Source of the DNA: Rhytidiadelphus loreus
Lineage: Eukaryota > Streptophyta > Bryopsida > Hypnales > Hylocomiaceae
Reading direction: 5' to 3'
Length of the DNA stretch: 64,000 bases
Assembly: GCA_947034895.1 (NCBI GenBank)
Contig: OX344764.1
Span: 43,257,348-43,321,347, forward strand
In this document: positions 1 to 64,000 of the stretch, in pieces
How positions within the stretch are numbered: position 1 is the stretch's first letter
How the letters are laid out: every line of letters begins with the position of its first letter
The notes under the pieces: model-generated
Seen by the model: only the letters and a program-made list of their open reading frames with translations
Database searches by the model: none
Told to the model about the DNA's origin: nothing
Made by a program: the position numbers and the translations under genes

Positions 1-121
1 CGCTCTAAACCATTTGAAGCGCCTTTGAGGGTGCGTGGTTACAGGGACCCAATCTTTTGTATCGATTACCTAGCTGATCTCCTATCCATTTTTCTATGCA
101 CCAGAATTACAGCAATGACAA

Positions 122-248
122 TTTCAATGCAATGCAATCACAATGACGACTGCTATGCAATACAATCTCATTGACGAATGCAATGCAATGCAATCACAAT
201 GACGTTTGCAGTGCCATGCAATCGCAATTCCGTATGCAATGCAATGCA
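122..248. repeat. CAATG-based short tandem repeat
   Basis: Runs of CAATGCAATG alternate with CAATCACAATGACG over about 125 bases, forming an imperfect minisatellite with units of roughly 30-45 bases. The open frames across it are translations of the repeat. Confidence 0.75.
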
Positions 249-375
249 CTAACCGATAAATTCCACCGCTCATGTTCAAATGGCAGCAATACTGGTTGAC
301 ATGTTTGAATATGGGCAGCAAATCAACAAAGTTACAAGTCACAAAATCCAGAACTCGAAATGCAGCACCACTAAT

Positions 376-541
376 GATCTAAACCCTAAATCCTCGCGTC
401 ATGAATCTGCTTGACAGCTAGAAACAAGCTCGTGCAATCGGCAGAAGGACCAGCAGAAGATCTAAACCCTAAATCCGCATTTGATGAATCCGCTTGACAG
501 CTAGTTTCCCTCTCGTGAAATCGGAAGAAGGCACCAGTAGA
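376..541. repeat. Two imperfect tandem copies of an 83-bp unit
   Basis: GATCTAAACCCTAAATCC starts at 376 and again at 459. Each copy is followed by TGAATC(T/C)GCTTGACAGCTAG and a second block shared with substitutions. Each unit contains one telobox. Confidence 0.65.
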
Positions 542-1333
542 CGAGAGAACTGAACTTGTTGATGGAACGAAAAAAAAACATGACACTTACCTGCAATGCG
601 TAGCTGGTTCTGGGTGAAAGAACAAGTCTCTCCTCCTCGCTGAAACGAAGACACCGCTACCGCTCTGAACTCGTCGCGCGCTGAAATCGAAACTTGTTCT
701 TCAGCTGCTTCTGTCGCGGGGTTGTGGAAGCTCAAGGCGCACACACAAACTCTCACACCCGAAGTCGCGCCTACGTTGCCAGCTCAAGTCACTTCCTCCT
801 GGATCGCATCGTCCCCGAAGAACCCTAAATCGCACCGACATGAAACGGAAATTACCTCAATGCTGCTACTTGACACACCACCAAAAGAAACTGTACAGTC
901 TAATTTCCCTCAAAGCGCCCTCCCAAAACATCAATGAAAGCGCCCTCCCAACAAGAAATTCAGCGCACGTACCACCAATTAGAAGCCCACCAACCACAGC
1001 TTCCCGTGCAAGAAGACACCTTCTACAAATCCGAAACCCACTGCCACAAATTTCCACTGCATGTGCTCCAGAAAACTAGAAACAAAAACAAGGAAGAGCG
1101 AGGCGGCAAGCTGAAAGCAAAACAAGAAAACTAGGAAAGTGCGCGTGGAGAGACGACCGCCAGACGTCATTGACGGCGATCCAAACCAATGGTACACCAA
1201 CGCTCATCCAAACCTGGTCCGAACCTCCAGGACAACCGATCCTGCTGGAAACCTTCTCCGAGGCTCCACGCTACTCCCAAACCTACCCCCAAGCCTACCA
1301 CTCAACTCACTTACTGTCAAACCTCGATAAGTG

Positions 1334-2712
1334 TTAGGGGTTGGGAGCATCCTTTTAGTTATTAACACTTACACACTAGTAACACATAACACTTATAGAG
1401 GGTGATGCCGATGATTTGTAACACTTAAAAAAAAAAAAAATTAGAAAGATTAAAAAGGTAAATACATAACTTTTATAGAAGAAATGGATGAAATTACAAA
1501 ATATTGATTCATTATTCATCTAAGTCCGTCGAAACAATGAATCAATAGTATTTTGGTGAGTTTCTACGTCACGCCAAGATTGTACTTCTTTCTCTAGTGC
1601 TTCAATATTCCTAATAGATAACATGGTGTCATTAGGTCTTCGCTTCAAGAACTTCTTCAAAGTTTGGGTTTATAAACTTAAAAGTACACTTATCTTTTAC
1701 TTTATATGAGCTTAAAAATATATGATCTTTTAGTTTATGATCGGGAAAAATACATCATTCTACCTATTAGTTTGTTTCTAAAATGGACATCTAGAGTCAC
1801 TTTGCAACTAAGTCGCGAGCGCGACATTGCGTAACACTTAACACATAACACTTACTAGGGTACAAGCATGCTTGGGGTACCCCATAAACACCGTCACACA
1901 ATAATATATAGTGAATTTCATTTCTTTAATGTAGGATTAGGCTACAAATTTTTCTGTAGAAACTTAATTTTAATACAAATTTACTTGCTTCAAATAGAAT
2001 AGAATATGAAATCATTAAAAAAAAGTTACCTTTAATTGATTAAAGTTGTTAATATGATTCCTAAAGCCCCATTCAGGACTCTGTCGCAGTGTCCATTTTT
2101 CATTCAGGAATCAAGAAGGAATATAAATATTTAGTAGAAAGTGTTTTCAAATCACTACATTGGTTTATGATGTTTTAATAACCAATTTTAGAAATTTATA
2201 ACTTGATATGGGATATTTAACTATTTATTATTATTTTTCAAATCATCCTAAATATAACAAGGAGGGGTTACGTTTAAAAGGAATTCAAAATTTGAGATTC
2301 TTTTGGATTTCATAATTAAAACATGAAAAGTAATTTGTAAAGTAGTGAATACTATTAGGCAAAAAATCATGGTAAAATTCTTGTATATACATGTATATTT
2401 TCCATTGATATGATATTAGCTGCTATATCCTAACAAATATGAAAATTAAAGATTTAGTAGGTTTTGATTCATGAAAATTATTTGCCTATATGTGTTCTAA
2501 CAATAATCAATGTTTTTAAAAAATTACTCTAATTTATTTTTGTAAAATAGGCTAATCAAAAATTATTTCATTCCTGTTCCTTGGTTCTTGACTAGGGTAC
2601 CCCAAGCATGCTTGTACTCACTAGTCTTAATTTGAAGGGAGCGGAAATCTCCATAACACATATAGAGTTTTAACACTTCTCGAGGTAACACTTATCCAAG
2701 TTCGGTTGTACT
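1334..2712. repeat. TAACACTTA-motif arms around a nested element
   Basis: The motif TAACACTTA and close variants recur at about 1361, 1387, 1420 and 1832-1853, and again after 2660 (TAACACTTC, TAACACTTAT). Clustered short subterminal motifs like this are common at the ends of plant DNA transposons. The left and right clusters are separated by the MITE at 1858-2619, which suggests it landed inside an older element. Outer borders are not resolved. Confidence 0.35.
1858..2619. mobile_element. Non-autonomous inverted-repeat transposon (762 bp)
   Basis: The left end is GGGTACAAGCATGCTTGGGG and the right end is its near-perfect reverse complement, ending GCATGCTTGTACTC. The flanks show a possible 4-bp duplication ACTA at 1854-1857 and 2620-2623. 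The interior is AT-rich with no coding frame. The GTACAAGCATGCTTGGGGTA core is itself partly palindromic. Superfamily is not assigned. Confidence 0.6.
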
Positions 2713-5035
2713 CTGCCAATCGTACATATTCAGACTACACTTAAAATTCTATTGTCTTTTTCATTTACTAATTTCTTAAAACATGACATTGCAAATAAAA
2801 GTGTAGGAAATAATGAACTCCTTACCTCTAGAAAAGACCTTGAGGTCCACTCGGACCACCCATATTTAGCCTTAGAATTGTTAAACTGTAGTCTATTATA
2901 GGCATAATTGTGATACATGTTATTCATACACTATTATGATTTATTTTGTATAACGCAGTGGTAGCCCCAAGAACTTGCTCATAGTAGCATTTTCCAAGGA
3001 ATTGTCGTACCTTCGTTTCTTATTGTCTTCCTCATATTTGCGCCTAAAATAATTATTTTAAAGTGTACAAATGTAAATGCTACTTTGTTTAATATGAATC
3101 AAAATAAATCATAAAAAATTCAAACGTTGGATTTTTAGATTATAACAATTGTGGATGATCAACTCTATAGGACACAAATGTCATTTAGGTAATTAGTAGA
3201 ACCATGATAAGGAGATGAATAATGCCTTTTTTATTCAAAGTAAAAACTGTGTACTTCTCTAAGTGAAATTTAGTATATTCTTTTCTTTAAATGCACACAT
3301 CTACTAGTACATTTGAGCCCCTATAAAACTTCTGATTCTTAGGGCCGGTATACACACAACCTCGGGCAGGATGGAAGGCTGGCCTGATCTGCCACCAATC
3401 TTATCCTAAATCACGACTCCAACCTTAGATAATGTATAGGGTTGAGGTTGAGTTCTAGGGTCAAATTCCAATTCATGACTCAGGCCCTAGGCAATGTAAA
3501 GTGTTGAAGCCCGATTGTAAGGCTGAATTCTTGATTAATAGGCATTTGGATTTCTGGATTGCTCCATAAAAGAAAATTATAAAATACACTGCCTTTCCTT
3601 TATCTTCCTATTTTTTCTATTCCAAAAAAATTAAAAGGTGTTTCTTTGTTTTTTATATATTTTATGTATATATTTTTTTTCCTTTCTATTTAATATATGA
3701 CAAATATATATAAGATACTTAGTGTTTAGACTTCCTTTTGATCTTTTCTCCCTTTTATCCCCAAAATTTTTATATTCCTTAGTAAAATTAAAATTAATTA
3801 ATTTGTACTATTTAATTAATTATAACAAAAGAAAATTTTATTAGGTACACTACTTCTTCTTTTTTATTGTTTTTTTTTTAATAATTTTTTATTTTCTATT
3901 CATAATTTATATGCTTTTGTTTTTAAAATTATAATTTTAAAAATGCATCCACCACAAGTTAAACCTGCAATTACTCCAATTATGAGTTGGGTCAACTTTA
4001 ACCGTAACTATGCTATTTTTCTCAGTAAACACTATTTTTTATTTTTTATGTTATACTTCTTTATTGCTGCTTATTTAAAAGAAAATGTATAAAACAAAAA
4101 TCTGTTATGCAACATCGGTTTAACCCAAATCCATAGCTCATGATCATAGGGTAATGAAGAATCCACACAAATCCATAGCTCATGATCATGGAGTGATGAA
4201 GAATCCACACAAAGAAAGATGAAATGAAATCGACATGAAATGAAACCAAAGATGAAGTAGGTTTTAAAAACAAATAAATAAAATCCTCTTTATCGATGTT
4301 AGAGGTTTGTTCAATCCAACGGAAGAACCCAATCCAACCCCAATCCCGCCTCAAATGGAAAATTGGGCCAGCAAAAACCTTAGCCCCATTGCTCCCTTGG
4401 GAAAAAATATAATGTATGAGGAAAAAAAGCTATTTGAATAGTGAAATAATTAAATCACAACTATATTTTTAAAAACTATTATATCCACGAACTCCTTTTT
4501 TAATAATTAATCACATTGTTTAGTATTAGTTGTGAGGACTCCTATAGAGAAGTATAAGATTTCAAAGTAAATGGAATACACTTAAAGTGCACTTTTCACT
4601 CTACATATAGAATCTTTATTAAGGGAACTTGAATAAAATCCACGATAAATGTAAATTAGGTTTTATCATAACTATATGTTAATTTTGGTACCCTAATCTT
4701 TTTTTATAATTATATTTTTAATCTTTCACTCAAGCTAAACTGTGTATGAATGCAATACATGTGGGAGGAAGTTTTACTCCAATTTATTGAAAAAAAGAGT
4801 ACGTAATAACTAATGAAGAAAAAATTACATTAATGATACAATTTCAGGAGTCTAGCTTGGCGGTAACTAAAAACAACTTGTGCTTTAGACAATAAAGTTC
4901 CCTAGAAAGTTGAAGTGAAACACCATTTGAAGAGAATGCTTTCACATGGCAAAGGAAATCACAATCAATTCAAATTTTTTAATATACTACGTTAGTAGTC
5001 CAAGGGAATTTTTACTTTGTCTTCTATTGACCCTA
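2624..5035. other. AT-rich DNA with no recognisable gene
   Basis: Homopolymer-rich AT DNA. Small open frames (such as those around 2,730-2,927 and 4,061-4,354) have no recognisable motif. A local duplication at about 4,128-4,200 repeats AATCCATAGCTCATGATCAT. Nothing else is supported. Confidence 0.4.
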
Positions 5036-5463
5036 TTAACCCCTAAAACACCGGCATTTTTATAATAACAAGTACCAAAAAGACAAGTACCAAAAATGAA
5101 TTGAGTTAGATAAAAGATTTCAAAGTTTACTTTAGACTATTGAATGCAAAACCACCGCAAACAAAAAAATCCTCATTGATTTTGACTCAATCATTAAAAT
5201 TAAATTATTCAATACTCTCCAAAAATATACAAATATACAAATATATTTAATATAGAAAACAAATTTTAAATTTATGTTTCTGAATAAAGAGTTTTTTTTT
5301 AATCTACCTAGATTGCCCATTTTAGAAAAACAAAACAAAACAATGTTTCCAAAAACAAAACAAAACAATGTCATATTCTACCATAAGTTTTAATGAATAT
5401 TTCCAAGGAAATAAATAATAGGTGGTTACATTTCATTTCGTCATGAAGTCTACACGATTGTTC
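5036..5463. mobile_element. Deleted piggyBac-like (TTAA) MITE fragment
   Basis: It begins TTAACCCCTAAAACACCGGC, like the ends of the intact copies at 7,648 and 31,220. Its interior (ATTTCAAAGTTTACTTTAGA, then AAAAAATCCTCATTGATTTT) matches the interior of the 7,648-8,550 copy. The matching right end is missing, so this is a truncated or internally deleted relative. Confidence 0.5.
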
Positions 5464-5467
5464 TTAA

Positions 5468-6273
5468 CCCCTAACTGCTTCATCGACCATATATGGTCGA
5501 TCTGAAATTTCAGGCTCATTTTGAAGTGAGCAGTTTAATTCGTTTGCCCGTCTTAAAATGTTTTGGGGGCATTTTTCAGGGTAAACTATTCAGAACTTTC
5601 ATTTTTCACTGAGAAAGGTACATATTTGAGTGTTGAGAGGTCTCCAAAGCCATTTATGTCCATTAATGGAAGAATAAAGCTTGCTAATTTTATTTCATTT
5701 TTCAACTTTGAGCAATTTCACTTGATTTGAGATCTAAAAACTTCCACTTATTCATTGGCTTTGAAAATGGTACCAATCGAAAGAGTAAAGTGTTTTCATA
5801 ATTTTCACCATTGAAAATTTAAACAAGCAAGTGCTGATTTGGAGTTATTTGTGAATTATACTTATTAAAAAAATTGCATCTCAACAATTGCAAGGTGGAT
5901 TGTGTAATGAGTTTAATAGCTTTTCAAGTGATCTTAAGTTTTTTGAAAGGGTATTTTAGTGTGCTAACACAATTTGTAGTTGTTCATGTCACTTCTAATC
6001 CCAAAAAGCTTTTATGTGCAAATTTCTGAAACATTGTGGAGAGGGACAACATATTAAAACTTACTAGAAAACGTACATTTCTCTTATTATAATCTAACAA
6101 CTCTTATGCAATTTTGCACTCAAAATTGGTGTACATACTAATAAGCAAGCTCTTTAAACATCCATACGGTTAGATTTTGAAAAAAATTCATTTTATTTCA
6201 ATGGAGATAACTATAAGCCCATGTTCTTTTCTCATGGGAAAAACACACTTGGAAAGGCTTAGGCACTTAGGGG
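5468..6273. mobile_element. piggyBac-like non-autonomous element (806 bp), TTAA target
   Basis: TTAA flanks it exactly (5464-5467 and 6274-6277). The ends are CCCCTAACTGC on the left and, inverted, CCCCTAAGTGC on the right. A TTAA duplication with CCC-type terminal repeats is the hallmark of the piggyBac superfamily. There is no coding capacity. Confidence 0.6.
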
Positions 6274-6567
6274 TTAACATGCATTAACAAATTATATATA
6301 TTATTTTCTTATTTATTGTCCCAGAAATATTGAGACGTTGGAAATATCGGTTTTTTGAACTATCATACATGGCTCATCATTTTCATACAATACATAGATA
6401 CCCCAAAAAAATTCAAATTCTCAAGAGATAGTTTAAACTAGTTCTAAAATAGCTAAATTGAATATAAACAGCCATTTCAATTAGAAAAGCTATTGAATTG
6501 CATAAATTATAGTGTTATCACAAGTATGTCTAGGTTCAATTTTTTGAATACCACTGATAACTGATTA

Positions 6568-6915
6568 CATTCAACCTTCTTCCATAATTTTAAAATTTTA
6601 AAATTTCTCTAATTTTAAATTTTTTAAAATTTAATGTCTCAATTTCTCAATTTTTAACAATTTTAACAATTTTAAATAAAATTTTGAATTTTTAAATTTT
6701 CTTGAAATTTTTTACATTTCTTGAACTTTTTTAAATTTCTTCAAATTTTTTAAATTTCTTTATATTTCTTATATTTCTTTAAATTTCTTAAATCTCTTTA
6801 CAATTTTTACAATTTTTACAATTTCTTTAATTCCTTTTAATTTTTTTAGTTTCTTTAAATTTTTTTAGTTTCTTTAAATTTTTTAAATTTCTTTAAATTT
6901 TTAAAATTATTAAAT
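6568..6915. repeat. T/A-rich low-complexity tract
   Basis: Imperfect reiteration of TTTAAATTTCTT-like units. Not coding. Confidence 0.8.
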
Positions 6916-7643
6916 ATTATAGGCAGCAAGTAGTCTTCATAGGAATGGGATGAAACGGCCTTTTTGAGGCCCGTCAACTCACTGAATGCATCTTTCGGCA
7001 TCCTAAGGCATGATTAGAGGCATGAATGGCTTCAAATAAGAGCATTGTTGTTGTACATTCCAATGATTCACAGCATTCATTGGTACCATTCTATGAATAG
7101 AATTCATAATGTAAAAGCAATGGAGCATTCATAGTCATCCTATAGTCGCACGCTTTAAGGAATTCTATAGAGTTTGACTCATGGTTTTCAAGTTGTAAAC
7201 TATAGAATTTGACTCATGGTTTCAATCTACAAACTATAGAGTTTGACTCATGGTTTGCAAATGGTATGTCCAAAAAAAAAAATAAGAAGGTATTAAATAA
7301 AATTTGGTTTTGGATTATACATCTTCCGTACGATCATGACGTAAGTATTATTTTCCACTTCATTGTCACGGCCATTTACACGGTTTTGGGAAGTGCAATG
7401 GTCTAAGTAAAATAGAAGGTTTAGCGTTGAACATGATTTTTGTGCACCACCTTAAAATTGATTATTATAGTGTTTCAAAATTTAATTTGATCATTAATTC
7501 TACATGTCCTATATATTAAGATCTTCTCCAAACTATGTTGTTTGCCCCTCATCTTCTCGGATTTAATTATATTTAGTTCCTTGTCATATTTATTTTTATT
7601 GAAAGGTCTAAAAAAATTACCAACAAAAGATTTGAGATGTTCA
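6916..7643. other. No gene; short tandem repeat at 7,160-7,260
   Basis: Three imperfect copies of TATAGAGTTTGACTCATGGT (unit about 34-37 bases) lie at about 7,163, 7,201 and 7,235. Otherwise only AT-rich DNA is visible. Confidence 0.5.
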
Positions 7644-7647
7644 TTAA

Positions 7648-8550
7648 CCCTTTAAGGACATTCACTATATTTTCACCAGAATCGCTCCAAAACTGCCATT
7701 TCTAATACAAGTACCAAAATTCTGGATTATTTTTTTGGGACATATCTACCCATAGGATCTTGTATTGTGTTGTATGAAAATCATGTGGTAAAAATTTCAA
7801 ACATTTCGACCAGGTGGATTGCAAGATATAAGCATTCAAAGTAACTAAAATCATTTTTTGTACCGTACGAAAAGAAGGGCAGCTATGCTTCACAAGGTCA
7901 CATTTCTAAGAAAAAAATGACCTAAATGGTGGTGCTTCTTAGGATTTATTTTCTTAGACAAGTTGGCTACATACTTCAAGGTTTCAAATACTTTGGAATA
8001 GTACAGCATATAGGAAAAAAATAATAAGTATCATGTAGTAGTAGAGAATGATTGAAAATACTAAATTGTTTACAATTTAAATATGGAATTGGAAATTTCC
8101 AACCCGAATGGTCTAAATGTTGTAATAATGTATGTACATCCTACGATTTTTTTTTTGTCCGAAAATATTGAAAATTGGGTAAGATAAAGGATTTCAAAGT
8201 TTATTTTAGAGTAGGAAATCCAAAACTGCCCCCAAACAAAAAATCCTCATCACTTTTGACTCATTGATCTAACTGATGGAATGATCCAAAGCTTATCGTG
8301 TATATGAAACTCTAGAAAATCAATTTCAAATTTCTCTTCCTCAAAAAAGTGATTTTTTCTTGATGTGCCCAAACTGCCCAGTTACGATAAAAAGTAACAT
8401 ATTAGGCTATAACTTTTGACGCGTGCCCAAATGTAATGAAGTTTGGTGCGTTTGAAAGATCTTCCTTGCCCCAAATATGAAAATTTCCGCTTGAAGGTAC
8501 CTGCCCAAAATTTCTTTACAGCCAAAAAACACACTCCGATCCTTTAGGGG
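7648..8550. mobile_element. piggyBac-like MITE (903 bp)
   Basis: The left flank is TTAA (7644-7647), followed by CCCTTTAAGGAC. The right end is GATCCTTTAGGGG followed by TTAC, a one-base change from TTAA. The interior is homologous to the copy at 31,220-32,143 over long stretches, for example the segment around AGATTGCAAGATAT and the AACTTTTGACG(C) block. It has no coding capacity. Confidence 0.6.
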
Positions 8551-8554
8551 TTAC

Positions 8555-9852
8555 TTAATTTTAAGTCTTTTAATATAGAAGGCTTAGAAGACCAAAAGGT
8601 TCAAGAAGTCCAAATTTAACAAAAATGAGATAATGGACAACAAGTTGGATTACTCATAATGAACCCATACAGGACCAAAGAAGCTCTACAGACATTGAAG
8701 AACGATACATGTTAAAAGTATTTGTACATATTAACCCATAAAGTAAGTTACCATTTTCCCTTTGGGAAACAATATGGATTTAGGACCGGGACTCGGAGTC
8801 TCAATATATTACATTCTTTTTTTAAATTAATTTCTTGTTTTCTACATTGTACCCATAATATTATTAATATGTACATAGGAATCTGTGATTTATTCCATTC
8901 ATATCTATTTCATGAAAATTATGAACAATACTATTTTTTTAGGATTCTTTTCTCACCTCAATTTTTATATTTGGAAAAAAAAAGTTGTTCACATGGTCAA
9001 GTTTTCAAGCTCCAACAACCTCACAATAGACATTGGTGTATTTCAATTCTATCGTAAAACACAAACAATTTAGGATGTCCTACAATCTTGAATCTATTTT
9101 CTATTGGGGAAGCATGAGTCGCTGGCAAGTGACATCCTTAATTCCTTTTGCCTAAAATAAGGACTGACAAGGTGTGCTTGCGGCTGCAAAATCGAATCCC
9201 ATTGGAAAAATTCGAGGTTTGTCGTTGTATTAGTCAAGTACTGCCTTTGTCATGTCCAAATGAGGTCAAATTTTAGAACGAATTTTAGTAAACATAGTTA
9301 GTACTATACTAATTAATAATAATGAAATGAGGTGGCTTTGTGCTAAAACCTTGACTTCTGACACTATTAGAATATATAGTGTTCATATACAAGAATCTAG
9401 TAGTACTAATTTATGCTAATTCTATTTTTTACGTTGATAATTAGTTACAGGACCACAGTATAGTCCAATTGCCATTGGAAATGGAATTACATGTATTAAT
9501 TAAATTGAGTACACCTTTAGCAAACTTTCAACTCTACATCTAGATTTTTTATTACATATAGATTTTTTATATATTGGACAGGCCTGGTTTGAGAAGCCAG
9601 CGAAACCAAAATTATGTAGTATTTCTTTCATGGCTAGAGAAAGAAGAGGAGCTCTTATTTCGTGTGTTTTTCAGAATTTTCACAGTGACAGTGAAATTTG
9701 GCGATTTTATAAGCCAGAAGTGCATCTATCGCTCATTACGTACATAGACTGTAGCTGTAAAGAATATAGGAACTACAATGAATGGATCAAATCCTAGAAC
9801 TCCAAGTGTTCATGACGCTTTCTAAATCATGCAAAATACATCTCAATTCAAT
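8555..9852. other. AT-rich DNA, no gene recognised
   Basis: The open frame at 8,722-9,057 codes for a low-complexity F/Y/I-rich peptide with no motif. I see nothing in this stretch that supports a gene or a structural RNA. Confidence 0.4.
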
Positions 9853-9856
9853 TTAA

Positions 9857-10330
9857 CCCTCGAACGTTTGGATCCATCTCCAAAATTGGTTACTTGGGAA
9901 AAATCATTATAAAGTACTATTTGGAAGAATATTTTGGACTTGATATACTAGTAAAAGTTGTAGATTATGAATTTTAGATTCCATCTGTGCGGTTAGATTC
10001 ACCAATGCTACTATCAATATTTTTTTTTTAATTAAAAAAAAAAAATTCAAAATATCTTCTGAATTCAATTACAAGCAAACTATTATCATTTTTTGAGTAA
10101 AACTTGTTGGAATGTATTCCAGACGAGGTTCTCTTCATGTGGTGATTTTTTGAAACTTTTGTGTTCTTAAAATCTATGACCTCGGTCTTGCAAACTCAGT
10201 TTTGAACTAAAATCAATGCAATTTTTGGCTTCATAAACTTTTAACATTTATAATTTAAGAAAAAAATGAACTCTAGTAACACCAAATCCAACCATTAGAT
10301 AGGACAAAAACTTGACGAAGTATCACCACA
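9857..10330. mobile_element. Fragment of a second TTAA-element family
   Basis: It starts TTAACCCTCGAACGTTTGGA and matches the reverse complement of about 50,950-51,244 over at least 200 bases, including GGAAGAATATTTT and the CGGTTAGAT segment. Only one terminus is found at each locus. Confidence 0.45.
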
Positions 10331-10424
10331 AATTAGATGACTTTCATCCAAACAGTGATGAGAAAGAAAACTAAATTTCAGTCTGTACATCGTACACAAA
10401 ATGGACGTCGGAGCGCTCCAAGGT

Positions 10425-10752
10425 TAAAGTGGAAGCACCCAATATGACACCTGTACCTAATCCCTGTTCCTAGATGGACATCAAACTGTCCCTGGGCTTT
10501 TATTGAATGGTCCTTGACAAGTGTCATAAAGTTTTCTCCTCTCTTCACTGTGATTGGGTAAGTGCTGAATTTGTCAGAATTCAGATTTGGGTCCACGTTC
10601 AGGACGGTTCCAGTGGTCTAGAGGACTGAAACTTTGAAAGTCCCAAAAACCTCTTCATTTTTTTGAACACCACGAAAATGTTAATTTCCTGAAATGTTGT
10701 CTCCAAATATGCTGAATTTTTTAAACTGTCAATTTGGGGTGCTTCCACCTTA
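10425..10752. mobile_element. Inverted-repeat MITE (about 328 bp)
   Basis: The left end AAAGTGGAAGCACCCAAT and the right end (inverted AAGGTGGAAGCACCCCAAAT) form terminal repeats of about 25 bp. The flanks are consistent with a TA or TTA target. The 72-residue open frame on the minus strand lies across it and shows no known motif. Confidence 0.5.
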
Positions 10753-10789
10753 TTAGTTCCAACTTACAATTAAAAATTACTGCATCGCA

Positions 10790-11800
10790 TTAACTACCTT
10801 TCACTTCCAGTATGAGGTTGTCGTCCTCTTTCCTCGTCGTCGCATATTATCAGCGGTTTTAGGTTTTCCGGTGTCAAAGTGTATTCCTGCCTTTTTTTGG
10901 TAGACACACAGAAGTTGCGAAGCAACCTTCGGTAGTTCTGCAGTGAAGTGTACGGTGATTTCTCAGCCTTCGCATTGGACCCGCCAACCTCTCCATTCCG
11001 TTTGCTCAGCTTCCTTCATCACCCTGGAAGTGAAAGGTGCTTTTCATTTCGATTGTTTTCCTCTTGAAAGGCTCGCTGTTTGATTTTCCATTTTAAACGG
11101 CCTCGTCTATTTGCGCTTTATTGTGGTGAATTTCATGTCTTGCAGCTTTGCGCGTAGCAAGTTGGCCAGTTCGAATTTGTGTTGCGGGTGGACCTCCACC
11201 GAATCGGACCTTGATAATTGGAGGTACGCTTCCATTGTTTTTCACTCCATGCATTTCATGTCGCGTCCGTGCATTGAGACCGATTAGGGTTTAGTCTTGG
11301 TACATGCGTAGAAGTCGTTCATTTAGAGGTCCATTGTTTGAATGATTCCTTGATTGCGCTTGCCTATAGCGTCTTCGCGCATTGCAATTCCCGAGTGATT
11401 GAATCGCAAATGGCTAGTACGTAGTGGACAACTAAGATTTCCTTTTCGTAGAATTCTGAATTCTCGGAATCCGAATTCATGTGATGAGCGCAATTCCTTT
11501 TCGTGCTTCCCTTGAACTTATGATCAGTGTAGCCTAAGAATTGGATTCCTGCATTCACAATAGTTGAATTCATGCATACAAATAGTGTAGTTCCCCCGAT
11601 TGTTTCTGAGCCTCATTGGAGCGTGCATCATCGACGTGTGAAGATGCTGTCTCGTAATCCAAAAACATTCCTGATAGTATAGTTCATTCACTTGTTATAT
11701 ATCCCAAAGCTACACATGTGCTCATGACCATAGTGAATGACCAGAGTGGTTGGGCCCGGCATAGTTCAGCGGGGGTGCCCTGACGGGTTTCAATATTAGT
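10790..11800 (+). other. Element 1 left region, probable leader
   Basis: GC content rises sharply from about 10,790 and stays higher through the transposase. A telobox-like TTAGGGTTTAG lies at about 11,284, and a small hairpin AGAAGTTGCGAAGCAACCTT at about 10,911. No protein is recognised. The position suggests the promoter and untranslated leader of the element 1 transposase (inference). The exact left end of element 1 was not found. Confidence 0.35.
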
Positions 11801-11829
11801 ATTCTCTTTCTCTTGGGGCGTCAGAATGG

Positions 11830-12895
11830 ATCAGTGCGCCCGCTCTGAACCTTTTTGATGCCTCCAAAGTTGCGTTCGTTATTGGTGCCTTTTTCAATTC
11901 AGAGCGGGCGGCCTGAACTGAATCGTGAGGTCCACATTGTGCCGGCAATGAGTTCAGGGTGGGCGCCCTAAACCTTTTTTTCGTAGACGTGGACTTAGTC
12001 AGTTTTCGGTCCAAAATAGGTTTAGGGCGCCCGCCCTGATTTGGATTTCCGTGGCCACGGACTCGCCAATTTGTAAGGACCCAGTTCAGAGCGGGCGCCC
12101 TAAACCTATTTTTCACCGACGTGGACTTAGTCAGTTTACGGTCCGATTCAGTTCAGAGCGCCCACCCTAATTTGGATTTCCGTGGCCACGGTCTCACCAA
12201 TCTGTAAGGACCCAGTTCAGAGCGGGCGCCCTAAACCTATTTTTCGCAGACGTGGACTTAGTCAGTTTTCGGTCCGATTCAATTCAGAGCGCCCACCTTG
12301 ATTTGGATTTCCGTGGCCACGGTCTCGCCAATCTGTAAGGACCCAGTTCAAAGCGGGCGCCTTAAACCTATTTTTCGCAGACGTGGACTTAGTGAGTTTT
12401 CGGTCCGATTCAGTTCAGAGCGCCCACCTTGATTTGGATTTCCGTGTCCACGGACTCGCCAATCTGTAAGGACCCAGTTCAGAGCAGGCGCCCTAAACCT
12501 ATTTTTCGCAGACGTGGACTTAGTTAGTTTTCGGTCCGATTCAGTTCAGAGCGCCCACCCTGATTTGGATTTCCGTGGCCACGGTCTCGCCAATCTATAA
12601 GGACCCAGTTCAGAGCGGGCGCCCTAAACCATTTTTCCGCAGACGTGGATTTAGTCACAATTCTGTTCGATTCAGTTCAGAGCGCCCGCTCTGATTTGGA
12701 TTTCCCTGGCCACGGTCTCGCCCATCGGTAACCTGGATCCAGTTCAGAGAGTTCGCTCTGAACTGAATTGGGGAGACCAAAGACCCGACAACTTTCTTGG
12801 AAACAATTGTGAGTGGGCACTTCAAGCATTGATCCTGTTTATCTTGTGTGACACGACCGAGTCTAGTTTTGTTCAGGGCGGGCGCTCTGATCTGT
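11830..12895. repeat. 131-bp tandem array built of 20-22-bp palindromes
   Basis: About 16 imperfect palindromes of the type GTTCAGAGCG-GG-CGCTCTGAAC occur about every 65 bases (for example 11,894, 12,017, 12,084, 12,151, 12,214, 12,281, 12,347, 12,414, 12,478, 12,543, 12,608, 12,674, 12,740 and 12,873). Two alternating versions, with a GG or a CC centre, make a unit of 130-133 bp. Each unit also carries a second palindrome, CCGTGGCCACGG. The array sits directly upstream of the element 1 transposase. Coding potential across it is a by-product of the repeat. Confidence 0.85.
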
Positions 12896-13295
12896 CGAAT
12901 CGGTTTATTTCTTCTTTGCATTGGCAGGCACCATATTTTTTTGGCCTGTACCCTTGACTGTGACATTCCACTCTGTAGTTATGTACATGAAACTTTTTTT
13001 TTGAACTTTGTCCTTCTGGAATACCGAGATTTGAATTGTTTCTTCAGGAGACTTGATTCGTGCCTATACGTCGTCTGATTTGCCTTCGCGTCTGGCAGCC
13101 ACGCGTCGGCAATTACTTCGTACAAGCTGTGCCAATTCTTTGACATTTCATTCTATGACCGCGACCATCCTGTCAACAGCCCTGAGTATATCTTCCACGC
13201 GATTCCACTTCAGGAGTCTTCGTTGTGGCGTATGACTTCTTCTAGCGAATCCGACGGCGACGAGGTGCAGCATTTTTCTATCGAGCCCATCTTGA

Positions 13296-16200
13296 TTTTT
13301 CTGTCGTTCGCAAGTCTTCGTTTCGTTTCGCTTACATCGTGCAAATGTCATTCGTGAATCCTTCGACGCTCAGGGTTTCGAAGAATGTGAAGAGGAGGAT
13401 GTGGACTTGGAGGCAGTTGCCGCGGAGGACGAGGACACTAGTTCCATTCCAGATTGTGAAGGCATTGCCCGCGACGGATGGTCTGGTAAGGCCCTACTTG
13501 CACGACACGCGGACGGCTCGGACTTCGCGGAAGTGATCATCATCACTGCCGATCCAAACGCTTGCATTGATGGGAGGAACAGATTGGGTAAGGACGACGT
13601 GGGCATTGTTGTACTGGAAGTTCGGAATGGGGACCCCAATGCTGGGGACATGTGTCTGCGTTGGCCTATGCACCAAGTGTTTTATCACGGGCGAAATGGG
13701 TATGTTAGTATGTACGACCATGCTCGTAAACGAGTTGCTATGGATGAAGAGCTACAGGGAAATTGGAAAAGGACAGGCGTTCGGAAGTACCGCTACGATA
13801 GAAGAACCCGTGCTGCCGCATTGGTGGATCGGAGGACACAGATGGTGTCGTATGAATCTATCGCAAAGGTTTTCACTGAATTGTGCTGCGACATGGAGTG
13901 CATTCGGAAGTTTCGTCCTTCGACGATCCGTATGCTTCGCACGGAAATGCACATGCAGTCATTTAAAGTCAAGTCTAGCAAAAATCTGGACGTGCATAGA
14001 GCGTTTCATGAAGAAGTTAGAAGGGGGAAGAAGCTTGTCACCGTGGAGGGCATAGACATTTGTCTACGTGCTTGGCGGATTCTTCACAACATCCCTCTCC
14101 GCACGTTTGAAAGATACAAGGCTAGGGCAGATTTCGACGTCAGAGGTGGTCCTCATGGCAACCTGAAGAGGACGAAATTGAGGAGTGCAACTGTTCAGGG
14201 CATCGAGACTTTGCGCTCATTACTGGAAGCAGCGGCCGACCACATGCCCCATTTGTCTCGCACGTTGCCTACTGGCGAAAGGGTGGGCTTAAAAGTTCTT
14301 CCGGCGGGTACGGAATGGAAGCAGTTCTTGGCGAGTGTGAATGAGGTAGGAATGGGACATGCACTCGGCATCACACATGGGTTTCCATTGAGTATGAAAG
14401 ACAACTCTCGGTCACTTGCTATCGATCAAATGATAGAAGAATGTATGGTCCGTTCATGTCTATTGAAAGTAGGGACCTAGAACCGTCGAAGTGTAAAGAA
14501 CTCCTGAAGTAATTCATAGAGATTTTGGGAAATATGTAACTCCCTGTGTTACATTTTCCATCCATTTCTCTGAAAAGGAATAATGTGGGAACATATTTCA
14601 GGCACAAGTCACTTACTTTACTGGTTGTCTGGTCGGCTTTGTTTGTAGGCGAACGAGGAACTCGGACTGTCCCCTTTGTCGCAATCATGCTTTAGTAAAA
14701 TACGTACAAAACATTTTCCAGAATACGTCATCAAAGGAAGAGGTGACTCGTTTGCGAGATGTATCATTTGCGACAACTTGAAACAATTGAGGGCATCTTT
14801 TGCACCTGGGTCAGAGGACTATGGTCGCATCCAAAGGCGTTTTGAGAAGCACTTGTTCTTGTAGGAAGCGTGTCGGCATGCCTACTACCGCAGTAGGCAG
14901 TTGTCTAGATTACGACCGAAGCAACTGCTATCCATCATGCACGACAAGATGGACCATTCAAAAACAGCATGTCCCGCATTGGCGAGGAAAACAAAGGCAC
15001 TAGATGGATTCATGAAGTTACCCGTGAAGGTGTCAGGAATTTTTGCACACGGACACGGGGATGGCAAGTACGCACACTACAATTTGGATGTCTTTAAAAG
15101 CGACAGCAACTTCACAGTGGGATCGGTGGCGAAGTTGTTGCGAGATTTCGAGGACCCTCCTGCAAAGTCTTCACGATCATTGTTTCGCGGATCCGGTAGC
15201 ACGCAATTGTATCGGGCGTTGCTGAATGGTAGCGATATCTGTGTGGATGCGTTGGGAGAGATTCCGTTTCCACCTATCGAATCCACACCATTGCCACCGG
15301 TGTTACACATTCAAATGGACAACTCCTGGAGGGAAAACAAGAACAGATACGTCTTTTGTTTTTGGTCCCTCTTGGTGGCTAGGCGGATTGTGAAAGAAGT
15401 GGTGGTATCCTTCATGATTGTGGGACACACGCACGACGATATGGATGCGTCATTCGGTCGGTGGAGTCAACAACTCCGCGAAAAGGACCATCCTACTTTG
15501 CCGTCGTTGATGGAGTCGTACATGAAAATGGAGCAAGTTCCTTTCATTCCCCACCTGGTAGAAGAAGTGCCCGATTTCAAAGCTTACGTCAAACCGTTTA
15601 TTGGGATGAAGAAGCAGCAACTCGTGAGCCACTCCAACGGAAGGCAATACAAATTCTTCATGGATGACAAGGGCTGGCCAATCATGCAATACAAACTGGC
15701 ATGTACAGACATCCCGTGGTTGCCCAAAGCGGGCTTGAAGTTATGGAAGGAAGATGCAGAGTACAAACCGATCCTTCCCCAAGGTGATCCGCCGTGCGTA
15801 GCTCCAAAGAAAATGACCAATGAAGCAGAGATTTTGCATGGACTCGATGGATACATCCAACATTGGACGGACATATCTCAAGACGACGCTCCACTGGAGT
15901 ACAAGGCCCGACTTGCACACTTGATCACGTACTGGACCGGAGTGAGAAATGCCTTGGGCAGTGGCGCCGAAGAAGATCTTTCTCAATCCAATGAATTGAG
16001 GCATGGATTTTGGCCTCGAACTCGACAACCCGGGGATCTTACGACGGATTTAATGCAAGATGGAAGGACGCGGGAGGAGGTCGACATGGATGATCCTTAC
16101 ATTGGCACTCTGGAGGGGAGGCCACCACCAGCATACAACGTGGTCACCGATGTCCGCGAGGGGTTCTACCTCTTTGTGAGGCCCGGATTGGATTGTGAAG

Positions 16201-16519
16201 AGCCCGTGTAGCTTGCTAGGGCAGTTGAAAATCCGCAATTTGATCCAACGGCGGAGCACTTTCGTGAAGTTTTGGTGCAATGGCACACCCCATGCGGAGC
16301 ATCGAAGGACCCTCAACGATTGTACGCAGGCTGGGACACGAAGACCAATTTCAGATGGAGGGTTGATCGTACGGCCGAGAAGGCTGACTACATTTCTACG
16401 GACAGTATAATGGCATCGTGGAAACCAAAGAAGAATGATGGGAACAGTTTCATTGCCCCCCGTTAGCAAGTGCAATTTGCAGTGGATCATTTACATCGAA
16501 TTGCAGAGGACGAACAGTG
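13296..16519 (+). pseudogene. Element 1 DUF7869-type transposase (broken)
   Basis: Homologous along its length to the proteins at 42,366-45,208 and 63,004-64,000. In order it shows an acidic N-terminal part, a Cys-containing helical part (around 13,880), a CxxC pair (FARCIICDNL, about 14,753), MHDKMDHSKT (about 14,937), HGHGDGKYAHYNLD, QMDNSWRENKNRY (about 15,316), GHTHDDMDASFGRWS (about 15,426) and a C-terminal module. The spaced D, DN and GHTHxDxD motifs match DUF7869, which I take for an RNase-H-like transposase core (inference). An intron at 14,346-14,648 (GAG|gtagga ... tttgtag|GCG) is required to align it with the intronless element 2 copy. In-frame TAG codons at 14,862, 16,209 (Trp in the other copies) and 16,464 break it; the last plausible stop is near 16,519. 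The 5' start lies in an unresolved upstream exon. Confidence 0.75.
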
Positions 16520-17334
16520 AGGCTCTTGATTTTTTTTTAGGGCGGAGGGCTCTTGGTAAAAAAAATTTTGTTGCTTACAATGCTCCCGTGCACTGTAGAA
16601 GTCAGTAGAGTGGCAGAAGATGCAAGAAATGGTGCTCATTTGCATGTTCATCGACATTTGTACCCTCCAATTTTATTAAAGTCCAAAAAATCAAGTTCCC
16701 GCACATGCCTCGTTTATTCTTCCAGGCCCTACTCCAAATTCAATCTTTGCGGTCCTCACGATCCTCAACAATGCAAATCTAAAGATTTTCTAAAACTTCT
16801 GCACATCATGACTCCTAACCAAAATGTAATCCAATGTTTGCTTTCCTTCCATTCTAGAGGTCGACATCTCTCGCGCCCACACTAGGAAGTATCATGCAAA
16901 ACTCGGACAACTATATAAAATTCAAGGCACTTTCTTCCTTACAAGTTCTACAAAGAAATCCACACCCCTCTGTTTCAAAAATTGCACTTCGCCAAACTTC
17001 CATGTACAAATGGCACATGGAATACCGCCATTTTAACGAAATTGCCCATCTGTTGAATCTTCTCCTGACAGACCATGTCATTACGTGTAGCAGAGGCTGT
17101 GGAGTGGAGTTACACCGGTTGTACATGATCAGCTGTACCACACGATTACGAGGTTGTACTTTACCTTCAAACTCTTTCAGGATGCATTTGATTGCTTCCT
17201 GATCGAAATCGTGATCTGTCCGGAAATGAACGGACTTATGCCTTTCATATCTAAAAAAGCTGTGTCCTGACTTCCATTCGTCTATTCATGATTTATATGG
17301 ACTGTAGTGCTCAATGCTTCTGGGCACTTCAATG
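16520..17334. other. Spacer between transposase and FCP1-like gene of element 1
   Basis: Several short open frames lie here on both strands, none with a recognisable motif. It is probably untranslated sequence and intron of the following gene. Confidence 0.35.
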
Positions 17335-18708
17335 TATTGGCTGCCAGCCGATAAAGGGATTAGCAATCTTCTCTTTGCACATCAATGTGTCGGCTGCCAG
17401 CCGATACTGCAGACTGCAATCTTCTCTACATGCAATCCTGTAACATTGCGTCATACATTGCACGCATGTTTCAGGAATCAACAAACGGGAATCCGCATGT
17501 GCTCAAGAAATGTATGGTGCTCTGTGTCACGGGACTGTTCTGCTTCATCGACACGAAAATCAAGGTGGATAATTTGGACCCTTTCAGAAATGTTGTCAAA
17601 CGCCCAGGACTCGGAGGATTGTTCACCACATTGTTCGAAAAGTTCCATGTCGGGATATGGTCTAAAATGCCAATGGATGAACTCCGCCCTCCGCTGGCTC
17701 ACCTACTTCCGAAACATGTCACAGACAAACTGGCGTTTGTATATGGAAGAGAGTACTGTGAAGATAGTCAAAATTTCCCCTGGTGCTATAAGACGCTCGA
17801 GACTCTTTGTAAGAAACGCCCCTCAAAGGATACTTGTTGCGTGGACCAAGTTCTCATGGTCGACGTCAACCAGGTTTCGTTGCGAAGGACTCCTGATACG
17901 GCGTGCTACCTTCCATACCCTTTTGTGGGTGAAATGGGCCTGCCGAATAACAGCAAAGTTATTCCAAACATTTCAATGGACATTATTCCATTCATATATC
18001 CAATGTACGAGCATGAGTCGGTCTCGGAATACGTCAAAGTATCCGAAAGGCCGGGTCAATTGCACTACGAAGTGGCACAAGCAATCAAGTACGGGAAGCC
18101 TAATTGGGAGGGCTTATTCTGGTAGCGAGTTCATGCTGCTATCGGCTGCCAGCCGACACCCGGTCCGGTTCAGTCGACGGATGGGGAATTCAGGCCACTG
18201 CCTCATGGAACCATGACATGCAGTGACGGTTATGGCAAACCGGAAGATCGGCCACAACTCCTACGTCATGGAATATCTGCGGGTCGGGGAGAACTACATA
18301 ATCAAGGCTATGATGCTGCTATACCGATGTCTCTGGATTTTCATGTAGTCGCGGATATCGGCTGCCAGCTGATACTCTTAGATTGTCTACCTATTACTCA
18401 TGTAATCAGTTCCGTGTCCTTCATAGCTTCATGTATAGGTAGAAAAAGTTGGCCGTTCTGGGTCGCTTTTACAGTGTATGCAAATTAGCGAGTACTACAT
18501 GTGGGATTTTCTGAATGCGCAGGAGTATCGGCTGCCGGCCGACTTTGTTATTTGAATTTCGCAATTCAATCATTCACAGTTCCCGATATATAGCGAATTT
18601 GAAACTATGTATTGGCATTTTTTTTATATATTATGCTTTATCATTTTTGTTCATTGCTTATTGCGTGGACCAAATTTCAAGCAATGTTTTATCGGCCGGC
18701 GGCCGACT
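17335..18708. repeat. Six copies of the palindrome TATCGGCT-GCC-AGCCGATA
   Basis: Sites lie at 17,335-17,353, 17,388-17,406, 18,140-18,158, 18,356-18,374, 18,526-18,544 and 18,690-18,708. They have 8-bp arms around a 3-nt centre, and both arms are well kept. Two sites precede the FCP1-like exon, inside its probable upstream intron, and four follow its stop. None lies inside the coding exon. Confidence 0.85.
17474..18125 (+). CDS. FCP1/NLI-interacting-factor-like protein of element 1 (degenerate active site)
   Basis: An open exon of about 216 codons, probably opening after an acceptor (gtttcag|GAATC at 17,474). The layout matches the FCP1-like protein at 57,345-58,400: a hydrophobic strand plus GLFCF, then RPGLGGLF, a strand ending VGIWSKM (motif II position), a Cys-rich middle (CEDSQNFPWC), VLMVDVNQ (the late HAD motif) and a final DIIPFIYPMYEH helix. 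FCP1/SCP phosphatases use an Asp nucleophile in DxDx(T/V). Here the strand reads VLCVTGLFCF, with Cys in place of that Asp, so it is unlikely to be a normal phosphatase. The upstream part of the gene is not resolved. Its place beside a DUF7869 transposase repeats the association in the 41-64 kb nest. Confidence 0.5.
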
Positions 18709-18835
18709 TATTTCTGGACTATGAAATTGTCCATAATTAGTTAAATATCCGTTTCAGATTATTTAATAATAAATTTAAAAAATTAAAAAATTATTAAAAT
18801 ACTAAAAAAATATTTAAAAAATGTTTAATTAATGC

Positions 18836-18870
18836 AGTCTGACATGGCAGTCTTTATGCCATGTCAGACT
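18836..18870. other. Perfect 14-bp stem-loop
   Basis: AGTCTGACATGGCA (18,836-18,849) and TGCCATGTCAGACT (18,857-18,870) are exact reverse complements around a 7-nt loop. It follows the last element 1 palindrome and an AT-rich tract, so it may mark the end of element 1 (inference). Confidence 0.6.
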
Positions 18871-18875
18871 ACTGC

Positions 18876-19739
18876 TTCTGCGACATTCCCACAATCCGAG
18901 AATGTCAGGGAACTTGAGATCTTTCAATGGCTTGAAAAATACTAAATTCTTAAGAGTTTAGTCATGGAATGAAAAATAGCAATCTCAATGGTTGTGACGT
19001 TGTAATAAACAATCTACATCCTAAAATTGCTACGTTGTAAAAAAAAGGCATTTGGTCCTCAGGGATTAATAAGTTGGACTTTGACTATGCTAGAAGGGCA
19101 TGGGGTATTTATTTTAATATACTTAGGAATAATATAGTTTATGACAAAGGTCTTTTGGGTGCTTGGAAGGTTCCTTAGTTTCTTGTAGTCAATATCAACC
19201 TTCTTCATATTGAATTTGGAATTTGAATCTACAAGTTGACTCTTGTTTGTTTTAAAATCTTAAAATTTTGGTTGCTTTAAAGATTTCTAGATTTGTACCT
19301 TGTAGTTAACAAATGCTTCTAGCTTTAAAATAGTTCTAGTCAAGATGCAATAATTCTTGGATTTTCATTATTAATTAACTTCAATCACACCTCACATTCA
19401 ACCTCAAGAGAAGACCATATTCAATTAAATAGTAAGGCCAATGATTTTGATAGTGGACAAAAATAAAGAAGATTGATGATTGAACAAAAATGATTCATAT
19501 GTTATCCAAATCTACATCCTAAACAATTGGAGTTATATAATTTAGTTTATAATGAATGAGGTCATTACTTATTAGTATTATTAACTTGTACAAGGTACAA
19601 AATAATGAACCCAATATTTGAGTCTCAAGTATTGCTAAATAGATACCAAATCCATTTTTCTAGCCAAATGTTTTTCCCATCATTCTCTCAACTACACAAC
19701 TTTGTAATATGACAACTTGATCAAGATAAACTACATTGC
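18876..19739. other. AT-rich DNA, no gene recognised
   Basis: No open frame or repeat of note. It separates element 1 from the end of the kinase-TPR gene. Confidence 0.4.
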
Positions 19740-20999
19740 CTTTGTTCAAGTCCTCTAATGCATCCACACACTAAACCATGAGCCCATCAATTGCTTAACA
19801 TCCCTACAAGTTTGCAATGTCCAAGCGTCATTAGGCTGGAGTTCATTAGCCTTGTTCAAGTCCTCCAATGCATCCACATACTAAACCATGAGTCCATCAA
19901 TCGTTTAACATCTCTACAAGTTTGCAATGTCCAAGCATCATTGGGTTGGAGTTCATTAGTCTTGTTCAAGTCCTCCAATGCATCAACATACTTGCCCATT
20001 AATCGCTTAACATCTCCACGATTTTGCAATGTCCAAGCATCATTAGGCTGAAGTTCATTAGCCTTGTTCAAGTCCTCCAATGCATCCACATACTTGCCCA
20101 TCAATCGCTTAACATCCCCACGAGTCTTTAATGTCACAACATTGTTAGGCTCAAGTTCATTGGCCTTGTTCAAGTCCTCCAATGCATCCACATACTTACC
20201 CATCAATCGCTTAACATCCCCACGAGTCTTCAATATCACAACATTGTTAGGTTGAAGTTCATTAGCCTTGTTCAAGTCCTCCAATGCACCTACATATTGG
20301 TCCATCATTCTCTTAATGTTTCCACGCCTCATTAATGTCAAAGCATCATTAGGTTGAAGTTCATCAGCCTCATTTAAGTCCTCCAATGCATCCACATATT
20401 TGCCCAATAATCGCTTAATGTTCCCACGCCTATTTAATGTCCAAGCATCATAAGGTTGAAATTCATTAGCCTTGTTCAAGTCCTCCAATGCATCTGCATA
20501 CTTGCCCATCGATCGCTTAACATCCCCACGAGTCTTCAATGTCCAAGCATCATTAGGTTGGAGTTCATCGGCCTTATTCAAGTCCTCCAATGCACCCACA
20601 TACTTGCCCATCAATCGTTTAATGTTCCCACGCCTATTTAATGTCCAAGCATCATGAGGTTGAAGTTCATCAGCCTTGTTCAAGTCCTCTAATGCATCCA
20701 CATACTTGCCCATCAATCGCTTAACATCTCCACGAGTCTTCAATGTCCAAGCATCATTAGGCTCAAGTTCATTAGCCTTGTTCAAGTCCTCCAATGCACC
20801 TATATATTGGTCCATCATTTTCTTAATGTTTCCACGAGTCTTTAATGTCACAACATTATTAGGCTCAAGTTCATTAGCCTTGTTCAAGTCCTCCAATGCA
20901 TCCACATACTTGCCAATAGATCGCTTAACTTCCCCACAAATCTTCAATGTCACAACATGATTAGGTTCAAGTTCATGAGCCTTGTCGAAGTCCTCCAAT
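19740..20999 (-). other. TPR array, about 12 near-identical 102-bp repeats
   Basis: Each unit encodes 34 residues of the form GKYVDALEDLNKANELQPND followed by AWTLKTRGDVKRLM. They fit the TPR pattern (A and L/Y at helix-packing positions, the PN turn). Neighbouring units differ by a few residues only, so the array was recently expanded or homogenised. A frameshift near 19,880 puts the last repeat into another frame. Plus-strand open frames here are shadows. Confidence 0.85.
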
Positions 21000-21315
21000 C
21001 ACTAGTAGAAAATTCAGCGTCCAACTTCACAAAAAAGTGTTGATTCGGACAAAATAGTTTGTGTTGATTTGGACCTGTTGATTTGGACAAAAATCAACAA
21101 GTTTTTGTTGATTTGGACAAAATTCTAGCTAAAACTTGTTGATTTGGACAAAAATTGCAACTAAAACTTGTTGATTTGTACATAATTTTCAACAAAAATT
21201 TCTTAATTTTTTTTCAATTTTTCAATTTTTCAATTTTAAAAAAAAAAAACTGCCCTGCGAGCGCCACATGGCACCGCCACGCGGGCATCACCTAGGTGGC
21301 ACCCCACGCAGGCGG

Positions 21316-21388
21316 GGTGCAATGGGGTTTGAACCTTGCACCCCTTGGCTAGGGGTGCAAGGTCTTATCCATTGCACCATGTGGAAAA
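21316..21388 (-). other. tRNA-like sequence inside the CACTA element
   Basis: On the minus strand an outer stem GGTGCAATGG/CCATTGCACC encloses an 11-bp hairpin (CCTTGCACCCC/GGGGTGCAAGG) followed by GGTTCAAACCC, a good RNA polymerase III box B. The D-arm is poor, so it is a tRNA-derived sequence rather than a functional tRNA gene. Confidence 0.45.
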
Positions 21389-21454
21389 TTACATGACCAT
21401 AATGGGAAAAAAAAGTTATTTATTTCGGTTTTCAAATTTTGGTCATTTTTGGTT

Positions 21455-21813
21455 CAATTCAGCAGACTTTGGAGGCTAATTTCTCATAGTATAGTACCTT
21501 TTTTCAAAAAACTTCAAACTAGTAAAATTTGGAAGATCAATTAAACTTTCATCTCCAAAAATCCGTTTGTGATTTTTAGTTTTAAGTAAAAAGTTATGAG
21601 CAAAATTCAGAGAGGGTTTGGAATGAAATTATTTTTTGATATTTACAAACACTCTCTCTGAATTTTGCCCATAACTTTTTATTGAAGACTCAAAATCACA
21701 AACGGATTTTTGGAGATTAAATTTTACTTGATCTTCCAACTTTTACTAGTTTGAAGTTTTTTGAAAAAAAAGACTTTACTATGCAAAAACAGCCTCCAAA
21801 GTCTGCTGAATTG
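21455..21813. repeat. Large fold-back, arms of about 162 bp
   Basis: The left arm (21,455-21,616) starts CAATTCAGCAGACTTTGGAG and the right arm (21,651-21,813) ends with its reverse complement. The arms stay complementary with mismatches throughout, around a loop of about 34 bases. A homologous fold-back sits in the CACTA element at 34,407-35,585. Confidence 0.8.
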
Positions 21814-23819
21814 AAAAAAGACTGAATTGTGAGTTAAGTAGTTAATAGAAAATATTTCTATTGCTTATACAATGTCAAACTTGGTGGTTTAAAAATTTTC
21901 CACATGAAATTTTAGTGTTAAAAACTTCAATTCAATTAAAGATATTTTAATTATTTGGCAAACATTTTACTAGGAGGTGGTTTGGACACAATTCCTATTC
22001 AAGTTTTTTGTAATGTAGAACATACAATTTGAATAGCTCTAAATTAGAATTTGGAAATTGCTCATCTAGAATTTAAATATTTAAAAAATTTTGTGTTCAA
22101 GAATTGTGTTGAAAGTTTAGAATTAAATTTTTTTTTTTTTAAAACACTCTTGATTTTCATTTTTTTTTAAATTATTAAGTAGAAGCAAGTTCAAGATTGA
22201 AAGAAAAACTAAAGCATTAATAGCTCTAAAATGGAATTGAAATACAATAATGTCAACGGTGAGATTGTTCTAAATAGGAAACTTAAAGTTGTTAAACATT
22301 TTTTTTTGAAAAATTGTGAGAATTGCATCCAAAATTGCATCCAATAAGTTATTTTTTGAAGAAGATGTTCAAATTGCCCGTTTGGACACAAAATTGTTTT
22401 TAACTTTCATAGTACTAATCAAATGGAATGAATAAAAGCTTCACATGTAGACAAAAATATGATTTTCAAGAAGGAAAAAATTAAAAAATTAATTTCAAAT
22501 TTCTGTACATTTCTTATTCTGCCTAGTGACGTGAAATTTATGGTTAAGATGCCATAACTTTTGCTCCCAAGCACCAACTGAAATAAAATCTATATTACCA
22601 CGTAGCTAATAAATTTTTCTATCTTATGAGGAGGTTTCAAAAAGTTTAACTAAAAATTAAGATCATACAAACTTGCCCGAAATCCATTTTGTCCACCGAG
22701 GGGACAATGGTCCTTTAGGGGTCAGAAAAATTAAAATTAAAATTTAAACCTCTAAAGAACAAAGTAGAATTTTTTGACAATATTTCTAGTGTTTTTATTC
22801 ATGTATTTAGAAATTGAATTCCCTTTTTTTTCCTTTAAAATTTTACACAACATGTGGTGAAGGGATAGTTTGAAGGACTCACAATTTTTATAACTTTTGA
22901 TTACATCATGAGAAAGTTATTGTATGATGTATAGATTTTCTAGATATGTATGCATGTTAGCTAAGTAGATTTGAATGTATTTTTCAAATAAATAGGAATT
23001 TCAAATTAGTTTCTAAAATATTAATCTTGTGAGAATTTTTGGATTGTTCTATATAGATTAGGGAGGTGAAACTCATGAAGAATTTCAATTTCCAATTTAA
23101 AGTAGAAATTGCACTGTATAGTAAATTTTAAGTTTCTTTATTGAATGCAATTTCAAATATATATTTTTTAAATTTCAAAAATAGGATGCAAATTTTTGAC
23201 TACAACATGTACATTAGTACATTACAACCATTAGGTTTGGAAATCTTTAGTTTCATTACTAGAATTCTTTTCATTGAATGTTGTAAATCAATCTCTATTT
23301 ATATCCACTTATTATTTTCTCCAAGCATGAATATAAAATATTTTTTGTTGCAATTTTTAATATACATTCTTTAACATATTTTTTTAGCATATGATGGAAA
23401 ATTACAAATTGTAGAATTGATATGTATCTAAATTTTTCAAATAAAATTTTGGAAAAATGAAATATAATCATTTGGTATGAATGAAACATTATTTTTTTTA
23501 AATCCAAGCATCTTGATGTTGCAATTGGTGAAGTTTTTTATTTTACAATTTCAAGATGGAAAATAGGTCAAAATAAATATAAGTTAGATCATTTAGTTAA
23601 ATCTATTGAAAAAATAAATATAAATGAAGATTTAAGCCTTCTTTGAAGACTAATATTTAGAAGCAATTACGGGCCTTTCATATATTAAAAACCTTAATAC
23701 AAACAAAGTTGAATTACATTATGAATTTAATTAGAACTTCAATCAAATTCAAAATATAATTGAAAATAAAATACGATTTGAACTCTAAATTCATAATTTT
23801 TGAAAAATTCTTAATGATT

Positions 23820-24312
23820 TCAAAAACACTCCACAAACAATCCAAAAACAACTCCAAAAACAACCTCAAAAAATCCAAATCCTCCCCCCTCCCCACACCT
23901 CCTCAAACCTCCCCAAATCAATCCAAAATCAACCTCAAAACAACCTCCAAATCAACCCCCCAAACAACCCCCAAATCAATCTCAAACAACCCCAAAACAA
24001 CCCCCCAAACAACCTCCAAAACAACCCCCAAACAACTCCCAAACAACTCCCAAACAACCCCCAAACAACTCCCAAACAACCCCAAAACAACCCCCAAAAC
24101 AACCCCAAAACAACCCCAAAACAACCCCTCAAACAACCCCCAAACAACCCCCCAAACAACCCCCCAAACAACCCCAAAACAACCTCAAAACAACCCCCCA
24201 AACAACCCCCCAAACAACCCCAAAACAACCTCAAAACAACCCCCCAAACAACCCCCCAAACAACCCCAAAACAACCTCAAAACAACCCCAAAACAACCCC
24301 AACACAACCCTA
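23820..24312. repeat. CAAACAACCCC minisatellite
   Basis: About 490 bases of CCCCAAACAAC-like units with almost no G on the plus strand. The 209-residue P/Q/N/T-rich frame here is a translation of this repeat and is not offered as a gene. Confidence 0.85.
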
Positions 24313-24536
24313 AAACATTGAACAAAAACATGTTGATTTGGTTGTTGCACTATTCACATGAACAAAAATTTGTTAAACCATTTTGTTAACTTGTGCTCAA
24401 ATCAACAAAAATTTGTTAACCATTGTGTTAGCTTGGGCTCAAATCAACAAAAAAATGTAAAAACGGTCAATGCAGTATTCAAATCAACAAGTTTTTGATG
24501 ATTTTCTGTTGATTTGGACACAATTTTATACTAGTG

Positions 24537-24850
24537 AATGCGTCCACATACTTGCCCATCAATCGCTTAACATCCCCACGAGTCTTCAATGTCCAAGCAT
24601 CATTAGGCTGAAGTTCATTAGCCTTGTTCAAGTCCTCCAATGCATCCACATACTTGCCCATCAATTGTTTAATGTTCCCATGCCTATTTAATGTCCAAGC
24701 ATCATTAGGTTGAAGTTCATCAGCCTTGTTTAAGTCCTCCAATGCATCTACATAGTTGCCCATCATTCTCTTAACTTCTCCAGAAGACTACAATGACAAA
24801 GCACCATTGAATTGAAGTTCATCAACCATGTTCAAGTCCACCAATGCATC
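24537..24850 (-). other. First TPR repeats (upstream of the CACTA insertion)
   Basis: Two clean 34-residue repeats (for example NYVDALEDLNKADELQPNDA) are preceded by decaying ones with an in-frame TAG. The sequence stops at ...GKYVDA exactly at the CACTA border. Confidence 0.75.
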
Positions 24851-25118
24851 TAAGAATTTGCCATCATTTCCTTGAATTATCCATGATTTGCCAAAGTAGT
24901 AACAATATTTGGAAAATGATTGTCAATGTAAATATCCTCCAAACTATCATCTTTAACCTTAAATGTAGGGTCAAAACCTTTTTCTACTCATTCCTTTTCA
25001 AAATAGTCTTGAATCTACAATTTTGTGTGGAAGATATATGACAATTATTTTCCATGCAACTAAGCTAAACCCAATGATGCACTTATGATATGCTTAATAT
25101 GAACTTCATTGGACAACA

Positions 25119-25164
<46 letters not shown>
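25119..25164. repeat. (AAT)n microsatellite
   Basis: About 15 uninterrupted AAT units inside the intron between the kinase exon and the TPR region. Confidence 0.9.
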
Positions 25165-25343
25165 TATACTACAATATGCTACATTTTAATAGTAAATATT
25201 AAAATTTTAATAACATTTAATATGGAAATCATGCATTTATGTCAACAGTAGTAAAAACTATAACACATACTATACCTTTCCTCTAAATAACAAGACAAAT
25301 AAAATCTTTAGAAAGTCAAAATCTTGAAAGTCAAAATACTTAC

Positions 25344-26238
25344 CTGTCATTAGTATGTACTTTACATACTTCAACTCTTGACAAATGTCATCAAAAGTTG
25401 GACGACTTTTTGGCTTCGGATGCCAACACCTTTCAATCAAAACTCTTAGTTGAAAAGGACATTGGGTAGGAAGCTTTGGACGATCACCTTCCAATATCAT
25501 TACTTTCATCTTCTTTGGATTGTCTATGTCCACAAAAGGCAACTCTCCAGTCAATATTTCATAGCACACCATTGCAAAGCTGTAAATATCACATTTGTGA
25601 GGATGCTTTGGTATTGATTCATTGCTTGTTCCAACATTGATTCGATTGCCCATGCTTTGAAGTTGAATCAACTCTGGTGCCATCCATCTGTTGCTTCCAA
25701 CATTCATTGTTTGCTCTGTGTTTGTGGTGTTGTTTTTCTTGATTTTGGATACATTAAAGTCTGTCACCTTGGCTTGAATATATTCCAAATTTGGAGCTAG
25801 TGACTTTACACTTTTGACAAGAATGTTGAGAGACTTCAAGTCCCTATGCACAATTCCTTGCTCATGAAGGTACTTTCCCCCTTCCGCTATTTGGTGTATG
25901 AAGTCAATTGCTTCCCAAATATTGAAAGGAGGAGAATCATGATTTACTTTGAGTCTTTGTTGTATCAATGTAAAGAGGTCTCCATCCATCAGCTCCATGA
26001 AAATAGAACACTTTTGCCTCTCTTGTGTATAACAAAACATGGATGTAATGTTGAGATGGCACAATCTTACAAGAATATCAATTTCTTTTTGAAACTCCAG
26101 GTTATTTTTCCCATAGAAAACCTTAACTACAACCTCCATTCCCAACCACAAGGCTTTGAATACAGTAGCTGAAGACCCTTTTCCAATTGATACCCCTTCG
26201 TTCACCTTTTTAGAGATACTTCCCCACAAAGCCAAATA
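25344..26238 (-). other. Protein kinase domain with DFN instead of DFG
   Basis: A Gly-rich loop (IGKGSSATVF), the strand lysine (VVVKVF), catalytic loop IVHRDLKSLN, then VTDFNVSK where kinases normally have DFG, then NRWMAPELIQ, CDIYSFAMVCYEILTG and RCWHPKPKSRPTF. The fold is complete from loop to C-lobe. HRDLKxxN is retained. The Gly of DFG is replaced by Asn, so activity is uncertain. K-S-L-N in the catalytic loop points to the TKL/Ser-Thr-like plant group. Confidence 0.8.
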
Positions 26239-26241
26239 TCA

Positions 26242-26870
26242 AGATAAATCCCATTTTGGTTCACGTAAAGGTATGCTCGGAATTGGGGCGACCTTCAAAA
26301 GTCTTTGAAGCAAATAAATTGCCAAATCCTTCTCATTTCCATGCAATGAAGGCAAAGCCAATAAATTTTTTTTCAAGAGGTCCTCTTTGTCCACAAAGGT
26401 CTTTCTTTTGACAATTTCATCTACATCCTTACTGATGTTTGCCACTTGATCCAGGTTTAAACCTCTAGATGCTCCACATGTCTTAGACAAGGCAACTTGG
26501 CACAACTCCAAATGAAATCCCATGGATGAAACAAAATTTGACACATTTGTCAATGACATTGCAATGGGTACCCATGCATCTTGGCTACACCCTTCGATGA
26601 ATCTTTCAATTTCAGTAGCCAATACAAGGAGTAGTTTGAAGCTTAAGAGATGTTTTTCCAATTTGAGAGGTGCATATGATCCAATGAATGCACCACGTGA
26701 TGTCTTTAAAAACACACTTGAACTTTCAATGACCTCTTTGAGTTTATCAAGAAGATATTGACATTGCTCATTGTTGAATGCCAGTGTATGCATCATTTGC
26801 ATGCGTTTGTTACAAGCCACCAAAAGTTTTAAGTATGTATCTAACTCTGTTTCAAGACTTGTAACACCTT
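26242..26870 (-). other. Helical N-terminal domain of the kinase-TPR gene
   Basis: About 209 residues after the exon 2 acceptor, predominantly helical in composition (many L, K and E; segments such as TELDTYLKLLVACNKRM and FKLLLVLATEIERFIEG). It resembles the all-helical N-terminal regions ahead of plant TKL kinases, but I cannot name the domain. It ends PKWDLS, then TGA, and the kinase continues in the same frame. Confidence 0.6.
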
Positions 26871-27165
26871 CTGCACACATTCATTCAATATTCTTTAGCT
26901 ATCAAGAAAAACAATATAAAATCTACATTTGAATATAGCTATAGGTAGTGGCATTCATTTACTAACAATCATTTCTATTCTTTGACATTGGATGGTAATC
27001 ATATATTCCCTAAGAAATTTTAGACACACAATTATATCTTCATGAAAGTAGAAATTATAAGTAGTGCAAATTAGAAAGATGACTTCAGATGGTAGGAGAA
27101 TTACCTTCATAGAGCCTTGTTATTGATGAAGAAGGTGGACTGTCAATACACTCTAGTTTTGCCAT

Positions 27166-28741
27166 AATTTAAAATGCTCCAAATGTAGTCTTGTTAAAAA
27201 TTGTTTCTTAACTGCCACAACCCCCTAGTCTTAGTACTTAAAATAATGTAACATATCTACAATTGTTTGGAACATGTGCTCAACCTTCCAAAATCAATGA
27301 TAGGTGACAACCACAAAAAAAATTGAGTAATTTAGTACATATACTAAAGAGTATAAGAAGTTAGTCTAAATTCAACTCAAAATCCTACACATCCATATAT
27401 TAAAAGCAAATTGTTAGAAATTGTCAAATAAAATAGAGCCATGGATTTCAAAGATTACTTGAAAGAAATCCCACATTTAGACATTCAACAATATTGGTGA
27501 AACAATAATCTTAAAAACAAAACTTTCCTATCAAAATTCTAACCTAATAGTACACAATGGTTTTCCAATGTACCATATTGACGTCAAGGATAATATATCC
27601 AAATTTGATTTACTAATGCAATTCCTTGCTTCAATTTTCTACTAAATATGCTATCAAAAAAGGCTTATTAATTCTCAACAACAACATCAATGAGACGTAC
27701 ATACATTGTGTTGCCTCATTATTGCTCTTCAAATAGAGTTTCCACCACTATTCACATTGAATAAAAACAAAGGAGCATAAAAAATATCTATCTACATGAA
27801 CATTGTATATCATACATGATGAACTTAGAATAACTCCATTTATAGAAAATCATTCATAAGAGTACATTGTGATGAAAACAATCCTCGCGAAATTCCTTGG
27901 GTAACAACCTAGGACCTTCACACGGCAATAATGCTAGCAATAGAAAGGTAAATTTTGACCTAGAACCTCCTATAAGCAACAATTCTTTGATTGTGAAAGC
28001 CCTTACAACCTTGAGGGAACCTTCATAACCAAGCATTATTCAACACTGCACCTACAACCAATATTGCATTTTAAAATTTTCAAAGTACCTTTTTAATTTC
28101 ATGGATGTCTCAAAATATTAAGAATAATAGAATGAAAGGTCGTTCCTATGTAAGTACACGCAAAAATGACTAAATTTATGAATGATGGATCTTTAATAAA
28201 ATCATGAACAAATTTCAATAAATAGTCCCCAGGCTTTCAAACCTTCACTATATCTCTTTAGTCTATAGAACACTAAAACATACCACTAAAACTTAACTCA
28301 TGAGTAGTTGGATTAATTTCTAAATCTAGATTTGAAAACTAAAATCAAACTCAAGAAATCTAAGAACCCACTATATTTCAAAATCAACATTAGACCTTTG
28401 AACCAATCAAATAAAATGATCATTGAGCATCTTTCACATTTAATAGAACACAATTTTAATGGAGAAACTTGGCATTACGACACATAGTACACTCATAATA
28501 TCATAATACTCCCCAGACCACTCACAACTCAAATCTCTCAAAAGCCTTCACCAAGCAATCTCTAAACTATTGGTAAGCCAATTGAACTGGAGATTTTTCC
28601 TTGATCAAGAAGTATCCAAATTAAAGACCACTAGAAATTTGAAGAGATTAAAGAACCAAAACTTCAAAGCAATTGAGTGGAAAGTTCCATTATAAATATG
28701 GATCACAACACCATAGAAAAAAAGTGAGGAATAGACACCCC
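27166..28741. other. Upstream flank of the kinase-TPR gene, no gene recognised
   Basis: AT-rich sequence without a convincing frame. It should hold the promoter and leader of the minus-strand kinase-TPR gene, but no specific element can be pointed to. Confidence 0.35.
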
Positions 28742-29318
28742 GGGGAGGACACTCCCTATGTTTTAGCAAACTACGTGCGGCGGAAAAAGTAAAACAAGTA
28801 ATACACCTTAAAATTTAATTTCTTTTTCAAAAAACAAATTATGGATAGATTTTACTACTTTATAAGTTTATGTTTTGAATTATTGGTATTTTTTTGTGCT
28901 AATAGTAATTAGTTATAAATTTTTGAAGAAAAAAGATACACTGTAAAGCTGAAAATAACTTTCACACCTCTATATTATATAAGAAAAAAAATTTGAAAAA
29001 TGAAAAAAAAATTATATAGAATAGCTTTCTATTGAAAGTTTATTTTGGTTGAATATTGATGCAATAGTCATCTTCATGTGAGCTCTATAAATATTTTAGT
29101 TGGAGAACATGCCATTTTAGTTCATTTTTCAACCCTTTCTAGACAATATATCTTATGTTATTTGGAATTGAATTTTTTGTCAATAGAAACCTTTAGTCAT
29201 TGTTAAACAAAGCTCAAAATTTTAGAATGAAATTATAGTTTATTCAAGGTGAATTACATGAATTACTTTTTCCACCGCCGCACGTAGTTACCCCAAATGT
29301 AGTGAGAGTGTCCTCCCC
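28742..29318. mobile_element. Inverted-repeat DNA element (577 bp) abutting a PPO tail
   Basis: The left end GGGGAGGACACTC, plus a block ACTACGTGCGGCGGAAAAAG about 30 bases inside, is repeated inverted at the right end (CTTTTTCCACCGCCGCACGT ... GAGTGTCCTCCCC). The interior is AT-rich and non-coding. A clear target duplication was not found. It forms the 5' border of the polyphenol-oxidase fragment, so it may have caused or accompanied the truncation. Confidence 0.65.
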
Positions 29319-29604
29319 TAGCTGGAAGGCTTATTTATTCTTCCCACAAGCAGTTGCCGCCAACGGACCAACGTGTCCTGAGTACGCAGGGATGTTCTTC
29401 TACAGATCGATCACCGGCCAGGGCACTTTCAACCCCAAGCGCGTGTGGCGTGTGGCCATCGGGCCTAAGCTGGTGCAGATTGGAAAGGACGACGTGAAGG
29501 ATGTTGTGGTGACTGTTGTGCAAACGACGGCGCCGCCGGGGATGAATATCACTTTCGGTCGAGTGAGAATCCTCTACGACTTCGGACCCAGTGTGCCGCT
29601 CTAG
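29319..29604 (+). pseudogene. Polyphenol oxidase C-terminal fragment
   Basis: About 94 codons ending at TAG 29,602-29,604. It reads WKAYLFFPQA, then PEYAGMFFYRSI, a strand VWRVAIGPKLVQIG, KDVVVTVVQTT and ITFGRVRILYDFG. This order (core strand, E-F/Y-AG-F, paired strands, VVVTLV, a final ...I.GV.I.. strand) matches the C-terminal domain of plant polyphenol oxidases (the PPO1_KFDV/DUF_B2219 region that caps the copper centre). Codon use is GC-rich, unlike the AT-rich surroundings. The tyrosinase copper domains are absent from the window, so the gene is 5'-truncated at the transposon border. Confidence 0.65.
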
Positions 29605-30430
29605 CAGAATCATCCTAGCCTAGCGCTAGGCTGCTGCTGCATAACATTCGTAACCAACTGGACTCCTGCTGGAGTGTAGGACTGTCTTTAATCTTAATGA
29701 TGCGTGGTTTGAGTTCTGGATGTATTTCGCTGCATCTCCAAAAAAAATTCCTCTTCATGGGTCCTCCCAGTTGCTGAATCGTGCATAAGATTTGACCGTG
29801 TTTGTTCTGAATTCGGGTCCGTTCTGATCTGCTTAATCATGTGCCAACTCGACGTCCGTTTGATTCAATTCCCGATTCTTTTCACGTAGGGATTTGTTTT
29901 CAATCTGTCTTTCTCTTTGTCGATCTGTCTCTTCAATCGGGAACGAGAATTTTTTGTACTGGAGTGCGTTCACGAAGCTTTGGAGCTGTCGTTGATGATC
30001 TGTAATGTGGGGATTAGTTGATACTTGATCATTTGATATATTTTGATATCGCGATGTTATGTGAAACATTGTGATCGATCAATTTTTTATGGAAGGCAAT
30101 AAGAAGAGATGCTGCACGCGTGCACATTCAGGGTACGTGCGATTGTCAATTTCGTGCGTTCCGCTTTCGGATTCCCGGTTGTCCTATACCACGAAATCGA
30201 CCGGGCCCAGAGATCCCAGAGATCTTCCACCTGCATCATCCGATTCGAGATATGCGTACGATGCAAGGTTGCCTTCGTGACGTCATTCCAGATGCACGGA
30301 CACATCATACCTCATCTTTCTGCACAAGAGGTCGGGTCTTGTGAAATACTGTAATTTGTTTTCTTCAGTTTTCATGACTAGATTATTTTATTTTGAATCC
30401 TCTCACAGTCTCACCTTACAATTTTAATCC
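29605..30430. other. 3' flank of the PPO fragment
   Basis: GC-moderate sequence without a supported gene. Overlapping open frames at 30,071-30,354 in several frames on both strands show no motif. It may include old 3' untranslated sequence of the PPO gene. Confidence 0.35.
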
Positions 30431-30905
30431 AATACAAAATTTGGATGATATTATTTTTTAAGTTGAAGATCAAAGTTTAAAGTTTAGGAAAAATGAATTA
30501 AACAAAATACATGATTTTTATTCTTTAATAAAATGGTTTAGTAGAATTAGGTATGAGATTGAAGGCCGAAAAACTAAATTGTCAATAGCTTTGAAATGAA
30601 ATTGAAATACATTAATTCCAATGGTGAGATTGTTCTAATAAGCATTTTAAAAAACTTAACCAATTAACCTTGTAAAGTGTTTTTTTTGAAAGTTGTGAAA
30701 ATTGAGTTCAAAAATGAATTCAACATGTTATTTTTCCAAGAAGTTTCTATGATTGCCCACAAAATAAGAAGATCCATAACTTTTGCATTAATAATCCAAA
30801 TGGAATGAATAAAAGTTTTTTGTATGAAAAAATTATACTCCCTCCGTCCCAAAATGATCTTATTGGCCTTAATTTTTAGTCCCAAAATGATCTTCCTACT
30901 GCACT
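30431..30905. mobile_element. TTAA-family relic plus a Stowaway-like terminus
   Basis: 30,580-30,830 matches internal parts of the 31,220-32,143 element (AATGGTGAGATTGTTCTA, CCAAATGGAATGAATAAAAG). It is followed at about 30,838 by CTCCCTCCGTCCCAAAATGA, which looks like the terminal repeat of plant Tc1/mariner-type Stowaway MITEs. A second opposed terminus is not found, so this is only a fragment. Confidence 0.4.
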
Positions 30906-31219
30906 TTGTAACATTGCAAATTGGTCAAATTAAAATTTTGATTTCTATTTGGGACTAACAAAACAACTCTAAGCAACAATTCTCCCTCCATCAATGTAAT
31001 CATCAATCAAAAGACAAATGAAATGACCAAAGGGGTCAATCAACACTTTTTGTTCTTGTTTTTTGCATCTCTTTGAGTGTTACACAATTGAAGGAAATGA
31101 AGCTTTGGGAGGCTCACATGCGGGTTTTTTATATTGTGAGCCTTGGAGCGTGAGTCCAAGAGCCGTGAGCTTATGAACCTCCGATTTTAGAATTTTTTGG
31201 GGGGTATTTTTTGGATTAA

Positions 31220-32143
31220 CCCCTAAAGGACCAAGCCCTTTTTTCTGCCAGAAAACACTCAAAACTGCCATATCTATAGCAAGGAGTAAAAAAATTGAAA
31301 AATTGTTTTTTTCCATATCTAACCGTAGGATCTTACACCTAACTAGTATGAAATTGTGTGGAAAAAATTTCAGAATTTTTGACCGCTCAGATTGCAAGAT
31401 ATCTGCGTTTAAAGTGGGAAATACAAGTTTTTCAGCACATTGCGGGACTAGATTTTTTGACTTTGAACATTTTTAACTTAAAATTTTTGCACTACAGAGT
31501 TTTAAGCTTTAAATCTTTATAGTGGAGAATTGAGTTGAGAGTCTAGGTAAAAAAAAAATTAAAAAAAAAATTAATTATCATTCTTAAGAAAATTGTTAAG
31601 TAGAAGTAGGTACAAGATAGAACAAAAATCTAAAATATTCATATATTTTAGATGGAATTCAAATGCACTAATCCCTATGGTGAGATTTTTCTAGCAAGTA
31701 AATCTAACCATGCAAAAAAAAAAATTTGAAAAATTGCATTCAGAAATGAAACCTACAAGTTATTTTTTTCAAGAAGATGCTCTAACTACCCCAAAAACAA
31801 GAATGTCCATAACTTTCTCATCACATATCCAAATGAAATGAATCAAAGCTTTCCAGATAGAAAAAAAATATAATCTATGAGAAAAAATAATATTAAAAAG
31901 AAAATTCAAATTTTTGTCCATTTTTTTGGGGCTGCCCGAGCTGCCTGCCGTCCCCTTGTTTGAGCTTATTTGGTCATAACTATTGTTCCCAGGCACCGAT
32001 TTTGAAAAAAATTATATTCCCACAAAGCTAATCAACTTTTCTACCTCCAAAAAAAATTTCAAAAAATTAGGAGAAAATTCTAGCCCGTAGGTACCTGCCC
32101 AAAAACGCATTTGTCCCCCGAAGGAACAATGGTCCTTTAGGGG
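31220..32143. mobile_element. Intact piggyBac-like MITE (924 bp)
   Basis: TTAA flanks both ends (31,216-31,219 and 32,144-32,147). The terminal repeats CCCCTAAAGGACC are identical for 13 bp. No coding capacity. It is the best-preserved copy of the family seen at 5.0, 7.6, 22.1-22.7 and 30.5 kb. Confidence 0.75.
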
Positions 32144-32299
32144 TTAAGACCTATTTACCGTGGATTAGGATGAAGGTGTTTCGGAGGCTAATCTTCAAAA
32201 AAATTATAGAAATGGAAGATTCTTGATAACAAAATACAACAAGGAATATCATATATATCAATCTGAGATTCTTTGAAAGTTCAAGGGTTTAGAACTCTC

Positions 32300-33690
32300 A
32301 AAAAAATTCAAAATTCTTTTTAAAAAAGAATTCTATTATTTCTATTAGTATTATTATTATTTTACAACTCCATCACCCCCTAGAAACCCCTCTTGATATG
32401 TAGTGGTCCCTTGGATTTGAAGCTCTCAAAATTTTTATTTTTACTTTTTCAAATTTTTTTTCCATGACTTTGTCACATCTAGAAACCACTCTCGGTTCTA
32501 AAAGGTCTCTTGGGGATTTCAGAGTGTGGAATTCAAAAAAAATAAAAAATAATTTCTTTTTAAATTTTCATTTCAATTTTTTTTCTAACTTCATTACCTC
32601 TATAAGGTAGGTACACCCAAATGTGCCACTAACCTTAAGGCACCATCTCCACTATGTGTACATTTTTAAAATTAGTTTTGTACCTTTGTGGAAGAAACGC
32701 TTTTAGAATCAAACTTTGTTCATTCATAACTTTTGCATACAGTATCCAAATGCCATGTTCTTTGGTACATTGGAACCTCCTTTCACTTGCCAACAAAAAA
32801 TCAAGAACATGTGAAAATTTGGCCAGTCTAATAACCGTAGATAGTCTCAGTAGCAAAAAGTGGCGGTTTAGGGTATACCCACCTTATACTTGTCTTGGTA
32901 TCAAAAGGACTATTGGAGGCTTCAGATTTGACACCCTCAAAAAAAAATTTAAAATTATTAAAATTATTAAAAAGTATCTATATATAATAATTAATTATTT
33001 TGTAACTTTGGCACCCCCAAATGTTCCTTTCAGTACCAAGATATCCTTTGCATGTATTAGGGTTTGAGACTCTCAAATTAAATAATAATAATAATAATAA
33101 TAATAATAATTGATTTCTTTTTTTTGTTGAAAGTTCCAAACCCCAAACTCCTGAAAGTCACAAAAAATTCAAAAATTCAAAAAAAATGTTGATTTCTTTT
33201 TTATGTAAAAGCCCCAAATTCCAAACCCCACAACTGAAGGTGTCTCTTTGTACTAAAAGGGTTTTTTTGAGGTGACAAAGTTGAATTTAAAAAATATATT
33301 AAATTGATTATTTTTTTAAATTTAAAATTTTGGTTGAAAGCCTCAAATCCCAAACCCTACTAGAGGTTTCTTTGTACTGAGAGGGTTTTGGAGGTAACAG
33401 AATCGCAACAAAAAATTAAAAACAACACAAAACAAACTCATTTTGGCTTGAAAGTTCCAAACCTCAAACCCTGTCAAAGGTCTCTTGGTACCAAGAAACC
33501 CCATGCGGAGTTTGGAGATTGGGAATCTTAAGGGAAAATTATTTATTGAAAATTATTGAATTTCTTTTGAGACTTCATCACCCCCCCCAAAACCCTCTCG
33601 GTACAGAGAAACCCTTGGTTGGGTTTGGAATTTGGATTTTTCAACCAAGTTTTTATTTTTTTTCAATTTTTTTTGGCGGCTTTGCCATGT
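32300..33690. repeat. Degenerate tandem repeat region
   Basis: A theme of about 110-160 bases (CTCGGTACCAAGAAACCC-like, then TTTGGAGG, then a fully T/A-rich stretch, then CCAAACCCCAAACCC) recurs at least seven times with heavy divergence. Includes an (AAT)n tract at 33,080-33,111. No gene. Confidence 0.5.
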
Positions 33691-34066
33691 GCCTACTATT
33701 GGCCTGTTGCCGGTTGGAAGTAGCGGAAGAAGGATGCATGTAATTGTCTCCTAGAGGTGAAGACCCCAACATCGTGAGACCAATTCCAAAAGTACTAGGT
33801 GGTTCCTATCAAGGTATTTGAAAACCAAATCAAGTAGTATCTAGGGTCACTGACGAGATTAGAGATGAGAATCTCTTCAAATCGCTCCACGTGGGTAGTT
33901 GGGTCGTCGTCTTGAGATCCGGAGAATTTGGGTAGATGATAGAGCATAGAGATCTCTCTCAGTCCGTGAGGTACTAAGATAGGTAAATCCCAAGATAGCA
34001 TCATGGGATCTACCTTAGGTATGGCTGGTAGTTCTTTCCCAACCTCTAGTGCCCCCGGAGCCATTG

Positions 34067-34216
34067 CACTAGTAGAAAATCTGAAATTTCTGTCATTTTG
34101 GACGCGTTGTTTTGGACAAAACCTAACTGAAATTTGTCCAAAACAACAGATTTCAATTAGATTTTGTCCAAAACAACACGTTTAAAATGATAGAAATTTC
34201 AGATTTTCTACTAGTG
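34067..34216. mobile_element. CACTA MITE, 150 bp
   Basis: CACTAGTAGAAAATCTGAAA at the left end and its exact inverse at the right, flanked by TTG/TTG (34,064-34,066 and 34,217-34,219). Nearly the whole element is one inverted repeat. Confidence 0.9.
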
Positions 34217-34835
34217 TTGGTGGCATCCTGGCTTCGCGATCACCCATCTCTTCTAATTGGTTAGGGGAGCCACTCCACTCAAAAGAATCAAGGGAACTAG
34301 TCCCTTCGTGTGCGAATGAGGTAGGCAAACTTGGTGGTGGTGGCTAGGCAGAACTTTCCCCCCTCCTTTAGAACGTAGTATTCTACCGGATTGTGGTGTG
34401 GCTAACCACTAGTAGAAAATGATGTCCAGATCAACAGAAAATCATCAACTCTTTGTTAATTTGGGCACTGTATCGACCATTTTCACAATTTTTTGTTGAT
34501 TTGACACAAGGTAACAAAATGGTTACAATTTTTTGTTAATTTTGGTAACACAATGTCCAAATGAACAAAACTGTGAACACTTTTTTGTTCATATTCACAA
34601 GTTTTTGTTGATTTGGCACAAGCAACAAAATGGTCAAATTTTTTTGTTGATTTCAGTAGTCCAATATCCAAATCAACAACATAATGAACACTTTTTTTTG
34701 TTTATTTAGACTTACAAAAGCTTGAAATATTTTTTTGTCATTTGGACAATGTTTAAATCCCCACGGTTAAATTCTATGTACAATTTTCATTTAATTTAAC
34801 ACTAAATCATTCACATTTCGGTGTTTTTTGAAGTC

Positions 34836-35182
34836 AGTAGACTTTGGTGGCGTTTCGGCACAGTAAAATATTTTTTTTGAAGAAACTTTGAACTAATAAA
34901 AGTTAGACAATCAAGCTATCTTTCACCTTCAAAAATCCGTTTGAGATTTGGAGTCTTAAATCAAAAGTTATGGACAATATTCAGAGCAGGGTTGAAATGA
35001 ACTTTTTTTTTGACATTTTTAAACACCCGCTCTGAATTTTGTCTATAACTTTTGATTTAAGACTCCAAATATCAAACGGATTTTTGGAGGTGAAAGATAG
35101 TTCAATTTTATAACTTTTATTAGTTCAAAGTTTTTTCACAAAAAGTGTTTTACTATGCCTAAACGGCCACCAAAGTCTGCTG
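34836..35182. repeat. Fold-back, arms of about 157 bp
   Basis: Left arm 34,836-34,992 and right arm 35,026-35,182 are imperfect reverse complements (outer ends TAGACTTTGGTGGC and GCCACCAAAGTCTGC). Homologous to the fold-back at 21,455-21,813. Confidence 0.8.
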
Positions 35183-35248
35183 TTCTTACCAAAAAAATGA
35201 AAAAACAATATAAATGTAATTCTAACTCACTTGTATTCTTATGGATTT

Positions 35249-35311
35249 TGGGGTGGCTCAATGGTTAGAGCCTTGGACCTCAATCGTGAGGTTCAAGGTT
35301 CAAACCCCCAC
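35249..35311 (+). other. tRNA-like sequence
   Basis: TGGCTCAATGGTTAGAGCC matches RNA polymerase III box A with a GCTC/GAGC D-arm, and GGTTCAAACCC is box B. An outer TGGGG/CCCCA pairing is possible. The anticodon arm is irregular, so I read it as tRNA-derived and not as a working tRNA gene. Confidence 0.55.
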
Positions 35312-36008
35312 GGCGGTGGCCGCCTATGTGGCGGTGGCCGCCTATGTGGCGGTGGTTGCCACGTGGCACGATGTGATGTTGCCACGTGGCAACAAAATAA
35401 TAATTTTTTAAATTTAAAAATTATTAAAAAACAAACAAAAAGACGACCAAATCAACAAAAACAGTAACAAAAAATCAACACTTTTGTGTTGAATACTGTC
35501 CAAGTCAACTCGACCTTTGTAGCAAAAAAAATGAATACTTCTGTGTTGGATTTTTGTTGTTTTGGTCAGTTATTTTCTACTAGTGAACTCAGATGATCTA
35601 AAAATATGGCAAGTAAGGTCACATGTATAGATGGAAGTGGTACAAGTAATAATCGGCCAACTCGTAGTTTGGGCTATAATCCTAAGCTGGCTCTACCACT
35701 TGGTCTACACAAATCAAAGTAGTTATGATCTTTGAAGCAGTTGGGCGTACTTCGAAGAAGTACGGGGCTTGCAAGATCTCAATTGCCGTCGTGGTTGAAG
35801 AATGTTGTTCCCACGAAGTTGTGTTGGTGAAGAAGGTTGCATTCTTGAGTCGTTTGGAATAGCTCCGTTTTCCACAACTAGGGTACTCGTAGTGTAGTGG
35901 ATGATAGTGAAGTTGATGGATCCCCTCGTCCCCTAGTAGTTGGAAATTAGAGACTTTAAAGTCTTCTGCATCTTGACAGAGTTCGCAAGCGACGGTGTAT
36001 TCAGTAAT

Positions 36009-36209
36009 TACTAGTAGAAAACACAAGAATTTTGACAAAATTTTAATGATTTGGTCGTGTTGTTTTGGTCACTATTCTATTGATTATTTGATTTCAATAG
36101 AAATCTGTTGAAAATTAATAATTTTTTCTTGAAATCAACAAAATAGTAACCGGGACAATACGACCAAATCAACATAATTCTATCAAAATTCTTGTGTTTT
36201 CTACTAGTG
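36009..36209. mobile_element. CACTA MITE, 201 bp
   Basis: The right end TTTTCTACTAGTG is canonical. The left end is TACTAGTAGAAAA, one change from CACTA. Duplication AAT/AAT at 36,006-36,008 and 36,210-36,212. The arms are long inverted repeats. Confidence 0.85.
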
Positions 36210-36984
36210 AATGTATCGGAGCTGACCTGTCGTATCCAAGGTAGATGGAGTAAGTATTGTTGAGATGCCGTAGCAGCAATCCAAGGTGAGGTGGCTTACT
36301 CCGTTGTGCCAGGCACAAAAGTCTTCCAACTGCGAGTATGAGTTGTTGAAGAACCGGTCTAAGTCGTCGATCAAAGCGTAAATATTGGTTTGAATCGTCC
36401 TCAAGTGGGCTTGGTGCCGTGTATTGGATGTCAAGGCGTGGTACCGTTGTAAGTGGCCAAAAGGTTAGGTAGGAGGGATGCTTAGCATCAAAGCATGTTT
36501 TGACAAAAGCGTTCTCAAACCTCCGCGTAGCTAGTACCATAGTCCAGTAGAACAAGAGGCATTTGGTGATCTCCCCTTGTGATACTCCAAAGGTTCTGGA
36601 CTTGATGGCCTGCTAAATGGAAGGCGTGTACTGGTTGGGGTTGAAAAATACTGTCGCGCTAAGTGTTCCCAGTCCTCGAAGAAAATACCCAACTGAATGG
36701 GGCTGAGCAGCAGGTCTTCCACTAGAAGCTCCTTGCTATCTTTGGAGTTGCTATGTCCTTCTTCGTTGTCTTGGTATGACTTTCGAGGTCGGCGTCACAA
36801 GCAATCGTAGAAGTCAAGTTGTGTTAGCTCAAGCCACGGTTCTAGCTTGTCTTCCTTTACAATTGACTTACATGTTAGTTCCATTAGGATATTCAAAAAA
36901 ATTACAAAATGTCACCTAAAACACAAGTTTCTTATAGTGTAGCTTCACCTATCCTTTTAAAGTCAAAGATCGTTAATGGTTTGA

Positions 36985-39900
36985 TTCTAAAAACTTAAAA
37001 CCCGTCTAATTTGGATACTCCGGTGAAAAACTACGAGCAGATGAAATTTTGGTTGATTGCCCTTCTAACTTCATCCATGGTTTTCAAAGGGCTCCCAATT
37101 CCAAATAGAGGTGAAATTTGACCTATAGATCTCACCTCCTATGATCTAGCTAAGTTCTAAGTTTTGACTGGGATGGATGAGAACTCCCAAGTTTCATCCG
37201 TCCTTTGCTCTAAACTTCATCCGTCTATATTTTTTGCATCGTAACTCTGATTCCTATGTGTCATATGTTTTTAGAAACCTCTTGATGTCTACTCTAAGGT
37301 TTCCCACTCAAATCTGACCTGACTACTGTCTTATTAAGACCTAGCTCTTGGTCGTACCTAGAAATTGCCCCCTAACGGGTTGGTTTGAGGAGGAGAACTA
37401 AGGTCTTACCCTAGCTTGGAGATCCATAATTAAGTTGATTAAACTTTCCTCTTCTACCATTTCTAGTTGCTCGGGTGCCCCGCACGTTGGTCAAGTGATT
37501 CTTTTGGGCAACAATCTTTATTTCCCTTCTTTTCTTTCCGCCTCAACCTTTGTGTCCCATCAATAGGGGTGGTTGGGGTGCCACCTACCTATTTAGTAAG
37601 TAAAAAATGCAAGCTAACCACCACTTACGTCCAACCTAATTCTCTTACGTGTCATCTTATCCTAATGGTGGGAGGGGATTCTCATCCTATCTTCCACTAT
37701 AGTACTCTTCTTCTATCTATGCCCTCTTCTATGCACCCTTCACTCTTGCATTTGAAGTTGGTTTTATATGGTGATGTTGTTGGAGGATGGTGAGGTTGAA
37801 AGATGTTGATCTACTCTCTTTATTCCTATACTAGTCTACCTTCTTTTTTCTAATGCTAATCTATTCCTCCTTTCTATACTAATCCATCCGTACTTGCTAT
37901 ACTAACTCCTTCATGCTTGCTATACCAATCCATTCCCAAACTTTCTCCCCATCGGACCCTAAATTCCCAACTAGACCTCGAACTCCCACTGGACTGTCAT
38001 GACCCAAAATGTCCCTTGTAGCATAGATACTATTTAATTATAGTTATTTTTTTATTTTTTTCACTATGAAATTCAAATTTCCTATGATTTAACCGGGTGC
38101 ATAGCATAGTATTCAAAACCGGAAGATAGGAAAATCATAAAATGATAAAGTAGTAAGCATGAAATTAGTATTCTTACATTTTAGACAAAACCGGAACTAT
38201 CAAAGACATCGGGAAATCTAAACTCGGAACCGGAACCAAGAATAGAGTCAGTAAGAAGACTATCGGGAGCCAACTGGAGCTAATTAGGACCACTAACGGT
38301 ACCCGACAATTGAGGAACGGTCGGATTAACGGATAATTAGTAGGAACGGCAGGATCAAACGGTAGGAAATTTGGAAATTCCCGAGCGGAAAGTTTAAAGA
38401 CAGGATAGTTAGGGTTCCTGTACACATTTCCGGCTTTCTCCGTTGGTACTTTTCTATTCCTCTTGTGTGTAGTAGTTTCTGGGGTTTTCCAACATAGTGT
38501 TCACTTCAGCACCTTAGCTGAATCAGTGGGCGTTGTGAGGGACTGTGGAAAGAGTGAGAAGAGAGAAGACAGCCATGACCAGAAGTGAGTCGGAAGAGGA
38601 GACTATAAAAGTATCGTTGAAGCACGTCAGTTCGGTGATTTCAGAAGATGCAGTATTGCAAGCAGATCTATTGGAGGACTTGAGCCAACTGGGCTGTACC
38701 GGATTGCTGGAGTAACCTTGGAACTTCAAGGATGAAGTGATGGTAAGGGAGGTGTTGCATCCGCAGTCGAACGAGTGGAAGAAAACCATGCGGGCAGTTT
38801 TGGACAAGTGGAAGTTTACGGATTTACAAGAGGAGGAGAAGGGCCCGCTTCAAGGACAAACAAGTATGCGGTCGGTAAGTTTATGAACCCTCCTCACCCT
38901 AAGGATGGATATATCACGAGTGAGTGCAAGGATGAACAGAAAAGGAAGGTGTTAGAATTTCTAGTTCCCATCCTTAGTCCGGACAGGGGTATTCGGTTAA
39001 CTATTACTCTAGGCAATACGATTTTCGGTGCTCTGTCCAGAGACCGGAAAGTGGATTGGGGGTTAGTTTTGCGGGATCATGTGGGAAAGTTTTATAAGGC
39101 AGTAGGGAAAACGAAGCCGTCTAGTCTTTCTCCTTTCCTTTACCACCTATACCATGCACACGACTGCATGAGAGTAGAAGAGAGGTGTGAGTATAAAGTT
39201 CAGGAAATAAGGCTAGCACACGGTATGAAGGCAGACTCAGAGGAAGAAAATGTGGAGAGATAGGAAGAGTCTTCCGGGGATTCCGGCAAGGATAAACCGG
39301 AACAGTAAAAAAAAGAGGAACGAGACCTAATCTGGGGGAGTGATCCGCTTAAGAAGATCATCAAGGATTTAAACCAGGTCAGGGAGAATCATGAGAAAGA
39401 AAGAAGTACCATAGTCCGGGTATGTAAGTTGCTAGGCGACATCCCCATGAGTCAATGTGAGGAACAAATCCGAAATCTCATTCGGGATGTTGAGAGTAGG
39501 GCCAAAAAAGCAAAAATCACTGTATTGATGGATGAAGTAATCGCTCTGAAAAAGGAGTTGAGTGAAAGAAGTCAGGAGAGTGAACAGGTGAGGAAAAACT
39601 CTATCCGGTCAAAGGAGATGCTTGACCAGATTGCAAAGTTCATTGCATATCTGTGGGCGCTTATTTACCCACCCTTGGTAAATCGGCGAACACAACCAGG
39701 TTCTAGTCCTATGATAGTTTCCTACTCTAATGGGTGTCTAAGCGTCAATCCATTGTGCCTTCCAAGCAATGGATCTTTTTTGCTAAGTCCCTAATCGTGA
39801 CTCTCTAATCGTGGTTCTGAATGACTCTTAAGTGGCTATCTTGCTAGGTTATGATTTGTGTTCCCTATTCCTAAAGTTTACTCTATTTCCCTGAGGTGGA

Positions 39901-40980
39901 AGATCATCTCACGCCATTTCTAAAAACCTAAGGCTCGTTCAAATTGGACTCTCTAATCACCCGCTATGGGCGGATGAAGTTTCGACCGCAAGGCTATCAA
40001 ACTTCATCTATGGTTTTCTATGGGTTTCCAAATTTGGTTGAAGGTGAAATTTGACCTATAAATCTGACTACCCACTTTCTAGCTAAATCCTAAGTCCCAA
40101 CTTGGTGGGAGGAAATCTCTATGATTTCATCCATCATGGGTTCCTAACTTCATCCGTCCGTATCATGGTCGTCCTAACTCTAATTGGGGCGTGTCTTATG
40201 TTTTTGGAAACCTCTCACAATCTACTCTAAGAGTCCCTAATCATATCTGACCTGTCTTGGACTCTAATGGTACCTAGCTCTCGGCTTAGTTGGGATTTTC
40301 GCCCCTAGTGGGCCAATGACACGGGGGGAGTTTAGGTGCTTACTCCGGCATGGTGTCCCATAAGGAGGGCGGTCAATTCACCTTCTTCCACCATGGTAAG
40401 TTGCGGCTGTAGGTCACGTTTCGTTGGTACCGTACGTGTTCATATATTCCAAATACTAGCACTGCCTTCCCTACATGCTACTCCCTTCTTTCTCTTTCTT
40501 TTCTTTTTCCTCAACCCGTGTGCCCAATTGATGGAGAGGAGTGGGTTGGACACCTACCTACTTAGAAGGTCAAACTATGGCCTAACTACCACTTACGTGT
40601 CATTTTATCCTAATGTGGAAGGAATCTAGAAAGTCAAGATATAGCCTAACTACCTCTTACACTCGTCTCCTCCTAATGGTGGAGAAGATTTCCTTCCTAC
40701 CCCATCAATGGTGCCCCAATTCTATCTATGCTCTTTCTCCCACTTCTCCTCATTACATTTGGTGGTGGTGATGTGTGGTGTTGGAGGGGAGAGTTGGTGA
40801 GGTGAGATGGAAACGTCTCTTGTATTTTAATTGCTCCTTCCTTAGCATGTATGGCGAGGTCCTTCCCTTGTTTCCTACTCTATCTACTTGCTAATTTTCC
40901 CTAGTTTCCTACTCTATCTACTTACTAATTTTTTCCCAAAAAAACAACAACAAACCCCGACTCCAATTGGGCTGAGCTGT
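36985..40980 (+). mobile_element. Diverged LTR retroelement (gag-like part only)
   Basis: About 1 kb at 36,985-37,985 recurs, diverged, in the same orientation at about 39,930-40,980 (shared landmarks include TGAAATTTGACCTATA, the AACTTCATCCGTC motif, TTTTTGGAAACCTCTC and the final ACTCC-A-TGG block). These are read as old LTRs. Between them lie gag-like frames. No reverse transcriptase or integrase is seen, so it is non-autonomous or heavily deleted. Exact LTR ends and the primer site are unresolved. Confidence 0.5.
38775..39263 (+). CDS. Gag-like or transposon-associated protein
   Basis: About 160 residues with PPHPKDGYITSECKD, then EFLVPILSPDRGIRLTITLG, then DWGLVLRDHVGKFYKAVG and a Ser/Leu-rich helix before an acidic tail. 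This resembles the capsid-like proteins of plant LTR elements more than any host protein; I cannot name a family. A second short coiled-coil-like frame (39,429-39,660: VESRAKKAKITVLMDEVIAL and following heptads) may be its C-terminal continuation after a stop at 39,261. Confidence 0.35.
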   Translation: MEENHAGSFGQVEVYGFTRGGEGPASRTNKYAVGKFMNPPHPKDGYITSECKDEQKRKVLEFLVPILSPDRGIRLTITLGNTIFGALSRDRKVDWGLVLRDHVGKFYKAVGKTKPSSLSPFLYHLYHAHDCMRVEERCEYKVQEIRLAHGMKADSEEENVER

Positions 40981-41125
40981 CGGGCTGGCTGCCTGGTAAG
41001 CTGCCAAGCTAGCTGACTGAGTAAGCTGCCAAGCTGGCTGCCTGGGCAAGCTGGGCAAGCTACCGGTGCAAGCTGGGCGGCCCGTAGGCTGAGCTGGGCA
41101 GCTGCTGGATTGAGCTGCCGGGCAA
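40970..41125. repeat. GC-rich AGCTGxxTGGCTG minisatellite
   Basis: Repeated AAGCTGCCAAGCTGGCTGCC-like units of about 16-20 bases, unlike the AT-rich surroundings, just after the downstream LTR-like repeat. Confidence 0.6.
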
Positions 41126-41301
41126 ATCCAAAAAAAACGTCCACACGCTCTAAGCGAACAACTGGGGGACCCCTACTCCCGTGGAGGTTATAACAAAACA
41201 CAACTGAGATTGGTTCTTACGGTTGACACACTACTTTTGGAGGCTAAATTTTGAATAATTCCCAAGCGTTTTGAAAACTAAACTTTGGAACTAACCACTG
41301 C

Positions 41302-41316
41302 GGGGGGGGGGGGGGG
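41302..41316. repeat. G15 homopolymer
   Basis: Fifteen consecutive G bases. Length may be uncertain because such tracts are error-prone in sequencing. Confidence 0.9.
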
Positions 41317-41577
41317 TTCAAGGATTCGCCGTCAATTTGGCTTTAACACCAAATTTAGGATTTTTGCCTTCCCCTAGAGGTTCAAAGCTCCGCCGTGCGG
41401 TGGACCCTTTAACACACAATTTAGGACTAACTTTGGACAAGGAACGGTGGGGTCTGGTTACCCCTCGGGGAACTATCCCACTCTTTTCCAAATACGGACA
41501 CAAGGACTCGACTCAAATGCAAAGGTAATAGACTTGGTTAGTAACGAAATGCGGAAAGAGACGTGGTTAGTGCAACA

Positions 41578-41640
41578 AACATCATATTCATTAAAATGGG
41601 AGATTGGGAGCCTCCCAAAATAATGTTGTCTATTTTTAGG
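41578..41640. mobile_element. Element 2 left terminus
   Basis: CATATTCATTAAAATGGGAG occurs here and again at 56,207-56,226; a diverged version starts at about 62,334. It is followed by a small inverted repeat (TTGGGAGCCTCCCAA) and AAAATAATGTTGTC, also found in element 3 as AAAATAATATTGTC. All three lie just outside a gene of the same transposon family, so I read them as family termini. A second TTCATTAAAATGGGAG copy lies at about 41,703. Confidence 0.6.
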
Positions 41641-41798
41641 CTTCACAATTCATGTCGAGTTAAGTTGATTGGAACTCAATTCTTTGGTTGTAAGTTGTAA
41701 TTTTCATTAAAATGGGAGTTTACAGTGTCACAGTACAATGTATAGTAGAAAGAGAGGAAAGTGATTTTTGATATAAGAGCCTACTGTTTCTAGAGTTG

Positions 41799-42033
41799 AA
41801 CACCAAGTCATGAGCCGAACGGTTGGTTGGAAGGGGTTGTTTATCTCATTGAGGTGGTCCGAGTTCGATTCTCATTGAACTCGTATGAGCGACTTGAAGA
41901 AATACATGACTTGGTACTGCTAAATGAGCTTTGCAAGCAAGAAAGTTGTAACAACCAACCGGCCCCCTATCCAAAATTGTGACAAGTGCTTCACACGTTA
42001 ACAAAATAAAAAGTGGTCTTGTCCACTACCACC
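41799..42033 (+). repeat. tRNA-derived SINE-like sequence in the element 2 end
   Basis: CACCAAGTCATG at the start and CATGACTTGGT about 100 bases later form an inverted pair around a tRNA-like core that ends GAGTTCGATTCTC (box B). The tail continues ...CAACCAACCGGCCCCCTATC to CCACTACC. The same 235-bp unit lies at 62,569-62,801 in element 3, where box B reads GGGTTCGATTCCC. Confidence 0.6.
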
Positions 42034-42365
42034 TTTTCTCAATTCTAATTTTTTTTCAAATGACATATACAAAGTCAATAAATATGGAAATTGAATTGAA
42101 ATATAAAGAGTAGAGAGAACTTTATAAATAAAGTAATAAAAGATATATTGAATAGAATGTAAAAAGAGACTTGTTGCACAAGTGACTTCATACTACAAAA
42201 TCAAAACATAAAATTGCAATCTATATATCTAATCTAGATCAAGTACAATCGATTATTTAAAATCCTTCTTAGTTATGCAAGAACAAAACAAAACAATAGC
42301 ACATGTAATAAGAATAGTGAATACAATATATAAAAATTTGAATGCCGTCTATCCCAAGTCGTCTA

Positions 42366-45208
42366 TCTTCAATCGGAATTGTACGCAGACAAACTACCAT
42401 TGATAACGTCAATCTGAGCAGACGATATCTTAACGACACACTCAATTGTGTCCTTCTTCACCCTAGACTTCCAAGCCGTCACCAATGAATTTGTTTCTTC
42501 CCAAATTGGGTTCTGGGTCTCATCCACTTTCCAACGCAATCCTTTAGTGGAATCCCACCCAGTATAGTATTCTTGAACTGTTCGCTCGCGTGACGTGCGC
42601 CGGAAGTATTGAATCAATACACAGTTAGGATGATCGGGGTTTGCAAAAGGATCAGACAAGGCTCGAGCAATCCATATCGGCTTTGCATCTCCATTCGCTG
42701 GCCGAACAGCCACGAAGTACCCTTCAAAAACATCACGGGCCACACGAAAAGATGGTAATGGACGATTGCGGAGTTGCCCTACGAAAGCATCATCTTCAGC
42801 AAACTCCTCACGCACCTCACCATCGTCATCAAGTTCATCCTCCTCTGTCGTCTCCACGCGAGTAGAAGGCCAAAAGCCGTCCTTCAACACAGCTGACGGT
42901 TCAATTGGATCCTTCAAGGACGCATTCACCGCCCGCCAATAGAACACTAAGTGTTCAAATCTTCTCCGGTATTCTCCACTACCATCCTCATTGCACAATG
43001 CCTCCCAATACTTGATGAAGCCTGATAACCCTTTGTAGATCTCATCCAAACTTCGCATTGGGAGATGGACTATAGGCACTGGCTCTCCTCGAGGCCAAAG
43101 ACTACGTCCTTCAATGTCCTCTCGCCATAATTTGATCCCTCCACCTTCCTCAGGGAGCCAATCACTATCAGTGCAATAGTGCTTGTACTTCATAACCGGA
43201 ACCCCTACGGAGTTCAGATAAAACTTGAATTGTTGTGCCTTCGTATGGCCAACAAGTGCCTCCTCTCCATCCAAAATGGAACCTTCTATGAAGGCTTTAA
43301 AATCTGGCACCTCCTCAATAAGGTGAGGAATTGTAGGTACAGAATCCACATCCATGAAGGACTTCATGAGAGATGGAATGGTAGGGAAGTTTTCTTTTTT
43401 CAACTGCATACTCCACCTCCCAAACAAGGCGTCTATGTCATCATGCGTGTGCCCAACCAACATGAAACTAACGTAGACCTCACGGAAGACCTTTTTAGCA
43501 ACAAGAAGGGACCAGAACGCAAACACAAATCTATTCTTGTTGTCTCCCGTGGCGTTGTCCATTTGCACATTTAGAACCGGAGGAAGAGAAGTGGGAAGAA
43601 TTAGAACTTCGGGTTGTGGACGAAGCGAAGATTTGCAAACATCTGATCCTTGTAACACAGCACGGAATAGAGGAGCGGAGCCGGATCCAGCAAACAATTC
43701 CCGCGAGGAATACTTTGGTGGAAGCTCAAGATCTCGAAAGAGTTTTGCTAACGACCCTACCGTGTAGTTTGAGTCGTGAAGGAAAATGTCTAAACCATAA
43801 TGAGCATAACGCACATCCCCGTGTCCATGGGCAATCATACCTGTCACAGAAACTAGTAACTTCATGAGCCCATCCAGTTGCTTACTTTTGTGAGAGAACA
43901 CAGGGGATGCCGTTTTTGCATGATCCATTTTGTCATGCATGATTGTCAAGCATTCGTGAGGATACGTGCTTGACTTGTAGCGATTTGCGTAATATTGATC
44001 TCGATGTGCTCGAGCCTTCGCCAGATGCTTGCCTAATAGATGAGTCCACTTCCTTTGTAAACCATGAACGGCGGTCCTCCTCAAAGTTTGTAGTTGATCA
44101 CACTTAGAGCATCTAGCGAAATTGACCCCCGGCTTTTTGGCACTGAATTCAGGAAAGTTCAGTTTCCTAATCTTATTCACATTAGAAGCTGAAACTTCTT
44201 TAAGTCCGAACATAGCATTTGCTGCATTGACCTCATGAATAGTTTCCTTCCATGTGAAAGTAGCTGGCAAGATCATGGACACCTTCTTTTCTCCAGATGG
44301 AAGAGTGAACGTGCGATGTGGCATGTGATCCGCCGACTTATCAAGTAGGCACTTCAACGTCGCGGTGGCTTGTACAGTATGTCTCTTAGGTTTCTATGTA
44401 CCGAAGTTTCCATGAGGTTGAGCTTGATCACCTCTCGCAACGAATCCTTGGAAACGATGGAATGTTGTCTCCGATACACCAGCAATATGTCGCCATGCCG
44501 CCAAACAAACATCAATTCCTTCGATAGTGACCACTCTCTTCCCGTGGGCATCACGATGGACTTGACGATGAACGTCTAGTTTCATGTGGTACCGAAACTC
44601 GAACGTTGAGTTGTGGTACATGCATTCACGGAAAGCCCGAATCTTTTCCCTTGGAAAAGGTTGAATGCAATTGCTGGAGCAGCAAGTTTTGCTCGACACC
44701 GAATTGATTGACTCTTGAGAGAGCAAGTCCCTGGCCTTCACACACGTTTCCGGACGAGGATTCCTGACAGAGGTTGTATATGGTCTTGAGCTTGTAGAAG
44801 AAGTTTGTGCACGACTAGCTTCCCGACGATTGTAATCGTCACGAAGTTCATGATCGCGAAGACTTGATCCATTCAAGAACACACGTTCGATAGGCCAAGC
44901 GCGGAGAGAATACCTCCAATCCACTGGAACATCTTCAGGACGCAGCGATTTAGAGATGTGAACCGCGACAAGAGAATCTCCGAGGGGGCCATCAGAACCA
45001 AGGACAAGGTCGGAGTTCACATTGTGGCAAAGCCCCTCCGCTACCGGCAAACCATCCACATTGTGAAGGATGACCACCTACGTCATCCAAAGCCTGCGAG
45101 GGATACCCTCACAGTCCGGAATGTGGACAGTTTCCTCTGGATCATTGTGAATCTTGCCTTCATTGGAGGAGTACTCTGGCACCACCATCATTCCGTTCTC
45201 CATTACGT
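42366..45208 (-). pseudogene. Element 2 DUF7869-type transposase (two nonsense codons)
   Basis: One long exon after an acceptor (ctcttacag|ACGTAATGG, exon from 45,208); first Met codon at 45,201-45,203. Order: acidic N-terminus, Cys-containing helical part (CCSSNCIQPFPREKI, about 44,660), GIDVCLAAWRHIAG, ADHMPHRTFTLPSGEK, zinc-type FARCSKCDQL (about 44,100), IMHDKMDHAKT (about 43,930), HGHGDVRYAHYGLDI, QMDNATGDNKNRF (about 43,550), GHTHDDIDALFGRWS (about 43,430), then a C-terminal module with YYTGWDSTKGLRWKVDE. The D/DN/GHTHxDxD set matches DUF7869, read as an RNase-H-like transposase. In-frame TAG codons at 45,078-45,080 and 44,394-44,396 are the only breaks I see; the remaining 660 codons are open. 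It is closer to element 3 than to element 1. Confidence 0.8.
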
Positions 45209-45294
45209 CTGTAAGAGAACCACAAACAAATGAGTGGACCAAACAAACATATCAAAAATCATTTGGAAGAAGGAAGGCACCAAAGTATCCATAA

Positions 45295-46129
45295 TTCAAC
45301 TCGGCCCAAGTTGAATGACCAGACAATAATGAATCCATACAAACCATTGAATAATAAAGTATCAGGTCCCAATTACAAACACAATTTCCTGTACAGAAGA
45401 AGTCAATCAACACCGGGTTTCACTTGAAAAAGTACTAACAACAACCATAAAACATTTGTACTCTAGATTTTCAAATACATTAAAAAATTAATAATATTAA
45501 ACATTTATATTGTGACCATTCAGTCGTGTACCTCTGTGTATCAATGTTCTCAATTATTAGTTCATATTAAAAGATGCATGTGAAATTAATTATGAATTCA
45601 GGGTTCAACTCGCATCGAGTTAAAAACTCCTGATAGGATTAAATAGTTCGTAGGCACATTAATCGTTAACTGAAAAGTTTAAATAGGAATTTATATGGTC
45701 ACCATGATATTAGGAAAAAATAAATTCATTCGGATATGATACGAGTTCCATCCATAGAATCTTCATCAAATAAGTATTTAAAAAAAATAACAATTACCAT
45801 TGACCATCATTGCTTCACATTATATAGGACAGCCTTTTAACTCGAGTCGAGATAAAAGACAACAGCTCATTATTCTATATCAAGGATTTACAACGAAGAC
45901 CAAACCGAACGCTGAATGTTATCTATTCAACTCGAGCCGAGTTGAATAATAGGTAAACAGTGGTAATTTGTTTCTACATTAAAAAAAATTAACATGAAAA
46001 TATTTTCAGGGGAGGATATATTCAACTCGAGACGAGTTGAACAGTATACACAGTTATTCTTTACTGTGACTGTGGATATGTTGTTAACTCGAGTCGAGTT
46101 GAATTCCAGATAACTGGAGTCCAGTTGAT
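45295..46129. repeat. Seven palindromes TTCAACTCG-N3-CGAGTTGAA upstream of transposase 2
   Basis: Sites at 45,295-45,315 (centre GCC), 45,604-45,624 (CAT), 45,836-45,856 (AGT), 45,926-45,946 (AGC), 46,021-46,041 (AGA), 46,083-46,103 (AGT) and a weak one at about 46,109-46,129. Arms of 9 bp are conserved; the 3-nt centre varies. They lie in the non-coding 5' side of the transposase exon, probably intron or leader. Confidence 0.85.
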
Positions 46130-46159
46130 TTTTCGGGTTCAAATTGTTTGATTCACATT

Positions 46160-47080
46160 AAATAATCATTCTTCCGGAAAACCCGGAGCAATTACCGAAG
46201 GACTGTAGAGAACTCTGTGAGTATTACGTGAAGTCCACAGAACACACAATGATAAGGATTGCAACCATACAATGCAAATGCAGGAATTTTTCAGTGCAAT
46301 GACCATTTACAGGCTTCGTCACAGTATTCCGAAACCGTAGAGTTCAGTCAAGCATTGCGAAACAAGGGTGTGATACGATGCGTAGAAAACTGTGAGAAGG
46401 ATTGGAAAAAATCAAGGAGAATAAAAGAACTTCTACGTTGCAATCTCCCATTCCGACACCAGGCCAGAGCACTGAAAAACTAAAATGTTCAATCACGCAA
46501 CGCGAAACCTGTGGGTGGTACAATGCATTCACTTCTTCATCAGAAATGCTATCTTATTCCTGACCTGAGAATGAACAGCCGTTAAGTCAAACCCCATACA
46601 CTACTGTGTCAATAAGAACTACAGAAATGTCCGACAATCAACAAAATAAAAGGAGACGTGAGAACAAGGCAGTGAACCTCGATGACCGGCGTGAAGAATA
46701 CTAGGTGGAGACACAAATGCAAAACTGAAAAATGGCACGGAAAAATTTCGCTGTGGAGGAGAGGCAGCATCGCACTTGGGCGGGAGATCCTCAGCGGGAA
46801 AACTTGGATTCCATTTGAAACGGCTACCGCTGGAAGTCGCGGGCCAAATTTGGAGAGGAATATCTTTTCCCTATAAGACGCTGATGAATAGTGCCGGAAA
46901 GTAAACGCATTCCTTGTTTAGGATCTGTCTATTTCACGTAGACTACCATTAGGAAAAGCGACTGTTGAATCCTTTTCAGAATGCGAGTTTAGTGCTTTTT
47001 GACCTTACGGAGTTCCGAAAATGCTGGTCTTTTTATTAATTGATGATCTTAGGGTTTAGGGTTCTGGGTTCTGGTTCTTC
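46160..47080 (-). other. Probable leader or promoter region of element 2 transposase
   Basis: GC-moderate sequence ending at a telobox-like TTAGGGTTTAGGGTTCTGGG (about 47,049). No protein recognised. Its position and telobox resemble the leaders at 11.3 and 52.1 kb. Confidence 0.3.
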
Positions 47081-49110
47081 GATTGAAAGTCTCCATAATT
47101 ATGAATACACATGTTTTTGGTATAGAAAAATCGTAACATAGACTTTGTAGCAATTTTTTGATATTCATGCAAATATTTTGGAGAATTGAAATGATCTAAG
47201 AGACTTAAAAAATGGTGAACTCTTGGAATTTGTATATGAATGAACGAAAACAATTTGGAAGAAAAAGAATATCCTAAAGATTTAGGATTGTTGGAATCAT
47301 TTGATTGTGGATCATATACGTACGTGACAATTATACATAAATAGTGAATTATAAGTATTCCACAGTCTATTTAAGCTTCACATTTTTTTCATAGTCAACA
47401 GATTTTCAGGTATTGAACATCCTCATATTACTTTGAAAGAGCCATGATCCTTTATACTTTTCCTTCTTTTTCATATTAATATGATAGAATGTGATAGAAT
47501 GTAGAGTACTTGGAGTAACTTAAAACATAAGTGATAATTTTCTTAAATCATGTTTGATTTCTATTTAGACTTCAATTTTTTATGCTCAATCCAATCCTGA
47601 AAGTACCCTATAGCAAAGGTCTTTAGATGGTTTTTAACTTCTACTAATTGTATTTTTTCTTCTTCCCCATATGCATTTGTTGGAATTGAAAAATGCAAGC
47701 ACTTCAGAATACAGAGCATCATAGGTCTTTTAAAGAAAGTTTTTTCATGTCTCTGTACTCTTCAATTTCCTTGATTTCAATAGAATTATTGAAACATATA
47801 TGGGTATACAGAAATATAACCCTAAACCATGCCTTATACTCATTCATTTTCACTACAAGAGAGAGGTGTGTGTTAAGTATAGTCCTAGAGATAAAAGTTG
47901 AATCAGTGACCTTTTGAGGGGATTTTCAGTAAGAATTTACAAGATACTTGTGACTTTTGTTGTAAACAATTGTGTGATAATCAAATAATTGAATTATTTA
48001 GGTATGTGAGTCTAGTATTTGAAAACTCCTTATTTAGGTATGTGAGTCTAGTATTTCTACGTTATAGAATGCAAAAAAGAGAATTTAAAAGTTTAGGGTA
48101 TTCCAAATACTTTAATCACTACATTAACCTATAATACCGAATTAAAATATTTGAGGTTCATGGAAGAATCATACTATACATGTACTTTTAAAATGTAGAA
48201 CGACAACAATATACTATAAAATTAGTCATTGCAGATATGAAATGCTTTGAAAAGAAAAATCATGTTGTGAAATTTATGTTCTTTCAATTGATGGCAATTC
48301 CATTATTGGAAGACTAAAAACAATGGAAGCACTCACACAAAATTTATATGATTGCTCATGAATACCTACCAATAGTTACTTGGAATACATTACTAGGCCA
48401 TGCTTTTAAATAATCCTCATTAAGCTTTCACTAACATAAATGTAGCACTTGAGTTGAATGAGTGTACCCTAAACCCGATATTAAATGTAGCACTTGAGTT
48501 GAATGAGTGTTTGGAAAACCCCATTATGATGTACTTCATGTGTCATTTATATTGAGGCACACTTCAATTCCTTTTAAGAAATACAATGAAAATCAATCGA
48601 AAGGTTGAATGTGAAACCTTTACAGAGTCTACGGATTTATATTTCCATAAAATGTATGATTCTTAATATTTCACATATAGTCATGACTATTGTGAAGGTA
48701 TGACAAAACTCAATTTTTCAATTTTATGATTATGACGTTAAGCATCCATAAACGTTTCGTATCCCTATCATAGTTAACAGGATTTTTTCTAATGCTTTTG
48801 AATACTCTCGAATGTTCATTTCTTTCCCTCTTAAGAGTACCTAGTACTAAAGTGTATTAATAATGGAAGAGACAAAATGTAAGATTAAAAATGCGAATTA
48901 TAGTGCTATTCAATTACACCAAGTAATTATTGAATAAAAAGTGTGTTTAAAATCAGTAATCTTAGAGTGCTACATTTCAAACCATCACAGAACTAGTTGT
49001 TTGGTGTAATTCATCTAACGAAGATTTAAATTCTAGCGGTTTTGATGGTGAATTTATTATGGTCATGGTATTAGCATATATTATGTGTAACATTATTTGT
49101 TTTAGAGAAC
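47081..49110. other. AT-rich interior, no gene recognised
   Basis: No supported frame. A direct repeat AAATGTAGCACTTGAGTTGA occurs at about 48,438 and 48,484. Nothing else is visible. Confidence 0.4.
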
Positions 49111-49113
49111 ACT

Positions 49114-49495
49114 AACTGCGCCTCGGTTATCAGAGGTGCCTCCGGTTATGGAGTTCTTTTGCATTCCCTAACCTAAAAAAAATGTACAATTGTATGTGCC
49201 GGACCCGTTGAACTCCAAACTCTTCTGGATAATTGGTGGTAGGGAACACTAATTCAGCCGCCATTATCAGGGGTCCATCTTGTTAGGGAGTGCGAAAGCA
49301 CTCCCTAACCCAAAAAAAATGTATAATTCTGTGTGCTGGACCCATTCAACTCCAAATTCTTTTGGAGAAATTGTGGTAGGGAACACTAATTCGGCCTCCA
49401 TTATTGGGGGTCCATCCGCTTAGGGAGTGCGAAAGCACTCTCTAAGCCAAAAAAAATGTATAATTCTGTGTGCTGGACCCATTCAACTCCAATTA
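49114..49495. repeat. Three tandem repeats carrying GAAA-loop hairpins
   Basis: A unit of about 125-135 bases (GGGAACACTAATTCGGCC ... TAATTCTGTGTGCTGGACCC) occurs three times, the first copy decayed. The second and third copies carry AGGGAGTGC-GAAA-GCACTCCCT hairpins at 49,282-49,309 (12-bp perfect stem) and 49,418-49,447 (13-bp stem with one mismatch). Confidence 0.75.
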
Positions 49496-50015
49496 TTCAA
49501 AAAGTCAAGAATCCCAAAAAATTACTTATTTAATCAATTGAATTACATTGTACGGTAAATTAATAATTATTTAGAACACAAAGTTCGCCTCGTACTGTAA
49601 TGTCCCACAGATTACAAAGTCATGAATTCAACGTAAAAAGAAAATGGAAAACATATGATGCAAGTTTCAATTATTCCTAAACTACAAAATCCCCCCCAAA
49701 TACTTAATTAATTGATTGACGTTGCACGTGAAATTAAAAATGAGAACTCAAAGCTGGCCATGTACTTCAATGTCCCCCCAATTATTCATGAATTCCATTA
49801 AAAATAAATGGGAAACATATGGTGCAAGTTCCAATTATAAATAAATTCAAGAATCCAAAAAAAATATTGTAGTTAGTCAATTGAATGACGTTGTACGTGA
49901 AATTCAAAATTAGAACACAAAGTTGGCGCTGTACTTTAATGCCCTCCAAAATATAAAGTTATGAAATATGCTTAAAAAAAAAATGGGAAACATATGGTGC
50001 AAGTTCCAATTTTCG
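49491..50015. repeat. Three tandem copies of a 170-178-bp unit
   Basis: Units begin CAATTAT near 49,491, 49,669 and 49,842 and each ends with GGGAAACATATGGTGCAAGT or a close variant. AT-rich, non-coding. Confidence 0.8.
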
Positions 50016-51248
50016 TGTTTTCAATTTATTGGAAAATGCTCTAAATTGAACAAAATGTGAAAATTTTGATAAAATGTAACGATTTTTTAGAAATTGTAAC
50101 CGTACAAATTCAAACTAAACTTGCTAGAGATTGCCTAGGAAAAGAAAGCACAACAATTTCACTTAATATGGAATGAAAGATTCTAACGTTTGATTATGAG
50201 GGTGCTAAAATTGCAAAAAGGAATTGAAGTCTTACTTGCAAGTCAAATCTAAAAAAGTTGATGACAAAAAATATATGAGGTTAACGGGCCTAACTTTAAT
50301 AACCCAAATCAATTTACGACTTCTCCCAATTCACTCTACAACGTCTTGAAATGAACTTAGAATGTGATTTTTTCTCGAAGATCTAGTGTATTTGAGGCTC
50401 ATTTTCAAAACCTCTTAACACTTAGTTTACGGAACTCAAGAAGAACATTTAAAAAATATAAACTACTTAAAATAGCAATTTGGCTAGGATTTAGGTAACT
50501 AAAAAGTTTTGGAAACAACATATTTTCGTGCCTCGGGCATTTAGGGGTTAATACTCATTAGTACACTAGTACATTTATACTATTTTGTTTTGTCCTTTTT
50601 ACCTACATTAAAAAAAAAGTATGTAGAATGTTTTTTCAAAAAAATAAGTCTTCAGTTTAAATAAATTATTTATGACATATAAATACACTACGTAAGATTT
50701 ATAGGATTCAGATCCTTGTTCTTCTTTCATTCCTGCTTCGATGAAAGTCATCTTAATTTTTGGTGATACTTTTTGAAAGTCATCCTAATTTTTGGTCTTA
50801 TCCATCGGTTGGATTTGGTGTTACTAGAATATGTACGTTTCTAAAATTAAAAATGTGGAAGTATGTCAAGTGGTCAATTTGCATTGACTTTAGTTCAAAA
50901 CTAGATGTGCAAAAACAAGGTCAAAGATGTAAAGGTCACAAAAATTTCATAAAACCACAACATAAATAGAACCTTATTTAGAATCCATTTCAACAAGTTT
51001 TACTCAAGAAATGATAAAATTTTACTTGTAATTCAATTTCAAAGGAATTTTGAAATTTCTATTTCAAAATTTATAGAAAAAAATTGGTGATAGCATTAGT
51101 ACATCTAACCGTACGGATAGAATTTAAAAATCAAAATGTATAGCTTCCATTTGTATACGAATTCGAAAATATTCTTCCAAATTGTAGTTCACAATGTTTT
51201 TTCTCGAATTGTCAATTTTGGAGATGAATCCAGACGTTTAGGGCTTAA
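50016..51248. mobile_element. AT-rich DNA with two TTAA-element ends
   Basis: GGCATTTAGGGG followed by TTAA (50,548-50,551) is a right end of the CCCC-type TTAA family. At the other side 50,950-51,244 matches the 9,857 family in reverse, ending CGTTTAGGGC then TTAA (51,245-51,248). Neither partner end is found. No gene. Confidence 0.45.
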
Positions 51249-51369
51249 AGATCACCCCATCTCCATTTTCCATCTAAAAATAGGGGCGGTTTAAAGAAGT
51301 TGGGCACATTTAGAGCATGTTACCATTTGAAGGCTAAATGCGCTGGAGACAACAATCTTCAATCTAGAC

Positions 51370-52318
51370 GCTCCATTGCCATGGAGGGCCAAGATTGAAC
51401 GACCCTGCCCCGAAACTGGAGTCTGCCTGCAGACTGGGTTTTGGTGATCTAGGGTTTTCTACTTTTTTTCTGAAGTTTTACCTTGTCGATCTTTTGCGGA
51501 GTTCTGCGACGTGTGGGCAGTACTTTCTGGCGTCTTGCAAGTTGTGCGGCTTGAGGGTAGTAGTTTCCGGAGTCTTGGCAGGAGTTTGCGCCGTTTCCAT
51601 GCTTGTCTACGACGTGGGGTAGGAGTTTGCGGCGTGTGAGTTCTCAGCGTGTGAGTCCGCGGCGTGTGAATTTGCGGCGTAGGAGTTTTGCCAAGTTCTT
51701 GTGTGTTCTCCGTGTGACTGCTGGTTCAGTTTGTTCTCCGGTTCTTGTTTTTCGGTATAGGGTTCTTCAGTATCGCTTCTGGGTTCTTGTTCTTGAATTC
51801 AGGGTTTAGGTTTTTGTTTCTGTCAGTGACCTTGTTGATGTGCGCTGGTGTGAGTTCGGTGGTGTGAGTTGGCGGGTGTGAGTTGGCGGGTGTGAGTGCG
51901 CTGCTTTGAGTTCGGTGCTGTGAGTTCGGGTGTGAGTGCGGTGGTGTGAGTGAATACCGATTCTATTTTTGTGAGTCCGTCTTCCTTCTGCGATTTTCTG
52001 CGGCAATTGTGCTCGGGTGCCATTCTTTGTTGATTTGCTGTTTCTGCTCGGATTCGGCTACGTTTTGGAGCTTGTGGAAGCGACGCTTTAGAATTTCAGG
52101 TATGCTCCTTCCAGTTCATGGATTTAGGGTTTAGGATTTTCGATTTCAGTTTCGATATTCAGTGGAATTCAATTTACATAATGTGTTGCACTTGTTGCAT
52201 TTGTGGTTGCATTGTGTAATTTAGGTTCTGTGGATCATTTGTGCATTGGTAAGAATGAAATCAATATCTCGTGATTTCAGTGATTCCTCATACCATTTTT
52301 GTTTGAGGAAGATGTAAG
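51370..52318 (+). other. Leader region of ParB/methyltransferase-like copy A with GTGTGAGTT minisatellite
   Basis: GC rises again. GTGTGAGTTGGCGG-type units of about 14 bases repeat at 51,620-51,690 and 51,845-51,955. A telobox (TTTAGGGTTTAGG) lies at about 52,121. No convincing protein; probably promoter and untranslated leader of the gene that follows. Confidence 0.4.
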
Positions 52319-52847
52319 TTCAACTCGACGTATGTCAGTTCAACTCGATGGAAGCCAAAATAGGCTAAAGCGAACTACAAAAACCAGACTCGTACACTGA
52401 AATTCAACTCGAGCCGAGTTGAATTGCACGATCCCTGTATATCACAGCATAAAAAATGTCAGTAATTTGGGAAAAATCCGCTTCAGGTCCTCAGAATGCA
52501 AAAATAACAAGAATCAAAGAAGGTCAAAAGCAAAAAAAGAAGATCTTAATCACAAAATTCAATTCGGCTCGAGTTAAATTACCAAATATCGAGATGAAAA
52601 CCAAAATGAAACATTAATCCACTATTGTTATTTCAACTCGAGTCGAGTTGATCCGCAAAAACTCATATTCGAAATTAAAAAATAACAATGAACTCACACT
52701 GCATGAGCCTCTCAGACAAATTCAACTCGGCTCGAGTTGAAGTCTTGGAAATACAGAACCAGATAATGAGAACCAATGTAGAGAAAACCAAAAAGAGGAC
52801 AACATATTATCATCCTGAGGCACATATTCAACTTGATTCGAGTTAAA
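52319..52847. repeat. Palindrome cluster in the leader of copy A
   Basis: Half sites TTCAACTCG at 52,319 and 52,339, then full sites at 52,403-52,423 (centre AGC), 52,558-52,578 (GCT), 52,632-52,652 (AGT), 52,721-52,741 (GCT) and 52,827-52,847 (ATT). Same arms as upstream of transposase 2. Confidence 0.85.
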
Positions 52848-54355
52848 AATGCTTGACCTGATAATATTTTCGTTTGAAAATAATGCAGATATGGAGGGCC
52901 AGAGATCGAAACTCTAAGCCACATACAAGCACTACGACATCCCCCCAGAACAAGTCGATGACCTTATCGATGACACGATTCTGGAAGAGTGCTGGGAGTG
53001 GCAAGATCCCCATGAAGTCGAGTACTGGACCGTCATCTTAGTTCCGATGACCAATCACCTGGCATTCAGGACGAAGTTCAGGAAGTCTGATGCCACCCTC
53101 CCTGTTTCTTTGACGGAGTCAATAATGGAGTTCAGTAGCGGACCGGGTGGGGTTATATTCGTGTCCTGCGAGACGGTGGACCCCGAGCAGGAGAAACCAT
53201 ATATATTCTCCTACAAGGTCGATGCCCGCAAGACAATTTTTAGCATCTCCGAGTATCTTCGTAGTCTAATGAACACTGATTACGAAGACCTCATAGCCCC
53301 AATTCAAACCGCCATCGACCAGAAGAAGTGGGTGGCAAATAACGGCGCGCCCCTAGCACCCAAAACTCTGCTGTCCCGCCTGAACCATCTCAAGCTGGAT
53401 TTCGAGAGAGGTCACGTGCTCTTGATGCAAAAGAAGAAGGACATGAGACCTACTTCCGTGGTCAGGGACTATAGCAGTCAGAACCCAGGTACTAGTTCTC
53501 TGGCAATCGGGACACCAGGAACGGGGCGGAGTCACACGAGGCTTAAGCAAACTGAGAAGTTTGCGAGAGGAAATCCATCACCGACCCCTCCGTCGGGAAG
53601 CAAGAGAGCCGGCGCCAAGGGTACCGCCAAGGCAACCGCCAAAGCCGGAACCTCTCATCAACCTGATGAGAGTATGGTTTCGGACCTCATGGACATTCTG
53701 AAGGACCTGGGAGGGGACATCAAGGAAATAGACTTTGAGGACTCCAACCGGACATATGAGGCATACTGGAAGGAGTGCACTAACTCGTATATGCCGGCAA
53801 TCGGAATGAAGTTCGTCATTCCGCTTGAGCAGTTGGAGACACCCCCCGAGAACTTGAACATCCGGAGCCTTAAGGAGCAGGGAATAATGAGGTCTCTGAA
53901 CTTCTTGTTGAACATGCCCGACCCCAACAAGAAGATGACGTTGTGCGTCATGCCCCAGAACCTGAGGAGCAAGCCGCAGACCTTTGAAGAAATCAAAGAT
54001 ATGCGTTTCTGGATGGTCAATGGGCAGCACACCATGGCTGCATCGAAGCGCATGCAGGTGATGCCCGCGATTAAAGCGAAGGCGGAGAAGTTTAAAACAT
54101 GGGAGTGCTTCGTAGTTTGGAACAAGAACGACCATGTGATCAGGAAAATCTCCGCGTACTACAATCGGGTGAATCATTTTCAGAACTTCATGCCGACGTG
54201 GGCCACCAACATCATGGGAGCCCGATTTGTCTGGGAGAAGATGGGTTGCCCTCCTTCTGACAAAGAGCCCACCGAGTTGGGCCGGGCTGCAGATAGGCCT
54301 CGCAAGACCATAAAGGATATGAACAACCAGAAGCGGTTTAGGGTAAGCAATGCAA

Positions 54356-54532
54356 TTCAACTCGGGTCGAGTTGAATTCTTCCTTTGTTAATAATGAATG
54401 ATTTATTTATCTCATGAACGCATTCATTTCCGTTCGAGTGATTTGAATATTGAACTCCAGATGAATCCACTATTTGCTGAATACCTTTTTCATATTGCCC
54501 TCGCGCTTGAATTCAACTCGGGTCGAGTTGAT
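54356..54532. repeat. Two palindromes in intron 1 of copy A
   Basis: 54,356-54,376 and 54,512-54,532, both with centre GGT. The first starts 13 bases inside the donor, the second about 35 bases before the acceptor. Confidence 0.9.
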
Positions 54533-55947
54533 TGAACCTTGACTGATGGTATTTCACTAAATGTATCTGCAAGATTTTACGGACGCAGTGAGGTTGAGGT
54601 TTGCTATGATTGATGTCAAGAAGTTCCGAGGAGCATTAAGCAGAAAGAAGGAGAAGGACTTGGACATCCATAACGAACTGAAGATCATCACTGCTTCCAA
54701 GGAGGTGTATGACCTTTGGAGCGAGGTCATATCCATGAATTCCCAGGGGTAGCTCACAGATCCCGATTCCTTGCTAAAGTTCAAGCAGACGAAGGGATGG
54801 GATCAAGAACGTGATGGGGTCATGTCCCGGGAGTTCTTCAAGTGGCTTGGGAACTGCAGTGAGGGGGATCTCAAGAAGTTGGCCTTGCATCTCCTCGGTA
54901 GGACCCCGAATAGAGAGTTGGCGCACCCGAAGGTGACGATGAAGAAGTCAACCGGGGTTCTCGAGGACTGCTACACAGCCAAGGAGTGGCTCGAGCAGTG
55001 CAAGAGGAAGCAGATCATCAGGAGGCAGATCTTCTTTCTGAGGAAAAGTTTGAGCCTGTACAATAACGAAGGCAGCTTTCGGAGGGACAAGTGGAAGGAT
55101 TTCAAGCGGATGTACAATGTCACGAGGGCCACGAAGAACACCCTCATTTCAGGTCCGCCGGATGAATTCTACTCCCTTGCAAAAATGCCTTGCAACAAGA
55201 ATAAGAGCATCGAAGAGCTCTCATCGATGGCTGCCCAGTTTTTCAAGATTTTTATGGGCAACAAGGGCAAGTTTGCCAAGCCCGAGGGGAGAGCCTTCTA
55301 TCGGCCGTATAATATGAGTGATGACGAGCTCGTGGGTGGGACACCAATGTATGGGAGGAGGAAGTCGGCCAGAGTATCAAATTGGCAGTGATGGATTTCC
55401 GTAATATCCCTGGATCCATCAATCGGGAGAGGACGAGGGACTCCGATCTGTACTTCGAGCCCTTTATGGGTGTTCTCTCGATGATGGACCAGCCGACGGT
55501 GAAGGACCCGAGTGTCTGGTTGTGGATCTGCGGGGACATGGACCTTCAGGTCGATCTGAGGTCGCACATCTGGACTTCAGCGTACAGCGAGGTGTACACC
55601 GTACATTTTTTTGAGTACGTTCCTTCAGTTTGGGAGCGGATTCGCGATGCACCAGAAAAATCAAATAAGGCAAAGGAGTCCGTGCACATGATCTTCTTGA
55701 TCAAGAAGGGGGTTAGGCTGGGCAAGAAGATTCCCAAGAAATTTGAGGCCCTCCCAGACGGACGGTATTCCAGATCAAGGTCCACAAACGACCTAGATTA
55801 CAGAATCTACAACACCGAATTGCGCATGGATTTTTATTTGCAGGTGTTGAGTCTGTTTGCTGGGCCTCAGGAGAATGTTCTCTCCATTTTCGCTGGGGGG
55901 AAAATCATTTGTGCCGCGTTGGTGAGTTCCTATGGACAGTCCTGATA

Positions 55948-56013
55948 TTTATCTCGATGCGAGTTGAATTGCGTGTTGCTTTGTGAATCCTTTTCATCTC
56001 GAGTCGAGTTGAA
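55948..56013. repeat. Two palindromes in intron 2 of copy A
   Basis: 55,948-55,968 (centre ATG) and 55,993-56,013 (centre AGT), inside the 129-base intron. Confidence 0.9.
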
Positions 56014-56202
56014 GGTCTTCTGACCTCATTGTCTGCCTGATCATTTCAGATGCTGTCACTGGAGCACTACATCATTGGAGACTCCAAGTACAATGAGAAG
56101 TTCTTGAAGTTGGCTTTAGCTTCCGAGTACCTAGACAAGGATGACTTTTTTGATGCAAGTTACCTCGTGGATCAAAGAGTTCATCCGAGAAAGTTAAGCA
56201 AG

Positions 56203-56446
56203 GAACATCATATTCATTAAAATGGGAGTTTTCCAATGAAATGGGAGTTCTACGAGCTTCATAAACTAAGAATGCAAGAACAATTTCATACCCACCACCA
56301 CAAGAGAATGAGCCGTTAATAGACAAACATAGACAATCTGTCTAGAAGTAAAATCATAATGACAATGTATTGAGTATTATGGAAGGTAGAACATGATGCT
56401 ATCTGTATATACTATGAATGCGATAAGATGATGCTAATTCCACACG
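56203..56446. mobile_element. Element X2 left terminus, inserted in copy A
   Basis: Copy A aligns with copy B up to AAGCAAGG at 56,202, then switches to AACATCATATTCATTAAAAT, the terminus also seen at 41,578. A second AATGGGAG motif follows at about 56,240. The junction marks insertion of X2 into copy A. Confidence 0.65.
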
Positions 56447-58808
56447 CTATGACTGTGACCTACTCCTCAATATTTGCATTGCCTTCAATATTTCTGGCCC
56501 TCGACTATATCCTATACTCCTAGCAGATAATTGTTGCGCAATCTCTCGCCGTTGTTTCTTTAAGGACCTCAACTCCCAAGCATCCCACATAGGAGTCCTA
56601 TAATGAAGAGGAGGCAATCCATCATTTCTTTTGCATTGTCGTTTTACGATATCCAAAGATGATAGACGAGGTTGTGCGTCTTCAGCTATTGCATTCCGCT
56701 TCTCCAACTCTATACTCTTTACGCCTTTGGAAGTGTTACCCGTGATGGCAATAGATTTAGGCATTGAATTCTCCACTTCAGCTATTGCATTCCGTTTCTC
56801 CAATGGTATACTCTTCATGCCTTTGGAAGTGTTGTCCAACATGGCAACAGATATAGGCATTGAATCCTCCACCTACCAAAACCAAGAAAATAAGAGATTC
56901 ATTATCCACAATGATTACAATGCGAACCATAAATACAGACACAATTGCAGAAACATTTCACTCAATCACTGATAACACACCTCCATGAAGGCCACCACAC
57001 CCGCTTCTTCACTGTAGAGCTTCCTCTGCGTTTCCAAATTGACAACAGGCCGATCCCTTGTTGTTTGTGAACGACATTTTAGAGGAGATGGAGAGTGCAT
57101 TACTTTGGGGCACTTCCCTCCATTGGGAGGACTATCAACAACGCCATCGTCTATGCCCATCATTGAAAAATCCATTGTCGACTGTGCAGTGGCCTCGGAG
57201 TACATGACATGCCGAATCACTGGGGCCACAGCATTTCTAAACTCCTGGGCACAACACAAAAATAATCGAGTGCAAATATGAATGATGAATTTCATTTTAT
57301 TTTATTTGACAATAATAATTACATTTTAAGGTGTACCCTCTTACCACAACTACGTTGTCTACAAATTTCTAGATTTCCTATAGACATCGTTGATCGTTCC
57401 GGAGGCGGACAAGGACGGAAATAGATGTCTTCTTTGGTGAGCTCCTTGCGCTTCGTTGCGCGCGTCGTGCGTAGTTCCATCAAAGGAATGACACGCCCGA
57501 AATCATCCACTTTCCGTTTAGTATGAAGTCTATTGGAGACCGCGAGCGCCCTCTGAAGTTCCCTGTACATGGATTGGTCGAGATGATGCTTGAGGTGAAT
57601 CCCCCCAACAGCATTGTCTCTACGGAAAGAAAAAAATTCCCACGGCCTCTCTACATGCAGTCTCCTAATCCAAGGCAGGAGTTCAAATATGAGAACCTTG
57701 TCTCTCGACCCCTGTCCGACAAAACACCACGAGTCTAGGAGCACTACGTTCGAGGGATCATTCATGAAGTGTTTCTCGGGGCTGTTGTCTACTATTATAG
57801 TATTCTCCGGCGTGAAGATGGACCCCTTGAGTTTGTACAACCTCTCCAATGGCTTGAAAAACAGGTCCTTGCACGATCCCTTCAACCTGTAGTTCTTTAG
57901 CATGCCATTCCCGTCTCTCGATTTCATGACGGTACATTGTTCTTGGCCGAGGACACCAAAGGGGGGCGTCAGGCCGTGGAAGAGAAAATCAACAGCGAGC
58001 TGGGCGTACCATTGATCCATGGAGCTCCAAATTACGACGTTCGCGAAGGAGGTCAACTCCTGCACGAACCTTCTTACATGGGGTCGGAAAGTGACCCTTT
58101 CCATCGGGAAGATGAACCTCTCCGCTTTCGGGACTACTTCATAAAGAGAGCACACCCTCCTTTCTTTTATGTGATATCTCATATCATCACAAAAGCAAAG
58201 AAGACCATTCAGATCCAGAACGACATTCAGCCACTTCTTATTGAATCTGGATGTGAACGGACTACGAATATGCACATCCGCCCCAATATCACCTACGACT
58301 CCCTCACTAGTCCCCTGCTCATAAGGAACAGAGACACATCCAAAATTAAACCGGGTCAAACTCAATTGCGAAGGGTACACCGAAGTGGGGCATGTCAGAC
58401 CGGAAAACACATCGATGAGGCGAACAAAAAATCAATATTCTGAAGTTCGAGCCGCGGTCAACCAACACAACATCCATAGCACTCAAACATGGCAAAGTAC
58501 ATACCGCATCTTCCAGCGAAACATTTCGAGGAGACATTTGAGGATCTTTTTGTTCACCGCAAGGAACATCATCTATCACCACCTCCGCGACTTTGTGAAT
58601 GACTTCGAGAACCTCCACAGCATCGGGGATAACTTCGACAACCTCTGCGACGTGTTGAGGGAGAGGATCATCGTGAACCTGATCAGCCGCAGGATGCGAT
58701 GGAGACGCCTTTGGTGGAGAATCATCCACAACAGGCCTAAGACATAGAGCACCAAAGTCGAGACATTCAGACCCTGCGACTGTGGAAATTGAACACGACA
58801 ATACTGCG
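56447..58808 (-). CDS. FCP1/NLI-interacting-factor-like protein of element X2
   Basis: Multi-exon minus-strand gene. Exons seen: about 58,505-58,808 (after ttaccgcag; acidic, V/E/P-rich), 57,345-58,400 (HAD domain), 56,981-57,244 (after tgcccag; 88 codons) and 56,447-56,872 (after ttggtag; ends TGA). The HAD exon has VVLDLNGLLCF (motif I; the second Asp of DxD is Asn, as in a plant subgroup of FCP1-like proteins), FRPHVRRFVQEL, VVIWSSMDQWYAQ (motif II), KPLERLYKLKG and TIIVDNSPEKHFMNDPSNVV (late motif), all in FCP1/SCP order. The last exon holds an internal duplication of about 32 residues (EDSMPISVAMLDNTSKG / ENSMPKSIAITGNTSKG). The junction near 58,440 between the first two exons is not in frame with the splice I see, so a break or a missed exon is possible. 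It lies next to copy B on the same strand. Confidence 0.6.
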
Positions 58809-58939
58809 GTAAGAAAAAATATATATTACAATGTCTCACGATGGGAGAAAATGATACAAGATGCGTGGGGTCGGCCTATCCTAGTACTAACTAAAAGTGT
58901 CAGTGCTAGCGATACTAATATACGCACAGCGGAAGGAGC

Positions 58940-58960
58940 TTCAACTCGAGCCGAGTTGAA
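58940..58960. repeat. Single palindrome between FCP1-like gene and copy B
   Basis: Perfect TTCAACTCG-AGC-CGAGTTGAA in the short spacer downstream of the copy B stop. Confidence 0.9.
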
Positions 58961-60068
58961 ATACATGCTAAGAGAGTCACGAGGAACAACCTGGAGAAGC
59001 ATTAGTCACAGGGTCCTGTGACTGCTTCACATGTACCCCTTCCGCCGGCATCCTGTCCACTACATCCTCGGTCTCAGGATCGAATGGGATGTCGGTTGAG
59101 TCCTCTGCCATGTCCGGCTGACCTTCATCCTCGACCTCTTGATCCTACTGTGCCGCATCATCTTCTGCGTCCGTAGCGGTGGAGGATGGAGTTGGCGTTG
59201 TCATCACACCCTCGGAAGCCGTCGTATTATGTGACGGATTCAGAGACAACGTCGGCTGCTTCCTTGCACTATCGGCTGAATTGTGAGGCCGGTTGCCGAG
59301 CATGAGCCGGGAAGATGTCTCAGCCGGAGACATTTGTTGCAATGGCGTAACCGCCAGCAGAAGCTCCGGGTGGACTTGCCTGACGGTTGAAACCATCAAC
59401 TGCGGGAGGTTGGCGACGATGTCCTTAAAGAACTGCATGTTATCCTCTCTGGCCCTTCTGTTCTCCTCCCGCATCTCCTCCCTCGCAATTCGGTTTTCCT
59501 CCCGTATCTCATCATATACCGATTTTTGGTTATCAGGGACTGATGGAGGCTCGGGATTCTTCCTCTTCTTGGACATGCGCCTACTGGATACCGGGGTCCC
59601 CTCCGGCTGAGAGGAAAGAGGGGTGGTATGCCTCTGCGCCGAGGTGTCCGATGAACCTCTCATGTCGCTAGAGGCGGGGACGCCCTCCGACAACCCCGTC
59701 CCCTGGGAAAGCAAATCACCAATTATTTCGGCTGCCGGATCCTTCCATTCCTCTTCCCTCTCCATGTCGTCGCCTTCATCCTCACCAAGGTTGATGGCGA
59801 CATCTCTTCGAGATCCCTGGATGGCGGCTTCTTTGGCATCCGTCATCCTCTCCTTGCCTTTGGCAGAACTGGAAGCACCCTTGCTAAACCTCCTTGGATG
59901 AAGTCTTTGATCCACGAGGTAACTTGAATCAAGGAAGTCATCCTTGTCAAGGTACTCGGATGCCAACGCCAACTACAGGAACTTCGGATTGTATTTGGAG
60001 TCGCCAATGATGTAGTGCTCCAAGGACAGCATCTGTTAATTATCACGAAACGATGAGGTCAAAGAACT

Positions 60069-60135
60069 TTCAACTCGACTCGAGATGAAAGGGATTTACA
60101 CAGCAACAAGGCAATTCAACTCGCATCGAGTTAAA
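60069..60135. repeat. Two palindromes in the second intron of copy B
   Basis: 60,069-60,089 (centre ACT) and 60,115-60,135 (centre CAT), in the 130-base intron. Same number and arrangement as in copy A, with different centres. Confidence 0.9.
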
Positions 60136-61552
60136 TGATCAAACTGTACATAGGAAACTTACCAATCCCGCGCATATTATTTTCCCCCCAGCGAAAATGG
60201 AGAGAATATTCTCCTGAGGCCCAGCAAACAGACTCAACACCTGCAAATAAAAATCCATGCGCAATTCGGTGTTGTAGATTCTGTAATCCAAGTCGTTAGT
60301 TGACCTTGACCTGGAATACCGTCCGTCTGGGAGGGCCTCAAATTTCTTGGGAATCTTCTTGCTCAGCCTTACCCCCTTCTTGATCAAGAAGATCATGTGC
60401 ACGGACTCCTTTGCCTTATTTGATTTTTCTGGTGCATTGCGAATCCGCTTCCAAATTGAAGGAACGTACTCAGCAAAATGTACTGTGTACGCTTCACCGT
60501 ACGTTGAGGTCCGGATGTGCGACCTGAGATCGACCTGAAGGTCCATGTCCCCGCAGATCCACAACCATACATTCGGGTCCTTGACCGTGGGCTGGTCCAT
60601 CGTCGAGAGAATATCCATAAAGGGCTCGAAGTAGAGATCTTTGTCCTTTGTCCTCTCCCTATTGATGGTTCCAGGGATGTTGCGAAAGTCCATCACTGCC
60701 AACTTCAGACTTTGGCCGACTTCCTCCTCCCACACATTTGTATCCCGGCCCACCAGCTTGTCGTCCTTCATGTTATAAGGCTGATAGAAGGCTCTCCCCT
60801 CGGGCTTGACGAACTTGCCCTTGCTGCCTATGAAAATCTTGAAGAACTGAGCGGCCATCGGGGAGAGCTCTTCAATGCTCTTATTTTTGTTACAAGGCAT
60901 TTTCGCCAGGGAGTAGAATTCATCAGGCGGACCAGAAATAAGAGTGTTCTTCGTGGCCTTCGTTACATTGTACACCCTCTTGAAATCCTTCCACTTGTCT
61001 CTGCGAAAACTGCCCTCGTTATTGTACAGACTCAAACTTTTTCTAAGGAAAAAGATCTGCCTCCGGATGATCTGTTTCCTCTTGCACCGCTCGAGCCACT
61101 CCTTGGCTGTGTAGCAGTCCTCCAGAACCCCGGTGGACTTCTTCATCGTCACTTTCGGATGCGCCAAGTCTCTGTTCGGGGTCCTGTCGAGGAGATGCAA
61201 AGCCAACCTTTTCAAATCCCCCTTGCTGCAGTTCCCAAGCCACTTGAAAAACTCCCGGGACATGACCCCATCTCGCTCTTGATCCCAGCCCTTGGTCTGC
61301 CTGAACTTCAGCAAGGTGTCGGGATCTGTGAGTTGCCCTTGCGAATTCATGGATATGACCTCGCTCCAAAGGTCATACACTTTCTTTGACGCGGTGATGA
61401 TCTTGAGTTCGTTATGGATGTCGAGGTCCTTTTCCTTCTTCCTGCTCAATGCTCCTTGGGACTTCTTCACATCTATCATAGCGAACCTGAGTCTCACTAC
61501 GTCCGTGAAATCCTACATGTTCATCCAGAGAAATTCCATCAGTGAGGGATCA

Positions 61553-61727
61553 ATCAACTCGAGCCGAGTTGAATGCTAGCACGAGGTTGATAAGTCATAT
61601 ATTTATGGCAGCTAGGAATTTCAACATCAATTCTGGAGGCAAACGAATCAACTGAATTGATTTACACAGGATTTTAATAATTCAAACATTATGATCACAG
61701 GATAAGTTCAACTCGACCCGAGTTGAA
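61553..61727. repeat. Two palindromes in the first intron of copy B
   Basis: 61,553-61,573 (centre AGC) and 61,707-61,727 (centre ACC). On the gene strand the latter begins 13 bases inside the donor, the same offset as in copy A. Confidence 0.9.
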
Positions 61728-62333
61728 TTGCATGGCTTACCCTAAACCGCTTCTGGTTATTCATGTCCTTGATTGACTTGCGAGGCCTATCTGCGGCCCT
61801 GCCCAACTCTGTGGGCTCTTTGTGAGGAGGAGGGCAACCCATCTTCTCCCAGACAAAACGGGCTCCCATGATGTTGGTGGCCCACGTCGGCATGAAATTT
61901 TGGAAATGATTCACCCGGTTGTAGTAAGCAGAGATTTTCCTAATGACGTGATCGTCCTTGTTCCACACCACGAAACACTCCCACGACTTAAACTTTTCTG
62001 CCTTCGTTTTTATTGCGGGCATCCGCTGCATGCGTTTCGATGCAACTACGGTGTGTTGCCCATTCACCATCCAGAAGTGCATATCTTTGATTTCTTCAAA
62101 GGTCTGCGGCTTGCTCCTCAGGTTCTGGGGCATGACGCACAACGTCATCTTCTTGTCGGGGTCAGGCATGTTTAACAAGAAATTCAGAGACCTCATAATT
62201 CCCTGCTCCTCAAGGCTTCGGATATTCAAGTTCTCGGGTGGTGTCTCCAACTGCTTTAGTGGAATGACGAATTTCATTCCGATTGCCGGCACGTACGAGT
62301 CAATGCACTCTTTCCAGTAAGCCTCGTATAACA

Positions 62334-62500
62334 CTATATTCAATATTTTGAGAGGTTTGGAGTCTCTCAAAATAATATTGTCCATTTAGACTATATACAA
62401 TGAATTATAATGTTAGCCAGTTTAGGCGGGCAAATACTAAATTTGCTAGTTGTAATGTGCAATTTCCATTAAAATGAGAGTCCCGTGAGTGATCGAATGT
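62334..62500. mobile_element. Element 3 left terminus, inserted in copy B
   Basis: Copy B is homologous to copy A up to TACGAG (complement at 62,327-62,332) and then changes to ACTATATTCAATATTTTGAG, a diverged version of the element 2 and X2 termini. A stem TTTTGAGAG/CTCTCAAAA and AAAATAATATTGTCCATTT follow, as in element 2. Confidence 0.6.
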
Positions 62501-62568
62501 TCAATTAGATGTATATGTTTTAAGATAAATGTTCTGATTAATATAAATAAAGATTTTGCAATCTTCTA

Positions 62569-62801
62569 AACACCAAGTCATGAGCTCCACGATTGGTTGT
62601 AAGGGGTTGTTTATCTCATTGAAGCGGTCCGGGTTCGATTCCCGTGGAATTCGTATGAGCGCATGAGAGAAAAAACATGACTTGGTGCTGCTAAGTGAGC
62701 TTTGCAGGCAGGAAAATTGTAACAACCAACCGGCCCCCTATCCAAACTTGTGACAAGTGCTCAACACGTTAACATAATAAAGAGTGGTTATACCCACTAC
62801 C
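62569..62801 (+). repeat. tRNA-derived SINE-like sequence in the element 3 end
   Basis: Homologous along its length to 41,799-42,033. CACCAAGTCATG and CATGACTTGGTG form the inverted pair, with a tRNA-like core and a clean box B (GGTCCGGGTTCGATTCCCG). The shared position relative to the transposase gene in two elements suggests it is a fixed part of the element end. Confidence 0.6.
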
Positions 62802-63003
62802 CTTTTCTTCAATCGTATTACATTTTCAAATTGACTTTAGACAGATATTAAGCTAGTAAAATAACATGAAATATCCTGAAAAGAGTATGTGCAAACTTGA
62901 AATAGTAAATATATTTATATAAATTTGAAGATTAAAACATAATCAATATCCAATATATCAATTTAACATACTATTACTAATTTCACGATAATATTCCACA
63001 AAA

Positions 63004-64000
63004 TCAAGTATACGAAGCCAAGCTTTGGTTGATGACTTCAATTTGAGCTGTAGGAATCTTGATCCTGCATTCGCGGGTACCTCTTCTATTCTGGGACTTC
63101 CATGCTGTCATCAAAGCGTTTGTTTCTTCCCATAGCGGTGGTTCGGTTTCATCAACCTTCCAACGTAAACCTCTTTCACTGTCCCATCCTGTATAGAAGT
63201 CACGAACATCCTGATTCCTTGATGTTGGACAGAAGTATTGAATGAGCACACAATTCGGCTTCTCAGGATTACAATTGGGATCAGACAACGCCCTTGCAAT
63301 CCAAACCGGTCGACTGTCACCATCTGCGGGTCGGATTGCAACAAAATAGCCTTCAAAGAGATCCCGACCCACCCTAAAGGATGGTTGTGGGCGTCCACGT
63401 AAAGGCCCAACATAGGCCTCATCTGCTCCAAACTCTTCACGATCTTCACCATCATCTTGTAACTGATCCTCTAGAGTTGCTTGAATCCGAGTAGTTGGCC
63501 AAAAACCGTCCTTTAAATTAGTAGAAGCAGGTAATGGTTCTTGCAACGCCACCTTCACATCACGCCAGTAGTGTACCAAATGCTCATAGCGTCTTCGATA
63601 TTCTCCAGTAACGTCAACATTGCATAACTTCTCCCAATACTTCACAAAGCCAGATATACCTTTCAAAATGTCATCCACCCCTCTCATTTCCTTCAACAAA
63701 ATTGGCAACGGCTCTCCACGGGGCCACAAACTATGCCCCTCCGAATCTTCTTTCCACAACTTAATACCTCTACCATCCTCCCCTAACCAATCCACGTCAG
63801 TGCACAACAATTTGTACTTCATGACCGGACATCCCGTTGAATCTAGGTAGAACTTCACTTGTTGTAGTTTTGTGTGTCCAACCAGAGTCTCATCACCATC
63901 CACAAATGCACCTGCAATGAATCCTTTGAAATCGGGCACTTCTTCTATGAGGTGAGGGATAGTAGGAATGGACTCCACGTCCATAAACGACTTCATCAAC
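63004..64000 (-). CDS. Element 3 DUF7869-type transposase, C-terminal part
   Basis: An open frame of 331 codons that runs off the right edge. It aligns with the element 2 protein from KSFMDVxSxPTIPHLIEEV to the stop, including the KYKLLCTDVDWLGEDG region, LWPRGEPLPI, the C-terminal VGRDLFEGYFVAIRPADGD, WIARALSDPNCNPEKPNCVL, DFYTGWDSERGLRWKVDE and a final helix. The catalytic-type motifs lie beyond the window. No nonsense codon is seen in this part, so it may be the youngest and least damaged copy. Confidence 0.8.
   Translation of the reverse strand, partial: LMKSFMDVESIPTIPHLIEEVPDFKGFIAGAFVDGDETLVGHTKLQQVKFYLDSTGCPVMKYKLLCTDVDWLGEDGRGIKLWKEDSEGHSLWPRGEPLPILLKEMRGVDDILKGISGFVKYWEKLCNVDVTGEYRRRYEHLVHYWRDVKVALQEPLPASTNLKDGFWPTTRIQATLEDQLQDDGEDREEFGADEAYVGPLRGRPQPSFRVGRDLFEGYFVAIRPADGDSRPVWIARALSDPNCNPEKPNCVLIQYFCPTSRNQDVRDFYTGWDSERGLRWKVDETEPPLWEETNALMTAWKSQNRRGTRECRIKIPTAQIEVINQSLASYT

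What the first reader, a model, noticed from the sequence alone, without database searches (positions are those of the whole stretch)
45295..61727. A 21-bp palindrome family confined to introns and leaders of one transposon family
Seen: about 20 full sites of TTCAACTCG-N3-CGAGTTGAA at 45.3-46.1, 52.4-52.8, 54.36, 54.51, 55.95, 55.99, 58.94, 60.07, 60.12, 61.55 and 61.71 kb. Both 9-bp arms are conserved, while the central 3 nt take at least nine different values (AGT, AGC, AGA, GGT, GCT, ACT, ACC, CAT, ATG). Each of the four analysed introns of the ParB/methyltransferase-like gene (two introns, two copies) holds exactly two sites, and the first site of intron 1 begins 13 bases after the donor in both copies. 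None was seen in exons. Conserved arms with a free centre are what a dimeric DNA-binding protein site, or an RNA hairpin with a triloop, would give. Pairs near both intron ends could also bring splice sites together in RNA.
Basis: seen in the sequence. Interest (0 to 1): 0.9.

Follow-up and report, generated by a model that had tools for sequence, protein, structure and literature searches.

The report
Element-specific palindromes in transposon introns
A transposon family, probably in a plant-like host, carries a 21-base mirror-image DNA motif in the non-coding parts of its genes; the motif stays the same while the DNA around it drifts and changes on both sides together in distant relatives, which looks like a docking site for a protein that the transposon makes itself.

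Summary
TTCAACTCG-N3-CGAGTTGAA occurs 20 times in the window (up to 3 mismatches; 0.02 expected), only at 45.3-61.7 kb and never in an inferred exon. Each of the four introns holds two sites; the first site of intron 1 starts at intron base 14 in both gene copies. Between the copies the arms are 71/72 identical, against 170/270 for the rest of the introns and 1864/2094 for exons. Homologous exons, read past their donors, encode the palindrome: 6 of 8 usable intron-1 tails lie within one mismatch of a slightly widened consensus, at offsets 11-23; several lineages carry AGCTCG in both arms. A second palindrome family (9-2-9) and a weaker third (9-1-9) accompany other genes at 12-18 kb. The host gene joins a ParB-like domain to a methyltransferase fold lacking the usual DPPY motif; such genes are reported in algal transposons, and the passages I saw name no binding sites. 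Best reading: sites for an element-encoded dimeric DNA-binding protein, probably the ParB-like one, keeping element chromatin active as Arabidopsis VANC proteins do. RNA hairpins near splice sites are not excluded. The genome search did not complete, so no genome-wide test was made.

The parts
45295..46103 (.). Leader cluster of the DUF7869 gene: six palindromes at 45295, 45604, 45836, 45926, 46021, 46083
42369..45077 (-). DUF7869 gene (two ORFs in one frame, 42369-44393 and 44394-45077, separated by a stop codon), candidate transposase, divergent from the ParB/methyltransferase gene
   Evidence: Pfam DUF7869 E 1e-44 on the first ORF; ORF limits
52319..52347 (+). Two exact unpaired half-sites TTCAACTCG, same orientation, 20 bp apart
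52403..52847 (.). Leader cluster of ParB/methyltransferase gene copy 1: five palindromes at 52403, 52558, 52632, 52721, 52827
53047..54342 (+). Copy 1 exon 1 ORF: ParB N-domain fold in its last third
54343..54572 (+). Copy 1 intron 1 (inferred) with palindromes at 54356 and 54512
54573..55921 (+). Copy 1 exon 2: methyltransferase-like; decayed (in-frame stop, frame break)
   Evidence: fold from the copy-2 exon
55922..56049 (+). Copy 1 intron 2 (inferred) with palindromes at 55948 and 55993
58940..58960 (.). Palindrome just downstream of the ParB ORF of copy 2
59145..60024 (-). Copy 2 exon 3 (broken by a stop)
60025..60162 (-). Copy 2 intron 2 (inferred) with palindromes at 60115 and 60069
60163..61512 (-). 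Copy 2 exon 2: methyltransferase-like fold (searched as 60155-61512 or 60142-61512, a few bases into the intron)
61513..61740 (-). Copy 2 intron 1 (inferred) with palindromes at 61707 and 61553
61741..62385 (-). Copy 2 exon 1, truncated at its 5' side
11830..12891 (.). Second palindrome family, TTCAGAGCG-N2-CGCTCTGAA, 16 sites (up to 4 mismatches), mostly in a 131-bp tandem array upstream of another DUF7869 gene (ORFs 13401-16211)
17335..18708 (.). Third, weaker palindrome family, TATCGGCTG-N1-CAGCCGATA, 6 sites (up to 4 mismatches) around a likely exon (about 17475-18121) of an NIF-like phosphatase gene

Best explanation
The palindromes are binding sites for a dimeric, sequence-specific DNA-binding protein made by the transposon family, most likely the ParB/methyltransferase-like protein whose own introns and leader carry them. 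Binding in the non-coding parts of the element (leaders of both genes and the introns) keeps or makes that chromatin active, as Arabidopsis VANC proteins do through their motifs in VANDAL introns and upstream regions. Reader and sites change together, so lineages differ in half-site. Shown: the sites, their location, and their conservation against drift between two copies; by back-translation of proteins, their presence in relatives and symmetric lineage-specific change.
Against: No binding or expression data. Relatives' DNA was not seen; tails are back-translated protein, and the consensus TTYARCTCG was widened after looking at them. The near-fixed offset from the intron-1 donor is more than a DNA site needs. 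Of 18 intron-2 tails of 12 residues or more, 4 (P0005, P0023, P0027, P0045) have 3 or more mismatches and 3 have two; of the 8 intron-1 tails P0054 (3 mismatches) is not beyond shuffles under this consensus (0.058). The second site of P0003 and those of P0067 and P0001 look mixed between arm types. The AGCTCG signatures also hit 4 times in exon residues. The AACTCG group needs 4 changes on the tree and is not clustered beyond chance (96 of 500 shuffles as low). Both gene copies in the window are decayed. The confident part of the exon-1 model is the ParB N-domain, not a DNA-reading domain. Arm changes are unevenly split between the two arms on the gene's strand, which a strand-blind site would not predict, though numbers are small.
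Confidence: 0.5

Rival explanations
1. RNA-level element: each palindrome is a 9-bp triloop hairpin in the pre-mRNA, or pairs with the second site of the same intron; those near the intron ends tune splicing or bind an element-encoded protein, so that splicing of the ParB gene is self-controlled.
For: First site of intron 1 starts at base 11-15 of the intron in 7 of 8 usable homologous tails (23 in the other) and at 14 in both window copies; the second site ends 40 nt before the acceptor in copy 1. First intron-1 site: -13.6 kcal/mol, z -2.60 in copy 1, -10.1, z -0.46 in copy 2; in both intron-2 copies the predicted fold pairs the two sites with each other, z -1.65 and -2.03. On the sense strand six sites have C-to-T changes in the left arm, giving U-G pairs, against three sites with a G-to-A change in the right arm that leaves a C-A mismatch.
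Against: Unpaired arm changes persist: the T-T mismatch at arm position 5 of the second intron-2 site in both copies; an A-C mismatch at arm position 6 in 10 of 16 second-family sites, by my count (array copies are not independent). Dense leader arrays and two lone half-sites. The offset varies widely in intron 2 (10 to 121 among the fitting tails; that call reports one best-scoring site per tail, not always the first). The second intron-1 site does not fold better than shuffles (z 0.41). No Rfam match at the gathering thresholds.
Confidence: 0.25
2. Transposase-binding sites: the DUF7869 protein or an accessory protein binds the palindromes to assemble the transposition complex, like the TnpA subterminal motifs of En/Spm.
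For: Clusters lie in front of the divergent DUF7869 and ParB genes, and element-specific repeats bound by transposition proteins are a known theme (recalled).
Against: Sites also sit deep inside the gene, in both introns. I could assign no terminal inverted repeats or element limits, so closeness to element ends is untested. A second DUF7869 gene, 50% identical, has a different palindrome, which fits either a changed or another reader.
Confidence: 0.13
3. Selfish or mutational palindromic mini-repeats that spread into any non-coding sequence of this element, without a reader.
For: Non-coding distribution with none in inferred exons; known cases such as palindromes in fungal mitochondrial genomes (recalled).
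Against: Arms at single sites are kept while the surrounding intron drifts; the same intron-1 place is occupied in distant homologs; absent from the window's first 45 kb.
Confidence: 0.05
4. Sites of a host transcription factor that the element has captured.
For: Leader clusters look like promoter arrays.
Against: The half-site changes between lineages symmetrically, the motif is absent from the window's first 45 kb, and different elements in one window have different palindromes.
Confidence: 0.07

Closest known systems
VANDAL transposons and their VANC anti-silencing proteins (Arabidopsis; passages of PMC5735166 and PMC10398659)
   Same: Short motif specific to one element family, found in non-coding parts including introns of accessory genes and upstream of the transposase gene; target motif differs between families; one of the three palindrome families here sits in a tandem array.
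   Different: The VANC21 motif YAGTATTAY is a 9-mer repeated in one orientation and linked to tandem repeats; here it is a 21-bp palindrome, irregularly spaced, and found at the same intron place in relatives about 47-65% identical in exon 1. No VANC-like gene was recognised by Pfam; the candidate reader is ParB/methyltransferase-like.
ParB plus methyltransferase accessory gene of Ectocarpus Sola1-1 and of green and red algal transposons (passages of PMC12477816; its references 50 and 51 not seen)
   Same: One protein with a ParB-like and an amino-methyltransferase domain, in a DNA transposon, on the strand opposite to the presumed transposase.
   Different: The passages I saw describe no binding sites or palindromes. 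Here the methyltransferase motif IV place reads DFR (28 of 29 rows; DFM in 1), so methylation is doubtful. Whether DUF7869 is a Sola-type transposase was not tested.
Bacterial ParB-parS, Noc-NBS and KorB-OB (site details recalled)
   Same: Fold of the ParB N-domain; palindromic DNA sites.
   Different: Site sequence and length differ (21 bp with a 3-bp centre); ParA, CTP binding and spreading were not tested.
En/Spm TnpA subterminal motifs (recalled)
   Same: Element-specific repeated short motifs.
   Different: Those lie near the element ends; these lie in leaders and introns, and the element ends are unknown.

Membership tests
VANC-type anti-silencing motif system | Short motif enriched in non-coding regions, introns included, of one element family | tested here: met
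   20 of 20 sites outside inferred exons, all within 45.3-61.7 kb; only the window could be examined
VANC-type anti-silencing motif system | Motif rare elsewhere in the genome | tested here: inconclusive
   Absent from the window's first 45 kb; genome search did not complete
VANC-type anti-silencing motif system | Motifs in tandem repeats | tested here: inconclusive
   Irregular spacing for this palindrome; a 131-bp tandem array for the second family
VANC-type anti-silencing motif system | Encoded VANC protein | tested here: inconclusive
   Pfam scans of selected ORFs showed none; no direct comparison with VANC was made
VANC-type anti-silencing motif system | Binding removes DNA methylation and activates the element | not testable with these tools
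   needs bisulfite sequencing and expression data
ParB-methyltransferase transposon accessory proteins | ParB-like domain | tested here: met
ParB-methyltransferase transposon accessory proteins | Amino-methyltransferase domain | tested here: met
ParB-methyltransferase transposon accessory proteins | Carried by a DNA transposon | tested here: inconclusive
   Two gene copies, each near a DUF7869 gene; element ends and target duplications not found
ParB-parS | parS-type site bound by a CTP-dependent clamp | not testable with these tools
   needs binding and CTPase assays; the site sequence differs from the parS consensus (recalled)
Known structured RNA (Rfam) | Match to an Rfam family at the gathering score | tested here: not met
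   0 matches in the window

The most novel reading that the evidence does not exclude
A eukaryotic counterpart of ParB-parS used by transposons: a ParB/methyltransferase-like protein, probably without methyltransferase activity, loads at palindromic nucleation sites spread through leaders and introns, spreads along the element and marks it as its own, with each lineage evolving a private palindrome (9-3-9, 9-2-9 and perhaps 9-1-9 forms in one window).
Probability: 0.2. Interest if true: 0.9.

Novelty: new variant of a known kind. Interest (0 to 1): 0.72.

Why it matters
[quoted passage not shown] These palindromes are concrete candidate targets, found at the same intron place in relatives 47-65% identical in exon 1 (down to 35% for exon 2), and they make that suggestion directly testable. 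The nearly fixed place beside the intron-1 donor adds an open question about DNA- versus RNA-level action.

Tried and rejected
Motif scans of other collections: viral contigs gave 0 stretches and genome contigs 1, a bacterial MAG with a single site; about 4 exact hits are expected by simple base counting in 257 Gb, so this is chance. Protein-guided scans of viral contigs with the exon-2 alignment and the DUF7869 protein found no relative, so no DNA of relatives could be read. The PDB sequence search with the exon-1 profile hit only an 89-residue chain named JUBO2 (E 0.004) outside the ParB fold match, not followed; the exon-2 profile gave only E 0.87-0.89 hits.

RNA family search: none. Element ends: a self-comparison of the window gave no terminal inverted repeats that I could assign; the 41799-42061 / 62569-62831 repeat looks like a dispersed tRNA-derived element, judged by eye only.

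Considered and dropped: mobile introns or introners (the palindromes lie inside the introns, not at their ends, and the exons are shared by both copies); coding constraint in another frame (the motif occurs in three frames in the tails, by my decoding); gene conversion of 9-bp tracts (judged implausible, not tested). The third palindrome family (6 sites) is not beyond the shuffled control by number: control families reached 7 in 3 shuffles, and AT-rich families in the window itself reach 13; it rests on 4 of 6 sites having one mismatch and on clustering.

Dropped rows: 16 of 45 exon-2 hits gave no tail and are not in the 29. Of 23 exon-1 hits, 12 reach the exon end, by my reading; 4 of those (P0047, P0048, P0049, P0052) have tails of 0-5 residues and were left out of the 8. 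Spacings 0 and 1 also gave 3 and 2 of 29 intron-2 tails with <=1 mismatch, the other spacings tried (2 and 4 to 7) none. The AGCTCG signature set hits 10 of 29 tails against 0.6 in shuffles, but 5 of these are AACTCG tails caught by a shared frame. P0018, P0019 and P0020 were given a type for the tree although they have 2 mismatches. In one search intron 1 was labelled from 54345, two bases after the donor found.

Full report
What is there. The palindrome TTCAACTCG-N3-CGAGTTGAA occurs 20 times in 64 kb with at most 3 mismatches, all between 45295 and 61727, against 0.02 expected: 7 perfect, 8 with one mismatch, 4 with two, 1 with three. Half-sites with at most one mismatch pair 17 times at a spacing of 3 and three times at other spacings up to 60. 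On the gene's strand the left arm varies at positions 3, 5, 6 and 8 and the right arm only at its outer positions 1 and 3. The first 45 kb of the window have none at this threshold; one further place, at 665, needs 4 mismatches.

Where the sites lie. Six sit upstream of a DUF7869 gene on the minus strand (Pfam E 1e-44; its two ORFs share a frame and are separated by a stop), five plus two lone half-sites upstream of the ParB/methyltransferase gene copy 1, two in each of the four introns, and one just after the ORF of copy 2. None of 20 is in an inferred exon; exons are 41% of the region. The introns are inferred from GT/AG ends, from the drop in identity between copies, and from homologs whose ORFs run into the same donor (V-S, that is GTNAGY, in 21 of 29 rows); no RNA data exist here. 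Both gene copies are decayed: copy 1 has an in-frame stop, a frame break and a shifted intron-1 acceptor, and copy 2 has a truncated exon 1 and a stop in exon 3.

Selection on the sites. The two copies were aligned as they stand. Arms: 71 of 72 bases identical. Centres: 11 of 12. Rest of introns: 170 of 270. Exons: 1864 of 2094. Arms against the rest of the introns: Fisher P 2e-11. So the arms, and at single sites the centres too, are held while the intron around them drifts.

Relatives. Exon 2 has 45 protein relatives and exon 1 has 23, from public sequence sets that name no organism here and without Pfam domains. Because many are exon-sized ORFs that run past the donor, their ends show the start of the intron. 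For exon 2, 29 tails could be cut out. With the wider half-site TTYARCTCG, chosen after looking, 11 of 29 fit within one mismatch; of the 18 tails of at least 12 residues, 11 have at most one mismatch, 3 have two and 4 have three or more (P0005, P0023, P0027, P0045). For exon 1, 8 tails were long enough: 6 fit within one mismatch, P0057 with 2, and P0054 with 3, which is not beyond shuffles (0.058); P0054 fits a palindrome with AAGTCG in both arms, by my own decoding. Offsets of the site from the donor: 11, 14, 23, 14, 15, 13, 14, 15; 14 and 14 in the window. In intron 1 no spacing from 0 to 7 other than 3 gives any tail within one mismatch; in intron 2 spacings 0 and 1 give 3 and 2 of 29.

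Lineage-specific arms. Several tails carry AGCTCG in place of AACTCG with the matching change in the other arm (P0009, P0011, P0013, P0025, P0037 in intron 2; P0058 in intron 1); P0011 and P0013 show two sites each, both of this type. P0067, P0001 and the second site of P0003 look mixed. On the exon-2 tree the AGCTCG group (with P0019, a weaker match) needs 2 changes (0 of 500 label shuffles as low), while the AACTCG group needs 4 and is not clustered beyond chance (96 of 500). Symmetric change is expected both for a dimer site and for a hairpin.

Other palindromes in the window. A mechanical search for repeated palindromes finds a second family, TTCAGAGCG-N2-CGCTCTGAA, 16 sites with up to 4 mismatches at 11.8-12.9 kb upstream of a second DUF7869 gene, largely in a 131-bp tandem array, and a third, TATCGGCTG-N1-CAGCCGATA, 6 sites at 17.3-18.7 kb around an NIF-like phosphatase ORF, one of them starting at base 19 after a possible donor. 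The array copies are not independent. The third family does not exceed shuffled controls by number. The first two share TTYA at the outside and CG at the inside of each arm.

How it most likely works. An element-encoded dimer recognises the two arms on duplex DNA. The ParB-like protein is the natural candidate, since ParB relatives bind palindromes (recalled) and its own gene carries the sites, but the DUF7869 protein is not excluded. Sites in leaders of both genes and in the introns suggest control of the element's chromatin or transcription. The closest worked-out case is VANC21, whose motif lies in VANC21 and VANB21 introns and upstream of VANA21, is bound in vivo and in vitro, and leads to loss of methylation (passages of PMC5735166; passages of PMC10398659). 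An RNA-level role is the main rival, because the intron-1 site is so close to a fixed place and because the predicted folds of both intron-2 copies pair the two sites with each other (z -1.65 and -2.03); I give it 0.25.

What is known. [quoted passage not shown] Literature searches with ParB, transposon, palindromic, intron, methyltransferase, algae, DUF7869, Bostrychia and anti-silencing listed no paper on such sites by title or start of abstract. Three of these lists were capped (15 of 163, 8 of 90 and 6 of 26 papers), the library is the open part only, and I read no listed paper beyond passages of three. The host looks plant-like: the best PDB matches of the kinase at 25.3-26.2 kb are 6lba and 6ka4, which I take from recall to be Arabidopsis proteins.

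Limits. No DNA of relatives was read. Element ends are unknown.

Noticed in passing
window 11830-12891: A different palindrome family, TTCAGAGCG-N2-CGCTCTGAA (16 sites), mostly in a 131-bp tandem array upstream of a second DUF7869 gene.
   Followed up: partly
window 17335-18708: A weaker third palindrome family, TATCGGCTG-N1-CAGCCGATA (6 sites), around an NIF-like phosphatase ORF; another NIF-like gene lies at 57.3-58.4 kb between the two ParB gene copies.
   Followed up: partly
window 41799-42061 and 62569-62831: A repeat of about 265 bp (85% identical) lies at the 3' side of both DUF7869 genes; by eye it holds a tRNA-like B box, so it may be a SINE.
   Followed up: no
window 60163-61512 and homologs: The methyltransferase-like domain has DFR (DFM in one) in place of DPPY in 29 of 29 aligned rows, and a lysine in the SAM-motif region in all of them: a conserved but non-canonical, perhaps inactive, enzyme fold.
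   Followed up: partly
window 21024-21208 and 24317-24503, 34440-34613: AT-rich imperfect palindromes with TTGTTGATT cluster just upstream of a tandem TPR-repeat ORF (19856-20998, minus strand) and in two other stretches.
   Followed up: no
window 19673-20999 and 24537-24897: Tandem repeats with offsets of about 102 bp underlie the TPR ORF, with a related block at 24.5-24.9 kb.
   Followed up: no
window 49092-49502: A 137-bp tandem repeat (3 copies, the second and third 77% and 69% identical to the first) in the AT-rich stretch between the two leader clusters.
   Followed up: no
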